NCBI RefSeq assembly: GCF_015999465.1
Contig: NZ_CP065534.1
Location: 2,418,001 to 2,482,000 of the forward strand
Length of the DNA stretch: 64,000 nt
Source: Lonsdalea populi
GTDB lineage: Bacteria > Pseudomonadota > Gammaproteobacteria > Enterobacterales > Enterobacteriaceae
Direction: 5' to 3'
Within the stretch, counting starts at the first letter, position 1. Each line of letters starts with the position of its first letter. A model generated the notes under the pieces. That model did not search any database. It saw only the letters and a program-made list of their open reading frames with translations, and was not told the origin of the DNA. Below, piece by piece: positions 1 to 64,000 of the stretch. The position numbers and the translations under genes were made by a program.

Positions 1-2119
1 CCGCTACCGTCGGTATTTTATAGGTCGCGCCGGTGTCCGTGAGCAAACACCCCTGCTCGTTCCACACCAGTTCCTCGGTGGTTACCCAGCCCATGCCCTG
101 CACGAACCCGCCCTCCACCTGCCCGAGATCCAGCGCCGGATTCAGGGAGGCGCCGGCATCATGCAGAATATCGACCCGCTTGACCCGGTACTCGCCGGTC
201 GACGTATCCACCACCACTTCCGCACAGGCCGCGCCATAAACGAAGTAGTAGAAAGGCTCGCCGCGCCCCGCCTCACGATCGTATTGGATGCCCGGAACCC
301 GATAGTAGCCCGTGGCCGACAGCGGCACCTGATTGACCCACGCCAGATGCGCGACCTGCGCGAAGGTTAAATGCTGATTGCCCGCCCGCGCCACGCCGTT
401 GTGGAACGCAACGTCCGCCGGGGAGCAGGCGTAAAGCCGACACAGCAGTTCGACCAGCCGCTGCTTGATGATCTCCGCCGCCTGCTGAGCCGCTTTACCG
501 TTCAGGTCCGCGCCGCTGGAGGCGGCGGTCGGGGAGGTATTCGGCACCTTGCCCGTGTGCGTGGCGGTAACCTGAATCGACGCGATATCGATTTGCAGCA
601 CCTGCGCCACAATCTGCGCCACTTTGGTATTGAGTCCCTGCCCCATCTCGGTTCCGCCGTGGTTCAACTGCACGCTGCCGTCGGTATACACCAGCAGCAA
701 CGCGCCGGCCTGATTAAGAAAGGAGGCGGTGAACGAAATGCCGAATTTAATCGGCATCAGCGCCAACCCTCGCCGCAGCGTGGGATGCCGGGAATTAAAC
801 GCCCCAATCTCCGCGCGGCGTTGGCGATAGGAAGCGCTTTGCTCCAGCCGTTCGGTGATGTCGTTCAGCCTGTTTTGCCTGACCGGCTGGTAGTAGTGGG
901 TCACATTGCGATCCGTTATCCCGTAATAGTTGCGCTTGCGGACCGCCAGCGGATCCAGATGCAGCGTGCGCGCGATGTGTTCGATCACCTGTTCGACGGC
1001 CGCCATGCCCTGCGGTCCGCCGAAGCCGCGAAACGCGGTATTGGAGACGGTATGCGTCCGGCAGCGGTAGCCGGTGATGAGCGCGTCTCCCAGATAATAG
1101 GCGTTGTCGGCATGAAACATGGCGCGGTCGACAATCGAGCCCGAGAGATCCAGCGAATGGCCGCAGTTGGCCGCCAGATCGATCTTGACTCCGCTGAAAA
1201 CGCCGCGTTCATCGACGCCCACCTCGTAACGCACGAAAAAGCCGTGGCGCTTGCCGGTAATCCGCATATCGTCACGCCGCGACAGGCACATCTTGACCGG
1301 TCGCCCCGTCACGCTCGCGGCCAGCGCGCACAAACAGGCGACGCCCGCCCCCTGCGACTCCTTACCGCCGAACGCGCCGCCCATTCGGCGCATTTCCACC
1401 GTCACCCGGCTTTGGCTGACGCCGAGCACCGACGCCACCAGCTTCTGCACTTCGGTCGGGTTCTGGCTGGAGGCATAAACGACGACCGTCTGATTTTCTC
1501 CCGGGCAGACCAACGCCGACTGCGTCTCCAGATAAAAATGCTCCTGCCCGCCGACGTGAAACCCGCCCGTCAGGCGATGGGCCGCACGGGCCAACGCCGC
1601 GTCAACGTCGCCGCGGCGGTGCTCAAAAGGGCGCTCCACATAGTGTTGTTTCTCCAGCGCTTCCTTGACATCCAGAATCGGGGTCAGCACCTCGTAGTCG
1701 ATCACTGCCGCCTGCGCGCCCCGTCTGGCGGCCTCGCGCGATTCCGCCGCCACGACCAGCACGATCTGTCCCGCATAGTTCACCTCGTCCTCGGCCAGCA
1801 ACATATCGCCCGGCGCCAATGCGCCGATATCCGGATTTCCCGGTATCTGTCGCCGGGTCAGCACCGCCACCACGCCGGGTACGCGATAGCAAGGCTCGAC
1901 GTTCATAGACAGAATGCGCGCGTGCGCGTGGTCGCTCAGTCGCGGGCAGAGATGCAGCAGGCCTTCCGGTTCGGGGCGATCGTCGATATAACGCGCTTCG
2001 CCGCTGACGTGCCGCTCTGCGCTTTCATGAATGGGACTGTCCCCGACGGCGCCGGGGAGCGGCTGGCGGAATTGCGCTTGCAGCGCGGTTTGTTCAGGCG
2101 GTAAGGGACTATGCGACAT
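1..2119 (-). CDS. xdhB: Xanthine dehydrogenase, molybdopterin-binding subunit (C-terminus beyond window)
   Basis: Large subunit of xanthine dehydrogenase, which oxidises hypoxanthine and xanthine to urate in the cytoplasm. Reading leftward from the ATG at 2119 (starts MSHSPLPPEQ), the frame stays open to the window edge, giving 706 codons. The family is usually about 770-800 residues, so roughly the last tenth is missing. Visible family motifs are the N-terminal GEARYIDD segment, MGGAFGGKE (molybdopterin contact), AFRGFGGPQG and GTEMGQGLNTK. The start overlaps the end of xdhA by 11 bp, so the two subunits are translationally coupled. A long open frame on the opposite strand is a GC-rich shadow. 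The family assignment is secure. Substrate preference within purines is inferred from the neighbours. Confidence 0.93.
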   Translation of the reverse strand, partial: MSHSPLPPEQTALQAQFRQPLPGAVGDSPIHESAERHVSGEARYIDDRPEPEGLLHLCPRLSDHAHARILSMNVEPCYRVPGVVAVLTRRQIPGNPDIGALAPGDMLLAEDEVNYAGQIVLVVAAESREAARRGAQAAVIDYEVLTPILDVKEALEKQHYVERPFEHRRGDVDAALARAAHRLTGGFHVGGQEHFYLETQSALVCPGENQTVVVYASSQNPTEVQKLVASVLGVSQSRVTVEMRRMGGAFGGKESQGAGVACLCALAASVTGRPVKMCLSRRDDMRITGKRHGFFVRYEVGVDERGVFSGVKIDLAANCGHSLDLSGSIVDRAMFHADNAYYLGDALITGYRCRTHTVSNTAFRGFGGPQGMAAVEQVIEHIARTLHLDPLAVRKRNYYGITDRNVTHYYQPVRQNRLNDITERLEQSASYRQRRAEIGAFNSRHPTLRRGLALMPIKFGISFTASFLNQAGALLLVYTDGSVQLNHGGTEMGQGLNTKVAQIVAQVLQIDIASIQVTATHTGKVPNTSPTAASSGADLNGKAAQQAAEIIKQRLVELLCRLYACSPADVAFHNGVARAGNQHLTFAQVAHLAWVNQVPLSATGYYRVPGIQYDREAGRGEPFYYFVYGAACAEVVVDTSTGEYRVKRVDILHDAGASLNPALDLGQVEGGFVQGMGWVTTEELVWNEQGCLLTDTGATYKIPTVA

Positions 2120-3551
2120 GGTCTTCGGCCTCCATCTCGTCCGCTTCTCCTTGCAACCCGCCGTCGTAACGCCGCAGCAGGCTTTTGGCGACCTGCATGC
2201 GGTATTCCGCACTGGCGCGTGCATCGCTCAGCGGCGTGAAGTCCTGTTCCAGCGCCAGACAAGCCGCGGCTACGGTCGCTTCGTTCCAGGGCTGATGCAA
2301 CAGCGCCTGTTCGCAATGCGCCGCCCGCCGGGGGATCGCGTCCATCCCGCCGAAGGCGACCCGCGCCTCGGTGACCCGCCCTTGCCGAAACTGCATCGCG
2401 AACGCGCCAAATACGATGGCGATGTCGTCATCCGCCCGTTTGGAGACCTTCCAGGCCCTGAAGAGGTCGATCAGCGGTCCACGCGGGATCAGGATCTCGT
2501 GGATAAACTCGCTCGCCTTCAGCGCCGTTCGACGGTACGACAGGAAGAAATCGCGCAGCGGCAGCGTGCGCGTGTCCGAACCGCGTTGCAGCAGCAGTTC
2601 GGCATCCAGCGCCAGCAGCATCGGGGGGGTATCGCCTATCGGAGAGGCATTGGCGACGTTTCCCCCCAGCGTGCCGCGGTTGCGGATTTGGCGCGAGGCG
2701 AAGCGGCGCAAGGCATGCGAAAACGCGGGGATGAGCGTTTCCAGCCGATGTTCGCACTGGGTGAGGCTCATGCCGGCGCCAAGATGGATATAGCGTTCAT
2801 CCGCCCGCCAGCGCCGCAGCGCGCTCACCTGATCCAGATCGATGACAGGCGTACGATCGCCGGTGGTTTGCGCCGTTTCCAGCATCAGATCGGTCCCGCC
2901 GGCCAACAGGCGGGCCTGCGGATAGCGAAGATAACCGTCGGCCAGCTGTGCCAACGTCGCGGGGATAATGCATTCGCGGCCCCCCTCGGCGAGGGTTTCG
3001 AGCCCGGTCTGAGCTAGCGCCTGCAGCTGCGCGACGGTCAAGCCTTCATTTCGGGTAAAGCCGTCTTCTATCGGATGCTCGCACAGGCGACGGGCCGCGG
3101 CCATGATCGGCCGATAGCCGGTACAGCGGCAAAGATTGCCCGCCAACGCCTGCTCGGCCGCCTTCTCATCCCACCCCTTGCTCTGCTTTTGCAGCACGAA
3201 CAGGGACATCACCATGCCCGGCGTGCAAAAACCACACTGCGACGCGTGCAGATCCACGACCGCCTGTTGCGCCGGGTGAAGCTTACCGTTCTGCCGCAGA
3301 TCCTCGACCGTAATCAGCTGCTTGCCCTGCAACGCGCTGACCGGCATCAGGCAGGCGCAAGCCGTCTCGTAGCGCAACCGTCCCTGCTCTACCCGGCCCA
3401 GCGCCACGGTGCACGCGCCGCAGTCTCCGGATCCGCACCCCTCTTTCGTTCCCACGCGGCGCCTCCGCCGACGCAGATACTGTAATACGGTCATCGCAGG
3501 ATCGAGATCCCGTTCAACCACCCGCGCGTCATGCATTAAAAATTGGATCAT
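2109..3551 (-). CDS. xdhA: Xanthine dehydrogenase, [2Fe-2S]/FAD subunit
   Basis: Small subunit of xanthine dehydrogenase that passes electrons from the molybdenum centre through two [2Fe-2S] clusters to FAD and NAD+. The 480-residue protein has a plant-type ferredoxin domain (EGCGSGDCGACTV, Cys39/44/47). A second cluster domain follows, with CGFCTPG near residue 115 and LCRCTGY near 150. The FAD domain then carries AGGTDLML and GNVANASPIGDTPP. Length and order match the bacterial two-subunit type. The ATG at 3551 is preceded by AGGA and lies about 34 nt downstream of the start point predicted from the sigma-54 promoter at 3597-3611. It forms an operon with xdhB. Confidence 0.95.
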   Translation of the reverse strand: MIQFLMHDARVVERDLDPAMTVLQYLRRRRRRVGTKEGCGSGDCGACTVALGRVEQGRLRYETACACLMPVSALQGKQLITVEDLRQNGKLHPAQQAVVDLHASQCGFCTPGMVMSLFVLQKQSKGWDEKAAEQALAGNLCRCTGYRPIMAAARRLCEHPIEDGFTRNEGLTVAQLQALAQTGLETLAEGGRECIIPATLAQLADGYLRYPQARLLAGGTDLMLETAQTTGDRTPVIDLDQVSALRRWRADERYIHLGAGMSLTQCEHRLETLIPAFSHALRRFASRQIRNRGTLGGNVANASPIGDTPPMLLALDAELLLQRGSDTRTLPLRDFFLSYRRTALKASEFIHEILIPRGPLIDLFRAWKVSKRADDDIAIVFGAFAMQFRQGRVTEARVAFGGMDAIPRRAAHCEQALLHQPWNEATVAAACLALEQDFTPLSDARASAEYRMQVAKSLLRRYDGGLQGEADEMEAEDHVA

Positions 3552-3596
3552 GCGGTTTTTATCCTGGGTTATAAACGGACGATGATTTATATAAGA

Positions 3597-3611
3597 GCAA
3601 TTCCCATACCA
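3597..3611 (-). promoter_or_regulatory. Sigma-54 (-24/-12) promoter of xdhAB
   Basis: Read on the minus strand the site is TGGTATGGGAATTGC, against the consensus TGGCACGNNNNTTGC. The invariant GG and GC are separated by exactly 10 nt. The predicted start point is about 34 nt before the xdhA ATG. Three more such sites precede the other catabolic units of this island, which supports the call. Confidence 0.72.
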
Positions 3612-4169
3612 AAATAAGAACGGGGTTATTCTAATTTACGCTTCCGAAGGCAAACGATTGCCTTTTTTAAGAAAATGCACATCGTTGATATATCATTTAT
3701 CAGGCTGATACCGGGGCGTTGACCCGCTTAATACGAGTGCACCATGACATAGCGTTCCGGCCTTTTATTGCCCTTACAAAGTGCATGGCTATCTCATTTT
3801 TCGGGGCTGAATGATTCGGGGTGAAATAATTGAACCGTCACGAATAGCGTATTCACACAGGGTCTATAGAGGTAACGACAAAGACTTACAGGAACGGCGC
3901 GAACCGCGGGATGGGCGGCACGACGCGAGCCATGCGAAGGCAGCCCCGAAATAACCCCTGCGCAGCGCGCAGGGAGCGATAAATAAGACCACGTCGCGAT
4001 ATCATGAGGGGAATAACCCAAAAATTACGCCGAATACCTTATACAAACATCACAGGGTGGATGAGACGAAGGTTTTATTTTATCAGCGGGATAATTATTA
4101 CGTTAAATATCGCATTTATCATGCCGCGTTATTATTTTCTCCGTACGATAAACCGGCTTTCTCTTATTA

Positions 4170-4200
4170 ATATTAAAACCCTCCGTTTTCATGGAGGGTC
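4170..4200 (-). terminator. Rho-independent terminator of ygfK-ssnA
   Basis: A perfect 7-bp stem (ACCCTCC at 4178-4184, GGAGGGT at 4193-4199) with an 8-nt loop. On the minus strand it is followed by TTTTAATATT. It sits about 45 bp past the ssnA stop codon. Confidence 0.75.
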
Positions 4201-4243
4201 GCTACGGGTTCGAGTAAACCGAATAGGATCCCGCCGGTTTTTT

Positions 4244-5572
4244 TCAGGCCGAATTATCCATCCGCCGCCACAGTTTTTTCGCTTCACGGCGGGCGTGGAA
4301 ATAAATTTCCTCGACGTCAAACGGAAAACGGCGGTCTTCATACACCCACTGGCCCGCCACCATCACGCTATGCACGCTGGCGGCGTTGAGCGCGAACGCC
4401 AGATGCCCGGCCAGATTTTCCGCGCAGAGCGGCGTCGGCGAAAGATAATCGCAGATCGTGAAATCCGCCTGATAGCCCGCGGCCAGCGCGCCGAACGCGG
4501 CGTCGAAGTTGCGCTCCAGCAGCAGGTTGCCCTGATGCAGAAAGCGCATGAAGCTGTCCGGCCACAGCGCGCCGCCCGCGTCACGGTGTTTGAAATAGGC
4601 GAATTTCAGCTCTTCAAACATATCGGCGCCGATGCCGTCCGTCCCCAGCGCCACATGGCGATATTCGGCCAGCCGGGCGTGGTAGCCCACCTGATTGTTC
4701 ATGTTGGAGCGCGGATTATGCGCCAGACAGGCATCCACGCTATTTATCACCGCCGCATCCTCGGCGGAAAGATAAAGCCCGTGCGCAACCAGGCTTTTAT
4801 CATTGAGCACGCCCGCGTGCGCCAGCCGCATCATAGGATCTAAGCCGTAACGATGATGACTGTGGGAAACGTCGTAGCGATCCTCCGCCACATGGAGATG
4901 CAGCCCGCGGCCGGTCGTCCGCACCGCATCCGCCAGCAATTCCAACCCGGCATCGCTCACCGTGAACGGCGCATGCGCGCCGATATGCGCTTCGACCAGA
5001 TACGGCGCGCAACCCGATTTTTTATCCCGATCGAGACGGCGCGCAAAGCGGACGTTCTCTTCCACCCCGCGTCGCAGTTCATCCAGTCCGCCGTTGCGGT
5101 CGGTCGTTTCATAGCAGGTCATGCCGCGCAGCCCGGCGGTAAGGAATCCCCGGCGTAAGATATCCAGCGATCCGTCAATCAGCGACGGGGAAGCGTGATG
5201 GTCGATCACCGCCGTACAGCCGTGCTTGATGGCCTCCAGCGAACACACCAGCCCGCTGTAATACAAAGACGCTTCATCCAGCGCGCGATCCAGCTTCCAC
5301 CACAGATTTTTCAACGTGGAGATGAAGTCGGGACATGGGTCGATTTGCGCCAGAATGCCCCGCGCCAGCCCAGAGTAAAAATGGTTGTGGGCGCAGACGA
5401 GACCCGGCATAACCAGCCGTCCCCGCATCTCTTTCACCGCCGCCGCCGGATAGCGCGCCGTCAGCGCGTTTCCCACGGCGACGATCGCCGCGCCTTCAAT
5501 GGCGATATCCACGCCCTCCTCCACCCAGACGGGCTCAAACTGCACCGCCGTCGCATTACGTAAAATCAGCAT
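4244..5572 (-). CDS. ssnA: SsnA-type amidohydrolase
   Basis: Metal-dependent aminohydrolase of the cytosine deaminase/TRZ-ATZ group, 442 residues, the usual SsnA length. Metal and catalytic motifs are visible in order: HNHFYSG near residue 62, HLHVAEDRYDVSHSH in the middle, VAHG, and GTDGIGAD for the essential aspartate. In E. coli ssnA follows ygfK in the ygf cluster. Published work on gut bacteria places it among the genes needed for anaerobic urate breakdown, where it is thought to act on an opened or reduced purine intermediate. Its start lies 3 bp after the ygfK stop codon, so the two genes are one operon. The exact substrate is not shown by the sequence. Confidence 0.92.
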   Translation of the reverse strand: MLILRNATAVQFEPVWVEEGVDIAIEGAAIVAVGNALTARYPAAAVKEMRGRLVMPGLVCAHNHFYSGLARGILAQIDPCPDFISTLKNLWWKLDRALDEASLYYSGLVCSLEAIKHGCTAVIDHHASPSLIDGSLDILRRGFLTAGLRGMTCYETTDRNGGLDELRRGVEENVRFARRLDRDKKSGCAPYLVEAHIGAHAPFTVSDAGLELLADAVRTTGRGLHLHVAEDRYDVSHSHHRYGLDPMMRLAHAGVLNDKSLVAHGLYLSAEDAAVINSVDACLAHNPRSNMNNQVGYHARLAEYRHVALGTDGIGADMFEELKFAYFKHRDAGGALWPDSFMRFLHQGNLLLERNFDAAFGALAAGYQADFTICDYLSPTPLCAENLAGHLAFALNAASVHSVMVAGQWVYEDRRFPFDVEEIYFHARREAKKLWRRMDNSA

Positions 5573-5575
5573 ACG

Positions 5576-8500
5576 TTACTCCTCCACCCCGCCCAGCAAA
5601 TAGTGATGATCCCGATATACCGTGGTGATGACCCGGCACAGGTCAGCCAGCGCCGGCGGCGCGTCCGCGATCGCGCCGTGGGGGTCGATCGCCAGGCGGT
5701 AAATCCGCTGTTCGTGGCGCACCAAAACGCCGTCCCCATCCAACAGGAAACCGGGATTGCGGCTGGCGGCGAAATCCTGCCGCAAATTGAAGAGCGTGAC
5801 TTTATCCCGGTACGGTTTGCCGTCCCACGGACAAAACTGAGCGCAGTTGCCGCATTCATTGCAATAGGCATCGATGTGCAGCGTTTGGAAACGGTCGCGA
5901 AAGCCGGGCACGGCGATGGAGACATTGGCGCGATTGGGGCACACGTCCACGCACTTGGCGCACACATAGTTGCAGGACAGGCAGCGTTGCGCTTCCTGCC
6001 GGGCGAACGCCTCCGGCGCATCCGCGCCGAGCCGGCTCACCGCCAGTTCCCCCTTGCGGCGGTAGATATCGGCGGGGTCGGTATTCAGCCAGCGTTTGGC
6101 GGCGTGATCGTCATGGATATTTTCCCGGCGCAGAATTTCGTCGGCCGCGCGCCGCGCGGCCCCTATCGCCGCGACAATCGAGGCCGGGCCGCTGTGCGCA
6201 TCGCCAATCAGAAAGACATTGTCGCGCTCGGTTTCCTGCGTTTGACGGTTCACCAGCGGCAGGCCGTCGGCCGCCAGCGGGATCCCCATCCGCGCCAGCG
6301 CGGCGTAGTCCGGCTCTTCGCCGATGGCCGAGATAAGCGCATCCAGATGCAGCAGCTCAGTACGTTCGGTCGCCGACGGACGAGCTCTGCCCTGCGCATC
6401 CGGCTCGCCGGGCTGCATGACGCGCAGCGTGACCGCGCCGTCCGCATCGAAACGTTCCGGATCCACCCAGAAGCGAAACGTCGCCCCGGCGCGCCGCGCC
6501 GCCTCCACCTCTTCACGCCAGGCGGGCATATCCTTATCCCCTCGCCGGTAGAGCACCGTCACCCGCTCCACGCCGGGTACGCGCAGCGCGGCGCGCGCGC
6601 AGTCCATCGCGGTATTGCCCGCGCCGATCACCCCGACGGAACGGCCGAGCGAGAGCGGCTCTTGACGATTGAAACGGCGGAGGAACTGGAACGACGGCCA
6701 CACGGCGGTATTGTCCCCCGCCAGCGCCGCTTCGCGGCTGCGATATGCGCCGGTCCCTACGCAAACATAGGGATACCCGCGCCGACGCAGCGCCTCTATC
6801 GTCAACTCGCCGTCGCAACCATACTCAAACCGCACGCCGTGCCGGGCGATGAAGTCGATATCGTGCCGGATCTTCTCCGCCGGGATACGGAACCGCGGTA
6901 CGATGTGGCGCACCACGCCGCCCGCGCTGCGCTCCCGTTCGAACACGGTGACCGGGTGTCCCGCCCGGGCCAGAAAATACCCCGTAGCCAGACCCGCCGG
7001 CCCAGCCCCGATAACCGCCGCTGGGCGGCGACTGCCCGAACCGGCCGGTCGGCGCCAGCGGCGTTGATATTCCGCCCACCCTTTTTCCAACACGATGCGT
7101 TTGATTTCCCGGATGTTCAACGCGCCGTCGTAATCCAGCCGGGTGCAGTTGGACTGACACTGATGATCGCAAATATGGCCGGTGATCGCGGGAAGCGCGT
7201 TACGCTGATAGATCAGCGCCAGCGCCTCGGCGTAACGCCCCGCCCCCGCCAGACGCAGATATTCAGGAATGTCCTGATGAATAGCGCAGGCGCTGACGCA
7301 GGGCGCGACATAGCAGTCCGCGGCCGGCAAAACGCCGCCCGCCGCTATCGTCTCGTCCCGTTTCCAGGATTTTTGATGATAATCCGCCGTCAGCGCGGCG
7401 CGCGCCAGCGTCTCCAGCCGGTCGACATTCACCGAGGTCATCTCCCAGCCCGCAGAGGTCTCCAATTCCCGCGCGCAGGCGGCCAGGCGCAGGTAGCCGC
7501 CGGGTTTGAGCAGATCCGTCGCCATCGTGATGGGGTGAATGCCGGTTTCATGAATAGCGCGGATATTGATCTGGCTGGCGCCGCCGGAGTAAGAGATGGG
7601 AAGCCGTCCCTGAAAATGGCGCGACAAGACGGCGGCGACGTTAATCGACAGCGGAAACAGCGCCCGGCCCGACATGTACATCTCCTCTCCCGGCAGGCGC
7701 CGCTTATGGTTGCCGGCGCCCAGCGTATTGGTGAGTTTGACCCCGAATCCCAATCCCTGCTGACGCGCCAACGTCAGCAGGCGCTCCAGCATGGCCAGCG
7801 CCCGTTCAAGCGGAAGATCATGCAAAAAAGACTTTTCTTTCAACTGGATATAGTTGAATCCGCAGCCATCCAGAATCTCACGCACCCGCGAGTAGCCGAG
7901 CAGCGTGGGGTTCAGCTTCACAAACGTATGCAGTTTTTTCTCTTCAAGGAGGTAACGGCAAATGGCTTCGATTTCATCGGGCGGGCACCCATGCATCGTG
8001 GATAGCGTCACGCTGGTGACCAGCCGGGAAGGGATGCGATCAGGCAGCGTCGACAGCGCAGTCGGCGACTCCCGCCCGGCGATGTCCCGCAGCAAATCGA
8101 CGTGAGCGACCCAATGCGCGAGCGTCCGGCGATAGCGCTGAAAGGCGGGCGTATCGACGGCCCCCATCATGGTCGCCATAAAGGTCTGCATCGGGGCCTG
8201 TTGAAGGCCTTTCAGGTCATAGCCCACGCTCATATTGAAAATAAACGATCGCCCCTGTTCCGCGGAGCGAGGCGCGAACAGACACTCCAGCAGCCACAGC
8301 GCGAACCACGCCTTGAGGTATTCGTCGGCGGCTTTCGCCAGCGTGAACTCGGTGGACCACTCGGTATTAAACCCTTCGTCTTCGGCGTCGATGCACGGTT
8401 TATCCAGCGTCAGCCGATCCAGAATCTGGACCGTTTTCAATTCGATGAAACTGCCGCCGGTCAGCCAGGCGGTAATGATATTTTGCGCTAACTGCGTGTG

Positions 8501-8683
8501 CGGCCCGGCCGCCGGCCCCACCGGGGTGTCGCAGACTTCGCCGAACACGCGCATTTGCCGGGCGGGATGACGGCGATAAAACTGACGCTCGGGAATGCCG
8601 AAAATAGAGCGGCTTTGCCGGTATTCGGAAAACATTCTTTCCAGCAGCGACTCGAACGGAATGGGACGCATCACATCACCCAC
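5576..8683 (-). CDS. ygfK: YgfK: Fe-S/FAD oxidoreductase (annotated elsewhere as putative selenate reductase subunit)
   Basis: A large multidomain oxidoreductase of 1035 residues (E. coli YgfK is close to this length). The N-terminal 430 residues form a dihydroorotate-dehydrogenase-like barrel. Next comes a GltD-like cysteine region (CVSACAIHQDIPEYL, CDHQCQSNCTRLD), then paired dinucleotide-binding domains (GAGPAGLATGY, GVIGAGNTAMDCAR). A C-terminal ferredoxin region has CLSCNYVCAKCVDVCPNRAN and CNECGNCAQFCPWDGK, enough for two [4Fe-4S] clusters. The architecture resembles enzymes that use NAD(P)H to reduce a cyclic C=C bond. The urate-degradation literature implicates YgfK in such a step, and the selenate name is probably historical. 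The start is GTG at 8683 with AGGAG 8 nt upstream. An ATG two bases earlier is in a frame that stops at once. Confidence 0.93.
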   Translation of the reverse strand: MGDVMRPIPFESLLERMFSEYRQSRSIFGIPERQFYRRHPARQMRVFGEVCDTPVGPAAGPHTQLAQNIITAWLTGGSFIELKTVQILDRLTLDKPCIDAEDEGFNTEWSTEFTLAKAADEYLKAWFALWLLECLFAPRSAEQGRSFIFNMSVGYDLKGLQQAPMQTFMATMMGAVDTPAFQRYRRTLAHWVAHVDLLRDIAGRESPTALSTLPDRIPSRLVTSVTLSTMHGCPPDEIEAICRYLLEEKKLHTFVKLNPTLLGYSRVREILDGCGFNYIQLKEKSFLHDLPLERALAMLERLLTLARQQGLGFGVKLTNTLGAGNHKRRLPGEEMYMSGRALFPLSINVAAVLSRHFQGRLPISYSGGASQINIRAIHETGIHPITMATDLLKPGGYLRLAACARELETSAGWEMTSVNVDRLETLARAALTADYHQKSWKRDETIAAGGVLPAADCYVAPCVSACAIHQDIPEYLRLAGAGRYAEALALIYQRNALPAITGHICDHQCQSNCTRLDYDGALNIREIKRIVLEKGWAEYQRRWRRPAGSGSRRPAAVIGAGPAGLATGYFLARAGHPVTVFERERSAGGVVRHIVPRFRIPAEKIRHDIDFIARHGVRFEYGCDGELTIEALRRRGYPYVCVGTGAYRSREAALAGDNTAVWPSFQFLRRFNRQEPLSLGRSVGVIGAGNTAMDCARAALRVPGVERVTVLYRRGDKDMPAWREEVEAARRAGATFRFWVDPERFDADGAVTLRVMQPGEPDAQGRARPSATERTELLHLDALISAIGEEPDYAALARMGIPLAADGLPLVNRQTQETERDNVFLIGDAHSGPASIVAAIGAARRAADEILRRENIHDDHAAKRWLNTDPADIYRRKGELAVSRLGADAPEAFARQEAQRCLSCNYVCAKCVDVCPNRANVSIAVPGFRDRFQTLHIDAYCNECGNCAQFCPWDGKPYRDKVTLFNLRQDFAASRNPGFLLDGDGVLVRHEQRIYRLAIDPHGAIADAPPALADLCRVITTVYRDHHYLLGGVEE

Positions 8684-8828
8684 ATGGCTCTCCTTGATGA
8701 CTTGTTCTTGGAATAAACAACGAGACGGCGCCGCGTTAAGCTGAAAACGCCGCGCCGGCGCGAAGGGTTATCTCCTTGGTTTCACAGGCCGGGTTTTACG
8801 GACCTGCGGCAGATTTTTATAACCAAAA

Positions 8829-8843
8829 GCAATATGCAGGCCA
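8829..8843 (-). promoter_or_regulatory. Sigma-54 (-24/-12) promoter of ygfK-ssnA
   Basis: The minus strand reads TGGCCTGCATATTGC, with GG and GC 10 nt apart and an intact TTGC. It predicts a leader of about 135 nt before the ygfK GTG. The shared enhancer-like site at 8986-9000 lies about 150 bp upstream. Confidence 0.72.
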
Positions 8844-8985
8844 GAAATGGGACGCATGACGGGCGGTAACGGGGGAGGCGCGCGCCTTAGCGCGTTGAGC
8901 GGATCAGATGAAATCGCGATGGCGGTGACGCCGGGCCGATATCTTTCGGTTCAGCGTGATAATTTTCGCAAAGAGAGCGGCTCGA

Positions 8986-9000
8986 TTCTCATTTTGAGAA
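8986..9000. promoter_or_regulatory. Putative enhancer site of the YgeV/XdhR activator (copy 1)
   Basis: The 15-bp inverted repeat TTCTCATTTTGAGAA (arms TTCTCA and TGAGAA, 3-bp spacer) lies between the divergent sigma-54 promoters of ygfK (about 150 bp away) and xdhC (about 70 bp away). The identical site in reverse orientation is at 12768-12782, upstream of the activator gene. Both copies are flanked by ACGCC a few bases downstream. Binding by the activator is inferred from position, symmetry and the exact repeat. Confidence 0.65.
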
Positions 9001-9063
9001 AAACGCCGAAAACGTACTCGCCCCGCCGTCGCTTCGCCTCCCGCTTTACGACGGGGCGTTCAC

Positions 9064-9078
9064 GGGCACAAAATTTGC
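9064..9078 (+). promoter_or_regulatory. Sigma-54 (-24/-12) promoter of xdhC
   Basis: GGGCACAAAATTTGC matches the sigma-54 consensus at the -24 GGCAC and the -12 TTGC, with the required 10-nt spacing. Transcription would begin near 9090. That is too close to the ATG at 9096 and favours the ATG at 9117. Confidence 0.72.
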
Positions 9079-9116
9079 ATCGTCGGATCACCCCCATGAC
9101 ACACGCGAGGTACGGA

Positions 9117-9926
9117 ATGAGGCTATTTGCTCACGCAGCGGAATTGGAAAAAAACAACCGGGCTTTCGCCTTCATCCACATCGTGGAATGCCGTGGATCG
9201 ACGCCCCGCCACAGCGCCAGCATGCTGGTCGATGAGGACGGCAACCGCTTCGGCACCATCGGCGGAGGGATGATGGAACGGCGGGTGCTGGAAGAAGCGA
9301 AAGAGGCGCTGGCGCAGGGAGAATCCCGCCTGTTCAGCGGTCGCATGGCGCGTCAGGGCGACGGGGCGGTCGGCTCGGACTGCGGCGGGACGATAAAGGT
9401 GCATATCGCGGTCCAGCCGCGCCGCCCGCAGCTGATTCTGATCGGCGCCGGTCACGTAAACCGGGCCATCGCCGCAGCCGCCGAGCCGCTGGACTTCGAG
9501 ATCACGCTGGTGGATACCTGGCGGGAGAATCTGGAGCATCCCGATCTCCCCGCCGACAGCCGCAAATTATGCGCCGACAGTTTTACCGCCGGTCTCCGGC
9601 AGTTGACGTTGGACGGACACTGCTATGTGGTGATCGCCACCAATCATCAGGATAAAGAGGCGCTGACGCAGACCATCGGCAAGCCGGTCCGTTATCTGGG
9701 GCTGTTGGCCAGCCGGCGCAAGCTGCAAACCTTCCGCGCCGAGCTGAAAAAAGACGGCGTTGACGCCGCCGATCTGGCGGCGCTGCGCTCGCCCATCGGG
9801 CTGGATATCGGCGCGGAAACGCCGGCGGAGATCGCCATCAGCGTGCTGGCGGAGCTATTGCAGGTGAAAAACGGCGCCAGCGCGGCCTCGCTTCAATCGA
9901 CCACGCTGACGGTGGTGTCACCCTAG
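9117..9926 (+). CDS. xdhC: XdhC-family molybdenum hydroxylase maturation factor
   Basis: XdhC/CoxI-family chaperone that binds molybdenum cofactor, helps its sulfuration, and delivers it to xanthine dehydrogenase. The 269-residue protein has the N-terminal XdhC domain (CRGSTPRHSASML, GTIGGGMMERRVLEEA, SDCGGT). A C-terminal Rossmann domain follows (LILIGAGHVNRAIAAAA, VVIATNH). The frame is open from 8847, but GAGG lies just before 9117 and the sigma-54 promoter ends at 9078, so 9117 is the best start. The 3' end overlaps the convergent hyuA by 9 bp. Two molybdenum hydroxylases in this window could be clients. The sequence does not say which, but shared sigma-54 control points to XdhAB. Confidence 0.88.
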   Translation: MRLFAHAAELEKNNRAFAFIHIVECRGSTPRHSASMLVDEDGNRFGTIGGGMMERRVLEEAKEALAQGESRLFSGRMARQGDGAVGSDCGGTIKVHIAVQPRRPQLILIGAGHVNRAIAAAAEPLDFEITLVDTWRENLEHPDLPADSRKLCADSFTAGLRQLTLDGHCYVVIATNHQDKEALTQTIGKPVRYLGLLASRRKLQTFRAELKKDGVDAADLAALRSPIGLDIGAETPAEIAISVLAELLQVKNGASAASLQSTTLTVVSP

Positions 9927-11318
9927 CGCGTCGGCGGCCGGCGCGCGGAACGGCCGGCGGCGCAGAAAGCGCCCATGCCCTGCGCGTCCTGAGAAAACGC
10001 CGTCCCGCCAGACGATCGTTCCCCGGCTCAGGGTCATGACCGGCCAACCGCGGCATGTCATGCCCTCGTAGGGGGAGTAGTCGCCGTTATCATGCATGTC
10101 GTCATGGCGCAGCGTGACGCGGCGTTGGGGATCGAACACCACCAGATCGGCATCCGCGCCGGGCAGCAGGCTGCCCTTGCGCGGCCACAGGCCGAAGAGC
10201 TGCGCCGGGCGGGCGCTGGTCAGCGCGACAAACCGCTCAGCGCTGATACGCCCGGTCGCCACGCCGCTGGAGTACAGCAGCGCCAGACGATTTTCCACCC
10301 CCGGCAGCCCGTTGGGACAACGGCTGAAATCCCCGCCGGAAAGCGCCCGGCGTTGGCTCAGGGAAAAATGGCAGTGATCGGTCGCCAGCGTCGCTATGCC
10401 GCCGTCCGCCACCCCTTGCCACAGCGCCGCCTGCTCCTCCGGCCCGCGCAAAGGCGGGCTGAGGATATACTTCAGCCCATCGGGCTCCAGATAGCGGCGG
10501 TCGTCCAACAGCAGATACTGCGGACAGGTTTCGGCCCACACCGGCTGATTACGACGTTGGGCCAGCCGCAGGTAATCCAGACCCAGCCCATTGGAGAGGT
10601 GGACGATATAGAGCGGCGCGCAGTCCGCCAGCGCCGCCAGATTGATCATGCGCGCGATCGCCTCCGCCTCACAGGCGACAGGACGGCTCAAGGCATGATA
10701 AATGGGCGCGGTTTTCCCCTGTTGCAGCAACGCATCGCGGCGCAGGCGGATCGCCGCATCGTTCTCGGGGTGTACCGTGGCGAGCGCCTCCACCTGACGC
10801 AGCCGCTGCAACGCCCGCAGTATCGCCGTGTCGTCCAGCTTATACTGATAGGTTAGGTAGAGTTTAAAGCTGCTGATCCCCTCCTGTTCCACCATCGAGG
10901 CCATTTCATCCAAAATCGCGTCGTCTACGTGCTGAACCACGCCGTGGAAGCTGTAGTCGATCACCGCCTGACCTTTCGCGTAGGCATGGTAGCTCGCCAG
11001 CGGGTCATGCAGGCGACAGCCCGGCGGGCCGAACCCCATGTGATCGATAATCGTGGTCGTGCCGCCGCATGCCGCCGCGCGGGTGCCGGCATAAAAATCG
11101 TCGCAGCTGCGCCCGATACCGACATCGATGTTGAAATGGGTATGCGCATCAACGCCGCCCGGCATCACCTGACAGCCCGCGACGTCGATCACGTCCGTCT
11201 CCGGCGTGACGGCGATATCGGGACCGCGCTGCGCGATGCGCCCCTGGTCGATCAATAGATCTTCCTGATATCGTCCCTGATGGTCGATCAGCGTACCGCC
11301 CTTGAGTAACCGTGGCAT
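9918..11318 (-). CDS. hyuA: D-phenylhydantoinase/dihydropyrimidinase-family HyuA
   Basis: Cyclic-amide hydrolase of 466 residues that opens hydantoin-like rings to carbamoyl amino acids. Catalytic landmarks are present: HTHFNID (metal pair), SSFKLYLTYQYK (the lysine carboxylated in this family), HPEND, HLSNG and ATDHC. The sequence closely follows E. coli HyuA from the ygeV-hyuA cluster, as I remember it. The start at 11318 has AGGAGA at good spacing; the longer upstream frame is not needed. It lies 29 bp downstream of ygeX in the same operon. In the proposed urate pathway it would hydrolyse a ring intermediate made by YgfK and SsnA. Confidence 0.93.
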   Translation of the reverse strand: MPRLLKGGTLIDHQGRYQEDLLIDQGRIAQRGPDIAVTPETDVIDVAGCQVMPGGVDAHTHFNIDVGIGRSCDDFYAGTRAAACGGTTTIIDHMGFGPPGCRLHDPLASYHAYAKGQAVIDYSFHGVVQHVDDAILDEMASMVEQEGISSFKLYLTYQYKLDDTAILRALQRLRQVEALATVHPENDAAIRLRRDALLQQGKTAPIYHALSRPVACEAEAIARMINLAALADCAPLYIVHLSNGLGLDYLRLAQRRNQPVWAETCPQYLLLDDRRYLEPDGLKYILSPPLRGPEEQAALWQGVADGGIATLATDHCHFSLSQRRALSGGDFSRCPNGLPGVENRLALLYSSGVATGRISAERFVALTSARPAQLFGLWPRKGSLLPGADADLVVFDPQRRVTLRHDDMHDNGDYSPYEGMTCRGWPVMTLSRGTIVWRDGVFSGRAGHGRFLRRRPFRAPAADALG

Positions 11319-11347
11319 AAGACTCTCCTGTTGCCGCCGAGGGAGAA

Positions 11348-12544
11348 TTAACGCATTGCCGGAAGGCCTTCCCACACCACTTCCCGATAGTGTTGACGGT
11401 CCGTATCGCCTTCGGAGCTGATCGCCAATACGCAGGACGAGGCGTCCAGCCGTAGCCGGTCCATCAGCGCCTGACGCTGGGGACTGTGCAATATCGCCGC
11501 CAGCACGCCCATGCCGACGGCCCCGGACTCGCCGGAAACGATGCGGGGGTCGCGCCCGAGCGGATTGCCTAAAACCCGCATCCCCAGCGCCGTCACCCGG
11601 TCTTCACAGGAGATAAACTGACGGGCGCAATCGCGCAGCCGCGGCCAACCCAACGGATTCGGCTCGCCGCAGGCCAGCCCCGCCATCATGGTGTCCATCG
11701 CGCCGCCCAGGGCGACGATTTCGCCTTGTTGTGCGGAACGAAACAGGCAGTCGGCGCGCTCCGGCTCCACGATCGCCGTATGCAGCGACTCGGCGCCGTA
11801 ACGGTCGACCAGATGATCCAGAACGCCCGCCGCCATCGCCCCCACGCCGGCCTGTAGAAAGACGTGCGTCGGCGCAGGCCACTCGCGCTCGGCGATCTGC
11901 TCGACCGTTTCGACCGCCAGCGTCCCGTAGCCCTGCATAATCCAGGCGGGGATCTTTTCGTAACCCGACCAGGCGGTGTCCTGCACCACCTCCCACCCGT
12001 TCTCCTGCGCGGTGTGCAGGGTCAGCCGCACGGTGTCGTCGTAATTCATGTCGGTGACGATACACTCAGCTCCCAGGCGAGTGATATGGGCCACGCGTTC
12101 GGCTGACGCCCCCTTCGGCATATACACCACCGCGCGCTGCCCCAGCGCGTTGGCCGCCCAGGCCACTCCGCGGCCGTGATTGCCGTCCGTCGTCGTGGCG
12201 AAGGTGAGGCGTTCCGGCAAGGCCGCCCGGCCTTGTTCAAACGAGAAATCCGCCAGCGCGAGGTGATATTTTTCGCAGACGCAGCGGGCGATGGCGTACG
12301 CGCCGCCGAGGATTTTGAACGCATTCAGGCCGAAGCGCTGAGACTCGTCTTTCACCCATACCCGCCCTACGCCGAGCGCGGCGGCAAAAGCCTCCAGCGA
12401 GTACAACGGCGTCGGGGCGTAGCCCGGCATCCGCCGGTGAAAGGCCCGCGCCTGCTCCGCCTGTTCCCGGCCGAACAGCGCCGCTCCCCGTGGAGTAAAG
12501 TGAGCGTTATCGGCGATGCGCATTCGTAGTGAAAACGTAGACAT
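11348..12544 (-). CDS. ygeX: 2,3-diaminopropionate ammonia-lyase
   Basis: PLP enzyme of fold type II that splits 2,3-diaminopropionate into pyruvate and two ammonia molecules. The protein is 398 residues, the same length I recall for E. coli YgeX, from MSTFSLRMRIAD to the WEGLPAMR end. The PLP lysine lies in RFGLNAFKILGGAYA, with TTDGNHGRG and the SGESGAVG phosphate loop also present. The start at 12544 is preceded by AGGA and lies about 35 nt after the start point predicted from the sigma-54 promoter at 12591-12605; the frame extends further upstream without support. It heads the ygeX-hyuA operon. In the pathway it would be the carbon-releasing final step. Confidence 0.95.
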   Translation of the reverse strand: MSTFSLRMRIADNAHFTPRGAALFGREQAEQARAFHRRMPGYAPTPLYSLEAFAAALGVGRVWVKDESQRFGLNAFKILGGAYAIARCVCEKYHLALADFSFEQGRAALPERLTFATTTDGNHGRGVAWAANALGQRAVVYMPKGASAERVAHITRLGAECIVTDMNYDDTVRLTLHTAQENGWEVVQDTAWSGYEKIPAWIMQGYGTLAVETVEQIAEREWPAPTHVFLQAGVGAMAAGVLDHLVDRYGAESLHTAIVEPERADCLFRSAQQGEIVALGGAMDTMMAGLACGEPNPLGWPRLRDCARQFISCEDRVTALGMRVLGNPLGRDPRIVSGESGAVGMGVLAAILHSPQRQALMDRLRLDASSCVLAISSEGDTDRQHYREVVWEGLPAMR

Positions 12545-12590
12545 AATCGGTATCCTGATGATGTTGATGGCATTATTCATCTCAACAGGT

Positions 12591-12605
12591 TCAATATCCG
12601 TGCCA
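12591..12605 (-). promoter_or_regulatory. Sigma-54 (-24/-12) promoter of ygeX-hyuA
   Basis: The minus strand reads TGGCACGGATATTGA. The -24 half is a perfect TGGCACG and spacing is correct, but the last base of the -12 TTGC is A. The enhancer-like site at 12768-12782 lies about 170 bp upstream. Confidence 0.7.
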
Positions 12606-12767
12606 GTTTGTCGTTGCGGCGCCCGCCGCGATGCCGAATAATCGAAAACCGGAAACGTCGAGATATCGCGCCGCACGGCGTGAGCGCTCACGCCGTCGTT
12701 CCGGGAAATATTCCGCATAGACGGATGTTTTTGCGCCGTATCACGATAGGTGAAAAAAGAAGGCGTA

Positions 12768-12782
12768 TTCTCAAAATGAGAA
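12768..12782. promoter_or_regulatory. Putative enhancer site of the YgeV/XdhR activator (copy 2)
   Basis: TTCTCAAAATGAGAA is the exact reverse complement of the site at 8986-9000. It sits between the divergent ygeX promoter and the activator gene, ending 61 bp before the activator ATG, so it could also serve autoregulation. Imperfect symmetry extends outward (GGCGT on the left, ACGCC on the right). Confidence 0.65.
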
Positions 12783-12843
12783 ACGCCGTGCGGCATCCGC
12801 CTTTCCGGCAAGACTCGAATTCATTCACCACAAGAGCGTACCC

Positions 12844-14595
12844 ATGACGAGCCAAGCCCTGTCACTGATGAACCTTCAGCCCACGATCACGCATTTCACG
12901 CAGATGCTCAGCCAGGTCCTGGGGCTGGAAGTCGAAATCGTCGATAACCGCTTGCTGCGCGTAGCGGGGAGCGGCCCGTATCGTTCCCGCATCGGCCACC
13001 CGCCGGAGCACAGACACCTGCTGCAATACGTCGTGGATCACAAGAAAGAGAAGGTGGTCATTCATTCGCGGCACGACCCCGTTTGCCGGCGCTGCGGGGA
13101 ATTCGGCCGCTGCGGCGAGCTGGCCTTTCTCGGCCTGCCGGTAATGCATGAAGGCGTCTGTCTCGGGGTGATCAGCCTCGCGGCAATCACCCCGGAACAG
13201 CAGCGGCGATTACAGGAAAACATCGACGTATTTTCAGATTACGTCCGCCATGTTTCCTCGCTGCTGATGGCCAACCTGACGAAAAGCCCCGCGGCGCGCC
13301 ACGATATGGACGCGTTGTTCACCACGCTGATCAACAGCATGGATCAGGGCATTCTGGCGCTGGACGAGCACGGCATGATGACCTTCGCCAACCAGAACGC
13401 GCTGACGCTGCTCAATGCCCGTCGGGAGACGCTGGCCCAAGGTCCGATCGCCATTCGGCCGCTGGTCGCGAGTAAAGACTTCGCCAACGGCAATGCCCAG
13501 CATGTGGTCGCCTTCGCAAACCGGCAGGAAGTGGTGATCGGACAGCACCATCGCGGCAACGCCTTGCAGCTGTTTCTCTTCGCCTTTCATCAGTCCGAAC
13601 GCCCCGCGCCGATCGATGCCGCGGACAGCGAACCCCGCATCGGTCCATTTATCGGCCATGCGCCGGCCATCCAGACGCTGAAGCAGCGCATCGCGCGTTT
13701 TGCCGACAGCCCGTCCAGCATCATGATCACCGGGGAAAGCGGCAGCGGCAAAGAGATGCTGGCGCGGGCGATCCACCAGCTGGGGCGGCGCGGCGCGCGG
13801 CCTTTCGTCGCCATCAACTGTGCGGCGATCCCGGAACATCTGCTGGAAAGCGAACTGTTCGGCTACGTCAAAGGCGCGTTTACCGGCGCGGCTCCCAACG
13901 GCAAGGCCGGGCTGATTCAGTCCGCTCACGGCGGCACGCTGTTTCTCGATGAAATCGGCGATATGCCGCTGACATTGCAGGCCAAACTACTGCGGGTGCT
14001 GGAAACGCGCGAGGTCATGCCGCTGGGCGCCGCCAAGCCGGTGGCCGTCGATATCCGCATTGTCTCCGCCACGCATCAGGATTTAGCGCGGGCGATCGCA
14101 GACGGCGCGTTCCGTGAAGATCTCTACTACCGCCTGAAGGTGATCCCGATCGAGATCCCCCCGTTGCGGGAACGTACGGAAGACATTGAGCTGCTGGCGC
14201 ACCATTTTCTCAATCTGCACACCCTGCGTATCGGCAGCACCTACCCCGGCGTCAGCCGGGAGGTCATGGCGCTGCTGAGGCATTATCGCTGGCCGGGCAA
14301 TGTGCGCGAATTGAGTAATCTGATGGAGTATCTGGTGAATATCGTGCCCGACGGCGAAGTGATCGACCCGACGCTGCTGCCGCCCCATTTTCATCAAGCG
14401 GGGCCGGCGGCCACGCCGCCCACGGCCGCCGCGACGCGCGCTGGTGCTCCCAGCCTGAAGCAGTGGGAGCACCAGCGCATCGAGGACGCGTTGCGCCGCG
14501 GCATCGGTAAAAAACAGCTGGCGCAGGAGCTGGAGATCAGCCTGGCCACCCTGTATCGGAAAATCAAAAAGTACGGGCTGAGCGATCTTCGCTAG
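12844..14595 (+). CDS. ygeV: Sigma-54-dependent activator, YgeV/XdhR type
   Basis: Bacterial enhancer-binding protein of 583 residues. The N-terminal 130 residues form a sensor domain with [10 protein letters not shown] (Cys81, Cys84, Cys90), a possible metal or redox site that I also recall in E. coli YgeV. A PAS-like domain follows. The AAA+ domain has Walker A GESGSGKE, the sigma-54 contact loop GAFTGA, Walker [11 protein letters not shown] and an arginine-finger region [10 protein letters not shown]-terminal Fis-type helix-turn-helix ([21 protein letters not shown]) ends the protein. It diverges from ygeX. Four sigma-54 promoters in the surrounding 9 kb make it the obvious activator of the island. 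An AAGAG upstream supports 12844, though a start at the second methionine is possible. Confidence 0.9.
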
Positions 14596-14605
14596 CCCGA
14601 TGGGA

Positions 14606-15196
14606 TTAGCGGCGCCGGAGCAGCCGCTGATACTGTTCCGGCGTATCCATATCCCAATGAATCGCGCCGTCCGCCACCGGCACCCGCCGTTGCCCGTGGC
14701 GCGCGATCAACGCCTTCATCGAGGCGTCGTCCGCCGCCGCCAGCACCGCCTCGCGCATGGCGGGCGGCAACAGCACCGGGTGCCCTTTCCCCTGCGCGTA
14801 TTCCGGCACCAGACAGACGCCGTCGCGCCGTCGCCACAGCGCACGGTAGACCTCGCCGCTGACCGCGGGCATATCCCCCAACGCGAGAAAGAAATAGCCG
14901 TCGTCCAACGCCGCCGCGCCGCAGCGAATGGAAGAGAACATCCCCTGCGTGAAGTCCTCATTGTGCCGCAGGGTAATGCGCGAATGGCCGCCATAGCGCC
15001 AGCTTAACTCCGCGCCGCGAAAGCCGGTCACCAGCACGACGCGATCGCAGAAAGAGAGCGCCGCGCCCAGCGCGCCGTCGAGCACCGTGCCTTCTCCCCA
15101 GGGCAGCATCATTTTCCACTGCCCCATGCGGCTGGAAAGCCCCGCCGCCAGCATCAGGCAGACCTTGGGCGTCGTCGCGTCCGCGCCGAGGGTCAC
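14606..15196 (-). CDS. mocA: MocA-type molybdenum cofactor cytidylyltransferase
   Basis: Nucleotidyltransferase of the MobA/MocA family that makes molybdopterin cytosine dinucleotide, the cofactor form used by many bacterial xanthine-oxidase-type enzymes. Landmarks are LAAGLSSRMGQWKMMLPW (nucleotide-binding loop), the ALGDMPAVS metal motif and the GKGHPVLL segment. Translation most likely starts at GTG 15196, whose TGA overlaps the stop of the upstream [2Fe-2S] gene (GTGA), giving 196 residues, close to E. coli MocA. A longer open frame upstream overlaps that gene and is spurious. It is the last gene of the RpiR-headed operon and presumably equips the fused dehydrogenase. Confidence 0.88.
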   Translation of the reverse strand: MTLGADATTPKVCLMLAAGLSSRMGQWKMMLPWGEGTVLDGALGAALSFCDRVVLVTGFRGAELSWRYGGHSRITLRHNEDFTQGMFSSIRCGAAALDDGYFFLALGDMPAVSGEVYRALWRRRDGVCLVPEYAQGKGHPVLLPPAMREAVLAAADDASMKALIARHGQRRVPVADGAIHWDMDTPEQYQRLLRRR

Positions 15197-15651
15197 CGGG
15201 CCAATACCGCTTTGATGGAGGTGATGATCGGCTGATAACCGGTGCAACGGCACAGGTTGCCTTCCAGCGCCTCGCGGATCTCTTCGTCGTTCGGTTGCGG
15301 GTTGGCGGCCAGCAGCGCCCTGGCGCTGATCAGCATGCCGGGCGTGCAGAAACCGCACTGGACGCCGCCGTGGCGGACAAAAGCCTGTTGCAGTTTCACC
15401 CCCACCGGGTCGTGATGCAGCGCTTCCACCGTCATGATGTCTGCGCCGTCGCACTGGGCGACCAGCAGCAGACACGAACAGACCGCGCGCCCGTTCATCA
15501 TCACCGAGCACGCGCCGCACTCCCCGACCGAACACCCTTCCTTCGTGCCGGTCAGACGGCGCGTTTCCCGCAGGTAGTCCAGCAGGCGAGTATTATCGTC
15601 AACGCTGGCCCGCACCCGAACGCCGTTGATTTTCATTTCTACATCCATCAT
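15193..15651 (-). CDS. Molybdenum hydroxylase [2Fe-2S] subunit
   Basis: Small iron-sulfur subunit (152 residues) of a xanthine-dehydrogenase-family enzyme. The first cluster motif [13 protein letters not shown] has Cys40/45/48. The second has CGFCTPG (Cys99/102) and LCRCTGY near residue 135. The nearest E. coli counterpart by architecture is the 159-residue XdhC, a name that clashes with the maturation factor, so no symbol is given. ATG 15651 has AGGAG upstream. It begins 3 bp after the fused molybdenum/FAD subunit and is coupled to mocA by a GTGA overlap. Together with the fused subunit it makes a complete Mo-FeS-FAD enzyme. Confidence 0.93.
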
Positions 15652-15654
15652 GTG

Positions 15655-18600
15655 TTACTCCTGCGCCGCCAGTTCCGTCATCACCTGCCGGAACATATCG
15701 AGATAAACCGGAATTTTGTAAGGGGCTGACCACCGGCCGCCGATCGCCTGCGTCATCATCGTTTCCAGCGCCGCCGCCGCGCGATCAATCACCGCCGGCG
15801 TCGGCGCGTGGCCCACCAGCGCTTGCTCTACCGCCGTCAGCCGCTGAGGCTTGCCGAACACCGCGCCGTCCACCAGACGGCACAGTTCGATATGTCCGCC
15901 CGCTTCCAGCCGGAACAGCGCCGTCAGGCTTTGACGGGTGATATTGACGGCCGCGCGCCGCCCGAGCTGGAGATAGGACGGGCGCAGCTCGCCCGTGGGG
16001 GGCGGCGGCAGAATAATGCGGGTCACCAATTCGCCGGCCCGCAGCTGGGTGCGGTAACCGCCGGTGATAAAAGCGTCGAGCGGAACTCGGCGGCTCGCTG
16101 CGGCGGAACGGAGCTCCACTTCCGCCCGATAGATCATAAGCGGCGGCACGGAATCCGCACAGGGCGCGGCATTGACGATATTGCCCCCGACCGTGGCCCG
16201 GTTGCGCAGCTGCAACGACCCGATCGTGCGGCAGGCGGTCACCAGCAGTGGGTAATCACGCATCAAACGCGCGTCCGACGTCAGGTCTGTAAAGCAGGTG
16301 CCGGCGCCGATGGAGACCCCCTCGCCCTCTTCGGTTATGCCGCGCAGCTCGCGCAATCCGGAAATATCCACCAGGCGCGCCGGCGTCGTTTTCTGCCGCG
16401 CCTGCACCAGGACGTCGGTGCCGCCTGCCAGCGCCTGCGCGCCCTCCTGCGCCAACAGCGCCAACGCCTGCCCCATGCTGGACGGTCGGCTGACCTGCAA
16501 CGTGTTGAGCCGCAGCACCTGTTTTTGCGCCCCGTCATGCCCCTGGACTTCGCTCTGCCGCGCCGGTTTTTTCAGGTTATAGCCCAGACGCACCTGTTCG
16601 AGCGTCAGCGGCAGCGTGCGATTCCAGCGGCCGAGCGCGAAACTCACCGCATTGTTCAGCGCCGCGCCGCCCAGTTCCAGCACCGGTTCGCCGATCACCT
16701 TGGCGCCGTAGGGGCCGGCCTTGTCGGGGTTTTCCACCGCGATGACGTTGATGTTAGGGATGTCGCGGATCGTCGGCAGGAGATAGGTGTCGAAATTTTC
16801 CGACTTCACCTCCCCGTTTTCGACATTGAGATCTTCCAGCATGCCGTAGCCGATCATGCCTTGCACTACGCCGCCGTACACCTGCCCCTCGAAACCGACG
16901 CGGTTGATCACCGCGCCCACGTCATGCACCGCCGTGACAGCCAGCAGCGTGATCTTGCCGGTGCGGGTATCGACCGCCACCTCCGCCGCCTGACACCCAT
17001 ACACCCAGGTGAAATAAGGGCTGCCGCAGCCTTTCTCCTCGTCCCAGTGAATGGAAGGGGCCACATGCCAGCCGTAGGCGGAAAGATTGGCGCCGGCGGC
17101 CTTGGTCAGCGTGACGGCCTGACGGAAATCCATACCGCGGCGCGGGTCCGCGCGGTTGAATACCTTGCCGTCGCGCCATATCAGTTCATCGACGCCCGAA
17201 GCGCCCAACGATACCCCGATGGCCGCCGCCATGCGCTGTTTAAGCTTGTCCGCCGCGTTGAGCACCGCCTGCCCGCCCATCAGCGTGCCGCGCGAGGCGA
17301 CCGTGGAGCCGCCGTCGGCAATCATCGCGGTGGCGGGATCGGTAAACATGATCCACGACAGCGGCAGGCCGAAGGCTTCCGCCGCTATCATCGACATGAC
17401 CGTTTGTAGCCCCTGTCCGTTCTCCGAGACGGCGGTGGAAATATTGACGCTGCCGTCCGCATTGATCTGTATCAGCGCGGACGAGGCATCCAGCCCTTCC
17501 GCGCCCAGCGAACACCCCCGGTGACTCAGCGCCAGACCGATGCCGTATTTGATCGGCCCGCCCTCGGCGTTCAACCGCCGGTAACGTTCGCGTTTCTCAC
17601 TAAAATCGATGTCGTCCGCCGCTTTCGACAGCACCTCGCCGGCGGAAACCGTGTGTTCGCTGAACACCTGCCCCGCCATGCTGGTATCCCCTTGTTGCAG
17701 GATATTGCGCCGGCGTAGCTCCAGCGGCGATAACCCCAGCGCGGCCGCCACTTCATCCATCAACGACTCGTTGGCCAGAATGACCTGCGGCGCGCCGAAG
17801 CCGCGAAACGCCGAGGTGTAATTGTTGTTGGTGTACACGCCGGTGACCTCCACCCGCACGTTGGGAATGCGGTAGGGTCCCGCCGCCTGTACGGCGCTGC
17901 GCCAGGTCACAAAGGGGGTCTGCCCGGCATAGCTGCCGCCGTCCGCCAGCACGTCGATCTTGATGGCCTGAATGCGCGCCTCGTCATCCAACCCGATTTT
18001 GTATTTCATCTTGTAGGGATGACGCTTGTAACTCTCCCGCATCGATTGCTCGCGGTTGTAGGTGAACTTCACCGGTCGGCCCGTCAAATGACTCAACAGC
18101 GCCGCGCGGCACGCCAGATGGTCGATAATGTCGTCTTTACCGCCGAAGGAACCGCCGAGGACGGCGCGTTTAACGTTCACCCGCGACTGCGGCAAGCCCA
18201 GGTATTTCGCCACGAAACCGCGCACGCGATGGGCGTTCTGCACCGACCCGGACAGCGTCATGATTTGTTCGTTATCATCGATCCAGGCGATGATCGATTC
18301 CGGCTCGATGTAGGCGTGTTCCTGATACCCCACCTCGTATTCCCGCTCGAAGATGTGGCTGGCGGCCGCAAAACCCGCCTCGATATCGCCTTTGATCGTA
18401 TGGTGGCGATTAATCACGTTGCCGGCGCTGCCGGGATGGATCGGCCGGGCGTCCGGCTTCAGCGCCTCCTCCACGCGGGTAATGGGCGCATACGGCGTAT
18501 AGCGCACGCGGATCTTGTCCGCCGCCAGACAGGCCGCCTCATAGGTTTCCGCGGCGATCGCGGCGATCACATCGCCGCGGAACGCGATATTGTCCTTCAC

Positions 18601-18885
18601 CAGCGGGGGGTAATCCGCCATGACCACCCCAATGTGGCTCTCGCCGGGAACATCCCGCCAGGTGGCGATCTTCACGACGCCGGGCACCGCTAAGGCCGCA
18701 TCGAGGTCGACCGCCTCCACCCGTCCCGCGGCGATATCCGCGTAGCGGCACACGCCGTACAACATGTCTTTCATGACGATGTCGTCACCGTACACCGCGC
18801 TGCCTTTGACCTTGCCCAGACCGTCGACGCGCGGGGCTTCACGGCCGATCACCCGTCTGTCCGGCCTATTTTTCACTTCTGTCAT
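15655..18885 (-). CDS. Fused molybdopterin-binding and FAD-binding subunits of a molybdenum hydroxylase
   Basis: A 1076-residue protein in which a full molybdopterin subunit (about residues 1-780) is joined to an FAD subunit (about 800-1076). The first part has VKGSAVYGDD, LGGSFGGKDD, AFRGFGAPQV, SENGQGLQTV and the catalytic-glutamate region KVIGEPVLELG. The second has LAGGTDVLVQARQ and GSLQLRNRATVGGN. In E. coli xdhA and xdhB are separate genes in the same order, so this looks like read-through fusion. A linker of about 25 residues (KKPARQSEVQGHDGAQ) joins the halves. ATG 18885 has AGAGG upstream; an in-frame TTG at 18891 is less likely. It begins 2 bp after the nitrilase-like gene. The substrate is unknown: an N-heterocycle fits the neighbours. 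Confidence 0.92.
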   Translation of the reverse strand: MTEVKNRPDRRVIGREAPRVDGLGKVKGSAVYGDDIVMKDMLYGVCRYADIAAGRVEAVDLDAALAVPGVVKIATWRDVPGESHIGVVMADYPPLVKDNIAFRGDVIAAIAAETYEAACLAADKIRVRYTPYAPITRVEEALKPDARPIHPGSAGNVINRHHTIKGDIEAGFAAASHIFEREYEVGYQEHAYIEPESIIAWIDDNEQIMTLSGSVQNAHRVRGFVAKYLGLPQSRVNVKRAVLGGSFGGKDDIIDHLACRAALLSHLTGRPVKFTYNREQSMRESYKRHPYKMKYKIGLDDEARIQAIKIDVLADGGSYAGQTPFVTWRSAVQAAGPYRIPNVRVEVTGVYTNNNYTSAFRGFGAPQVILANESLMDEVAAALGLSPLELRRRNILQQGDTSMAGQVFSEHTVSAGEVLSKAADDIDFSEKRERYRRLNAEGGPIKYGIGLALSHRGCSLGAEGLDASSALIQINADGSVNISTAVSENGQGLQTVMSMIAAEAFGLPLSWIMFTDPATAMIADGGSTVASRGTLMGGQAVLNAADKLKQRMAAAIGVSLGASGVDELIWRDGKVFNRADPRRGMDFRQAVTLTKAAGANLSAYGWHVAPSIHWDEEKGCGSPYFTWVYGCQAAEVAVDTRTGKITLLAVTAVHDVGAVINRVGFEGQVYGGVVQGMIGYGMLEDLNVENGEVKSENFDTYLLPTIRDIPNINVIAVENPDKAGPYGAKVIGEPVLELGGAALNNAVSFALGRWNRTLPLTLEQVRLGYNLKKPARQSEVQGHDGAQKQVLRLNTLQVSRPSSMGQALALLAQEGAQALAGGTDVLVQARQKTTPARLVDISGLRELRGITEEGEGVSIGAGTCFTDLTSDARLMRDYPLLVTACRTIGSLQLRNRATVGGNIVNAAPCADSVPPLMIYRAEVELRSAAASRRVPLDAFITGGYRTQLRAGELVTRIILPPPPTGELRPSYLQLGRRAAVNITRQSLTALFRLEAGGHIELCRLVDGAVFGKPQRLTAVEQALVGHAPTPAVIDRAAAALETMMTQAIGGRWSAPYKIPVYLDMFRQVMTELAAQE

Positions 18886-18887
18886 GG

Positions 18888-19847
18888 TCAACCTCTTGGG
18901 CGACGCGGACTGCCGTCGGCCAGCAACGTCTCGCCTTTGATCGCGGTGATGGGACCATACGCGCGCGGCTGGCGGTGCAGGTCGAAATTGAAGGTGGTGC
19001 GTTTGTAGATCTGGCAGAAATCGAGATCGCAGTGCGCCATCGCCACTTCATCGCCTTTGGTCACGCAGCGTGCGACCACTTCGCCGGAGGGCGCGATCAC
19101 GCAGCTGCCGCCGATGTGCTCCACGCCCTCTTCCGTTCCCGCTTTCGCCACGCCGACGACCCAGGTCCCGTTCTGATACGCCCCGGCCTGCATAGACAAC
19201 TGGTTGTGGAACAGCGACAGATCGTCGTGGGCCGGGGCCGGCGCGTTGTGCACCGGCGTGTTGTAGCCGATGAGCACCATTTCCACGCCCTGCAGCCCCA
19301 TCACGCGGTAGGTTTCGCACCAGCGGCGGTCGTTGCAGATCGCCATGCCGAATAGACCGCCGAAGGCGTTGAATACCGGAAATTCACTGCCCGGCGTGAA
19401 GTAGCGTTTCTCCAGATGCTGAAACGCGCGCCAAGGCTCGTGTTCGCGGTGCCCCGGCAGGTGCACCTTATGATATTTGCCGACGATAGCGCCGTTTTTA
19501 TCCACCAGGATCGCCGTGTTGTAGCGCCGTTTCTCCCCTTGCTCCACGCTCAATTCGGCGTAGCCCAGACAAAATCCCACCTGTAACTCCCTCGCCAGAT
19601 CGAACAGCGGCTGCGTCTCTTTTCCCGGCATGGCGGCCTCGCACCAGCCGTCCAGCTGCGCTTCATCCTCGGTATACCAGCGCGGGAAGAAGGTGGTGAG
19701 CGCCAGCTCGGGGTAGACGATCAAATCCGCCCCCAGTCGATGGGCCTCCCGCATCAGGGTCATCAGCCGTGCCACGACGGCGGCGCGAGAATCGTTTTTA
19801 TTCACCGGCCCTAACTGGCCGATAGCGACATTGACGTAACGCGCCAT
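18888..19847 (-). CDS. Nitrilase-superfamily amidase, N-carbamoyl-D-amino-acid hydrolase type
   Basis: Carbon-nitrogen hydrolase of 319 residues. The catalytic triad of the superfamily is visible: Glu in YPELALTTFFPRWY, Lys in GKYHKVHLPG and Cys in AICNDRRWCE. These surroundings and the length are those of N-carbamoyl-D-amino-acid amidohydrolase (about 304 residues), which releases ammonia and CO2 from ureido acids. A beta-ureidopropionase-like role is possible. The start at 19847 has AAGGAG upstream. Lying between an M20 carbamoylase and a molybdenum hydroxylase, it probably removes the carbamoyl group after ring opening. Confidence 0.85.
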   Translation of the reverse strand: MARYVNVAIGQLGPVNKNDSRAAVVARLMTLMREAHRLGADLIVYPELALTTFFPRWYTEDEAQLDGWCEAAMPGKETQPLFDLARELQVGFCLGYAELSVEQGEKRRYNTAILVDKNGAIVGKYHKVHLPGHREHEPWRAFQHLEKRYFTPGSEFPVFNAFGGLFGMAICNDRRWCETYRVMGLQGVEMVLIGYNTPVHNAPAPAHDDLSLFHNQLSMQAGAYQNGTWVVGVAKAGTEEGVEHIGGSCVIAPSGEVVARCVTKGDEVAMAHCDLDFCQIYKRTTFNFDLHRQPRAYGPITAIKGETLLADGSPRRPRG

Positions 19848-19877
19848 AGGTACTTTCTCCTTTATGCATAGTCGGTA

Positions 19878-21113
19878 TCAGATGCGATCGGCGCGCTGGA
19901 CGACTGCGCCCAGCAATATATTCGCTCCCGCAATCAGATCCTTCGGTTCCGTAAACTCCTGAACGTTATGGCTTAATCCCGCCACGCTGGGCACGAAGAT
20001 CATCCCGGCCGGGCACATCGCCGCCAAAATTTGCGCATCATGCCCCGCGCCGCTCGGCATCCGGCGGAACGGCAAACCGCGTCGACGCGCCTGCGCCTCA
20101 ATCAGCGCCACCATCTCCGGCGCAAACGGCGTCGGTTCGAAACGGGCCAGCGATTGTCGCCGCAGCGTTATCCCTTCTTCGTCCGCCGCCTGTTCGGCGA
20201 AAGCCCACAGGCGCTGTTCCGCCTGACGTAGCGCCTCGGCGTCCGTATTGCGTAAATCCACCGTCAGCGTCACCGTCTCGGGGATCACGTTGATCAGATT
20301 AGGGCTGAACACCGCATGCCCGACCGTCGCCACCTGATCGCCCCCCAGCGCTTGCGCCAACCCGCGGGCGAACACGCCGATGCGAGCCGCGACGTAGCCG
20401 GCGTCCCGGCGTAGACGCATCGGCGTGGTGCCCGCGTGATTGGACACGCCTTGCAGCCGGAATTCGGTCCAGGAAATACCCTGAACGCCTTCGACCACGC
20501 CGATGCTGAGCCCCGCCTCATCCAACACCGGGCCTTGCTCGATGTGCAGCTCGAAGTAGCTGTCGACGCGGTTTGCGCCTACCGGCGCCGGGCCGTCATA
20601 GCCGATGCGCCGCAGCGCCTCGCCCACGGCGACGCCGTCGATGCCGCGCGTCTCCAGCGCCGTCTCCAGCGCCAGCCCTCCCTGATACACCAGGCTGCCC
20701 ATCATGTCGGGCTGAAAACGCGCGCCCTCCTCGTTGGTGAAAAACGCGACCGCCACGGGCCGACGCAGACGCAGCTCCGCCTCCTGCAACGTGGCGATCG
20801 CCTCCAGTCCGGACAGCACGCCGTAGTTACCGTCATACAGTCCGCCCGTCGCCACCGTATCGATATGCGAGCCCATCATCACCGGCGGCGCATCGGCGAG
20901 CCCAGGGTAGACGCCCACGGTATTGCCGATGGCGTCCACCGTGATATCCAGCCCCAACGCCCGCATGCGCGCCACGACCCAGTCGCGACCTTGTTTGTCT
21001 TCATCGCTGAGCGCAAGCCGGCATACGCCGCCCTGCGGCAAGGCGCCAATCCCGCCCAGCGCGTACAGCGACGCCATCAGACGTTCGCCGTTAATCTGTA
21101 AATCGCTCGTCAT
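19878..21113 (-). CDS. M20-family N-carbamoyl-L-amino-acid hydrolase/allantoate amidohydrolase
   Basis: Dinuclear metal amidohydrolase of 411 residues, the family length. Metal-ligand motifs are present in order: GSHIDTVATGGLYDG (His and bridging Asp), NEEGARF (Glu pair), ELHIEQGP (His) and the C-terminal GLSHNVQEF (His). SGAGHDAQ is the substrate-binding loop that this family uses for carbamoyl or ureido substrates, and GVSNHAGTTPM marks the dimerisation domain. It could cleave N-carbamoyl amino acids, allantoate or ureidoglycine; the sequence does not decide. GAGG precedes the start. It sits between the transporter genes and the nitrilase-type carbamoylase, a combination suggesting two ureido stereoisomers or two successive cleavages. 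Confidence 0.85.
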   Translation of the reverse strand: MTSDLQINGERLMASLYALGGIGALPQGGVCRLALSDEDKQGRDWVVARMRALGLDITVDAIGNTVGVYPGLADAPPVMMGSHIDTVATGGLYDGNYGVLSGLEAIATLQEAELRLRRPVAVAFFTNEEGARFQPDMMGSLVYQGGLALETALETRGIDGVAVGEALRRIGYDGPAPVGANRVDSYFELHIEQGPVLDEAGLSIGVVEGVQGISWTEFRLQGVSNHAGTTPMRLRRDAGYVAARIGVFARGLAQALGGDQVATVGHAVFSPNLINVIPETVTLTVDLRNTDAEALRQAEQRLWAFAEQAADEEGITLRRQSLARFEPTPFAPEMVALIEAQARRRGLPFRRMPSGAGHDAQILAAMCPAGMIFVPSVAGLSHNVQEFTEPKDLIAGANILLGAVVQRADRI

Positions 21114-21146
21114 CGCCTCACCTTCTTCTCTTTCCGGTCAACCGCA

Positions 21147-21902
21147 TCAACGATGCGCCCAATGCGTCATCCGCCTTTCGACCAAGGCGAAAAGTTCATA
21201 CATCACCACCCCCATCGCGCCGATCACCATCAGTCCCGCGAACACCAGCGCCATATTCATGTTGGCGCTGGCGGACATCATCAGGTAGCCGATTCCCAGA
21301 TTCGAGGCCACCGTTTCTGAAATCACCGAGCCGACGAACGCCAGCGTGATCGCCACCTTCAACGACGCAAAGAAATAAGGCAGCGATCGGGGCAGACCGA
21401 CCTTTTTCAGGATGTCGAGACGGGAAGCGCCCAGCGAGCGCAGCACGTCCTCCATCTCCGGCTCCACGGTGGCCAGCCCGGTGGCCACGTTGACCACCAC
21501 CGGAAAGAACGAGATCAGAAAGGCGGTGGCGATAGCCGGTACGGTGCCGATGCCGAACCACACCACCAGAACCGGAACGAAAGCCACCTTGGGAATCGAG
21601 TTGAACCCGACCAGCAGCGGATAAACGGATTTGTACACCAGCGTGGAGGCCCCGACGGCCACGCCCACGAGCAGCCCGAAGAGCACCGCCAGCACGAATC
21701 CCGCCACCGTGGTGTACAGCGTTTGCAGCGAGTGCGCGGCGATAGGACGCCAGTCGGCGATCAACGAGCGGAACACATCGCCCACGGAAGGAAACAGGTA
21801 GCTCGGGACGTTGAGCCCCACAACCAGCGTCTGCCAAACGCCGCCGATCAGCAGCAGCAACGCCCACGGGGCTATCCTGATTAACGTTTGTCGCGGTATC
21901 AC
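21147..21902 (-). CDS. ABC transporter permease (SsuC/TauC/ThiX type)
   Basis: Inner-membrane permease with about six hydrophobic segments in 251 residues. The EAA loop that contacts the ATPase reads LRSLGASRLDILKKVGLPRSLPYF, split here as LRSLGASRLD then ILKKVGLPRS. The start is GTG 21902 with GGAGGAA ideally spaced; the frame extends upstream but would overlap the ATPase gene. It begins 14 bp after the ATPase stop codon. The subfamily carries nitrate, sulfonate, taurine, pyrimidine-precursor or riboflavin-like solutes, and the neighbouring enzymes suggest a nitrogenous heterocycle or ureide. Confidence 0.9.
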   Translation of the reverse strand: MIPRQTLIRIAPWALLLLIGGVWQTLVVGLNVPSYLFPSVGDVFRSLIADWRPIAAHSLQTLYTTVAGFVLAVLFGLLVGVAVGASTLVYKSVYPLLVGFNSIPKVAFVPVLVVWFGIGTVPAIATAFLISFFPVVVNVATGLATVEPEMEDVLRSLGASRLDILKKVGLPRSLPYFFASLKVAITLAFVGSVISETVASNLGIGYLMMSASANMNMALVFAGLMVIGAMGVVMYELFALVERRMTHWAHR

Positions 21903-21916
21903 GATAAGTTCCTCCG

Positions 21917-22696
21917 TTATGCCTGATGTTGGGACGCGATGTGTTCGCGGAGTTCGATCACATAGCGGGAAAACGCCTCGGTGTAGGTCACCCGAAGATC
22001 GCGCGGGCGCGGAAGATCGATCTTCCGGCGGGCGATAATCCGGCCCGGCCGCGCGCTCATGACGTACACGGTATCCGCCAGAAAAACCGCTTCGCGCAGG
22101 TCGTGAGTGACCAGCACCACCGTGAAAGGCGCGTCCTGCCACAGATCGCGGACCATGCACCACAGCTCTTCGCGGGTAAACGCGTCCAGCGCGCCGAACG
22201 GTTCATCCAGCATCAGCAAACGCGGTTTGTGGATCAGCGCGCGGCAAATGGAGGCGCGTTGCTGCATACCGCCGGACAGCTCCCACGGGAATTTGTCGCC
22301 GTACCCCTCCAGCCCGACGCGTTTAAGCAAGGCGAGCGCCTGCGCTTCATATTCACGCTTTTTCTTATGCCGCGTTGAGCGGTAGGGCTCGACGATTTCC
22401 ATCGGCAACATGACGTTTTCCAGCGTGGTGCGCCACGGCAACAGGTTGGAAGACTGGAACGCCATGCCGACGCATTTCTGCGGCCCCGCGACTTCGCGCC
22501 GGTCGACGAAAACGTATCCCTCGCTGGGCGAAATCAGCCCCGAGGTCAACTTCATAAACGTCGACTTGCCGCACCCGGAAGGGCCGACCAGCGCCACGAA
22601 CTCATTTTCATGAATGCTGAAGTCGATCGCTTCGATGGCCGGCGGTTCGCCGGGGTTGTAAGCCAGGCTGACATTCTCGAATTTGACGAAACTCAT
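21917..22696 (-). CDS. ABC transporter ATP-binding protein (SsuB/TauB type)
   Basis: ATPase of 259 residues that powers the adjacent permease. Walker A GPSGCGKST, Q-loop region MAFQSSNLLPW, signature LSGGMQQRAS, Walker B LLMLDEPFGALD and the switch histidine in LVTHDLREA are all intact. ATG 22696 is preceded by AAGGGG. It is the third gene of the RpiR-headed operon. Confidence 0.94.
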   Translation of the reverse strand: MSFVKFENVSLAYNPGEPPAIEAIDFSIHENEFVALVGPSGCGKSTFMKLTSGLISPSEGYVFVDRREVAGPQKCVGMAFQSSNLLPWRTTLENVMLPMEIVEPYRSTRHKKKREYEAQALALLKRVGLEGYGDKFPWELSGGMQQRASICRALIHKPRLLMLDEPFGALDAFTREELWCMVRDLWQDAPFTVVLVTHDLREAVFLADTVYVMSARPGRIIARRKIDLPRPRDLRVTYTEAFSRYVIELREHIASQHQA

Positions 22697-22732
22697 CTCA
22701 TTTTCCCCTTGAAATCAGGCCGCCTCGCTGGA

Positions 22733-23773
22733 TCACCGCACGGAGCGCGCGGCCCGTTCCGGTAGCAGCGCCCGCGTAAACACCGCTTCTGCCTCTGGGG
22801 TTTCGGTTAACCCAAAGGCAGAGATCACCTCGCCGATGGACCGGCTGAAACGCTGCGTCTCCACATCGCCCAGGCCGTTTCGCCGGGTTTCCGGCGTCAC
22901 CACGCGTTGTCCAAACGCCAGTTGCAGACGACGCGTTTCCAACGACAGGTCGACCAGCGGATCCTGTTCTTTGACGTAACGGGCGGCGCTCGCGGGATCG
23001 GCCAGCGTTTCCTGTACCGCTTTATTGAACGCGCGCAGGAAGGCCTTGACGGCGTCGGGGTGATTTTCCAGCATCGCTTTGCTGGCGATAAGCGTGTTGC
23101 CGTAGAGGTCGACGCCATAGTCGGCGTAGGGGAAGACGACCAGGTCGTCCGCTTTGACGCCGCGCGCTTCCAGATTCAGCAGGTTGGTGAAAGAGAATCC
23201 GGCGATGGCATCGACGTTTTTCCGCACCAGCAGGTTGGCCGTCACGGTCGGGTCCGCGGATTGCCAGGTGACCGCATCCTTATCCAGCCCCGTTTTTTGC
23301 GCAAAGACCGGCCAGGATTTGCGCGCGGCGTCGAAGACCGGGGCGGCGAGGGTTTTGTCTTTCAGGTCGGCCGGCGTGGTCATGCCGCTGCTTTTCAGCG
23401 CGAAAATCGCGGCCGGAGTGGCGTTATACAGCATGTAAACGCCCTTCACCCCGGTGCCGGGATGCCGGGACTCCTGTTCGATCAGCGCATTGATATCGGC
23501 AAAGGCCATATCGTAGGCCCCGGTCGCCACCCGGGTTACCGCGCCGGCCGAGCCGTTGCCCGAGTCTATCTGTACGTCCAGCCCTTCCTGACTGAAATAG
23601 CCTTTGGCCTTGGCCATTAAAAACGGGGCCGAAGGGCCTTCAAAACGCCAGTCGAGCGAGAATTTCACTTTGACCGGATCGGCCGCATAAGCCGATGAGG
23701 CCGCGACGGACAGACACAGTAGCGCCGAGCAGCCCCGCATGCGTGATTTTGCCAAAATGGATGTCAACATCAT
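22733..23773 (-). CDS. ABC transporter periplasmic binding protein (NMT1/THI5/SsuA-like)
   Basis: Solute-binding protein of 346 residues. It opens with a Sec signal peptide (hydrophobic core ALLCLSVAASS, cleavage likely after SAYA). The mature N-terminus VKFSLDWRFEGPSAPFLMAKAKGYFSQ... is typical of the NMT1-like family (first 20 residues given in part). The YDMAFADINALIEQ segment is the usual ligand-pocket strand. AAGGA lies 5 nt before ATG 23773, and the RpiR stop codon is only 37 bp upstream. Family members bind thiamin pyrimidine, riboflavin, sulfonates or hydantoin-like compounds. The ligand here is unknown. Confidence 0.9.
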   Translation of the reverse strand: MMLTSILAKSRMRGCSALLCLSVAASSAYAADPVKVKFSLDWRFEGPSAPFLMAKAKGYFSQEGLDVQIDSGNGSAGAVTRVATGAYDMAFADINALIEQESRHPGTGVKGVYMLYNATPAAIFALKSSGMTTPADLKDKTLAAPVFDAARKSWPVFAQKTGLDKDAVTWQSADPTVTANLLVRKNVDAIAGFSFTNLLNLEARGVKADDLVVFPYADYGVDLYGNTLIASKAMLENHPDAVKAFLRAFNKAVQETLADPASAARYVKEQDPLVDLSLETRRLQLAFGQRVVTPETRRNGLGDVETQRFSRSIGEVISAFGLTETPEAEAVFTRALLPERAARSVR

Positions 23774-23810
23774 GAATGTCCTTAAGATGTAAAATCAATG
23801 CGTTACATAA

Positions 23811-24743
23811 CTAACGCGGGTTTTTCGAGTCCGCCCCCGAGCGCGGCTCAAGCTGATACAGATCGCCCATCTGCCGATGAATCTCCTCCATACGCTTCAT
23901 CCGGCGGCTGGCCTTGCCGGCGCAGCCGGCCGCCAGCTCATTGCCGATGAAATTGACCATGCTGACGGCGGTGGTGTAAGCGTCGAAAATATCGCCATGT
24001 CTGGCGGCGCAGGGGATAACCACATCCGCCAACGCGCAGACGTCGGAAACCAGCGTATTGCTGAGGACGACGATGCGGGCCTGGCCTTGCTTCGCCACCC
24101 TGACTAAATGAACCAGCAGTTGGACCTGGCGCGGGAAATCCACGACGAACAGCACGTCCGTTTTACGGATATCCGTCAGCACATCGGCGAATCTGGCGGC
24201 GGGATCGTTCACCAGTTGCACATCGCTCAGCACATTGGAAAACAGCGACTGGGCGTAGAACGCGGGAGCGTAGCTGTTGCGGAACCCCAGCACCCAGACG
24301 CGCCGCGCTTGGCACATCAATCGCACCGCCCGCGCCAGCTCTTCCGGCATGCTGTCGCGCCGCATTCCCGCCAAGTTTTCGCGCTCGCGCGCGATGTGGG
24401 CGTCGAGCCGTTCACGGATCGTCATCGGGTGCGGCATGCGTTGTTCCAGATTGCTGAGCGGCGAATAGCCCATCGGTTCCATCTCGCGGCATTGCCTGCG
24501 GAACTGATTGAAATCCTGAAAGCCCAGACGCCGGAATACCCGCGCGGCGGTGGATTTCGACACGCCGGCCAACTGCGCCAACTCAGTGGCGCTAAAGCTC
24601 GCCAGGTGATGTTGATGATCCATAATGACGTCCACCAGCTTCTTCTCCGCCGGAGACAACACGCCGTAAATCAGGCGGATAGCGGTTTGCAACTCCAATA
24701 AGATCGTGGCGTGTTCTCCCGGCGCGGGTAATGCATTATTCAT
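23811..24743 (-). CDS. RpiR-family transcriptional regulator
   Basis: Regulator of 310 residues with an N-terminal RpiR helix-turn-helix (FSATELAQLAGVSKSTAARVFRRLG, given here as AQLAGVSKSTAARVF) and a C-terminal SIS domain (VWVLGFRNSYAPAFYAQ, DVLFVVDFPRQ). SIS domains normally bind phosphosugars, but RpiR-type proteins also control purine and ureide genes in other bacteria. The frame is open from 24803, but ATG 24743 has AGGGGAC upstream and begins a normal family N-terminus. It is the first gene of the operon, so it is probably autoregulated through the inverted repeat at 24799-24843. Confidence 0.9.
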   Translation of the reverse strand: MNNALPAPGEHATILLELQTAIRLIYGVLSPAEKKLVDVIMDHQHHLASFSATELAQLAGVSKSTAARVFRRLGFQDFNQFRRQCREMEPMGYSPLSNLEQRMPHPMTIRERLDAHIARERENLAGMRRDSMPEELARAVRLMCQARRVWVLGFRNSYAPAFYAQSLFSNVLSDVQLVNDPAARFADVLTDIRKTDVLFVVDFPRQVQLLVHLVRVAKQGQARIVVLSNTLVSDVCALADVVIPCAARHGDIFDAYTTAVSMVNFIGNELAAGCAGKASRRMKRMEEIHRQMGDLYQLEPRSGADSKNPR

Positions 24744-24798
24744 CCTGTCCCCTGTCGGCCCGATGCCTAACATTTGTCGGCGCAGCGCGCGCCGTTCC

Positions 24799-24843
24799 GG
24801 CACAACTGTTCTCTATGTAAACGTCAAAAGAAACGGTTGTGCC
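24799..24843. promoter_or_regulatory. Long inverted repeat upstream of the RpiR gene (putative operator)
   Basis: Arms GGCACAACTGTT (24799-24810) and AACGGTTGTGCC (24832-24843) are inverted with one mismatch and a 21-bp spacer. Their centres lie 33 bp apart, about three helical turns, so two bound dimers could face the same side. The site ends 56 bp before the regulator ATG. Operator function is inferred. Confidence 0.5.
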
Positions 24844-25469
24844 AAACATCAAGCAAAGGACATTCCAAAACCATACTTTAAGAGTGGTTTTTTAATTAAC
24901 GTACTGAATAACCGCGTTTTATTCATATCCAGTCGGGAAAAGCGGCACGGTGCGACGACGCAATCACAACGATGACGTCACGATCGTGGTGCGGCTGTTT
25001 CTTGTCTCGCACCACAATGAGGCTTTATAGCGGCAGGCGTTATTGGACCTGAACAGGTTAGACGGGAAGCGCGCTTTGGCCGCTTACCCCGTTCCATCTC
25101 CGACGCACGCGTTTTTCAGAAGCGGCCGGATCGGGCGCAAGCGAAGCGCGTCGACGCCGCCGACGCGAAAAACAGCGGATGAGAAAAAGCGACCGTTCGT
25201 TCATGATTTCCTCTCAAGCGTCGCCGGCGGCCACCCCCTGCGCCGGAACGGTAAAATTACGGCGAGTCTCACGGGTTATACTCATCCTGGCCTAAGCCCT
25301 TTCGATTTCGCGCCAAACCCGCCATGCTCGGTGAAACGCGCTGGACGGCGTCATGCGGCCGTTCGGAGCGGTCCCGGCAGGGAGCGTGACCGGCAAACGC
25401 CTCCGGCGTAAACATTCGCACGCCGCTTTTCCACCACACCTTCATTGAACCGGTATAAGGAGCATCGAT
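24844..25469. other. Intergenic region between the RpiR operon and the SDR gene
   Basis: About 630 bp between divergent genes. The left third is AT-rich (25 bp around TTTTTTAATTAACG) and presumably holds the leftward operon promoter. I see no convincing gene, RNA or terminator. Open frames here on both strands have no family features. Confidence 0.5.
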
Positions 25470-26219
25470 ATGAGCCACAATCCCGCTCAAATAGGCAAGA
25501 CGGCCCTCGTCACCGGCGCGTCCCGCGGTATCGGGCGTGAGATAGCCCTGCGGCTTTCCGAGGACGGCTTCAACATCGTCGTGAATTATTCAGGAAATGC
25601 GGCCAAAGCGCGGGAGGTGGTCGACGCCATCCGGCGGTCGGGACGCGAAGCCCTGGCGGTACAGGGCGACGTTTCCCGGCCCGAAGACGTCGAACGTCTC
25701 TTTAGCGCCTCGGCCGAGGCCTTCGGCGCTCCGCATGTGGTCGTCCACAGAGCTGGCGTCATGTCTCTGGCACCCGTGTCCCCGGATCATCTCTGCGTCT
25801 TCGACGACATCATGCAGGTCAATCTGCGCGGCGCGTTTTTGGTGCTCGGCGAGGCGGCTCGGCAGGTGCCGGACGGCGGGCGCATCATCGCCCTGTCGAC
25901 GAGCGTCATCGCCAAGTCCTTTCCGGGATATGGTCCGTACATCGCGTCCAAAGCCGGGGTCGAAGGGTTGGTCAAAGTGCTGGCGAATGAGTTGCTCGGC
26001 CGGGAGATCACCGTCAATGCGGTTGCGCCCGGTCCGGTCGCGACCGAACTGTTTCTGGAAGGAAAAAGCGACGAGCAGGTCGCCCAACTGAGCAAAAGCG
26101 CGCCGCTGGAGCGGCTCGGACGCTCGGACGATATCGCCCGCGTAGTCTCGTTTCTGGCCGGGGAGGAAGGCGGTTGGATCAACGCCCAGGTCGTCCGCGC
26201 CAATGGGGGATTCGCCTGA
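25470..26219 (+). CDS. SDR-family NAD(P)-dependent oxidoreductase
   Basis: Classical short-chain dehydrogenase of 249 residues, close to FabG-like 3-oxoacyl reductases. It has the cofactor motif TGASRGIG, the catalytic serine in STSV and the catalytic YGPYIASKAG (Tyr, Lys). The usual NNAG after strand 4 is replaced by HRAG (VVHRAGVM), an uncommon change that removes the structural asparagine. The C-terminus (GWINAQVVRANGGFA) matches the GQ-x-DGG family end loosely, with N in place of D. AAGGAG lies 8 nt before the ATG. It is a single gene; the substrate is unknown. Confidence 0.88.
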   Translation: MSHNPAQIGKTALVTGASRGIGREIALRLSEDGFNIVVNYSGNAAKAREVVDAIRRSGREALAVQGDVSRPEDVERLFSASAEAFGAPHVVVHRAGVMSLAPVSPDHLCVFDDIMQVNLRGAFLVLGEAARQVPDGGRIIALSTSVIAKSFPGYGPYIASKAGVEGLVKVLANELLGREITVNAVAPGPVATELFLEGKSDEQVAQLSKSAPLERLGRSDDIARVVSFLAGEEGGWINAQVVRANGGFA

Positions 26220-26234
26220 CCGTTCGAACGGCGA

Positions 26235-26256
26235 ACATCCGCCGGGGGGCGGATGT
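26235..26256 (+). terminator. GC-rich hairpin after the SDR gene
   Basis: Arms ACATCCGCC and GGCGGATGT form a perfect 9-bp stem with a 4-nt loop, 16 bp past the stop codon. No T-tract follows, so it may slow or protect transcript ends without being a canonical terminator. Confidence 0.4.
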
Positions 26257-26579
26257 CCGGTGATAGCACTAATCATTAATTCGGCCTCTTGCCCTGCCAC
26301 GCCCGCGACGTCATGCCGTCGCGCCCCTGGGAAGCGGCGTTTCGATAGCCAGAGGAAGGGGGCGATTCAGAGCGCCGGCGACCTGCCTCCCCTCTCCCCG
26401 ACCGCCTCACGCAAAGCGCATCGCGCCGGATGCGCCGCGTGGGGAGGAAAGGAGGAGAACGCCGTTGGGGGGAACGGCGGCCGCATACTGCGGTCGCGGA
26501 GTCGGGACGGGCTGAGGCCGGAAACAAAGCGAACGTCCCGCCGCCACGAGGAACGCCGGGACGCCGGGGAGACGCAGGG
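26257..26579. other. Gene-free convergent spacer
   Basis: About 320 bp of high-GC sequence between the convergent SDR and flavin-oxidoreductase genes. Nothing recognisable is present on either strand. Confidence 0.5.
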
Positions 26580-27602
26580 TCAGCGCCAGCCCAGAGCGGG
26601 CGCAATCTGCGTTAGTATCGTCTCAATCACATGCGCGTTGTAGTCGACGCCGAGTTGATTCGGCACGGTCAAAAGCAGCGTATCCGCTTCGGCGATCGCC
26701 TCATCCTGCGCGAGCTGTTGGATGAGCACGTCCGGCTCGGCGGCGTAGCTGCGGCCGAAAATCGCCTGAGTTTTCTCATCGAGGAAACCGACCTGATCGT
26801 CGCTCTGCCCGCTGCCGCCGAAGTAGGCGCGGTCACGCTCATCCACCAGCGCAAAGATGCTGCGGCTGACCGACACTCGGGGTTCCCGCGCGTGCCCGGC
26901 GGCTTTCCACGCTTCGCGGTAGGCCCGTATCTGTTTGGCCTGCTGAATGTGAAACGGCTCCCCGGTTTCATCGTCCTTCAGCGTGGAACTCTGCAGGTTC
27001 ATGCCGAGCCCGGCCGCCCAGACCGCCGTCGCGTTCGAGCCGGCGCCCCACCAGATGCGCTCGCGCAATCCTTCCGAAAAAGGTTCAAGGCGCAGTAGAC
27101 CCGGCGGATTGGGAAACATCGGCTGCGGGTGCGGCTCGGCGAACCCTTCTCCGCGCAGCGCCTCCAGCAGCACCTCGGTGTGACGCCGCGCCATGTCCGC
27201 TTCGGTTTCGCCCTCCACGGGCTGGTAGCCGAAAAAGCGCCAGCCGTCGATGACTTGCTCCGGCGAGCCACGGCTGATCCCGAGCTGGAGACGCCCCCCG
27301 GAGATCAGATCCGCCGCGCCGGCGTCTTCGGCCATATAAAGCGGGTTTTCATAGCGCATGTCGATGACGCCGGTGCCGATCTCGATACGCCGGGTTTGGG
27401 CGCCGACGGCGGCCAGCAGCGGGAACGGAGAGCTGAGCTGACGGGCGAAGTGATGCACCCGAAAATACGCGCCGTCCGCGCCCAGATCTTCCGCTGCGAC
27501 GGCAAGATCGATGGACTGCAGCAGCGCGTCCGCCGCGGAACGGGTCGCCGACTGAGACGAAGGCGTCCAGTGGCCGAACGACAGAAATCCGATCTTTTTC
27601 AT
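26580..27602 (-). CDS. LLM-class (luciferase-like) flavin-dependent oxidoreductase
   Basis: Bacterial-luciferase-fold monooxygenase of 340 residues, cytoplasmic. The N-terminus (MKKIGFLSFGHW), AAEDLGADGAYFRVHHFARQ, IEIGTGVIDMRYENPLYMAEDAG and LGISRGSPEQ are family hallmarks for FMN/F420-type enzymes acting with a partner flavin reductase. ATG 27602 begins the conserved first strand and has AAGGA upstream; the frame's earlier start is unsupported. It is a single gene. The substrate cannot be told. Confidence 0.87.
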   Translation of the reverse strand: MKKIGFLSFGHWTPSSQSATRSAADALLQSIDLAVAAEDLGADGAYFRVHHFARQLSSPFPLLAAVGAQTRRIEIGTGVIDMRYENPLYMAEDAGAADLISGGRLQLGISRGSPEQVIDGWRFFGYQPVEGETEADMARRHTEVLLEALRGEGFAEPHPQPMFPNPPGLLRLEPFSEGLRERIWWGAGSNATAVWAAGLGMNLQSSTLKDDETGEPFHIQQAKQIRAYREAWKAAGHAREPRVSVSRSIFALVDERDRAYFGGSGQSDDQVGFLDEKTQAIFGRSYAAEPDVLIQQLAQDEAIAEADTLLLTVPNQLGVDYNAHVIETILTQIAPALGWR

Positions 27603-28046
27603 GAAACAGGGGTCCTTGTAGTGGAAACGGCGAGCCCGTCGGTCACGGCGCGCGGTACAAAGCGCCGCCGGCCGGAAGCGCCTGCCCGCCCGAGCGTCTG
27701 CGATGGATGACAAATAAACCATAGTCTAGCCGGGGGGGAAAGACGAAATACGGTCCCGTCCGCTGCGCGGCTGTGTCCCTTTCCCCGCAGCGATGCCCGC
27801 TTCCTCGCAACGCCCCCTTCCCCGCTTCCCCGCGACGCCCCGGCGCCGGCAATCGCGCGCCCTCGGCAAGACGACCGGCCCCCATCGATCCGCCGTCCGC
27901 CTGACGCGAGGGACCGAACTGTTGTCGAAAAGCAGCGACATTGTTTTCATCTTGTTAATTGTAAAGGTTTTTATTCCGCCATTAAGCGCTTCCCTGCTCC
28001 GCGCTTTTGTGGTTTGCTTTAAGCGCCCCCGGTTACAGACGAGCGA
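27603..28046. other. Divergent control region between the LLM oxidoreductase and the copper operon
   Basis: About 440 bp. The right part is AT-rich (TTGTTTTCATCTTGTTAATT near 27940) and presumably holds the copper operon promoter. I do not see a CusR box or a CueR-type long-spacer promoter, and no gene is supported. Confidence 0.45.
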
Positions 28047-28457
28047 ATGTTGACAGCCATGCACGCCATCATCAGCCATATCTTCAAACGCAGACGACGC
28101 CTCCAGGCGTTCGCCGCCGTGGCGTGCTGGCTATTGCTAAATGCGCAGCTTGCGCTGGCGTCGCACTCGTGCGAGCCGGTCATGCCCTCCGCGCCCGCGA
28201 TGGAACACGCTCACCCGATGACGGCGAAAGCGCCGGTTCACACCTCGGTCGTCAGCAGCGCCCTGTGCGACAAACACTGCGTTCCCGACAGCGCCCACGC
28301 TCCCGATCATTCGCTCCATGCGGCTGCCCTGGCCGCCGATGCAGGCATACGCCTCCCGCCCGCCCCGCGCGAGCCGACGGTCGCCGAGCGCGCCTGGGAC
28401 ACGCCGCCCGATACCGGCCCGCCCAGCGAAATCGTCTTCTGCCGATTCAGAGAATAA
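28047..28457 (+). CDS. Small exported Cys/His/Met-containing protein of the copper operon
   Basis: A 136-residue protein with basic N-terminus (KRRRR), a hydrophobic stretch (FAAVACWLLLNAQLALA) and likely signal cleavage after ALA. The mature part has scattered metal-type residues (HSCEPVM, MEHAHPM) and a LCDKHCVPD motif with CxxxC spacing. It ends FCRFRE. I recall short proteins with a CxKHC motif and a similar tail upstream of other cus/czc operons, but their function is not established. A second ATG at 28059 may be the start. It is 68 bp upstream of cusF, so it is probably co-transcribed, and a periplasmic copper or silver binding role is inferred. Confidence 0.7.
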   Translation: MLTAMHAIISHIFKRRRRLQAFAAVACWLLLNAQLALASHSCEPVMPSAPAMEHAHPMTAKAPVHTSVVSSALCDKHCVPDSAHAPDHSLHAAALAADAGIRLPPAPREPTVAERAWDTPPDTGPPSEIVFCRFRE

Positions 28458-28525
28458 ATCCAGATAAAACCGATGCTCAGGTCCTGATATCAGGCCAATA
28501 CCCGTTTTTATTCTGGAGAATTGTT

Positions 28526-28885
28526 ATGTCACGTTTTCTTGCCGTACTCGCCGTCGCCGCGGCGACGCTGTCCTTTTCCGTGTTTTCCGCCGACGTCCAC
28601 GATCAAGCGACGCCCGCCAGACACGCTGCCCCGTCGACGCCCGCCGCGTCCGACGCCCCCACCGCCGACAAGATTTATCACACCACGGGCACGGTCCGCG
28701 CTTGGTCCGAGACCACCGTCTCCATCGCGCATCAGGCCGTTCCGGCGCTGAATTGGCCGGCGATGACCATGCGATTCGATCTCAGCCAGTATCAGGGCAA
28801 GAAGTTCAGCGCGGGCCAGACGATCTCCTTTTCGTTCCGGCCGTACCGCAATGGATACCGCCTGATTTCAGCGACCGCACGCTAA
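28526..28885 (+). CDS. cusF: Periplasmic Cu(I)/Ag(I) metallochaperone CusF
   Basis: Small periplasmic protein (119 residues) that hands Cu(I)/Ag(I) to the CusCBA pump. A signal peptide (MSRFLAVLAVAAATLSFSVF) is followed by a low-complexity Ala/Pro linker and the CusF fold. The metal site is complete: the histidine in IAHQAV, then NWPAMTMRF with the tryptophan cap and both methionines. GGAGAA precedes ATG 28526; the open frame extends upstream but lacks signals. The cusC start is 15 bp downstream. Confidence 0.92.
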   Translation: MSRFLAVLAVAAATLSFSVFSADVHDQATPARHAAPSTPAASDAPTADKIYHTTGTVRAWSETTVSIAHQAVPALNWPAMTMRFDLSQYQGKKFSAGQTISFSFRPYRNGYRLISATAR

Positions 28886-28900
28886 CCGTCCGAGGCCGCC

Positions 28901-30151
28901 ATGTTTACCCAAACGTTATCCGCAGCGGGGATCGCCCTGCTGCTGGCGCTCGGTATCGGGACGACCGACGCCGCCACGCTGGAACAGGCGCTGGCGGCGG
29001 CTGAGCGCTATTCCGCCGAACTCTCCGCCAACCAGCATCAGGTCAGCGCGTTGAGCAATATGGCCGACGCCGCCATGCAACTGCCTGACCCGAAGCTGAA
29101 AATCGGCATAGAGAACCTGCCCGTGAGCGGCGGCAACGCCCACCGCTTCACCCGCTCCGACATGACCATGCAGCGCGTCGGCGTCATGCAGGACTACGTC
29201 AGTCACGATAAACGCGAGCGCAAAGCGCAGACGATCCGCGCCGAAGCCGCACAGGTCGCCGCCGCGAAAGGCGTCATCCGCGCCTCGCTGCAGCAGGATA
29301 CCGCGCAGGCGTGGTTCGAACTGGCGCTGGCGGAACGCACGCTGGCGGCGGTGGATCGCGCGATAGCGCAGACCGAGCGCCAACTCCCCGCACAGACGGC
29401 CGGCGTCGGGGCCGGCGAAGCGACCGCCGCCGGCGTGCTGGACGTCCGTCTGACGCTCAGCGAGATGCGAAGCCGGCGCGACAACGCCCGCAGCGATATC
29501 GACGCGGCGCGCGCCAGACTCCGGCAGCTCACCGGCGCGGATATCGCTTCCGCGACCGGCGCGTTTCCGCCCATCGATCGCGCGCCGGTGGATGAAAACG
29601 TGCTGCTGGAGAACGTCGGTCTGCACCCGGCGGTCGTTCAGGCCGCGCGGGAGGCGGAGGTCGCCGGCGCCAAATCCGCCGAGTCCGCCGTGGCCGCGCG
29701 GTCCGACGTCGGGGTGGAGGTCTATTTCGCCAAGCGCGCCGACGGTCTGGAAAACATGGGCGGCGTGATGCTCACCGTCGATCTGCCGCTGTTCACCTCT
29801 CAGCGTCAGGACAAAGCGCACGCGGCCGATATCTCCCGCGCTTATGAGGCCAACGACCAGCTACAGCTGCAAAAACGGGCGCAGCGGGCGCAGATCGCCA
29901 CGCTGTTTTCCCAATATCGCGCGGCGAAATCCATTTTCGAGCGTCAGACCGGCGAAGTGTTGCCGCTTCTGAGCGGCAGAGTGCGACTCATGGATGCTCA
30001 GTTCCGCGCCGGCGGCGCTTCGCTGGCGGAAGTACTGGAAGCCCGCCGCGCGCAGCTCAACGGAGAAATCGATCGGCTCAGCGCCGAGAAAACGCTGGCG
30101 TCCCGCTGGGCGGCGCTGCGCTATCAGATCCCGCAGGACATCACACAATGA
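28901..30151 (+). CDS. cusC: TolC-family outer-membrane factor of the copper efflux system
   Basis: Outer-membrane channel (416 residues) of the tripartite RND pump. A signal peptide (GIALLLALGIGTTDA) precedes two OEP repeats rich in alanine and glutamine heptads: about residues 25-215 and 225-410. No lipobox cysteine is visible, unlike E. coli CusC, which is acylated. It is also shorter and closer to CzcC-type channels, so the symbol is given by operon position. Its last codons overlap cusB by ATGA. Confidence 0.85.
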   Translation: MFTQTLSAAGIALLLALGIGTTDAATLEQALAAAERYSAELSANQHQVSALSNMADAAMQLPDPKLKIGIENLPVSGGNAHRFTRSDMTMQRVGVMQDYVSHDKRERKAQTIRAEAAQVAAAKGVIRASLQQDTAQAWFELALAERTLAAVDRAIAQTERQLPAQTAGVGAGEATAAGVLDVRLTLSEMRSRRDNARSDIDAARARLRQLTGADIASATGAFPPIDRAPVDENVLLENVGLHPAVVQAAREAEVAGAKSAESAVAARSDVGVEVYFAKRADGLENMGGVMLTVDLPLFTSQRQDKAHAADISRAYEANDQLQLQKRAQRAQIATLFSQYRAAKSIFERQTGEVLPLLSGRVRLMDAQFRAGGASLAEVLEARRAQLNGEIDRLSAEKTLASRWAALRYQIPQDITQ

Positions 30152-31656
30152 AAATGACACAGACTCCCTTAACGCGGCTGCTGATCGCGGCCGTCGTCGT
30201 CGTCTCCCTCGCGGTCGGCTTCCTGGTCGGCCGCCTCTCGCCGTCGCCGGCCCCTGCTCCCGCGGCGGCGGCGTCCGACGGCAATAAAACGGAAACCAAA
30301 GTGCTGTATTGGTACGACCCGATGAACCCCGGCCAACGCTTCGACCGGCCGGGAAAATCGCCGTTCATGGATATGGATCTGGTCCCCCGCTATGCGAACG
30401 AGGCGGAGGAGGAGGACGGCGTGCGCATCAGCTCGCGTCAGCAGCAGAATCTCGGCGTCAGAACCGCGCCGGTCACGCGCAGGTCGCTGAGCGCGCCGCT
30501 CACCGCCTACGGCACGGTCGCCGCGGACGCGCGCGACATCATCGCCATTCCGGCGCGGGGAGACGGCCTGATTGAGAAACTGTATGTCAGCGCGCCTCAG
30601 CAGTTCGTCACTGAGGGCTCCCCGCTGGCGCAGCTATGGATCCCTGGGTGGACGGCGGCACAGCAGGAGTATCTGGCCGTCCGCCGGCTGGGCGATCCCG
30701 CGCTGACCGCCGCGGCGCGGCAGCGCCTGCGGCTGAAACTCATCCCGGAAGCGGTTATCCGCGACGTCGATCGCAGCGGCGAGCCGCAGACCCGCATCAC
30801 GCTGCGCGCGCCGCACGACGGATACGCGACGCCGCAGGCGATCCGCGCAGGCTCATCGGTGAGCGCCACGCAGACGCTGTTCGATCTGACGAAACTCGAT
30901 CGGGTGTGGATCATCGTCGACTATCCCGAACGCGAGGCCGGCGCGCTCGCCGTGGGCAGCCGCGTCGGCGCCGCCGCCGCCGGGTGGCCGGGCCGCGAGT
31001 TCACGGGCACGGTCAGCGCCCTGCTGCCCGACGTGGCGGCGTCCACCCGCACCCTGAAAGCTCGGGTGGAGGTCGATAATCCCGAGCGGCTTCTCAAACC
31101 CGGCATGTACCTGACGGTGAATATCGAACCGCCCGCCGCCCCGCCGCCGGTTCTCGCCATTCCGCAAGAAGCGCTGATCGCCACCGGCAGCCGCAGCCGC
31201 GTCATCGTCTCCGAGGGCGGCGGCTACTTTCGTCCCGTGGAGGTCGCCGCCGGCGTATCGGGCGACGGCTGGGTCGAGATCAGACAGGGCCTGAGCGAAG
31301 GCCAGCAGGTCGTCACCTCCGGCCAGTTCCTCATCGACTCCGAGGCCAGCCTGAAACAGGTTCTCCCGCAGATGACGGACCCGGCGCAGCCGCAGGCGGC
31401 CGCCTGGCGCGCGGAGGGCGTCGTCGAGGCGCTGACGGACGACGGCGTCACCCTGTCTCACGGCCCGGTCCCCGAACTGAAATGGGGCGCCATGACGATG
31501 GATTTTCGCGTCCCGGCGGCGCTGCGCGTCGCACTGCTTCCGGGCCAAAAGGTCCGCTTTACCTTCACGCTCGACGATGACGGGGCGCGCCTCGTCGCCG
31601 TCGAACCGATGGACTCATCGGAACTGGCCCCGGCGGGCCATGAGGAACGCCCATGA
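30148..31656 (+). CDS. cusB: CusB periplasmic adaptor with a fused C-terminal CusF domain
   Basis: Membrane-fusion protein linking CusA and CusC. An N-terminal signal anchor ([18 protein letters not shown]) is followed by a heavy-metal-binding domain ([22 protein letters not shown]) with the methionines that capture Cu(I) in E. coli CusB. The barrel-sandwich, beta-barrel and hairpin regions extend to about residue 415. Residues about 420-490 form an extra CusF-like domain ([16 protein letters not shown]) with the histidine, tryptophan and both methionines present. E. coli CusB (about 407 residues) lacks this. The gene is joined to cusC and cusA by ATGA overlaps. Confidence 0.94.
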
Positions 31657-34600
31657 TCGCCTATGTGATTCGCTGGTCGCTGCGCAACCGGCTGCTGGTT
31701 CTGCTCGCTGCGGTGATGTTGGCTGCGGGAGGGCTCTGGTCCGTACAGAAAATCCCGCTGGACGCGTTGCCCGACCTGTCCGACGTGCAGGTCATCGTCA
31801 AGGCGAGCTATCCCGGCAAAGCGCCGCAGGTGGTGGAAGATCAGGTCACCTGGCCGCTGACCACCACCCTGCTGTCGGTGCCCGGCGCCAGGACGGTACG
31901 CGGCTTCTCCATGTTCGGAGACGCCTACGTCTACGTGCTGTTCGAGGACGGCACCGATCCCTACTGGGCGCGTTCGCGGGTGCTGGAGTCGCTCAGTCAG
32001 ACCCAGTCCGCCCTGCCGCCGCAGGCCCGCGTCTCGCTGGGACCGGACGCGACCGGCCTCGGCTGGATCTATGAGTACGCGCTCATCGACCGCAGCGGCC
32101 GCCATAGCCTGGGCGACCTGCGCGCCTTGCAGGACTGGTTCCTCAAATTCGAGCTGAAAACCGTCCCCAACGTCGCCGAAGTGGCGAGCGTCGGCGGGAT
32201 GACGCGGCAGTATCAGATAGTCCTCGATCCGGCGCGGATGCGGGCGCTGAACGTGACGCACGAGGCCGTCGTCAGCGCGGTGCAAGACGCCAATCAGGAA
32301 AGCGGCGGCGGGGTGCTGGAGATGGGCGAAGCCGAATATATGGTGCGCGCCTCCGGCTACCTGAGGAACCTGGATGATTTCAAGAATATCGTCATCACCG
32401 CGCGCGACGGCGTACCGGTGCGGCTGTCGGACGTCGCCGACCTGCGCCGGGGGCCGGAGATGCGGCGCGGCGTCGCCGAGCTAAACGGCGAAGGCGAAGT
32501 GGCGGGCGGCATCATCATCATGCGTTCCGGCAGGAACGCGCTGGAGACGCTGCATGCGGTCAAAGCGCGGCTGGCGGAAGTGCGCAAGAGCCTGCCGTCG
32601 GGCGTGGAGATCGTGCCCGTCTACGATCGTTCGCCGTTGATCGAGCACGCCATCAAAACGCTGAGCGGCAAGCTGGCGGAAGAGTTTGTGGTGGTGGCGG
32701 CGGTGTGCGTGCTGTTCCTGTTTCACTTCCGCTCCGCGCTGGTGGCGCTGATCACGCTGCCGCTCGGTATTCTCGGGGCGTTTATCGTGATGCGCTATCA
32801 GGGCGTGAACGCCAACATCATGTCCCTCGGCGGGATTGCTATTGCGATCGGCGCGATGGTCGACGCCTCCATCGTTATGGTGGAGAACATGCACAAGACG
32901 CTGGAACAATGGCGGCGCGATCATCCGTCGCAAACCCCCTCCTCGACCGACTACTGGCGCATCACCGAAAAAGCCGCCGTGGAGATGGGGCCGGCGCTGT
33001 TCTGCAGCCTGCTGATCATCACGCTGTCATTTATCCCGGTGTTCTCGCTGCAGGCGCAGGAGGGAAAGATGTTCGCTCCGCTGGCGTTCACCAAAACCTA
33101 TGCGATGGCGGCGGCGGCGGGTCTCGGCATTACGCTGGTGCCGGTGCTGATGGGCTATTTTATTCGCGGCAACATCCCGGACGAACGGGCCAACCCGCTA
33201 AACCGCTGGCTGATCCGCGCCTATACGCCGCTGCTGACGGCCGTACTGAAGCGGCCGAAAACGACGCTGTGCGCGGCGGCGCTGGCGATCCTGGCCACGC
33301 TGTATCCGCTGTCGCGCATGGGCAGCGAATTCATGCCCGCGTTGGATGAAGGCGACCTGCTGTATATGCCGTCGACGCTGCCGGGAATTTCCGTCAGCGA
33401 GGCCAGCCGTCTGTTACAGCAGACCGATCGCCTGATCGAAACGGTGCCCGAGGTCGATACCGTGTTCGGCAAAGCCGGACGGGCGGACACGGCGACCGAC
33501 CCCGCGCCGCTGACCATGCTGGAGACCGTTATCCGCTTCAAGCCGCGCGACCAGTGGCGTCCCGGCATGACGCAGGACAAACTGGTGAACGAACTGGACC
33601 GGGTCGTCAACGTGCCGGGCATCGCCAACATCTGGGTGCCGCCGATACGCAACCGGCTGGATATGCTGGCGACGGGCATCAAAAGTCCGGTCGGCATCAA
33701 GGTCAACGGCAGCAGCATCGCGCAGATAGCGCAGGCGGCGGCGCAGATCGAACGCGCGGTGCGCAACGTGCCGGGCGTGACGTCGGCGCTGGCGGAACAA
33801 CTGACCGGCGGCCGCTATGTGAATATCGATATCGACCGGGCGAAAGCCGCTCGCTACGGCGTCTCGGTGCGGGTGCTACAGTCGCTGGTGTCCGCCCTCG
33901 TCGGCGGGGAAACCATCGCCGAGACCATCGAGGGCCGTGCGCGCTATCCCATCAATCTTCGCTACCCGCGTGAAATCCGCGACTCCGTGGAGAAGCTGAA
34001 GGCGCTGCCGGTCCTCACCGCCGGCGGCGGGCAGGTGACATTGTCCGAGCTGGCGGATATCCGCATCACGGATGGGCCGCCGATGCTAAAAAGCGAAAAC
34101 GCCCGCCTGTCGGAGTGGATTTACGTCGATATCCACGGGCGCGACCTGAAGTCCGTCGTGCTCGACATGCAGGAGACGGTGGCGCGCGAGGTGCGGTTGC
34201 CGGAAGGCGTCTCGCTCAGTTGGTCGGGTCAGTTCGAGTACCTGGAACGCGCCGCTGAACGGCTGAAAATCGTGTTGCCTTTTACGCTGGCGATCATTTT
34301 CATCCTGCTCTATCTCACCTTCCATCGCATCAAGGACGCCCTGCTGATCATGGGCACCCTGCCGCTGTCGCTGATCGGCGGCGTATGGCTGCTGTCCCTG
34401 CTGGGCTATCATCTGTCCGTCGCCGTCGCCGTCGGGTTTATCGCGCTGGCGGGCGTCGCCGCCGAATTCGGCGTGATTATGGTGCTGTATCTCAATCACG
34501 CCATTGAGAAACGCGGCGGCGCGAATCAGGCGCTGACGGAAACCGACCTGCTGGCGGCGATACATGAAGGCGCGGTGCTGCGGGTCAGACCTAAGGCCAT

Positions 34601-34775
34601 GACGGTGGCGACCATCATGGCCGGGCTGCTGCCGGTCATGTGGCACAGCGGAACCGGTTCGGAGGTTATGCAGCGCATCGCCGCGCCGATGATAGGCGGC
34701 ATGGTGACCGCGCCGCTGCTGTCCATGCTGGTCATTCCGGCCTGCTATCTGCTGATTCATCGGCGACGCCGCTAA
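31653..34775 (+). CDS. cusA: CusA Cu(I)/Ag(I) RND efflux transporter
   Basis: Proton-driven inner-membrane pump (1040 residues) of the heavy-metal RND class, with twelve predicted membrane segments and two large periplasmic loops. The three-methionine relay that marks Cu(I)/Ag(I) specificity is conserved in its E. coli contexts: [18 protein letters not shown] and [13 protein letters not shown]. The relay in TM4 reads [13 protein letters not shown]. It ends the operon and is followed by a strong GC-rich hairpin. Divalent-metal (Czc) pumps lack this methionine set. Confidence 0.96.
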
Positions 34776-34814
34776 ACGGCCGGCGGGCCGCGTCCGGGCC
34801 GGGCGCGGCCGTTT
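34774..34814 (+). terminator. Terminator hairpin of the copper operon
   Basis: Arms AAACGGCCG (34774-34782) and CGGCCGTTT (34806-34814) are perfectly inverted around a GC-rich loop that can pair further. The left arm begins inside the cusA stop codon, and the right arm ends in TTT. Confidence 0.65.
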
Positions 34815-34911
34815 CCGGCATGACGCGTCCCCCATGACGCGCCGCAACGCTGGTACAATAGCCCGGCGGGCGCGTCCCGCTATTGATCTTTCAACGCAGG
34901 GAGAATGGCGT

Positions 34912-35745
34912 ATGACCGAATTACCCCCCGTGGTCGACCATGTGATCGTCAACGTCGCCGACCGGTTGGATGAAGCCTGCGCGCTGTTTCGGCGTCTGGG
35001 TTTCCAACTGAGCGAGCGCGGTCATCACACGATGGGCTCCAGTAACCATTTGGCGATCTTCGGCGAGACCTATCTGGAACTGTTGGGCTATGAACCCGAA
35101 ACCGGCAAAGATTTCTGCCGCTCGCCGCTCGGTCTGAGCGGACTGGTGTGGAAAACCGACGATGCGGACGCCGTGTATCGCCATCTGCAACGGCAGGGGC
35201 TCGACGGCGAGCCGCCCGCCGCCTTTTCCCGCCCGGTGACGCTGCCGGACGGCCGTTCGCTGAATGCGCGCTTTCGCATCGCCCGGCTACGCGGCGACGC
35301 GATCCCGAACGGGGTCAGCTTCTTTTGTCTGCACCTGACCCCGGAAGCCGTCTGGCAGCCGGCGTGGCGCGATCATCCCAACGGCGTCGTCGAGATCGAC
35401 GAGTTCGTGATCGTGGCCGAACGCCCGCGGGAGGCGGCCGAGATCTACCGCCGTCTGTTCGATCCGGCGCCGTTCGTCTCCGCCCCTGACGGCGAGCTTC
35501 GCTTACAGGCGGGGACGACGCAGGTGCGTTTCATCAGCGCCGAGGCCGCCCGCGCCGAGTTCGGCGTGCCGCCGCGCAACGACGACGGCTCGCCGCGCAT
35601 GGCGGCGCTGGGCTTCAGGACCCGCTCGCTCGATCAGACGCGCCAAAGCCTGCTGGCGGGCAATCTGCCGTTTATTGAAAAAGGAAACGCTATACAGGTG
35701 CCGACAGAAGCCGGATTCAACCTCATGCTGCGGTTTCGCGCCTGA
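34912..35745 (+). CDS. VOC-superfamily glyoxalase-like protein
   Basis: Protein of 277 residues with a glyoxalase-like N-terminal module (VVDHVIVNVADRLDEACALFRRLGF, here shortened to DHVIVNVADRLDEACALF) and a second weaker repeat (EIDEFVIVAERPREAAEIY). It belongs to the PF13468-type family of unknown substrate. Metal ligands cannot be assigned with confidence beyond the first His in DHV. ATG 34912 has AGGGAG at good spacing; an upstream in-frame start at 34834 lacks one. It is a single gene after the copper terminator, with its own probable promoter. Confidence 0.8.
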   Translation: MTELPPVVDHVIVNVADRLDEACALFRRLGFQLSERGHHTMGSSNHLAIFGETYLELLGYEPETGKDFCRSPLGLSGLVWKTDDADAVYRHLQRQGLDGEPPAAFSRPVTLPDGRSLNARFRIARLRGDAIPNGVSFFCLHLTPEAVWQPAWRDHPNGVVEIDEFVIVAERPREAAEIYRRLFDPAPFVSAPDGELRLQAGTTQVRFISAEAARAEFGVPPRNDDGSPRMAALGFRTRSLDQTRQSLLAGNLPFIEKGNAIQVPTEAGFNLMLRFRA

Positions 35746-35932
35746 CGCGTGAAAATCCGGGCAAATGACGCAATGCTTGCGTTCGTCGGAGATCGACCAA
35801 TAAAGATTTTGAGTGTCAGCTCACCGAAGTAAAATCCGGTTGTCAGTGCTAATGTCAACCAGACACCGCATTGAGACCGTTTTGGCGGTCATTAAGCCTA
35901 CGGTAGTACCCCAATGAAACAGGAGAATGAAC

Positions 35933-36982
35933 ATGAAAGTGCTCGGTTATGCCGCTAAGTCCGCCCAGGCCCCTCTGGCGCCGCTTGAGTTCACCCGCCG
36001 CGAACCGCGACCTGACGATGTCGTCATTGAAGTGCTGTACTGCGGCGTCTGTCATTCCGACCTGCATCAGGCCCGCAACGACTGGGGAATCAGCCTTTAT
36101 CCGCTGGTCCCCGGCCATGAAGTGGTCGGCCGAGTCACCGAGGTCGGCAGCGAAGTGACCCAGTTCAAGCCCGGCGATCTCGCGGGTATCGGCTGCATGG
36201 TGGACTCATGTCGCGAATGTCAGCCCTGTCGGCAGGGTCTGGAGCAGTACTGTGAAGAGGGAAGTATCCAGACCTACAATGGACTCGACCGCCACGATCA
36301 CCAGCCGACCTACGGCGGTTATTCGCAAAAAATCATCGCATCGCAGGACTTCGTGCTGCGGATCCCGGACAGTCTCGATCTGAAGGCCGTCGCCCCACTG
36401 CTATGCGCAGGCATCACCACCTGGTCGCCGCTGCGCAAGTGGAACGTGACCAAAGGCAGTAAAGTCGCCGTCGTCGGACTCGGCGGTCTGGGTCACATGG
36501 CGCTGAAGCTGGCGCAGGCCATGGGCGCGGATGTCACGCTGTTTACCCGCAGCAAGAGCAAAGAGGCCGACGCTTGCCGTCTGGGCGCTCATCACATCGT
36601 GCTGTCCTCCGATCCGGCGCAGATGGAAGCGGTGAGCAACCACTTCGATCTGATTATCGACACGGTGCCTTATGAACACGACATCAACCCGTATATGACT
36701 ACCCTGGCGTTGGACGGAACGCTGGTGTTCGTCGGCCAGCTCGGCCACGTCGAACCGCCGCTGAACACGATGCCGATGGTGTTGGGCCGCCGCTCCATCG
36801 CAGGCTCCTGCATCGGCGGCATTGCGGAAACGCAGGAAATGCTGGATTTTTGCGGCAAGCACGGCATCGTCTCCGATGTCGAGGTCATCAACATCCAGCA
36901 GATAAACGACGCCTACGAGCGACTGCTCAAAAGCGACGTCAAATACCGTTTCGTCATCGATATGGCTTCACTGAAAGCCTAG
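35933..36982 (+). CDS. Zinc-dependent NAD(P) alcohol dehydrogenase (YahK/AdhC/CAD type)
   Basis: Medium-chain dehydrogenase of 349 residues. The catalytic zinc site is CGVCHSDLH with GHEVVG. The structural zinc site has four cysteines in CRECQPCRQGLEQYC. The Rossmann motif GLGGLGHMA, followed by TRSKSKEAD with basic residues, suggests NADPH. The cinnamyl-alcohol-dehydrogenase subgroup, like E. coli YahK, reduces many aldehydes. AGGAGA is 6 nt before ATG 35933, so the ATG at 35927 is too close to it to be used. A single gene with a strong terminator. Confidence 0.93.
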   Translation: MKVLGYAAKSAQAPLAPLEFTRREPRPDDVVIEVLYCGVCHSDLHQARNDWGISLYPLVPGHEVVGRVTEVGSEVTQFKPGDLAGIGCMVDSCRECQPCRQGLEQYCEEGSIQTYNGLDRHDHQPTYGGYSQKIIASQDFVLRIPDSLDLKAVAPLLCAGITTWSPLRKWNVTKGSKVAVVGLGGLGHMALKLAQAMGADVTLFTRSKSKEADACRLGAHHIVLSSDPAQMEAVSNHFDLIIDTVPYEHDINPYMTTLALDGTLVFVGQLGHVEPPLNTMPMVLGRRSIAGSCIGGIAETQEMLDFCGKHGIVSDVEVINIQQINDAYERLLKSDVKYRFVIDMASLKA

Positions 36983-37015
36983 CGGTCAAGCCTTAGCCGC
37001 TGGCTAATCCGACGG

Positions 37016-37057
37016 TCCGCCTCATGATGAATATCATCACGAGGCGGGCCTTTTTTT
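37016..37057 (+). terminator. Rho-independent terminator of the alcohol dehydrogenase gene
   Basis: Stem CCGCCTC (37017-37023) with GAGGCGG (37041-37047), extended inside by ATGAT/ATCAT, then a T7 run at 37051-37057. Confidence 0.9.
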
Positions 37058-37070
37058 ATTTCATCCACAC

Positions 37071-37106
37071 AAAAGATGGCGCCGTAGTGTTACCCACGAC
37101 GCCATC
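37071..37106 (-). terminator. Rho-independent terminator of bcsEFG
   Basis: On the minus strand a stem GATGGCG/CGCCATC (37100-37106 with 37075-37081), extended by CGT/ACG, precedes TTTT. It lies 25 bp past the bcsG stop codon. Confidence 0.75.
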
Positions 37107-37131
37107 GTCGGAGACATCACGGTCGTCAGCG

Positions 37132-38793
37132 TTAGGGGTAATTCACCCAGTCACCGCCGTTGAGCCGTATCCAGGTTTTTCCCTGGTAACGCATCACCAC
37201 CGCGCCGTCGTTCTCTGACACCACCGGCGTCGTCGGCAGGTTATCGGTCAGGACCGACATATTAACGTTGGCCGCGTTAAACACCTGGCCGTCTACCACG
37301 CGGGAAATCAGCTCGGACAGCGCCAGCATGCTGGTCGGTGCATCAATGCGCAGCGGCTGCTCCTGATGAGGCGCTTTCATACCCGCGAACAGAATGCCTA
37401 CCGGCACATGCGTGATAGCCGGGCTTGGGATATCCCGTAAGCCGGACATCTGCATCTTGTCGCCCGCCAGCGCCGCGCCGTGTTCCGGTACGACGATCAC
37501 CATCACCCGCCGTCCTGACTCGTCGAGCTGGCGCATAAAGGCTTCCAACTGATCGAACATCTGCTGCGCACGCGGCTGATACGGCGCGGATCGCGTCGTT
37601 CCCAGATCGCGCGTGCCGTCATGCAGCGGGATCACGTTCACGAAGGTGGCGCTGCGCATCTCATTACTCTGCTGGCGATCGTCCAGCCAGCGTTGCATCA
37701 GTTGCGCATCGCTGAACACCGGCGTGCCGTCGAACGAAGTATAGGACGGCGCGATCCCCCCCTGAGACATCAGCGGCGCCCCGATGCGGCCCTGCTCGCG
37801 CAGCGACTTCAGGTAGTTGCCGAAAATACCGGGGTGATCCAGCACCAGTTGCTGGCGGAAGCCCAATTTTTCGAGATTGTCGAACAGATAGCAGTGATCC
37901 GCCGTCGGCTTGTAGATGTCGCCGTGCGGCGTCTGACCGCAGCTGGCGCGCAGCAGGCGGATACCTGCAGGACCGCTGTAACCCGTCGCCGAGTTGTAAT
38001 TGCCAAGCAGAATATCGAACCGTTTCCACAGCGGATGGTGACGGAGCTGCGCCGTGTCCAAATCGGACCACGACAGCGAGCAGATATTGATGATCAATAC
38101 ATCAAACGGCTGCGAATCCGCCGGGAGCGTGTCAGGAAAGTGCGTGACCCGCTGCTTTTCCTGCGCGTAAAAACGCGAGAGAAAAGCCGAAAGATTGGCG
38201 CTGGTCGGCGGCGCGCGCTCGTCGAGCCCATCCGACGAAGCATTAACCTGGCCGGACTGCGGCGCGCCGTTGTTGATGGCTACCTGAGGGGTGGCCGCCG
38301 TCGTGGGCAGCAGTGAGAAAGCCGGGCCGGCGATATTGATTATATTGATCCAGCACAGCATCGCCGTCACCAGCACGGTAACGCGAACCCACTGGGCGAT
38401 GAACAGGTACAGAACCCAGAGGACGAACGCCGCAGCGACCATTCGACCATTAATGAACCGGTCCGCCAGATCCAGCAGATAATCGCCTGAAAACTCGGTG
38501 AGCTGTGCCCCCTGGCTGAGGATACTTTGCATCCCCGGCAGCCAGGTGTCGTGATAGAACAGCGCGATCCCGATGGGGATCGAGATCCACTGACGCAACC
38601 GGTGCAGGCGCTGCGACGGCAGCGGAAACACCAGCCAGCAAAGAAAGACCAGATTATCCAGCGCGTGAAAGTTGAGATAGCCGAACCACAGCAGTGCGAA
38701 CTTCAGCAAGAAATAGAAATTCCAGCCGCCCAAACCCCGCCAGCAACGCCAGGAGGACACCGCATTGGGCGCCGCTTGTTTTACTTTAGTCAT
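37132..38793 (-). CDS. bcsG: Cellulose phosphoethanolamine transferase BcsG
   Basis: Inner-membrane enzyme (553 residues) that adds phosphoethanolamine to cellulose. About five membrane segments fill residues 25-165, then a linker leads to a periplasmic alkaline-phosphatase-fold domain. Zinc and nucleophile motifs are visible: INICSLSW (Cys), ASCGQTPHGD (nucleophilic Ser), VIPLHDG (His) and VVPEHGAAL (Glu-His). Length equals the E. coli protein to within a few residues. It begins immediately after the bcsF stop codon and ends before a terminator. It shows that this strain likely makes modified cellulose. Confidence 0.96.
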   Translation of the reverse strand: MTKVKQAAPNAVSSWRCWRGLGGWNFYFLLKFALLWFGYLNFHALDNLVFLCWLVFPLPSQRLHRLRQWISIPIGIALFYHDTWLPGMQSILSQGAQLTEFSGDYLLDLADRFINGRMVAAAFVLWVLYLFIAQWVRVTVLVTAMLCWINIINIAGPAFSLLPTTAATPQVAINNGAPQSGQVNASSDGLDERAPPTSANLSAFLSRFYAQEKQRVTHFPDTLPADSQPFDVLIINICSLSWSDLDTAQLRHHPLWKRFDILLGNYNSATGYSGPAGIRLLRASCGQTPHGDIYKPTADHCYLFDNLEKLGFRQQLVLDHPGIFGNYLKSLREQGRIGAPLMSQGGIAPSYTSFDGTPVFSDAQLMQRWLDDRQQSNEMRSATFVNVIPLHDGTRDLGTTRSAPYQPRAQQMFDQLEAFMRQLDESGRRVMVIVVPEHGAALAGDKMQMSGLRDIPSPAITHVPVGILFAGMKAPHQEQPLRIDAPTSMLALSELISRVVDGQVFNAANVNMSVLTDNLPTTPVVSENDGAVVMRYQGKTWIRLNGGDWVNYP

Positions 38794-38795
38794 GA

Positions 38796-38981
38796 TTATT
38801 TCACATCCGATTGTGAAGATTTTCGCCGCCAGGTTCCTTCATATTTCATCGCGCGCGACGGCGTCAGACGATGAATAAAACCCCGCCAGCGTGCGAACAG
38901 CCAGCGGGGAAGAAACACCCACAACACTAAAATGATCAGCAGGAAAAGAATGCCTGCATGCATGATTTCCATCAGATTCAT
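38796..38981 (-). CDS. bcsF: Cellulose synthase accessory protein BcsF
   Basis: Single-span inner-membrane protein of 61 residues (MNLMEIMHAGILFLLIILVL begins it). In E. coli BcsF anchors BcsE at the membrane through its cytoplasmic tail and links it to BcsG. The ATG at 38981 overlaps the bcsE stop by ATGA. Longer frames upstream lie inside bcsE and are spurious. Confidence 0.93.
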   Translation of the reverse strand: MNLMEIMHAGILFLLIILVLWVFLPRWLFARWRGFIHRLTPSRAMKYEGTWRRKSSQSDVK

Positions 38982-40525
38982 CTGGCCGCCCCCTCGCCCT
39001 GCTGCAGCCTGATGCGCTGCGGCACCCGCCGCGACGAAGGGGAGGCCGACACGGTATTGCCCTCGCTGACGGCGGCGGCCGTCACCTCCGTCAACCCACG
39101 CGGAACCCTCGCGCCCATCAGACGGATTTCCGACAGAATCGGCAGATCTTCGCACCAAACCTGACGGCCGGAGAAAATCTCGTCATAAGGCAACGGGAAG
39201 ATGGACGCGAGCGCCGTTTTCAAGTCATGAAGATGGCAGGAAAATAGGAACAGATACAGGCGGTTATCCATCACCGTGAACACATCTCCGTTACGCCGGG
39301 TTTTGCAGAGCGTCAATGCCTGCTCCGCCCGCAGCTGGCTCACCGGCGTCAGCGCAACCAGTACGCCCTTGCTATTTTCCGGCAGTAGCTGATCGTTCAG
39401 CAGCAGCCTCACCGTATGGCAGAACCTCTCCAGAGGCATGAAACCTTTCTGGCGCAGCGGCTGCTGCAGCTTCCGCAAGACGGTGAAATCTTTCGGCACA
39501 TAGCGCTGATAGCATTGCCCTTGTAGACCTTCCAGCATGATCAGAAAACGCGACAACGGGGTGCCGAACGGCACAATCATATTAACACCGCAGGCCAGCA
39601 GCAGACGCTCGTCGTTCTGGCGCTGACACACCTCCATCTCGCGCACGACGATTTTCAGCCCTGCGCCGCGCAGGCTACGCAGTCGGTGGATATGGCGAGC
39701 CAGTCCGCCGGTCTGAACGTTGTGGCTGAGGCAGAAAATCACGGTCGCGGAGTCAGCCTCTTCGGCCCGTGCATAAACCCGATCGTTGCCGTCATGTAAT
39801 TGCCACTGATTCGATAACGGGGGCGCCCCTTCCAATACGCTGCGTTCGGCAATAAAAATATGCTCGTCATTCAATGTTAATGGCGTGTTTTGCTCTTCTT
39901 GTTGCATCATCGAAAAACGATTGTGCTCCAAAATTAACGCCAACCGTCTATCTGCCAGTAATCGCGTAGCGTTATACCACCAATGTATTCTATATTTCCA
40001 ATTATCTTTCTGATATTCGAGACACGAAAATCCATTCAAATAGCGAAATAGGCCGTGAAGATGTTCACCCAATGAAATTATTTCTCTTCCATAAGTAATA
40101 ATTACCATCGAAATATAATTCTTCTTTAATGAGAAATTCATTCTCTTTAACCACTCGGACAATTCTGAAGAAGTTAATTTATCCCAATCACTCACCTCGG
40201 TATAAAACAAAACCAATTGTGGATTTGACGAAAATGAAAATAGACGTAAAAATTCTTTATCCAACTTCAATAATGCCCTGCTGGTTTGCGGTAATGAATA
40301 CATCGGAATGCGATCCGGCCCTGAAGACAGCGGCGGAGTCAGCAGCTCGCGCGGCGCGGTGGCTGAGCTGAGCAAGATTACCGCCGCCTGGGCGCTTATG
40401 ATCTGTCGTGCCAGCGCAATAGCGTCTTCCTGCCGTTGAACCGTAACCCAATAACAACCTGGCGGCTGAATCAGCATTAATTCATCCGGCAGCTGTTCTA
40501 TTCCTAACGTAGAGAAATATTTCAT
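38978..40525 (-). CDS. bcsE: Cyclic-di-GMP-binding cellulose synthase regulator BcsE
   Basis: Cytoplasmic protein (515 residues) that binds c-di-GMP and stimulates cellulose secretion. It has an N-terminal degenerate receiver/ATPase-like half and a C-terminal degenerate GGDEF (GIL) domain. The c-di-GMP contact RxGD is present as TRRNGDVFTV near residue 417. The N-terminal half (about 39,860-40,300) is noticeably AT-rich compared with the GC-rich C-terminal half, although the frame is intact. It is the first gene of bcsE-F-G and diverges from bcsR across 214 AT-rich bp. Confidence 0.93.
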   Translation of the reverse strand: MKYFSTLGIEQLPDELMLIQPPGCYWVTVQRQEDAIALARQIISAQAAVILLSSATAPRELLTPPLSSGPDRIPMYSLPQTSRALLKLDKEFLRLFSFSSNPQLVLFYTEVSDWDKLTSSELSEWLKRMNFSLKKNYISMVIITYGREIISLGEHLHGLFRYLNGFSCLEYQKDNWKYRIHWWYNATRLLADRRLALILEHNRFSMMQQEEQNTPLTLNDEHIFIAERSVLEGAPPLSNQWQLHDGNDRVYARAEEADSATVIFCLSHNVQTGGLARHIHRLRSLRGAGLKIVVREMEVCQRQNDERLLLACGVNMIVPFGTPLSRFLIMLEGLQGQCYQRYVPKDFTVLRKLQQPLRQKGFMPLERFCHTVRLLLNDQLLPENSKGVLVALTPVSQLRAEQALTLCKTRRNGDVFTVMDNRLYLFLFSCHLHDLKTALASIFPLPYDEIFSGRQVWCEDLPILSEIRLMGARVPRGLTEVTAAAVSEGNTVSASPSSRRVPQRIRLQQGEGAAR

Positions 40526-40739
40526 AGATTAATTTTTATAATAAAGAGATTGAAACAACGTTATCACTTGTCGTTAATTTTAAAATAATTGTAATATACT
40601 GAAAAATCATCACATCCTTATCCCATTAATTATGGATTCTTACCATCTTTTAGATCATAATACAGATTAACCCGATAATTCCAATAAAGCCAAAAGCTTT
40701 ATTCTTAATCACATATAAAACGATAACCATCAGTGGACG

Positions 40740-40946
40740 ATGAAAAGAGAAAACGCCGTTTATAAAAATGCGGGTTGCATACAGCCGCAAAATGATATTA
40801 CCATAATGAATAAAGTTTTTTCATTAGCGCCTATTCGGTATGTCGATATTGCCAGAGAAAATCGTCTGGCCAGAGTCATTGCGCGCTGGTCTCTACTGCA
40901 TGAATTTAATTCCGAGCAGCAAGAGAATGATGACCCATGCCAATAA
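40740..40946 (+). CDS. bcsR: Cellulose biosynthesis protein BcsR
   Basis: Short cytoplasmic regulator (68 residues) that works with BcsQ to assemble and place the synthase complex. The segment QNDITIMNKVFSLAPIRYVD and the RWSLLHEF stretch align with E. coli BcsR (62 residues), as I recall it. A start at the internal ATG (40806) would remove most of the conserved part. The end overlaps bcsQ by 10 bp. Confidence 0.85.
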   Translation: MKRENAVYKNAGCIQPQNDITIMNKVFSLAPIRYVDIARENRLARVIARWSLLHEFNSEQQENDDPCQ

Positions 40947-41671
40947 TTGCTCTCCAGGGAATACGCGGCGGCACCGGAACCACCGCACTCACTTCCGCGC
41001 TGGCCTGGGCTCTCAACCAGAGCGGGGAATCGGTCATAGCGTTGGACTTTTCGCCCTGCAACCAGCTTGGGATCCATTTCAACACGCCCGTGTCCTATCG
41101 CGACGGCTGGATGCGCGCCGCGCTCGAAGACCGGGAGTGGGGGGAAAGCGCCATGCGCTATCTCTCCGGCCTCGACTTCATTCCGTTCGGTCGACTGGAT
41201 GACGCCGAGCATAGGCACTACCAGACGTTTTCCTCGGATTTCCTCCAACCCTGGATCGACAATGATCTAAACATACTGCGTCAGAACTATCGTTGGATTC
41301 TGTTGGACATGCCGACGCATCGGCTTCCCTTGACGCAGAATCTGCTGCATGCGGCAGATCGGGCGATTCGAGTGATCACGCCGGACGCCAACTGCCATCT
41401 GCGCCTGCATCGCGCGCACATCGACGCCGACGACCTGTATCTCCTCAACCTGTTCAACGTCAACAGCGCCGTACAGCGGGACTTGCGCCAGCTGTGGAGC
41501 AGTACGCTGCAATCATTGCTCCCGATCGTCGTCCATCAGGATGAGGCCTTTTCCGAAGCGCTGATGATGAAACAGCCCGTGGGGGAATACCAGCCATCCA
41601 GTCTGGCGACGGAGGAAATAGCGACGCTGGCGGCCTGGCTGCAACTGAACGTGACGGAGCGAACGGCATGA
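40937..41671 (+). CDS. bcsQ: MinD/ParA-like cellulose localisation ATPase BcsQ
   Basis: ParA/MinD-type ATPase (244 residues) that helps site the cellulose machine at the pole in E. coli. The deviant Walker A reads GIRGGTGTT, followed by the FSPCNQLGIHF and LLDMPTH segments characteristic of BcsQ. The family length is about 250. It overlaps bcsR upstream and bcsA downstream (ATGA). No frame break is present, unlike the bcsQ stop codon found in K-12 laboratory strains. Confidence 0.95.
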   Translation: MPIIALQGIRGGTGTTALTSALAWALNQSGESVIALDFSPCNQLGIHFNTPVSYRDGWMRAALEDREWGESAMRYLSGLDFIPFGRLDDAEHRHYQTFSSDFLQPWIDNDLNILRQNYRWILLDMPTHRLPLTQNLLHAADRAIRVITPDANCHLRLHRAHIDADDLYLLNLFNVNSAVQRDLRQLWSSTLQSLLPIVVHQDEAFSEALMMKQPVGEYQPSSLATEEIATLAAWLQLNVTERTA

Positions 41672-44262
41672 ATCCCTTGTGCTGGCTGCTCTGCCCACCG
41701 GTTCATCAGGCGTTGCAGCGCCGCTACCGCGGCTATCGGCGTAGGGAAGTGTCCGGCCCGACGGCGTGTTCGCAGTGCCTGTGGGTCGTGTTGGCCTGGA
41801 CCTTCTGCCGTCTGGAAACGCCCGCCTGGCAGGCCATTATCGCCGAACGGCGTCGGCTGTTTCCACATATTGACTCGCAGAGACCACAGCCGCTGGACGC
41901 GCTGCGTTATCTGCTGCAACTGGCCTGGCTGCTGCTGTTTTTCCCCGGCGACGCGCAGCGCTCGTCCTTCAGCGGGCTGCTGAACAGCCGTCGGCGTATT
42001 CATCACTGGCTCGATGGCCTGCCGGAGCGCGCTCGCCAGCGCCAGCTCCATACGCGGGCCGAACGCCAGGTCGGTCGGCTGCCGGCCTGGCTCCGGCGGC
42101 TCGCTCTCATTGGCTGCGCGATCCTCGTCGGGCTGCTGGGGCTGCTGTGCATCTCACAGCCGTTCGATATCGCTACCCAGCTCATCTTCGTCCTGCTGTT
42201 GTGGGGCATGGCGATGGTGGTGCGCCGGCTGCCCGGCCGTTTGCCGACCATCATGCTGATCATGCTGTCGCTGACCGTCTCCTGCCGTTATCTCTGGTGG
42301 CGCTATAGCTCGACGCTCAACTGGGACGACCCGGTCAGTCTGGTTTTCGGCCTGCTGCTGGTCGTCGCGGAAACCTACGCCTGGGGGGTACTGGTTCTGG
42401 GCTATTTCCAAACGCTGTGGCCGCTGCATCGCCAGCCGGTGTCCCTGCCCGACGATCCCGATATCTGGCCGACGGTCGACCTGCTGATCCCCACCTACAA
42501 CGAACCGCTCAGCGTCGTCAAACCCACGCTCTACGCCGCGCTGGGCATCGACTGGCCGCAGGACAAGCTGACCATCTACGTGCTGGACGATGGCGACCGA
42601 CCGGAATTCCGCGCGTTCGCCGATAGCATCGGCGTTCGCTATATCGCGCGCGCCACCCACGAACACGCCAAAGCGGGCAACATCAACCATGCCCTGCGCA
42701 CCGCCTGCAACAGCGAATACGTCACCATTTTCGACTGCGATCATGTGCCGGCGCGCTCCTTCCTGCAGATGACGATGGGCTGGTTTCTGAAAGATAGGAA
42801 GCTGGCGATGCTGCAAACGCCGCATCACTTCTTCTCGCCGGATCCGTTCGAGCGCAATCTCGGCCGTTTCCGCCGTACACCGAACGAAGGCACCCTGTTC
42901 TACGGACTGGTGCAGGACGGCAACGACGTCTGGGACGCCACGTTTTTCTGCGGCTCCTGCGCCATCATCCGCCGCAGCGCGCTGGATGAGATCGGCGGCA
43001 TCGCCGTTGAAACCGTCACGGAAGATGCGCACACCTCGCTGCGTCTACACCGGCTCGGTTACTCGTCGGCCTATATCCGCATCCCGCAGGCGGCCGGGCT
43101 GGCGACGGAGAGCCTGTCCGCGCACATCGGCCAGCGCATCCGCTGGGCGCGCGGCATGGTGCAGATTTTTCGTCTGGACAATCCGCTGATGGGGAAAGGG
43201 CTGACCTTCATGCAGCGGCTGTGCTACGCCAATGCCATGCTGCACTTTCTCTCCGGCATTCCGCGGCTGATCTTCCTGCTGGCTCCGCTGGCCTTCCTGC
43301 TATGCCATGCCTACATCATTTTTGCGCCGGCGCTGGCCATCGCCATTTACGTGCTGCCGCACATGCTGCACACCAGCCTGACTAACTCCCGCATTCAGGG
43401 ACGCTATCGTCACTCGTTCTGGAGCGAGGTGTATGAAACCGTGCTGGCCTGGTATATCGCCCGGCCCACCACCGTCGCGCTGTTCAATCCCAACAAGGGC
43501 ACATTCAACGTCACCGCTAAAGGCGGTTTGGTGACCCAGAAACACCTCGACTGGGTGATCACCCGTCCCTACGTCATGCTGGTGTTGCTGAATTTGGCGG
43601 GCCTGGTCATGGCGTTCTGGCGGCTGTACTACGGTCCGCAGAACGAGATGTTGACCGTGGTCATCAGCCTTATTTGGGTGCTGTACAACATGGTGATCCT
43701 CGGCGGCGCCGTTTCCGTCGCGGTCGAAGCCCGGCAGCTGCGCGAGTCGCACCGTGTGGACATCGATATGCCCGCCGCGCTGGCGCGGGAAAACGGTCAT
43801 ATGCTGCCCTGCACGCTGCGCGACTACTCAGACGGCGGCGTCGGAGTAGAGCTGCGGGACGAACTGGCGCTGCGCAAAAACGAGAAAGTGTTTTTGATAT
43901 TGCAACGAGACGGTCAGGAGTTCTACTTCCCCTGCTGCGTCCAACGCGTTCTGGGACGCGCAGCCGGGATTCGGCTGCACAATCTGACGACCGAGCAGCA
44001 GGTCGACTTCATCCAATGCACGTTTGCCCGCGCCGACACCTGGGCGCTATGGCAGGACAGCTTCCCTCAGGACAAACCTCTGCATAGCCTCGCGGATATC
44101 GCCGTACTGGGTTTCAAAGGTTACTTACGTCTGGCCGAGTACGGACCGCCCCGATTACGGCGGCTGTTTATGATGCTGACGACGTTCGTCGCCTGGGTGG
44201 CTTCGCTTTTTCCCCAACAGGTCAGGACCCACTCTGCCGGAGCTGCCGGCCAGAAAGTATGA
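41668..44262 (+). CDS. bcsA: Cellulose synthase catalytic subunit BcsA
   Basis: UDP-glucose beta-1,4-glucosyltransferase (864 residues) of the inner membrane, which both polymerises and exports the chain. Eight or so membrane segments flank a GT2 domain with DDGDRPEF, FDCDHVP, TEDAHT and GQRIRWARG (the QxxRW motif). The C-terminal PilZ domain carries the c-di-GMP motif RESHR followed by DYSDGG. The long N-terminal extension is typical of enterobacterial BcsA. It is coupled to bcsQ by ATGA. It will be active only when c-di-GMP is bound. Confidence 0.97.
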   Translation: MNPLCWLLCPPVHQALQRRYRGYRRREVSGPTACSQCLWVVLAWTFCRLETPAWQAIIAERRRLFPHIDSQRPQPLDALRYLLQLAWLLLFFPGDAQRSSFSGLLNSRRRIHHWLDGLPERARQRQLHTRAERQVGRLPAWLRRLALIGCAILVGLLGLLCISQPFDIATQLIFVLLLWGMAMVVRRLPGRLPTIMLIMLSLTVSCRYLWWRYSSTLNWDDPVSLVFGLLLVVAETYAWGVLVLGYFQTLWPLHRQPVSLPDDPDIWPTVDLLIPTYNEPLSVVKPTLYAALGIDWPQDKLTIYVLDDGDRPEFRAFADSIGVRYIARATHEHAKAGNINHALRTACNSEYVTIFDCDHVPARSFLQMTMGWFLKDRKLAMLQTPHHFFSPDPFERNLGRFRRTPNEGTLFYGLVQDGNDVWDATFFCGSCAIIRRSALDEIGGIAVETVTEDAHTSLRLHRLGYSSAYIRIPQAAGLATESLSAHIGQRIRWARGMVQIFRLDNPLMGKGLTFMQRLCYANAMLHFLSGIPRLIFLLAPLAFLLCHAYIIFAPALAIAIYVLPHMLHTSLTNSRIQGRYRHSFWSEVYETVLAWYIARPTTVALFNPNKGTFNVTAKGGLVTQKHLDWVITRPYVMLVLLNLAGLVMAFWRLYYGPQNEMLTVVISLIWVLYNMVILGGAVSVAVEARQLRESHRVDIDMPAALARENGHMLPCTLRDYSDGGVGVELRDELALRKNEKVFLILQRDGQEFYFPCCVQRVLGRAAGIRLHNLTTEQQVDFIQCTFARADTWALWQDSFPQDKPLHSLADIAVLGFKGYLRLAEYGPPRLRRLFMMLTTFVAWVASLFPQQVRTHSAGAAGQKV

Positions 44263-44281
44263 CCCCACTGATGATGACACA

Positions 44282-46585
44282 ATGACAAGAAGATTACGTT
44301 GGTTCACTTTTATACTATTTGGACTCTCTCCAATCACTCATGCGGACGTGTTCTCCGAGCATACCGCCACGGCGGGGACGGTTGCCGCCATCGATAATGC
44401 CGCGCCGCAGAGCGTGTCCGAGCAGACGGAGGCGACGGCGCCGCTGCGCGACAGCCTGCTGCCGTTCAGTCGTCTGGCGCCTCCGCCGGGCAGCTTCCAG
44501 TTGCAGGGGATGCGCCCGGACGGTCAGATAGAGTTCGGCGTGCGCAGCGATGAACTAGTCACCCGGGCCGTACTGCAACTGAGCTATCGCCCTTCGCCCG
44601 CGCTGCTGCCCTCGCAGTCGCATCTGCAGGTGTTTCTTAACGACGCGCTGGTGGGCATTGTGCCCATCACGGCCGAACAGCTAGGCAAGAACAACCAGAC
44701 CCAGTTGGAACTTGACCCGCGTTTTATCACCGATTTCAACCGCGTCCGTCTGTCGCTGGTGGGTCACTACGCCAACCAGTGTGAAAACAGCACCAACACG
44801 GCTATCTGGATGGCGGTGGGTCAAGACAGCACGCTGAAACTGACGTTGCAAAAGCTGCCGCTCAAGAACGACCTGTCTCGCTTTCCGGAACCGTTCTTCG
44901 ACAGCCGCGACGCCCAGCCGCTTCAACTGCCGGTGGTGTTCTCCGCCCGTCCCTCGACGACCGAACAGCGCGCCGCCGCTATATTGGCATCCTGGTTCGG
45001 TGTCAAAGCCGACTGGCGCGGACAGCGCTTCCCGGTGCTGTATAACCAGTTGCCGTCGCATCAGCACGCCGTCGTGTTCGCCACCAACGCGCACCGCCCG
45101 GACTTTCTAAAAGATTATCCGCCGGTCGCCAAGCCCACCGTGGAGATCCTCAGCCAGCCGGACGACCCGTACAACAAAATGCTGCTGATACTGGGCCGGG
45201 ACGATACCGACCTGATCACTGCCGTTCAGGGGATCGCACAGGGCGATGTCCTGCTGCGCGGCCAGTCGTCCACTATCGACAACGTGCGTCAGTTAGCGCC
45301 GCGTCTGCCCTACGACGCGCCGAACTGGGCGCATACCGACCGCCCGACCCGCTTCTCCGAGCTGCAGCAGTACGAGACGCAGTTCCAGTCTGATGGGTTG
45401 CAGCCTTCACCTATCTCCCTGCTGTTAAGACTGCCGCCGGATCTCTATCTGGTGCGCGAACGCAGCATCGACATGAATGTGATGTACCGCTACACCTCGC
45501 CGCGCCAGAACGACGGCTCCCGTCTGGCGGTGAACCTGAATAATCAGTTTGTGCAGGACGTGCCGTTGACGACGAAAAACAGCAGCGGCCAGTGGCTACT
45601 GCACGTCCCGCTGATTCAGGGACAGCAGGACACCAATGCGGCGGTGACGCTGCCCGCGCTGCGCCTCGGCGCGGCGAACCAGCTGCGTTTTGACTTCGAC
45701 TACGCCGCCCACCAGATCGGCGGCATCCAGGAAGAGCGCTGCGAAACCGTGATGCCGGTCGCCAACCACGTGGTGATCGACGGCGACTCGACCGTCGACT
45801 TCTCCGGCTATCGCCACTATCTGGAAATGCCGTCGCTGCGCGCCTTCGCCAACGCGGGCTTCCCGTTCAGCCGTCATGCAGATCTGTCGCAGACGCTGCT
45901 GCTAGTGAACGCGCATCCGCAACCGGCGCAGGTCAGCACGCTGCTTAACGTGATGGGCAATATCGGCGCGCAGACCGGCTTCCCGGCCCTGAACGTGCGC
46001 ATTGCGGACGACTGGGAGCAGGCGGAAAACCAGGACGCGGACCTGCTGATGATCGGCAGCCTGCCGGATAATCTGCGCGAGGGTCGCGACGTCAATCTGC
46101 TGGTGGATACCACCAAAAGCTGGGTGAAAAAGCCGCTGCGTCAAATGGCGCTGCATACGCCGGCCGCCGCCTCCGACCGTATGGCGGAGAGCCAGACCAC
46201 GATCCTGTCCGAAGGGCCGATGGCGGCAATCGTCAGCTTCCAGTCTCCCTACCATGACCAGCGCAGCGTGGTCGCGCTGCTGGCCGATACCCCGCGCGCC
46301 TACGCACTGCTGAATGACGCGCTGAACGATACCGGCAAACGCGCCGCTATCTTCGGCGCCGTCTCCATCATTCGCGAGTCCGGCGTCAATAGCCTCCGGG
46401 TCGGCGACACCTGGTTCGTGGGCTACCTGCCGTGGTGGGAGAGCATCTGGAGCGCGATGTCCTCGCATCCCGTCTGGCTGGCTTCCCTCGCCGTCTTTAT
46501 GGTCATCCTGTTGGCATTAATGACCTGGCGGCTGATGCATCGTATCAGCCAGCGTCGTCTCGACGACGAGGACGCGTTTCTGTGA
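44282..46585 (+). CDS. bcsB: Periplasmic cellulose synthase subunit BcsB
   Basis: Co-catalytic subunit (767 residues) that guides the glucan through the periplasm. A signal peptide (WFTFILFGLSPITHA) is followed by two carbohydrate-binding and flavodoxin-like repeats, and a C-terminal membrane anchor (WLASLAVFMVILLALMTW) that packs against BcsA. It starts 20 bp after bcsA. The stop codon overlaps the bcsZ GTG. Confidence 0.95.
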   Translation: MTRRLRWFTFILFGLSPITHADVFSEHTATAGTVAAIDNAAPQSVSEQTEATAPLRDSLLPFSRLAPPPGSFQLQGMRPDGQIEFGVRSDELVTRAVLQLSYRPSPALLPSQSHLQVFLNDALVGIVPITAEQLGKNNQTQLELDPRFITDFNRVRLSLVGHYANQCENSTNTAIWMAVGQDSTLKLTLQKLPLKNDLSRFPEPFFDSRDAQPLQLPVVFSARPSTTEQRAAAILASWFGVKADWRGQRFPVLYNQLPSHQHAVVFATNAHRPDFLKDYPPVAKPTVEILSQPDDPYNKMLLILGRDDTDLITAVQGIAQGDVLLRGQSSTIDNVRQLAPRLPYDAPNWAHTDRPTRFSELQQYETQFQSDGLQPSPISLLLRLPPDLYLVRERSIDMNVMYRYTSPRQNDGSRLAVNLNNQFVQDVPLTTKNSSGQWLLHVPLIQGQQDTNAAVTLPALRLGAANQLRFDFDYAAHQIGGIQEERCETVMPVANHVVIDGDSTVDFSGYRHYLEMPSLRAFANAGFPFSRHADLSQTLLLVNAHPQPAQVSTLLNVMGNIGAQTGFPALNVRIADDWEQAENQDADLLMIGSLPDNLREGRDVNLLVDTTKSWVKKPLRQMALHTPAAASDRMAESQTTILSEGPMAAIVSFQSPYHDQRSVVALLADTPRAYALLNDALNDTGKRAAIFGAVSIIRESGVNSLRVGDTWFVGYLPWWESIWSAMSSHPVWLASLAVFMVILLALMTWRLMHRISQRRLDDEDAFL

Positions 46586-47694
46586 GACGGCTGAGAGTTT
46601 CCTGCTGGGGTGTGCTGGCGCTGCTGTTTGGCAGCGTTGCGACGGCAAAATGCCGCTGGCCGCAGTGGGAACAGTTCCGGCAGGCCTATATCAGCGCCGA
46701 CGGTCAGGTCATCGATCCCCACGAGGGCGACCCCATCACCACCTCCGAAGGACAAAGCTACGCGCTGTTTTTCGCCCTCGCGGCGAATGACCGCGACAGC
46801 TTTGACCGCATACTGACCTGGACGGAAACCCATCTGGCGAACGGCGATCTGACGCTGCGCCTGCCCGGTTGGCTGTGGGGGCGCGATGCGGCGACCGGCC
46901 GCCAGACGCTGCGGGACGATAACTCCGCCGCCGACGCCGACCTGTGGATCGCCTATTCGCTGTTACAGGCCGGAAAGCTGTGGCAAAGCCGCACTTATCA
47001 GGTCATGGGCACCCTGCTGCTCCAGCGCATCGCCCGGGAAGAAACGGCCGAGGTGCCCGATCTCGGCCCTGTACTGCTGCCGGGAAAATACGGCTTCGCG
47101 TCGCAGACAAGCTGGACGGTCAATCCGAGCTATTTGCCGCCGTCGTTGCTGGCCAGCTTCGTCGAGCAATCCAGCCTCTGGTCTCGTCTGCATCGCACAG
47201 CGATGAAGCTGTTGATCGATACCGCGCCGCGCGGTTTCTCGCCGGACTGGATCGCATGGACGTCGGGAACCGGTTGGCATTTCGATGAGGGCAAAGAACC
47301 GGTCGGGAGTTATAACGCCATTAGGGTATATCTGTGGGCAGGCATGCTGGATGACGGCGACCCGGACAAGGCGTCGCTGTCGCAGGCGTTTATGCCGATG
47401 GCCCGCTATGTGGAAACCCACGCCGCGCCGCCGGAGCGCATTAACGTCAGTCATGCAGCAAGCGAGCCACTCGGCAACGCCGGCTTTTCCGCCGCGCTGC
47501 TGCCGCTGCTCCAACGCTCTCCCGCCCTGTCCGAGCAACGCCAGCGCGTGTGGAATACCCCTTTTAGCGAAAAGGCCTATTACCGCACCGTTCTGACCCT
47601 GTTCGGCACCGGTTGGGACAGCCGCTTTTTCCGCTTTTCGCCGCACGGCGATGTCATCCCCGCCTGGAAAGAAACATGCGTAACATCAAGATAA
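46582..47694 (+). CDS. bcsZ: Periplasmic endo-1,4-beta-glucanase BcsZ
   Basis: GH8 cellulase (370 residues after GTG 46582; E. coli has 368) that trims cellulose during export. The signal peptide is RRLRVSCWGVLALLFGSVATA. Catalytic acid is the glutamate of TTSEGQSYALFF; DDNSAADADLW and NPSYLPPSL are GH8 motifs. The GTG overlaps the bcsB TGA (GTGA). The open frame extends 150 bp upstream only because it runs through bcsB in another frame. The 3' end overlaps bcsC by 19 bp. Confidence 0.94.
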   Translation: MRRLRVSCWGVLALLFGSVATAKCRWPQWEQFRQAYISADGQVIDPHEGDPITTSEGQSYALFFALAANDRDSFDRILTWTETHLANGDLTLRLPGWLWGRDAATGRQTLRDDNSAADADLWIAYSLLQAGKLWQSRTYQVMGTLLLQRIAREETAEVPDLGPVLLPGKYGFASQTSWTVNPSYLPPSLLASFVEQSSLWSRLHRTAMKLLIDTAPRGFSPDWIAWTSGTGWHFDEGKEPVGSYNAIRVYLWAGMLDDGDPDKASLSQAFMPMARYVETHAAPPERINVSHAASEPLGNAGFSAALLPLLQRSPALSEQRQRVWNTPFSEKAYYRTVLTLFGTGWDSRFFRFSPHGDVIPAWKETCVTSR

Positions 47695-50600
47695 ACTGGC
47701 TGCGATTCATGCTGCCTGCCCTCGCCGGACTCCCCGCGGCGCCCGCCGTCTATGCCGTCTCTGCGCCCGTTGCTGACAGCCAGCGCGGTATTTCCCCCGT
47801 CGACTGGCTGCTGCTGCAGGTTCGAATGGGAGAAACCAGCCACCAGCTCGAACTGGTGAAGCAGTCGCTTTATCGACTAGAGAATATCGCGCCCGATAAC
47901 CCGGACGTCCTCGCCGCCCTGTTGCGGCACGCGCTGATGCAGAGCGACCGAACCAAAGCCCAGCGTTACATGGACCGGCTGAACGCCGAAGCGCCTAACT
48001 CCCCTGCCGCCCAAGAGGCCACGGTCAGCATGATGCTGTCGACGGCGGAAGGCCGTCAGCAGTGGCAGGAAGCCCGCCTGCTGGCGGCCTCCGGTCGGCT
48101 GGTGGAAGCGCGCGCGGCCTACGACGCGCTGTTTCACGGCGTCTATCCCACCGTGGACATCGCCTATGAATACTGGCGGCTGGCCGCACGCATCCCGGGT
48201 CAGGAGCCGCTGGCGCTAAAACAGCTTCAGGCGCTGGATCGGCAGTACCCCGGCAGCGTTAGCGTGCGGATGCAGATCGCCCGGATGCTGTTCTCCCAGG
48301 ACGATGCGCGGCAGGCCATCACCACGCTTCGGGCGCTGGCCGACAACGCCCGCGGGCGCGATGACGCCGCCGAGCTGTGGCTTAAATACATCAAAGCGCA
48401 GCCGATTACCGGCGACAGCGTGGCGCAACTGCACGAATACCTGACGACGTTCACCACCGGCGATGAGTACCAAAACGGGCGGCAGGAGCTGGATCGTCAG
48501 CAGGAACTTTTAGCCGATCCGGTGTTTCAACAGCGCGCCGCCAGCCTGGCCCGCGTTGCGCGAGGCGAAGGCGCGACGGCCATCCCCGCGCTGCAGAAGG
48601 CGCTGCGTGCCAATCCCAACGACGCCGACGTGCTGGGCGCGATGGGACAGGCGCTGGCTCGCAGCAACCAACGCGCCGCGGCGGTTCACTATTTTGAGCA
48701 GGCTATCCAGGTCGACGAAGCAAGCCTGAAGGTCGCCAAATGGCAGAGCCTGCTGGAATCCACCCGCTACTGGCTGGCCGTCGATTGCGGAGACAGCGCG
48801 CTCGCCGCGCAGGATCTCGACACGGCCGAGCGGCAGTACCGGCAGGCGCGCACGCTGGATAACGACGGCAGCGATGCGGTTATCGGACTCGGCGACGTCG
48901 CGCTGGCGCGTCATCATCCCCTCGCGGCGGAACAGCTGTACCGCCAGGCGCTGCAGATGGACAGTAACGCCACGGCGGCGCGGCGGCTGGTGACGCTCTA
49001 CCAGCAGGAGTCGCCGCAGAAAGCGATGGCGTTTATCGAGAACGGACTGACGCCCGCGCAAAAACGCGCCCTGCTCGCCACGCTCAACGCACTGCGCAGC
49101 GATACGCTGCGGGCGGATGCCGACCGACTGGCCGCTCAGTCTCGCTGGACGCCGGCGGTCGAGAAGTACCGCGAAGCCATTAGCTTCGCGCCGGATGATG
49201 TCTGGCTGCACTATCGCCTGGCCACCGCGCTGCGCGCTGCCGGACAGCCGGAGGTAGCCGACCGCGAGATGGAGGCGATGTCGCGCCAACAGCCGCACGA
49301 CGCTACCCATCTCTACGCCTATAGCCTCTATCTGTCCGGCAGCGATCGGGCTCATCGTGCGCTGGCGCTATTGAACAGCGTGCCGGAAGCACTCCGTGAG
49401 CAAAGTTTGCAGGATCTGATGACGCGTTTGCAGCACGAGGACGTCTATACCCGCGCCTATGCGCTGCACGCCGCCGGACGGGATGCGCAGGCGCACGCTC
49501 TGCTGCACATGCTGCCGGACACGCCGCGTCGCCGCGTCGTTCAGGCCGACTGGGCGCTGGAGCAAGGAAACACCGACGCGGCGCTGACCGGCTATCAACA
49601 GGTGCTGACGCGCGACCCATTTAACGGCGACGCACGTATCGGTCAGGCGGAAGCGCTCACCGCGCAGGGCCGTCGGCAGGAGGCGCAAACGACGCTGGCT
49701 GCGCTGTCAACGGGTCCCGTCGAACCCTCGCTGGATCAGGGCAGACGCACCGCCAATCTTTGGTGGCGATTGGGTGAACCGCAGCGGGCCAATTCGCTGT
49801 ACACGCAGCTAAAACGCCGCGCCGCGCAGACGCCACCCTCCCCGGAGGGCGCGCGGATTTACCGTGACGCCGCCAGCCTCGCCCGCCAGCAGGGACATCC
49901 CGACGAGGCGCGGGAGGACTACCGTCAGGCCATGGTCGACAGCGGCATCACCCCGGCCCCGCCGAGCGATAACGCCGCCTTCACCGCCTTGACTCGCCTG
50001 CGCCCGGAAGACAGCTGGCTACAGCGCTCAATACGTGCCGACGCCGCGTCGCTCTATCGCCAGCAGGACACCACGCTCTCCGTGGCGCAGGATTATTCGC
50101 GCAACAAGGGGACCGGCGGTCAATCTGACTTCACCGCGCATACCACCATGTTGCAGGGGGAAACGCCGATCGCGGACGGCCGAGGATTCCTGCGCGTTGA
50201 CCATGTCGCCGTCTCCGCAGGGCAATTCAGCGCCGCCAACGGCACGCACACCAGCCTGTTCGGCACCTGCGCGGACTCAGGTTGCCGCCGCGCTCGAACG
50301 CAGCGCGCGGAAGGCGTGGCGCTGGGCGCGGGCTGGCGCCATCAGGACTGGTCGGTAGATATGGGAACGACGCCGATAGGCTTTCGCGTCTTGAACTGGG
50401 TCGGCGGCATCAGCCGTAAAACCGATATCCATGATGTGGGCGTGACCTTCACCGCCTCGCGCCGGCCTATCTCCAGCTCGCTGCTGGCATTTGCGGGCGC
50501 GCAGAACCCGGGCGGCGGCAACGGCAATACCTGGGGAGGCGTCGTAGCGACGGGAGGCGCAATCGGTCTGAGCTACGATCACGGCGGCGATCACGGCCTG

Positions 50601-51173
50601 TGGGGCGACATCAGCGCTCATCGCATCAACGGTAAAAACGTCGCCGGCAACCAGCGCCGGCGTCTGATGGGCGGCTATTACTACAAGCTGATCAACGAAG
50701 ATCACCGTCGCGCGACCCTCGGTTTCAACAGCATGGTTTGGCGCTACCAGAAAGATCTCAGCGGTTACACCTACGGTCAGGGCGGCTATTACAGCCCGCA
50801 GCGCTACCTCTCGCTCGCGGTGCCGGTCACTTATCGGCAGCGTATGGATAACTGGTCGCTGGATCTGGGCGGCTCGGTCTCCTGGTCTCGTTCGAAAACC
50901 GCCGGTCAGCGACGTTATCCCGTCTACCCCGGCTTCGACAGCGATCGGGCCTCGGCCAGCGGCAGCAGTCAGGGGATCGGCTACACCTTGCAGGCACAGG
51001 TGGAGCGACGGCTGACAGAGCATTGGACGCTGGGCCTCAGCGTCGATATCCAGAAAGCCAAGGACTATACGCCCAGCCATGCCGTCCTCTACCTACGCTA
51101 TTCGGGAGCGGGCTGGCAAGGCGATATGGATATGCCGATCCTGCCGATGACGCCTTACGCGGACGTTAAGTAG
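47676..51173 (+). CDS. bcsC: Cellulose export porin BcsC
   Basis: Outer-membrane exporter (1165 residues). A signal peptide (FMLPALAGLPAAPAVYA) precedes about 18 TPR-like helical repeats to residue 800 or so, which span the periplasm. A C-terminal 16-strand beta-barrel of about 330 residues then ends in a typical alternating strand. ATG 47676 lies inside the bcsZ 3' end with GGAAAG upstream. It is the last structural gene of the operon. Confidence 0.95.
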   Translation: MRNIKINWLRFMLPALAGLPAAPAVYAVSAPVADSQRGISPVDWLLLQVRMGETSHQLELVKQSLYRLENIAPDNPDVLAALLRHALMQSDRTKAQRYMDRLNAEAPNSPAAQEATVSMMLSTAEGRQQWQEARLLAASGRLVEARAAYDALFHGVYPTVDIAYEYWRLAARIPGQEPLALKQLQALDRQYPGSVSVRMQIARMLFSQDDARQAITTLRALADNARGRDDAAELWLKYIKAQPITGDSVAQLHEYLTTFTTGDEYQNGRQELDRQQELLADPVFQQRAASLARVARGEGATAIPALQKALRANPNDADVLGAMGQALARSNQRAAAVHYFEQAIQVDEASLKVAKWQSLLESTRYWLAVDCGDSALAAQDLDTAERQYRQARTLDNDGSDAVIGLGDVALARHHPLAAEQLYRQALQMDSNATAARRLVTLYQQESPQKAMAFIENGLTPAQKRALLATLNALRSDTLRADADRLAAQSRWTPAVEKYREAISFAPDDVWLHYRLATALRAAGQPEVADREMEAMSRQQPHDATHLYAYSLYLSGSDRAHRALALLNSVPEALREQSLQDLMTRLQHEDVYTRAYALHAAGRDAQAHALLHMLPDTPRRRVVQADWALEQGNTDAALTGYQQVLTRDPFNGDARIGQAEALTAQGRRQEAQTTLAALSTGPVEPSLDQGRRTANLWWRLGEPQRANSLYTQLKRRAAQTPPSPEGARIYRDAASLARQQGHPDEAREDYRQAMVDSGITPAPPSDNAAFTALTRLRPEDSWLQRSIRADAASLYRQQDTTLSVAQDYSRNKGTGGQSDFTAHTTMLQGETPIADGRGFLRVDHVAVSAGQFSAANGTHTSLFGTCADSGCRRARTQRAEGVALGAGWRHQDWSVDMGTTPIGFRVLNWVGGISRKTDIHDVGVTFTASRRPISSSLLAFAGAQNPGGGNGNTWGGVVATGGAIGLSYDHGGDHGLWGDISAHRINGKNVAGNQRRRLMGGYYYKLINEDHRRATLGFNSMVWRYQKDLSGYTYGQGGYYSPQRYLSLAVPVTYRQRMDNWSLDLGGSVSWSRSKTAGQRRYPVYPGFDSDRASASGSSQGIGYTLQAQVERRLTEHWTLGLSVDIQKAKDYTPSHAVLYLRYSGAGWQGDMDMPILPMTPYADVK

Positions 51174-51213
51174 CGCCGCTTTCTCCGCCGCCGCGCAAGC
51201 GCCGATAATCCCC

Positions 51214-51245
51214 GACCTGTCGTTCCGCGCGGCAGGTCATATTGT
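51214..51245 (+). terminator. Hairpin after bcsC
   Basis: Arms GACCTGTCG (51214-51222) and CGGCAGGTC (51230-51238) pair over 9 bp with one G-U, loop 7 nt, followed by ATATTGTCTT. A weak T-tract makes it a moderate terminator candidate. Confidence 0.5.
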
Positions 51246-51413
51246 CTTCCGTTGGCCCCCAACAACTTATTCCCGCGCCGGGACGGCGAGTGCTACACTT
51301 GTTGCAAAGAGATTTCCGGCATAATGCGTCTGGTCTAGAACCGCATCTCGCTGTTCCCCTACCCTTTTCAAACCAGCAATAATGTTCTGAACCATCTTAG
51401 AATGGAGGCTTTC

Positions 51414-53009
51414 TTGATCGTCTATAGTCGCACTCAGGCTCGTAAATACAGAGCAGGACTGCTTGCCGCCGCCTTATTACCTTTGCTTCTCGGCATCATC
51501 TTCAGCTATATCATCGCCAGACAGGACGTGAAGCGCGATCTGGAAGCCACGACCCAGGTGATTCTGCATCAGGCGGAAACGATCAACGGCATGGCCTGGG
51601 ATCAGGTGGCCCGGTTATCGTCTCTGAAGGGAAAATCCTGTGAATCGGTACTCAACGATCTCATCAGGCAAGGTACGCTCTCCGCCTATTTCCGCTCGTT
51701 GGGGCTGATGAGCGGACGGGATATGTACTGCTCCTCCGTCTCCGGCGATCAGGTCATCCCGCTGACGCAGATCATCCAGTCTCCGTTGCCTGCGGTACAG
51801 CCGGAACGATGGAGCATTTCGGTGCCGCGCACGCGCGGCGTGCCCAGCCGCCCCGCGATTATTTTCGCCCGACAGTTTTCGCCGACCTACGGCGCCTTCG
51901 TGATTGTCGACGGTCAATATCTGCTCGATTTCATGAGCGCCATCAATAACGCCCGTCCTTATCAGTTGACCGTCGAGTTCAACGGCGGTTTTCGCATCCA
52001 GGAAGGTGAGAAGAGTCAAACGCTGCTTCCGTTTATCTCGCCGCTGTATCACGAACGTGCGTCCAAACGTTATCCGATTATCGTCAGCGCCGAGGTGCAG
52101 CCGGTGGAGATACTGCAAGACTGGCTTAATGACTTCCTGACGTTCCTGCCGCTGTCGCTGTTTTTATCGCTGATCTTCATCTACATCGTGAGATCCTGGA
52201 AAAAACGCAAGATATCGCTCCGCGATGAGCTGCGTAAAGGGATACAAGCCAATGAGTTTTCGGTGCATTACCAGCCGCTGTACGACCTGGAGTCCGAACG
52301 CTGTATTGGCGCGGAAGCGCTGTTGCGCTGGTTTAGGCCGGGTGGCAGTACCATCAGCCCCGACGTTTTCATTCCCTCCGCCGAAAACGAAGGGTTGATT
52401 ATTCCGTTATCGAAACACCTGTTTAAACTGCTGGCCGCCGACGTCAGCGCTTGGACGCTGCCGCAAGATTTTCGGCTGGGGATCAACATCGCGGCGGCGC
52501 ATATTCATCATCCCGACTTTGTGAATGATATCCATCAGTTGGCAAAAACGCTGCGGCATCAGCGTGTTCAGATCACCCTGGAGCTCACGGAACGCAGTCT
52601 GATCAGCGATACTCAGGATGTCATACAAAAGCTGACGCAGCTTCGAAGCGAGGGCATTCGTATCGCGGTGGACGATTTCGGCACGGGGCACTGTTCTTTG
52701 TCCTATCTGCAAATGTTTCCGCTGGACTATCTCAAGATAGATAAAGGTTTCATCGGCACGATCGAATCCGCCCACCGGGATACGCCGGTGCTGGATGCGA
52801 TCATCAATCTTAGCCACCGCCTGGCGCTGAGAATGGTAGCCGAGGGGGTCAACTCCGCCTATGAATATGACTACCTCAAACGGTGCGGCGTGCAGCTGAT
52901 GCAGGGATATCTTTATGCTCGCCCAATGAGCAGCGAAGCGCTGATGGCCTGGCTGAAAGCGCAAGGCCAGCAAAAATTCATCGCCGCGCCGGAGACCGAA
53001 ACGGCGTAA
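51414..53009 (+). CDS. CSS-domain EAL cyclic-di-GMP phosphodiesterase
   Basis: Membrane phosphodiesterase that breaks c-di-GMP, so it should switch cellulose synthesis off. Two membrane segments (about residues 16-36 and 240-260) flank a periplasmic CSS domain with the redox pair KSCESV and MYCSSVSG; disulfide state controls such enzymes in E. coli. The EAL domain looks catalytically complete: EALLRW, INIAAAH, ELTERS, DDFGTG, LKIDKGF and QGYLYARP. The start is probably TTG 51414, since GGAGG lies 5 nt before it, giving 531 residues. The ATG at 51402 has no ribosome-binding site. It sits 240 bp after bcsC with its own likely promoter. Confidence 0.9.
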   Translation: MIVYSRTQARKYRAGLLAAALLPLLLGIIFSYIIARQDVKRDLEATTQVILHQAETINGMAWDQVARLSSLKGKSCESVLNDLIRQGTLSAYFRSLGLMSGRDMYCSSVSGDQVIPLTQIIQSPLPAVQPERWSISVPRTRGVPSRPAIIFARQFSPTYGAFVIVDGQYLLDFMSAINNARPYQLTVEFNGGFRIQEGEKSQTLLPFISPLYHERASKRYPIIVSAEVQPVEILQDWLNDFLTFLPLSLFLSLIFIYIVRSWKKRKISLRDELRKGIQANEFSVHYQPLYDLESERCIGAEALLRWFRPGGSTISPDVFIPSAENEGLIIPLSKHLFKLLAADVSAWTLPQDFRLGINIAAAHIHHPDFVNDIHQLAKTLRHQRVQITLELTERSLISDTQDVIQKLTQLRSEGIRIAVDDFGTGHCSLSYLQMFPLDYLKIDKGFIGTIESAHRDTPVLDAIINLSHRLALRMVAEGVNSAYEYDYLKRCGVQLMQGYLYARPMSSEALMAWLKAQGQQKFIAAPETETA

Positions 53010-53042
53010 CCACATCGTGGCTCGTGCTCAGGACGCGATTGT

Positions 53043-53071
53043 CGCTGGCTGCAAATCTGCTGCCGCCAGCG
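53043..53071. terminator. Inverted repeat between convergent genes
   Basis: CGCTGGC (53043-53049) and GCCAGCG (53065-53071) form a 7-bp stem with a 15-nt loop in the 66-bp gap between two convergent genes. No strong T-tract lies on either side. Confidence 0.35.
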
Positions 53072-53075
53072 CATA

Positions 53076-54227
53076 TTACAGAAAACAGCCCCGCCCTTCC
53101 GTCGGCATGACTTTTCCCGCATCGTCCTCCCCGCGTAGCACCCAGTGGTTGAACTGCGCCATTACCGCGCAGGCGTGATTGGGGAAGACCCGCATCAGGC
53201 TACCCAAACGCGGCTGCTGCCCCTGATGCGGGACAAAACCGTGCTCTTCGGAAAGTTTCTCCACCGTATAGGCCAGAGGCAAATGCTCGCTGATGGCGAT
53301 CCCCCAATGACTGGCGCCCGTGCCATGAGGCCCGCGATCGGACGTCAACGCTTTCGAACCGGCATCGATAATCGCATAGCGATCGTTGACTGCCACCACC
53401 CGCGCCACAACGCTCATCGCCAGATCGTCCGGTTGGCACAGTCCGAGTCGAATAGCCGTTAAATCCAGCAGCGCGTAGTTGCCCGGTCGAATCTCATCCA
53501 CCCCCGGCGCGACCGGCGCTCCCAACGCCGTCGGCGTCGCACCGGTGGAGATGGCGCAGCGGCTGACCGCGCCGTGCTGCAAAATGCGCGTCTGTAGCTG
53601 GCGCAGCAGCATCGCTTCGTCTTTTGCTATCGTCTGGATTTGCGCAATCCCCGAGGCGCCATAGGCATGACCGGCATGAGATACCAAACCGCCGAACCGC
53701 AGCTCGGGACAACGGGCGATATGCCCCGCCAGCGTGACGCCGCCTTCGCCGTGCGGATCAACACCCACCCGGCCCAGCCCCACATCAACCTTCACATACA
53801 CGATGACGGGATCGCCATCTTGCTCCCTCACCGCGCAGGCGATGGCTTCAACGCCCAGCGGATCGGCGACGATAAAAGAGACCCGCGCACGGCGATAGGC
53901 TGCGACGACCAGCAGTTCACGAATGCTCTCAGGGACCACGACCGGATAGGCCAGCAGAACATCTTCTATGCCGCCTTCGATAAAGGCGACGCCTTCGCTC
54001 GGTTTGGACACCGTAATCCCCACCGCGCCCGCCGCGATCTGCCGACGAGCGATAACGACGCTCTTGTGCGTCTTGACGTGGGGCCGCAGGCTGGCGCCCG
54101 CCTCGTCCGCTTTCAGCTGCATCTGCCGCAGATTTCGTTGCAGGCGCAGATCGTCAATCTCGATATACGGCGTTAACCTATCGTCGCGGTATGGCCGCAG
54201 GTAATTCGATCCCCGATTCTGATGCAT
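53076..54227 (-). CDS. PLP-dependent D-serine dehydratase/D-threonine aldolase-like protein
   Basis: Alanine-racemase-fold (type III) PLP enzyme of 383 residues. The PLP lysine is in RPHVKTHK. The C-terminal metal site reads FPNHACAVM, a His-x-Cys pair. From what I know of the family, eukaryotic D-serine dehydratases use His-x-Cys for zinc, whereas D-threonine aldolases use His-x-Asp for manganese, so D-serine or a similar D-amino acid is favoured. AGGAG lies 6 nt before ATG 54227. It is a single gene convergent with the phosphodiesterase. Confidence 0.82.
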   Translation of the reverse strand: MHQNRGSNYLRPYRDDRLTPYIEIDDLRLQRNLRQMQLKADEAGASLRPHVKTHKSVVIARRQIAAGAVGITVSKPSEGVAFIEGGIEDVLLAYPVVVPESIRELLVVAAYRRARVSFIVADPLGVEAIACAVREQDGDPVIVYVKVDVGLGRVGVDPHGEGGVTLAGHIARCPELRFGGLVSHAGHAYGASGIAQIQTIAKDEAMLLRQLQTRILQHGAVSRCAISTGATPTALGAPVAPGVDEIRPGNYALLDLTAIRLGLCQPDDLAMSVVARVVAVNDRYAIIDAGSKALTSDRGPHGTGASHWGIAISEHLPLAYTVEKLSEEHGFVPHQGQQPRLGSLMRVFPNHACAVMAQFNHWVLRGEDDAGKVMPTEGRGCFL

Positions 54228-54549
54228 GGCAACACTCCTGATGATGAACAGACAAACGGCGAAGCGGGTCGAAGGCCCGTTCGACGGGTAACAAAACCGC
54301 CCGGTGCGACCCAGGCGACCGCTTCAGCCCGATAGCAATACCTCATCCGTCGATAGGGTGAAAGTAAAACCGACGCTTCCGGCGGAACGCCGTGACCGGA
54401 CCGAAACGTCAGCGACAACATCAACGCGGGGAATAGAGATAATTCTGTTTATGATTAGAAAGCGTAGTATTTCATTGAGAATAAAAATAGCTTCACCTAC
54501 TCTGAGCCACTGAAATAGCCCCGACACACTGAGTTTCAGAGTATTAAAT
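54228..54549. other. Divergent intergenic region with a folded leader
   Basis: About 320 bp between divergent genes, turning sharply AT-rich after 54430. Near the right end TTTCAGAGT (54534-54542) can pair either with ACTCTGA (54499-54505) or with CTGAAA (54510-54515); the two pairings exclude each other. No gene is supported. Confidence 0.45.
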
Positions 54550-55566
54550 ATGAATAAAAAACTAAGCTATATTCAGTATTGGCGTGGTATTGCCGCCATC
54601 ATGGTTATTTTCGCGCACACCACAACGGCCATCTATAATGGTGGTATTCAAAATGGATATCGACTCGAAGATCTCGGCACGTTAGGCGTCTATATATTTT
54701 TCATCATCAGCGGTTTTATCATGATGAAAACGACGCATAAGAAAACGTGGTCGCCGCAAGAGGCGAAAAAATTTTTGATTCACAGAATTAACCGGGTGAT
54801 TCCCCCTTATTGGTTCTGGACGACCGCGCTGCTGGCGCTGTGGCTTGCCGGGCTGGCGTTAAAAAGTCACCACTTCGATATGGGCAAAATTCTCAGTTCT
54901 TACCTGCTGTTGCCGCATATCGGCGAGGACGGGCGCATCAATCCGATCTTATCTCAAGGGTGGACGCTGATTTACGAAATATTTTTTTACTGCCTGTTTG
55001 CGGTATGTATTTTCTTCGGTAAGAAAAGTCATATATTGCTGACCCTTTCGTTCTGTTTCCTGATTTCCTATCTCATCGGGAAATGGCTCCCTGCGGATAC
55101 AGGCGCCAGCATATTGTTGACCAATCCTATTCTGCTGTATTTTCTGGCGGGGATGGTTATTTTCTTTTTGTCCGAGCAACTGACCTTAAAAAAAGGGTTT
55201 TTATTATCCGGAATGGTTCTGGTCCTTTACCTGATTTGTCGTCTATTCCAACCCGCCTGGCTGCCCGTTGTTTTTTATATTTGCCCTATTTTTATCGTGC
55301 TGTTTTCCGCCTGTTCTCTGGAAGGATGGACCTCCCGCGCATTAATGCTGATCGGCGATGCGTCCTATTCCATTTATTTAGCGCACGGTTTTGTCACCAT
55401 GACGTTGTCCATGTTGATGAAAAAACTGTCCGTCAGCGACATCAATCAAACGGCGGTGATTATTCTGACCACGCTGGTTTCGCTGGCCGTTGGGATGATT
55501 GCCTACCGTGTTGTGGAAAAACCGCTGACCGCGCTCATCCCCAGCAAGCGCGCCGTCAAGGCCTGA
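54550..55566 (+). CDS. Acyltransferase-3 family membrane protein (OafA/ExoZ-like)
   Basis: Integral membrane acyltransferase (338 residues, ten or so membrane segments) that transfers acetyl or succinyl groups to extracytoplasmic glycans. The family-defining start YIQYWRGIAAIMVIFAHTTT holds the catalytic histidine. FFIISGFIMM and the arginine pair in HRINRVIPPYW are also typical. Its AT content is well above the neighbours, which suggests acquisition from elsewhere. The target glycan is unknown; cellulose acetylation normally uses MBOAT proteins, so that link is not claimed. The ribosome-binding site is weak and lies inside a possible hairpin. Confidence 0.87.
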   Translation: MNKKLSYIQYWRGIAAIMVIFAHTTTAIYNGGIQNGYRLEDLGTLGVYIFFIISGFIMMKTTHKKTWSPQEAKKFLIHRINRVIPPYWFWTTALLALWLAGLALKSHHFDMGKILSSYLLLPHIGEDGRINPILSQGWTLIYEIFFYCLFAVCIFFGKKSHILLTLSFCFLISYLIGKWLPADTGASILLTNPILLYFLAGMVIFFLSEQLTLKKGFLLSGMVLVLYLICRLFQPAWLPVVFYICPIFIVLFSACSLEGWTSRALMLIGDASYSIYLAHGFVTMTLSMLMKKLSVSDINQTAVIILTTLVSLAVGMIAYRVVEKPLTALIPSKRAVKA

Positions 55567-55621
55567 CGCACCTCGGCGACGAAGCTCGGAAGAACACAGG
55601 ATGATGACGTCAGAAGCGGTA

Positions 55622-56841
55622 TCACGGCCGCCTCTGACGCCTCGCGATTAAACGCTTACAGCCAGCCCTGAGCTCCCGCATCAGCTGGGTGAAGGTGAGC
55701 ATCTCTTCGGGCGTGCCCATGGAAATTCGGCACCAGTCAGTAGCGGGCGGAAAGGCGCGGCCAATCAAGACGCCATGCTCTTTCATACGCTTCTGATACC
55801 CCTCCAGCGGCACCTTGATACGGTGGAACAGGAAGTTGGCCTCTGATGGCATATACTCCAGGTTCAGAGATTTCAAGGTATCGATCAGGATCTGACGGGA
55901 CGTATCGATGGTTTTTTTGCTGTAGGTTATGAAGGCTTTGTCGTCGAGCGACGCGCCGGCAACCGCTATCGCGCAATAGTTGAGTGACTCAGACGTGTTG
56001 TAGTCCGCCACTTTTGCCAGCAGTGCGGGATTGCCAATCGCATAGCCTGCTCGCATACCGGCCATCGCGAAGATCTTCGAAAAGGTCTTCAGCAGGATGA
56101 TGTTGTCGCACCCTTCGCGGATCAGCCCGTCCACCGAACGGAACCGTGGGTCGTTGACGAACTCGGCGTAGGCTTCATCCACCAGAAACAGCGTGTCCTC
56201 CGGTTTGCTTTTGATCCACGGCTCGATCAGATCCGCAGGCGTAATGGTGGCGGTGGGATTGTTGGGATTGTTGGGATTGTTGGGATTGTTGGGATTAACG
56301 ATATAAACGATGGTCGGACCGTGGTAGGCAGCCACCGCTTTTTCATCGCCTCGATATCAAACGTCCAACCCGGCAACATCGGCAGCCGAACGATATTCAT
56401 CCCCATGATTTTGGCGTACTTAGGGCCGCCTTCGTAAGTCAGTTCGGGAATAACCAACTGGGTTTTCGCCGTGCCCAGCGCTTCGAAACAGGAGCGAATG
56501 CCCTCGCAGGAGCCCTGTAGCATCAGCACCTTGCTTTTCTCCACGCCGTGCAGTCCGGCGATTTTTTCCTGCAACTGCCGTTCTTCCTGGTAGGGATAGC
56601 GGTTGGCTTTGGCAATGGCCAGACGCGCCGCCTCTTGCCCTTTGGGCGACATCCCCAACGGGTTCTCATTGTAGTTGATGCGAATCACCGGCTCCGTGGT
56701 GGTGCCGCTGCTTTTGCTACCGGCGAGAGAAGAAGCCAGCGCCGATTTGTTCAGCCCTGCCAGCGCCAAACCACCGAGTAACGCCCCTGAATATTTGAAC
56801 ATCTCGCGGCGATTTTGATTGGTATGGATTGTGTCGGTCAT
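55622..56841 (-). pseudogene. Frameshifted Tat-exported class I/II aminotransferase (HisC-like)
   Basis: Two overlapping frames together make a histidinol-phosphate-aminotransferase-like protein. The first begins MTDTIHTNQNRREMFKYSGA with a twin-arginine signal, an uncommon destination for this fold, and covers INYNENPLGMS to AMKKRW. The second covers AYHGPTIVYIVNPNN, LVDEAYAEFV, the PLP lysine in LLKTFSKIFAM and RAGYAIGN to the end. The frames join at a run of five A (minus strand) at 56339-56343; six would restore AMKKAVAAYHGP and a 406-residue protein. This may be a sequencing error, a true inactivation or a reversible slip. A 9-bp tandem repeat lies about 45 bp further on. Confidence 0.8.
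56255..56296 (-). repeat. 9-bp tandem repeat inside the aminotransferase gene
   Basis: Four full copies of GGGATTGTT (plus strand) and a six-base partial copy. In the gene they encode repeated Asn-Pro-Asn, extending the conserved NPNNPT PLP-binding motif to five NPN units. The unit length keeps the frame, so copy number alone does not cause the frameshift. Confidence 0.9.
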
Positions 56842-57228
56842 CGGCCTGTGATCCCTTCTGTGAATATACACAACTTTACACAAGCAAAGGTTATACCAAT
56901 CCTAAGAAGAAGAATGTCAGGCCCAGAGCTGTAGGGACTCGTTTGCCGCAGGCAAGATAAACATGCGCCTGAAACAGGGATTACGTCGTTCCGACTGACG
57001 TTATCAACGCGCGCCCTAAAAGTCTTACTGAACCATCGACTCCCCCATCAAGTCGGTTGAAAATCAACCGCATGCACCTTGAGCACTATCCGACCGAACT
57101 AAAAAAGCGCCTACCCTCTTTACCATCCGATTGACATCGTGTTTATTGCTTATCTGGATCATTATCATCCGCCAACAATACATGCCGGCTCTTCGGCGAG
57201 GAAAAAATACTGATTTTCCGAGGGCACT
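56842..57228. other. Divergent intergenic region upstream of bisC
   Basis: About 390 bp, AT-rich in the right half. It holds a perfect hairpin, CGGTTGA (57054-57060) with TCAACCG (57064-57070) around AAA, and a TTGACA hexamer at 57131-57136 that could be a -35 element although no good -10 is correctly spaced. No gene is supported. Confidence 0.45.
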
Positions 57229-59505
57229 ATGACAATAACGCGTTACCCCCATCTCGCGCACTGGGGCGCATTTACGGCCGTAGTGGAAGACGGCAGGCTG
57301 ATTGGCTGCGAGCCGTTTGCCGCCGATCCCGATCCGTCCCCGATGCTCGACAGCATTGTGCCGCTGGTCTATTCACCCCAGCGCATCCGCAAACCCGCCG
57401 TTCGCCGTTCCTGGCTGGCGAAACGGGAAAACAGCGACACCTCGCTGCGCGGCAAAGAACCGTTTGTGGAGGTGGACTGGGATGTCGCGCTGGATCTAGT
57501 GGCTGAAGAAAACCGGCGCGTGCGCGATCGCTACGGCGCCGACGGTCTGTTCGCCGGTTCTTACGGCTGGTCCTCCGCCGGACGCTATCACCACGCGCGC
57601 TCGCAGGTGCGCCGCTTCTACTTCGCCGGCGGCGGCGCGGTCGATCAGGCAGGCAACTACAGCTGGGGCGCGGCGCAGTTCTTCCTCCCTTATGTCATCG
57701 GCACCTTCCATCCGCTCACCGGTAAAGTGACCGAATGGCGCAGCGTGGCGGATCACTGCCAGCTGTTCATCGCCTTTGGCGGGCTGGCGCTGAAAAACGC
57801 ACAGGTGGCTTCCGGCGGCGCGGGTCAGCATACGCTGAAAGTCGCCCTGGAGATGCTTAAAGCCAGAGGCATTCCGGTCATCAATATCAGTCCGATGCGC
57901 GACGACTGCCCGGCTTTCGTTGACGCGGAATGGATACCCATTCGCCCCAACACCGACGTGGCGCTGATGCTGGCGCTGGGATTCGAGATCCGCCGTCTTG
58001 AGGCGGATGACCGTGCGTTTCTGGAACGCTACTGCGTGGGCTACGACGCTCTGAGCGACTATCTCGACGGCCGCACCGACGGCACGCCCAAAACGCCTGA
58101 GTGGGCCAGCACCATCACCGGTATTCCCGCCGAGCGGATCGCGCGGCTTGCTCAACAACTCATCGGCGTGCGCAGCTTTATCACCTGCACCTACTCCGTA
58201 CAGCGCGCGCATCGCGGCGAGCAGCCCTACTGGATGATGATCGCCCTGTCCGCCATGTTGGGCCAGGTCGGCCTGCCCGGCGGCGGCTTCTCGTTCGGAC
58301 ACGGCTCGATGAACAGCGTCGGCAACGAACGGATCGCCACCCCTGCCCCGGCCTCGCCCTCAGTGCCGAATCGCGGCAGCATCATCCCCGTCGCGCGTAT
58401 CGCCGACATGCTATTGCAACCCGGCCGGCCCTACACATTTCAGGGCCAGACGCACACCTATCCGGATATCCATCTGATCCACTGGGCGGGCGGCAACCCG
58501 TTTCACCATCACCAACAGCTCAACCGGCTGGTGGAAGGCTGGCGTAAGCCGGATGCCGTCGTAGTGCAGGATATCGTCTGGACCCCCGCCGCCCGTATGG
58601 CGGATATCGTGCTGCCGGTGACCACCACGCTGGAGCGCAACGACATCGGCGGTTCGTCTCGGGATCGTTACATTTTCGCCATGCATCAGGCCATCGCACC
58701 GCAGCATCACGCCCGTAATGACGTGGATATTTTCAGCGAGCTGGCGCAACGGCTGGGTTACGGCGATACGTTCACGCAGGGCCGCAGCGAGCGCGACTGG
58801 CTGGCGATGATGTATCAGCAGTGCCGCGAACGCCAGGGAGAGACGGGACAAGCGTGGCCGGAATTCGACGCGTTCTGGCATCAGGGTTATGTCGATATTC
58901 CGATGGACGACAAGCCGTTCGTCTTCTTCGAAGCGTTTCGTGATGACCCGGAACAGCACGCGCTGAAAACCCCGAGCGGCAAAATCGAGCTGTTCAGCGA
59001 GACGCTGGCAGGCTACCGCTACGACGACTTCGGTCCGCACCCTGAGTGGCGGCCGCCGATCGAGTGGCTGGGTGCCGAGGTCGCACGGGAGTGGCCGCTG
59101 CATTTCATCTCCATTCAGCCCTCCGACCGCCTTCATAGCCAACTCGGCAGCACGCCGCAGGTCGCCGCCAACAAGACGGCCGGGCGGGAAACGCTTTATA
59201 TGCACCCGCAGGATGCGGCGGCGCGGAATATCGCCGACGGCATGCAGGTCGAAATACGCAACGCGCGCGGCCGAATTTATGGCGGGGTGAAAATCACCGA
59301 CGGCGTTACGCCGGGCGTGGTGATCATGTCCACCGGCGCATGGTTCGACCCGGGCTGGGAGCAGACGGAATGGGACCCGGTGGAGAGATCAGGTAACGCC
59401 AACGTGCTGACGTTGGATATCGGCACGTCGTCGCTGACTCAGGGGCCGAACGCCATGAGTTGTCTGGTCGAGGTGGTTGCCGCGCCGGAAATCGCGACGG
59501 CCTGA
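57229..59505 (+). CDS. bisC: Molybdopterin-dependent oxidoreductase, biotin sulfoxide reductase/TMAO reductase type
   Basis: DMSO-reductase-family enzyme of 758 residues that reduces S- or N-oxides. The molybdenum-ligand serine lies in AGSYGWSSAGRYHHA, and there is no N-terminal [4Fe-4S] cysteine set and no Tat signal, as in cytoplasmic BisC. INISPMRDD, MLGQVGLPGGGFSFG, VLPVTTTLERND and LHSQLG are cofactor-binding segments. It is clearly diverged from E. coli BisC (777 residues), so the symbol is a family label. It could reduce biotin sulfoxide, methionine sulfoxide or TMAO. A strong terminator follows. Confidence 0.83.
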   Translation: MTITRYPHLAHWGAFTAVVEDGRLIGCEPFAADPDPSPMLDSIVPLVYSPQRIRKPAVRRSWLAKRENSDTSLRGKEPFVEVDWDVALDLVAEENRRVRDRYGADGLFAGSYGWSSAGRYHHARSQVRRFYFAGGGAVDQAGNYSWGAAQFFLPYVIGTFHPLTGKVTEWRSVADHCQLFIAFGGLALKNAQVASGGAGQHTLKVALEMLKARGIPVINISPMRDDCPAFVDAEWIPIRPNTDVALMLALGFEIRRLEADDRAFLERYCVGYDALSDYLDGRTDGTPKTPEWASTITGIPAERIARLAQQLIGVRSFITCTYSVQRAHRGEQPYWMMIALSAMLGQVGLPGGGFSFGHGSMNSVGNERIATPAPASPSVPNRGSIIPVARIADMLLQPGRPYTFQGQTHTYPDIHLIHWAGGNPFHHHQQLNRLVEGWRKPDAVVVQDIVWTPAARMADIVLPVTTTLERNDIGGSSRDRYIFAMHQAIAPQHHARNDVDIFSELAQRLGYGDTFTQGRSERDWLAMMYQQCRERQGETGQAWPEFDAFWHQGYVDIPMDDKPFVFFEAFRDDPEQHALKTPSGKIELFSETLAGYRYDDFGPHPEWRPPIEWLGAEVAREWPLHFISIQPSDRLHSQLGSTPQVAANKTAGRETLYMHPQDAAARNIADGMQVEIRNARGRIYGGVKITDGVTPGVVIMSTGAWFDPGWEQTEWDPVERSGNANVLTLDIGTSSLTQGPNAMSCLVEVVAAPEIATA

Positions 59506-59520
59506 CATCCTCACCGGCTC

Positions 59521-59550
59521 AAACGGCCCTCATCACGGGCCGTTTTTCTT
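59521..59550 (+). terminator. Rho-independent terminator of bisC
   Basis: AAACGGCCC and GGGCCGTTT form a 9-bp stem with a 7-nt loop, followed by TTCTTTTCT, 15 bp past the stop codon. Confidence 0.92.
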
Positions 59551-59699
59551 TTCTCCCCCTCCTGGTACTTATCACTCATTTTTCTGTTATCGAATGGTTC
59601 CCTCACCGGAGACGGCTCCGTATGCTGTCTAGCCACCGGCGAACAACATGGCCGGACATAAAACCAACAGAGTAGGTATTAGATCAGCAGGAGATAGGG

Positions 59700-61463
59700 A
59701 TGACATCAGGAAAATGGCGGTTGGTATTAAGCTTATCAGGACTCCTCACCGTAGGCCCGGCCTCTGCGGTCTCCATTCCCGCCGTAGAGGCGAAGCAAGG
59801 GATGGTGGTGAGTTCGCAGCATCTGGCTTCCCAGGTCGGCGTTGATATCCTGAAAAGAGGGGGAAATGCGGTAGATGCGGCGGTGGCCGTCGGCTACGCC
59901 CAGGCCGTGGTCAACGCCTGCTGCGGCAATATCGGCGGCGGGGGCTTTATGACCCTGCATCTGGCAAACGGGAAAGACACTTTTATCAACTTCCGCGAAA
60001 CTGCGCCAGCGGCGGCCACCGCCGATATGTATCTGGACGCGGAGGGGAGAGTGAAGCCCGGGGCCAGCCTGTACGGCTATCTGGCGGTCGGCGTACCCGG
60101 CACGGTGATGGGACTAGAAACCGCACGGGAAAAATATGGGACGATGAGCCGCGCGCAGCTGCTGGCGCCGGCCATCAAGCTCGCACGCGAAGGGTTTATC
60201 CTAAACCGCGGCGACACCGATATCATGAACACCACCGTCAAACGTTTCCGACAAGACCCGGAAGCCGCCCGCCTCTTCCTTCGCCCGGATGGATCGCCGA
60301 TGCAGCCGGGAGACCGGCTGGTACAAAAAGATCTGGCCCGCACCCTGCAAAGCATCGCCGATCGCGGTCCCGACGCCTTCTACAAGGGGGAACTACCGCG
60401 CAAAATCGAGGCGGCGGCGAAAAAAGGCGGCGGGATCATCACCGCAGCGGACTTCGCTCGCTACACGGTCACGGAAACCACGCCGATTAGCTGCACCTAT
60501 CGCGGCTATAGATTCATCTCCTCTCCGCCACCCAGCTCCGGCGGCGTTGCGTTGTGCGAGGCGCTGAACATTCTCGAAGGATACGATCTTAAGGGGATGG
60601 GCTTTAACTCCGCGCAGGCGATCCACACGATAACGGAGGCGCTGCGCCATACCTACATGGATCGCAATACCTATTTGGGCGATCCGGCGTTTGTACACAA
60701 CCCTATCGATCGTCTGCTGAGCAAAACGTACTCTGCGGAGATTCGCAGCAAAATCGACCCGGAGAAAGCCACGCCGTCAACGCAGGTCACGCCCGGCACC
60801 GAACCGCACGAGAAACCGGAGACTACCCACTATTCGATTGTCGATAAGCAGGGGAATGCGGTGTCCACCACCTATACGATCAACGGGCGTTTCGGCGCAG
60901 TCGTGATCGCCCCCGGCACCGGTTTTTTCCTGAACGATGAGATGGACGACTTCACCGCCAAGGTCGGGGAGAAAAATCTCTACGGGCTGGTGCAAGGGGA
61001 GCGGAACGCCATCGCGCCGGGCAAACGTCCGCTGTCGTCCATGAGTCCGACGCTGGTGACTAAAGACGGCAGGATCTTTCTGGTGCTGGGATCGCCCGGC
61101 GGCTCGCGCATTATCACGATCACGCTGCAAACAGCGTTGAATATTATCGACTTCGGGATGACGCCGCAGGAAGCGGTGGATGCACCGCGCATTCATCACC
61201 AATGGCTGCCGGACGCGGTCTACTACGAACGGCGCGGCCTGTCCGCCGATACGCTGAAACTGCTGGCGGAACGCGGCTATAAGATGATCGAGCAAACGCC
61301 CTGGGGCGCTGCCGAGCTGATTATGGTTGGCCTGCCCGGTATTCAGGGCGTCGAGCCCGCCAACTCAGGCAATGACTCCGCTGTGTCCGATAAAGTGCGC
61401 GAAGGCTATCTGTACGGTGCCAACGACTCCCGGCGACCTGCGGGATCGGCAGTAGGTTACTAA
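59700..61463 (+). CDS. ggt: Gamma-glutamyltransferase
   Basis: Periplasmic N-terminal nucleophile hydrolase that cleaves glutathione and gamma-glutamyl compounds. The 587-residue precursor has a signal peptide (LVLSLSGLLTVGPASA) and self-cleaves before the catalytic threonine, Thr375 in PETTHYSIVD, to give large and small subunits. GGNAVDAAVA, GGGGFM, the RETAP arginine and PLSSMSPT, GSPGGSRII substrate loops are present. AGGAG is well spaced before ATG 59700. It is a single gene, convergent with the next. Confidence 0.95.
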   Translation: MTSGKWRLVLSLSGLLTVGPASAVSIPAVEAKQGMVVSSQHLASQVGVDILKRGGNAVDAAVAVGYAQAVVNACCGNIGGGGFMTLHLANGKDTFINFRETAPAAATADMYLDAEGRVKPGASLYGYLAVGVPGTVMGLETAREKYGTMSRAQLLAPAIKLAREGFILNRGDTDIMNTTVKRFRQDPEAARLFLRPDGSPMQPGDRLVQKDLARTLQSIADRGPDAFYKGELPRKIEAAAKKGGGIITAADFARYTVTETTPISCTYRGYRFISSPPPSSGGVALCEALNILEGYDLKGMGFNSAQAIHTITEALRHTYMDRNTYLGDPAFVHNPIDRLLSKTYSAEIRSKIDPEKATPSTQVTPGTEPHEKPETTHYSIVDKQGNAVSTTYTINGRFGAVVIAPGTGFFLNDEMDDFTAKVGEKNLYGLVQGERNAIAPGKRPLSSMSPTLVTKDGRIFLVLGSPGGSRIITITLQTALNIIDFGMTPQEAVDAPRIHHQWLPDAVYYERRGLSADTLKLLAERGYKMIEQTPWGAAELIMVGLPGIQGVEPANSGNDSAVSDKVREGYLYGANDSRRPAGSAVGY

Positions 61464-61489
61464 AGGAGAGAGAACAAAATACTGGCTGT

Positions 61490-61525
61490 GCAGAGGCCGG
61501 GTTCCTCCCGGAAAACAGTCTCTGC
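61490..61525. terminator. Two-part hairpin between convergent genes
   Basis: Outer arms GCAGAG (61490-61495) and CTCTGC (61520-61525) enclose an inner stem CCGGG/CCCGG (61497-61501 with 61507-61511). It lies between two convergent genes and could serve both. No clear T-tract. Confidence 0.4.
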
Positions 61526-61548
61526 GCAGAATAGCCGAAGCGAAAAGA

Positions 61549-62565
61549 TCACTGCAGCAACACGCCCTGGATCAGGCTGGCTTTCACCACGTGAACTTCC
61601 GAAATATCAAGTGCCTCCATGAAGCCCTCAACCAGTAGCAGGTTAGTCACGTCCGTAGCTTTGTATTTGCCCTGCAGCTGAGAGTCGTCCATATGACTTT
61701 TTTTTGCGGTGATGCTTTTCAACTCCTCCAGGCGATAGCTGTTGCGGCCTGTTCCGAGCTGTCCGGAAATGGAGTAGCTGTGTACGCCGCCGATGCCGAT
61801 GACCAGCTTGCGTGAAGCGACAAGGCGGATCTCGGGACGAACGTGCGTCGTCGCATAGAACCGGATGAAACGCAGGATCATCGGCAGTTGATCGCCTATC
61901 GGATTGGGTGACGAGACCGCACGCAAATCCTTATTCTGGAAGACATCAATGACCATGTCTTTGAGACTGACCGCCGCCAGCTTACCCAGATAGACGACCG
62001 GCTTTAGGTGACCGTTGATCGGCTCGAAGCTGGTCATCTGCATAGAGCCGCCGCCGATGTCCCACACCAGAATATCGCCGTTGCTCAACGCAGGTTGATT
62101 GAGCGTGGCCTTCGCCGATAGGAATCCCAGCAGGGCTTCCTGCTCCTGGCTGAGCACTTTGATGGACAACCCGGTGTTGCGTTCAAAATCGGCAATCACC
62201 TGTTCGCCGTTGCTGGCGGAGCGAAAAACCTCCGTCGCCACGCCGCTAATGCGGGATGGATGCCACTGATTGACCGCATGAAGCAGCGACTGCAGCGTCG
62301 CCAATCCTTCGTTGGCGATGGCCGGGCTCAGTTCGCCGTTGTGGGAACGCGCCAAATCCGCATTGTAGCCAACCGGTTGATCGCTCTGATACAAGACATT
62401 GCCGAGCACGCCATGGCAGACGTCCACCTCCGCGACCATCGCTTTGGTGGTGCCGGAGCCGATGTCGAACCCGGCACGGATTTCGATACAGTCTGAAGCC
62501 TGTACATAACCGATACTCAAAAAAAGACCGGCGAGTACCAGCAGGCTGCGTGTAGCTTTTATCAT
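61549..62565 (-). CDS. Exported Ppx/GppA-phosphatase-family protein
   Basis: ASKHA-fold protein of 338 residues related to exopolyphosphatase and pppGpp phosphatase. FDIGSGTTKAMVAEVD (phosphate-1 loop), ATEVFRSASNG, SQEQEALLGF and LVWDIGGGSMQM (phosphate-2) are the family motifs. Unlike cytoplasmic Ppx and GppA it begins with a clear signal peptide (SLLVLAGLFLSIGYVQA, then SDC), so it should act in the periplasm. It also lacks the C-terminal HD-type domain of those enzymes. AAGGGA is 6 nt before ATG 62565; the open frame extends further without support. The substrate is unknown. Confidence 0.85.
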   Translation of the reverse strand: MIKATRSLLVLAGLFLSIGYVQASDCIEIRAGFDIGSGTTKAMVAEVDVCHGVLGNVLYQSDQPVGYNADLARSHNGELSPAIANEGLATLQSLLHAVNQWHPSRISGVATEVFRSASNGEQVIADFERNTGLSIKVLSQEQEALLGFLSAKATLNQPALSNGDILVWDIGGGSMQMTSFEPINGHLKPVVYLGKLAAVSLKDMVIDVFQNKDLRAVSSPNPIGDQLPMILRFIRFYATTHVRPEIRLVASRKLVIGIGGVHSYSISGQLGTGRNSYRLEELKSITAKKSHMDDSQLQGKYKATDVTNLLLVEGFMEALDISEVHVVKASLIQGVLLQ

Positions 62566-63148
62566 AGTAGTCCCTTGATCTCGGTCGCCCCCGCCGCCGG
62601 AGATAACGCTCAACGCTGCGCAAGCGTTGCAGCCACTCTGAACGGAATCTGGGGTACGGCGCGATGGTTATCATTGTTTTGGATCCCCAACGGGGAGCAT
62701 GTCGGATCTGCCACGCTCTCACTGCCGTGAGCGGGCAGGCCATTCATCTTGCGCCATTGCGAACACAGGGTGAGATGGCTTCATCGTGACATACCGCGGC
62801 CGAAGGCCCCTGACGGAAAATCACCGTCCAACGGTCCCCGCAGGCGCGCCCATAATGCGATATGGCGGAGAGCGGGTCAAATTCCCGTGATCATCTCGCA
62901 GATGAACATCAGAGTGTATAATCGTCATTTTTTACAATCACTTAACCTGAACCGCGCTCTTTTGAAACGCGGCGATGGCCCGCTCTTCGGCAACACGATG
63001 TTAAAACATAGAGGAAAGCCCCCGCACGCGCCGCTGCACATCGCGTCGGGTATCGCAGGTCAACACGCGCCGGAAAGGGGAGATTCGTCATCGATACGGC
63101 AGTTTGCGAAACTTGCCTGCTTCCAGAATCTCACCTATCCTCTCATCT
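62566..63148. other. Intergenic region upstream of the TetR gene
   Basis: About 580 bp between divergent genes. An open frame at 62749-63150 has no family features and probably is not a gene. A short stretch near 62873 resembles a tRNA T-arm (CGGGTCAAATTCCCG) but no cloverleaf surrounds it. Confidence 0.45.
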
Positions 63149-63176
63149 AATTGAGAATGAACGTTCATTCTCAATT
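63149..63176. promoter_or_regulatory. 28-bp perfect palindrome, putative TetR operator
   Basis: Each half reads AATTGAGAATGAAC inward to the centre and the other half is its exact complement. It lies 87 bp before the tetR-like gene, ending in sequence likely to hold the promoter. Size and symmetry are typical for a TetR-family operator, so autorepression of the regulator and the coupled efflux gene is inferred. Confidence 0.8.
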
Positions 63177-63262
63177 TACCTAACGGGACATGACCGTGTT
63201 TATCACGCCTTATCATAAATGGCCCGCTGACGACTTTCGCAGCGCGCTGACTGGAGCCAACC

Positions 63263-63865
63263 ATGCCGTCTGAAACACCCAAACAGCAGCATGTCCGCGA
63301 GCGGCAGGACCGCATTATCGCCGCAGCGCGCCAGTGCTTTCGCCGGGCTGGTTTCCATGGCGCGGGGATGGCGGACATTGCCCGCGTCGCTGAACTGAGC
63401 GTCGGGCAGATTTACCATTATTTTACCAACAAGAATGCGATTATTGAGGAGATGGTTTTCCGCATCGCGGAAACCAGGATCGCACCACTGGAGCGGGAGC
63501 TGAACCATACCGCACGCATGCCGGACATTCTGATCGGCAACGCGCCCTACGATGAGATGTACCATAACAGCGACGACAATGCGTTGATGCTTGAAGCCAC
63601 GGCCGAGGCTAGCCGTAATCCGCGCGTCGCGGAGATCCTAAAAGCCGCGGACGAACGTATTTTTTATCAGGCCTGCCTGATGTTGCATAAACGCTATCCA
63701 CGGCTCTCCCAGGCGTCTATTGCCGCGCGGGTGGAACTGATAGCCGCGCTGGTGCAAGGGACATCGACGCGTTCGCTGTTACCCTCCTCCGCCCCGCGGG
63801 CTGAACTCCATCAGCTCTATCAACACATCATCGCACTGCTTTTTTCGGAAGATGAGGCTCTATGA
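63263..63865 (+). CDS. TetR/AcrR-family repressor
   Basis: Transcriptional repressor of 200 residues. The N-terminal helix-turn-helix reads IIAAARQCFRRAGFHGAGM then IARVAELSVGQIYHYFTNKN, the TetR signature. The C-terminal ligand domain gives no substrate clue. GGAG precedes ATG 63263. Its stop overlaps the MFS start by ATGA, so the two are one operon under the palindrome at 63149-63176. Confidence 0.93.
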   Translation: MPSETPKQQHVRERQDRIIAAARQCFRRAGFHGAGMADIARVAELSVGQIYHYFTNKNAIIEEMVFRIAETRIAPLERELNHTARMPDILIGNAPYDEMYHNSDDNALMLEATAEASRNPRVAEILKAADERIFYQACLMLHKRYPRLSQASIAARVELIAALVQGTSTRSLLPSSAPRAELHQLYQHIIALLFSEDEAL

Positions 63866-64000
63866 AAACACACTCCCCTACCCGTCTGGGCTATGCGCTT
63901 ATGTTGGGTTCGCTGGCCGCGCTGGGTCCGCTATGTACCGATTTGTATCTGCCGGCGCTGCCTCAGTTGACGAGCGATCTCAGTACCAATACCTCCACCG
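63862..64000 (+). CDS. MFS efflux transporter, Bcr/CflA type (3' end beyond window)
   Basis: Only 46 residues lie in the window. The first membrane segment ALMLGSLAALGPLCTDLYLP followed by ALPQL is the characteristic start of Bcr/CflA drug-resistance transporters. It is coupled to the TetR gene by ATGA, which supports an efflux pump repressed by that regulator. Confidence 0.8.
   Translation, partial: MKTHSPTRLGYALMLGSLAALGPLCTDLYLPALPQLTSDLSTNTST

Follow-up and report, generated by a model that had tools for sequence, protein, structure and literature searches.

RESULTS

Gene content of the locus

The stretch of Lonsdalea populi DNA that we analyzed (64,000 nucleotides, hereafter the window) carries xdhAB, ygfK-ssnA, xdhC, ygeX-hyuA, and ygeV, together with a nine-gene run, rpiR-ABC-hyuC-nit-xdhD-mocA (Table 1). 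The core enzymes of reductive uric acid breakdown, YgfK, SsnA, HyuA, and YgeX, all scored above their curated cut-offs. Matches to the ATPase and permease of the ABC transporter fell below NCBIfam cut-offs, with its binding protein receiving no NCBIfam assignment, and TIGR03310 likewise fell below cut-off on the piece of mocA given. In two relatives (G016 and G126) E. coli YqeB is the best match for the gene at the xdhC place. The XdhD-like enzyme, which may act as a urate reductase, has no NCBIfam model above cut-off and shares 26 to 28% identity with the E. coli-type XdhD found in relatives such as G126.

TABLE 1 Genes and candidate regulatory features of the window
Feature	Position	Strand	Remarks
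xdhB, molybdopterin subunit of xanthine dehydrogenase (truncated at the window edge)	2..2104	-	TIGR02965 above cut-off
xdhA, xanthine dehydrogenase small subunit	2109..3551	-	TIGR02963 above cut-off
Sigma-54 site of xdhAB, TGGTATGGGAATTGCT	3596..3611	-	Score 13.2, rank 7
Tandem pair of NtrC-like sites (3738-3754, 3769-3785) with 31-bp spacing	3738..3785		
ssnA, aminohydrolase	4244..5572	-	TIGR03314, NF005540 above cut-off
ygfK, reductase	5576..8671	-	TIGR03315 above cut-off
Sigma-54 site of ygfK-ssnA, TGGCCTGCATATTGCT	8828..8843	-	Score 13.9, rank 4
Palindrome 1, TTCTCATTTTGAGAA, proposed YgeV site for ygfK and xdhC	8986..9000		Conserved
Sigma-54 site of xdhC, GGGCACAAAATTTGCA	9064..9079	+	Score 14.9, rank 2
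xdhC/yqeB-type molybdoenzyme maturation factor	9117..9926	+	NF045664, TIGR02964, both below cut-offs
hyuA, D-hydantoinase	9918..11318	-	TIGR02033 above cut-off
ygeX, diaminopropionate ammonia-lyase	11348..12544	-	TIGR03528 above cut-off
Sigma-54 site of ygeX-hyuA, TGGCACGGATATTGAA, non-C at -12	12590..12605	-	Score 15.3, rank 1
Palindrome 2, TTCTCAAAATGAGAA, proposed YgeV site	12768..12782		Perfect match
ygeV, sigma-54 enhancer-binding protein (GAF, PAS, AAA+, Fis-type HTH)	12844..14595	+	PF00158, PF02954
mocA/ygfJ-type cytidylyltransferase, final gene of rpiR run (5' end provisional)	14606..15100	-	PF12804
Molybdenum hydroxylase (fused FAD part 15655-18891, Fe-S subunit 15193-15651)	15193..18891	-	Called xdhD by position
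nit, N-carbamoyl-D-amino-acid hydrolase relative	18888..19847	-	8i99 at E 1e-118
hyuC, M20 carbamoylase/allantoate amidohydrolase family	19878..21113	-	TIGR01879, NF006769 above cut-off; 3n5f, 8c46
ABC transporter, nitrate/taurine type (permease, ATPase, binding protein)	21147..23773	-	
rpiR-family regulator, first gene of run	23811..24743	-	PF01418, PF01380
Second, weaker sigma-54 site at rpiR promoter	24829-24844		
Fifth sigma-54 site, TGGAATGTCCTTTGCT, before rpiR run	24852..24867	-	Score 13.7, rank 5
Weak NtrC-like tandem at rpiR promoter	24977..25024		

For YgeW and YgeY the genome holds only distant matches (28 to 31% and 26 to 32% identity to the E. coli proteins, respectively). Across 70 genomes with YgeV, nit occurs in 8 and YgeW in 61; the two never occur together, and one genome has neither. 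No NCBIfam model matched nit above cut-off and no curated model names it, but its match to 8i99 and its residues E47, K127, and C171, which we take to be a Glu-Lys-Cys triad, are those of an N-carbamoyl-D-amino-acid hydrolase.

A first-pass annotation of this DNA had called YgeV the only sigma-54 activator in the window, and indeed no other window protein matched PF00158; seven other strong PF00158 proteins lie elsewhere in the genome. YgeV joins this AAA+ domain to the PF02954 HTH, matches 1ojl and 5ep3 in fold, and contains GAFTGA, which we take to be the loop that contacts sigma-54. Four cysteines of its GAF domain (Cys81, 84, 90, and 106) are conserved in 29 of 29 aligned sequences, an alignment that leaves out G375, G280, and G011, and a 10-residue stretch of the HTH is identical in every Enterobacteriaceae homologue printed. 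The AlphaFold model is of moderate confidence (pLDDT 70, pTM 0.41) and the 50 PDB matches listed for it align mostly over the AAA+ domain, so the model says little about the cysteines. Among the matches listed in a search of genome contigs for YgeV, most were other sigma-54 activators, and L013 was the only close orthologue.

Sigma-54 promoters in the window

The same annotation had described -24/-12 promoters before four transcription units, and all four were confirmed in position and strand: TGGTATGGGAATTGC for xdhAB (3597-3611, minus strand), TGGCCTGCATATTGC for ygfK-ssnA (8829-8843, minus), GGGCACAAAATTTGC for xdhC (9064-9078, plus), and TGGCACGGATATTGA for ygeX-hyuA (12591-12605, minus). 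Their GG-N10-GC spacing is right, with GA in the ygeX site, and the proposed scoring of the window with a sigma-54 matrix ranked them 7, 4, 2, and 1, respectively. The xdhA, xdhC, and ygeX sites begin 53 to 61 bp upstream of the start codon; the ygfK site lies 172 bp before its start codon, a distance of 63 to 282 bp in relatives. Missed at first was a fifth conserved site (24852-24867), which heads the rpiR run; GG and GC ten bases apart are thus exact in four of the five, the ygeX site deviating. The genome contains rpoN.

Sites scoring at least 13 number 8 in the window, against 3.0 expected from ten resampled windows (all resampled controls in this work are first-order Markov sequences, not exact shuffles). 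The bare consensus with up to three mismatches was not enriched (471 in the window, fewer than the 609 in shuffles), and raw counting was set aside as uninformative. The bare pattern is not rare. The case for these sites is carried by their position and conservation, which we followed in 30 of the 70 genomes with YgeV. All 29 genomes in which the ygfK start was found have a ygfK site (score of at least 10.5), and all eight close-clade genomes have the ygeX site; an xdhC site scoring at least 14 precedes the start by 50 to 59 bp in 12 of 29. The fifth site has a counterpart at the same place, scoring 11.8 to 15.8, in all seven clade genomes with the rpiR run. Three of eight close genomes have the xdhA site (the window, G352 with the same site, and G087 with one change), while G022 and G350 carry other, weaker sigma-54-like sites upstream of xdhA. 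The GA of the ygeX site is a conserved feature: ygeW or ygeX promoters divergent from ygeV have A or T at the -12 base in 32 of 32 sequences, compared to C at every ygfK (26/26) and xdhC (13/13) promoter partnered by the palindrome described below.

A palindrome shared by three promoters

A perfect palindrome, TTCTCANNNTGAGAA, which the first-pass annotation had overlooked, occurs at both 8986-9000 and 12768-12782, the only two perfect matches in the 64 kb. The first copy lies 152 bp from the ygfK -24 element and 73 bp from that of xdhC; the second lies 172 bp from the ygeX -24 element and about 60 bp before ygeV. In the window, ygfK, xdhC, and ygeX each have a sigma-54 site paired with a shared upstream site. 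Beside ygeV the pairing recurs in all 32 sequences (1 of 3,200 resampled), at ygfK in 26 of 30 (1 of 3,000), and at xdhC in 13 of 29 (1 of 2,900), being missing from the other 16 genomes. Helical phasing between palindrome and promoter gave R values of only 0.40 to 0.52 on distinct distances, in related genomes that are not independent.

In E. coli the palindrome (0 to 2 mismatches) lies upstream of xdhA, ygeW, ygfK, and ygfT. These are the four sigma-54 ChIP sites listed for the E. coli cluster (PMC4591121), and all belong to the E. coli YgeV iModulon as reported (PMC12132413); the ygfT ChIP site matches sigma-54 poorly and was not picked up by our matrix scan.

Genome-wide, 47 places match the palindrome with at most one mismatch, compared to 9 for a reversed control pattern, and four further perfect copies have no sigma-54 partner. 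A scan for a wider regulon took in 44 of the 47 (the other three lie in the window, two being covered separately and the one at 54716 left out). Seven places have a sigma-54-like site scoring at least 11 at 40 to 300 bp, an arrangement that a random place in the window shows 6.6% of the time; two of the seven are the window's own, and the remaining five score 11.0 to 12.9.

Could the -24/-12 sites be chance matches, the genes being read from ordinary promoters? The raw pattern is no commoner than in shuffles, as such a reading would predict, but the sites are conserved to the base within diverged intergenic DNA and sigma-54 ChIP-seq found the E. coli ygfK and ygeW regions, counterparts of two window promoters, to be bound (PMC4591121), so that we regard chance as highly improbable. 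A second alternative is that another conserved regulator binds the palindrome and YgeV acts elsewhere. The copies at other genomic places would fit this, yet beside ygeV the palindrome accompanies a sigma-54 site in every sequence, coincides with the reported E. coli YgeV iModulon promoters, and lies near a sigma-54 site in four of six Firmicute loci of YgeV relatives (counted without a shuffle control). We therefore think another regulator quite unlikely, and the palindrome common to the three promoters appears best explained as the site of YgeV, a reading that these pairings support.

Candidate NtrC sites at xdhAB and rpiR

Upstream of the xdhA sigma-54 promoter lie tandem NtrC-like sites of the TGCAC-N7-GTGCA form, the only pair in the window with a spacing of 30 to 33 bp and at most six mismatches; the copy at 3769-3785 is the only NtrC-like match with at most one mismatch. 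The tandem and its 31-bp spacing are kept in three genomes (G000, G352, and G087) with 3 to 4 mismatches per pair, and in each of these 0 of 200 resampled sequences reached it. What we take, from gene order, to be a glnA-glnL-ntrC set is present in the genome, and glnA has NtrC-like sites 32 bp apart. The pair at xdhA resembles an NtrC/glnAp2-type enhancer, in which a sigma-54 promoter is preceded by two such sites roughly three turns of the helix apart, but differs in its 31-bp spacing, as does the pair at rpiR, where the sites are also poor matches.

At the rpiR promoter the best NtrC-like pair has 31-bp spacing in seven of seven clade genomes, although its sites are weak and were reached by 30, 46, 33, and 4 of 200 resampled sequences in four genomes. 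A mostly coding control region, that of mocA, also shows constant spacing (30 bp, totals of 8 to 10), and we consequently hold NtrC control of the rpiR run to be possible and no firmer. The region also contains TGGTGC-N16-GCACCA (24987-25014), the only perfect inverted repeat of its form in the window.

The first-pass annotation had YgeV driving every sigma-54 promoter, xdhAB included. In its favor, the window has a one-mismatch palindrome (3697-3711) at a distance of 95 bp from the xdhA site, and E. coli xdhABC, whose palindrome has two mismatches, belongs to the YgeV iModulon as published. However, G352 and G087 lack the one-mismatch palindrome even though they retain both the sigma-54 site and the NtrC-like tandem, and the window xdhAB is of the TIGR02963/TIGR02965 type, unlike the three-gene xdhABC of E. 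coli. No palindrome with at most one mismatch is paired with the rpiR sigma-54 site in the window. We have dropped the single-activator model as unlikely; with the palindrome at three promoters and an NtrC-like tandem at xdhAB, we read two activators. The proposed regulon beside YgeV accordingly stands for ygfK, xdhC, and ygeX and not for xdhAB, and its suggested link to nitrogen status survives, running by way of NtrC instead of YgeV.

The rpiR promoter invites a further alternative, namely that RpiR, or some other protein, uses the inverted repeat as its operator and that a different activator serves the sigma-54 site there. The repeat lies upstream of rpiR itself, the first gene of the run, both of its NtrC-like halves are poor, and constant spacing is not peculiar to it. 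Against this, its arms are oriented as tandem NtrC sites (31 bp apart, versus 32 at the organism's own glnA) and are kept where adjacent bases have diverged. Moreover, sigma-54 promoters require an AAA+ activator, and RpiR proteins do not belong to that class. We consider an operator a real possibility, though one that we doubt more than we credit.

DISCUSSION

Taken together, these observations describe what is probably a sigma-54 regulon, under YgeV and NtrC, that serves the reductive breakdown of uric acid. The sites, their conservation, and the genes present are observed; the pairing of each protein with its sites, the signals, and the enzyme substrates are what we infer from sequence. YgeV would bind the palindrome TT(C/A)TCANNNTGA(G/T)AA in two divergent intergenic regions and drive ygfK-ssnA, xdhC, and ygeX-hyuA by looping, while NtrC, through its tandem sites, would drive xdhAB and perhaps the rpiR run. 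Xanthine dehydrogenase would make urate, whose ring the XdhD-like enzyme, YgfK, and SsnA would reduce and open; HyuA would yield diureidopropionate, nit (as a D-carbamoylase) and hyuC (as an M20 hydrolase) would stand in for YgeW and YgeY in taking off the two ureido groups, and YgeX would yield pyruvate.

Part of this is already known. The E. coli YgeV regulon (xdhABC, ygeWXY-hyuA, ygfK-ssnA-ygfM-xdhD, ygfT, and uacT) likewise has an activator of this family beside the core genes, with sigma-54 ChIP sites at ygeW, ygfK, xdhA, and ygfT (PMC4591121) and the same palindrome. In contrast, ygeW, ygeY, yqeA, uacT, and ygfT are missing from the first 34 kb of the window, where nit, hyuC, an ABC transporter, and rpiR are found, and the window xdhAB belongs to a different type and has NtrC-like sites. 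In Clostridiales, DioR is a sigma-54 activator predicted for dpaL, ygeW-ygfK-ssnA-ygeY, and xdhC-type genes, a regulon listed there as of unknown function (PMC6615313). Of the six Firmicute loci of YgeV relatives (L014-L019), any of which may be that of DioR, the four noted above carry a palindrome of this kind close to a sigma-54 site. The window shares YgfK, SsnA, HyuA, YgeX, and an XdhD-like enzyme with the reductive uric acid pathway of E. coli and Clostridioides difficile as described (PMC12507026), where the 2-ureido step falls to YgeW or UacY; here a D-carbamoylase relative stands at that step and an M20 hydrolase of another subfamily replaces YgeY. The division between two activators and the use of a D-carbamoylase and an M20 hydrolase at the YgeW and YgeY steps are apparently new, these enzymes going unnamed in the published accounts of the pathway that we consulted.

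We propose tentatively that in this clade the pathway has been reshaped for nitrogen scavenging. The D-carbamoylase and M20 hydrolase would replace the YgeW/YqeA carbamoyl-phosphate route and YgeY, an ABC importer would replace UacT, and the xdhD-like gene, which has a YgeV-type promoter in relatives, would now sit in an NtrC operon. The constant spacing in the control region for rpiR and the distance of the XdhD-like enzyme from the E. coli type lowered our confidence, which falls slightly short of even.

The palindrome offers a defined candidate binding site for YgeV, whose E. coli regulon rests mainly on expression clustering, and ties this activator to published sigma-54 ChIP sites. The arrangement suggests how a single pathway may answer to one signal at some of its promoters and to a shortage of nitrogen at others. 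What hydantoinases do in nature was called still unclear in a 2012 paper (PMC3546935). D-Carbamoylases have industrial uses, and the enzyme swap puts forward a natural substrate for one of them; if it is correct, the D-hydantoinase/D-carbamoylase pair would gain a natural job in urate breakdown.

Conserved sigma-54 promoters around ygeV

The first-pass annotation had placed four -24/-12 promoters, before xdhAB, ygfK-ssnA, xdhC and ygeX-hyuA, under a single activator, YgeV. All four sequences are present at their proposed places between positions 3597 and 12782. YgeV is also, as had been claimed, the window's only sigma-54 activator: it is the one member there of the eight strong PF00158 proteins in the 3.86-Mb single-contig genome, which carries rpoN and of which the window spans 2418001 to 2482000. 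A raw count of the promoter pattern with up to three mismatches gave no excess over chance in the window (471 versus 609 expected). When the window was scored with a hand-entered sigma-54 weight matrix, the ygeX, xdhC, ygfK and xdhA sites ranked 1, 2, 4 and 7, respectively, and eight sites scored at least 13, compared to 3.0 in windows resampled as first-order Markov sequences.

The pattern count alone being uninformative, we consider the sites to exceed chance because they are conserved among relatives. We searched 392 genomes, found YgeV in 70, and fetched the cluster from 30 of these for promoter comparison. The ygfK site was present in all 29 genomes in which the start was located, with an identical sequence in seven close genomes, and the ygeX site was kept in 8/8 close genomes; the xdhC site was found in 12/29 genomes and the xdhA site in 3/8 close genomes. 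A fifth site, upstream of rpiR, holds a constant position in all seven genomes of the window's clade that have the rpiR run. In the window this run, rpiR-abcABC-hyuC-nit-xdhD-mocA, comprises nine same-strand genes with intergenic gaps of at most 95 bp.

A palindrome shared by three promoters

Perfect matches to a palindrome that we propose as the YgeV site occur at only two places in the 64 kb, both listed in the table; its form in relatives is broader, TT(C/A)TCANNNTGA(G/T)AA. We scored a pair wherever a sigma-54 site scoring at least 10 had, 40 to 300 bp upstream of it, a palindrome with no or one mismatch. All 32 sequences from the far side of ygeV had such a pair (1/3200 resampled), as did 26/30 at ygfK (1/3000) and 13/29 at xdhC (1/2900). 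At position -12, all 32 promoters facing away from ygeV (ygeX or ygeW in relatives) carry A or T, and the palindrome-paired promoters of ygfK (26) and xdhC (13) always carry C. Genome-wide, the palindrome has 47 matches with no or one mismatch versus 9 for the reversed pattern, and no sigma-54 partner was found at the genome's four other perfect palindromes. Near YgeV relatives in Firmicutes, a palindrome of this kind lies close to a sigma-54 site in four of six loci (raw count).

Features of the window and their positions
Feature	Position	Sequence	Remark
Palindrome 1	8986-9000	TTCTCATTTTGAGAA	perfect match, divergent intergenic region
Palindrome 2	12768-12782	TTCTCAAAATGAGAA	perfect match, divergent intergenic region
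Palindrome upstream of xdhA	3697-3711		one mismatch
ygeX sigma-54 site	12590-12605		faces away from ygeV
ygeV	12844-14595		sigma-54 activator
nit + hyuC	18888-21113		occupy place expected of YgeW and YgeY
rpiR sigma-54 site	24852-24867		heads the rpiR run
Sigma-54-like site	56883-56898	TGGTATAACCTTTGCT	score 13.1; at start of reading frame aminotransferase-like by eye

Six of the relatives lack nit and have mocA and xdhD together past ygeV on the minus strand; in all six, a separate sigma-54 promoter with the palindrome precedes xdhD. Because xdhD of the window's clade abuts or overlaps nit (gap of -2 to 14 bp) and no sigma-54 site was found directly before it, its expression there should depend on the rpiR promoter.

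NtrC-like sites at xdhAB

The proposal of one activator for all four promoters thus held in part: the shared palindrome supports it at ygfK, xdhC and ygeX, but xdhA has an NtrC-like pair, and its own palindrome is unconserved, being absent from both other genomes with that pair (G352 and G087). In these two and the window's genome, the xdhA promoter bears a pair of NtrC-like sites at a spacing of exactly 31 bp, with 2+2, 1+2 and 1+3 mismatches, respectively, equalled by 0/200 resampled sequences in each genome. It is the window's only pair spaced 30 to 33 bp with at most six mismatches; best totals were 9 to 11 in the ygfK and ygeX regions and 8 to 10 at xdhC. What we take, from gene order, to be glnA of this genome (ntrC was identified likewise) has an NtrC-like pair in its promoter at 32-bp spacing.

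NtrC may possibly act at the rpiR promoter as well, judging from weak NtrC-like halves spaced by 31 bp in 7/7 genomes and from arms TGGTGC and GCACCA preserved amid mostly diverged bases. Against this, the pair's total was reached 30, 46, 33 and 4 times per 200 resampled sequences in the four genomes compared, and a mostly coding control region before mocA also had constant spacing (30 bp; totals of 8 to 10).

Counterparts in E. coli and Clostridiales

In E. coli K-12, the palindrome (zero to two mismatches; 11 such places in 36 kb) lies upstream of xdhA, ygeW and ygfK and between ygfT and uacT. These are the same four regions for which the available text of PMC4591121 lists sigma-54 ChIP-seq sites (xdhA, ygeW, ygfK, ygfT); our matrix scan did not recover the ygfT site, a poor consensus match. 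The same genes belong to the YgeV iModulon (excerpts of PMC12132413), which PMC11408624 (in part) names in connection with uric acid. Sigma-54 polymerase selects the ygeV-ygeW region in vitro (PMC8743547, in part), and a CRP site lies between these genes (PMC12507026, in part). A sigma-54/YgeV regulon for the urate pathway is already implied in E. coli. DioR of Clostridiales is a predicted regulator of largely the same genes, its function given as unknown in the available text of PMC6615313; the palindrome may already stand in its logo there, motifs being ill-suited to text look-up.

Proposed replacement of YgeW and YgeY

The genes ygfK, ssnA, hyuA (D-hydantoinase), ygeX and xdhAB score above NCBIfam cut-offs. 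The E. coli route uses XdhD-YgfM, YgfK, SsnA, HyuA, YgeW, YgeY and YgeX (PMC12507026, in part; PMC12990295). In contrast, the cluster itself in the window's clade has nit and hyuC and no ygeW, ygeY, yqeA or uacT; across the window's whole genome, searches for YgeW and YgeY returned distant relatives only. The closest solved relatives of nit are N-carbamoyl-D-amino-acid hydrolases (E 1e-118; E47, K127 and C171 kept), no NCBIfam model names it, and hyuC matches M20 carbamoylases at family level. The gene that we call xdhD encodes a molybdenum protein fused to its FAD part, the Fe-S subunit being separate; it shares 26 to 28% identity with the E. coli-type XdhD found in relatives and reaches no NCBIfam cut-off; we suggest it as the predicted urate reductase step because of its place and control.

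Among the 70 YgeV genomes, 61 have YgeW without nit, eight (four genera) nit without YgeW, and one neither (G139, with a YgeV fragment), an exclusion with a Fisher p of ~1e-9, kinship ignored. Two further genomes, G262 and G330, carry nit at 74% identity without YgeV. A second nit paralogue, 54% identical, lies at G000:C1:3310708-3311601 in the window's genome; it also occurs in G117 and G221, members of the genus that lack YgeV. YgeV occurs in only 2/5 sampled genomes of the window's genus, so the cluster was gained or lost inside it. Two genomes of the sampled family encode a YgeW with the same sequence as the E. coli K-12 protein. Some fetched loci contain genes split or with stops, through assembly errors or decay: nit in L123 and L124 (G352), and ygfK, ygeX, xdhB and ygeV in L133 and L134 (G375).

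For this step, section 9 of PMC12507026 lists YgeW and UacY but no hydrolase pair of this kind, and the nit and hyuC combination was undescribed in the titles and abstract openings surveyed, with subscription journals mostly outside their scope. We found no prior account of the two-activator split or of the enzyme swap.

Proposed mechanism

The same protein as YgeV has been named IsrR in enteric pathogens, for an indole effect (PMC9426417, in part). In its GAF part, Cys81, 84, 90 and 106 are invariant in 29/29 aligned homologues; in six relatives from Firmicutes, the first three are retained in four and the full set in one. Our guess is that these cysteines hold a metal or iron-sulfur cluster, and therefore sense redox state. 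Once activated by a signal, which may be urate or a product, YgeV would contact sigma-54 polymerase by looping at ygfK, xdhC and ygeX. Under nitrogen shortage, NtrC would open xdhAB and perhaps the rpiR run.
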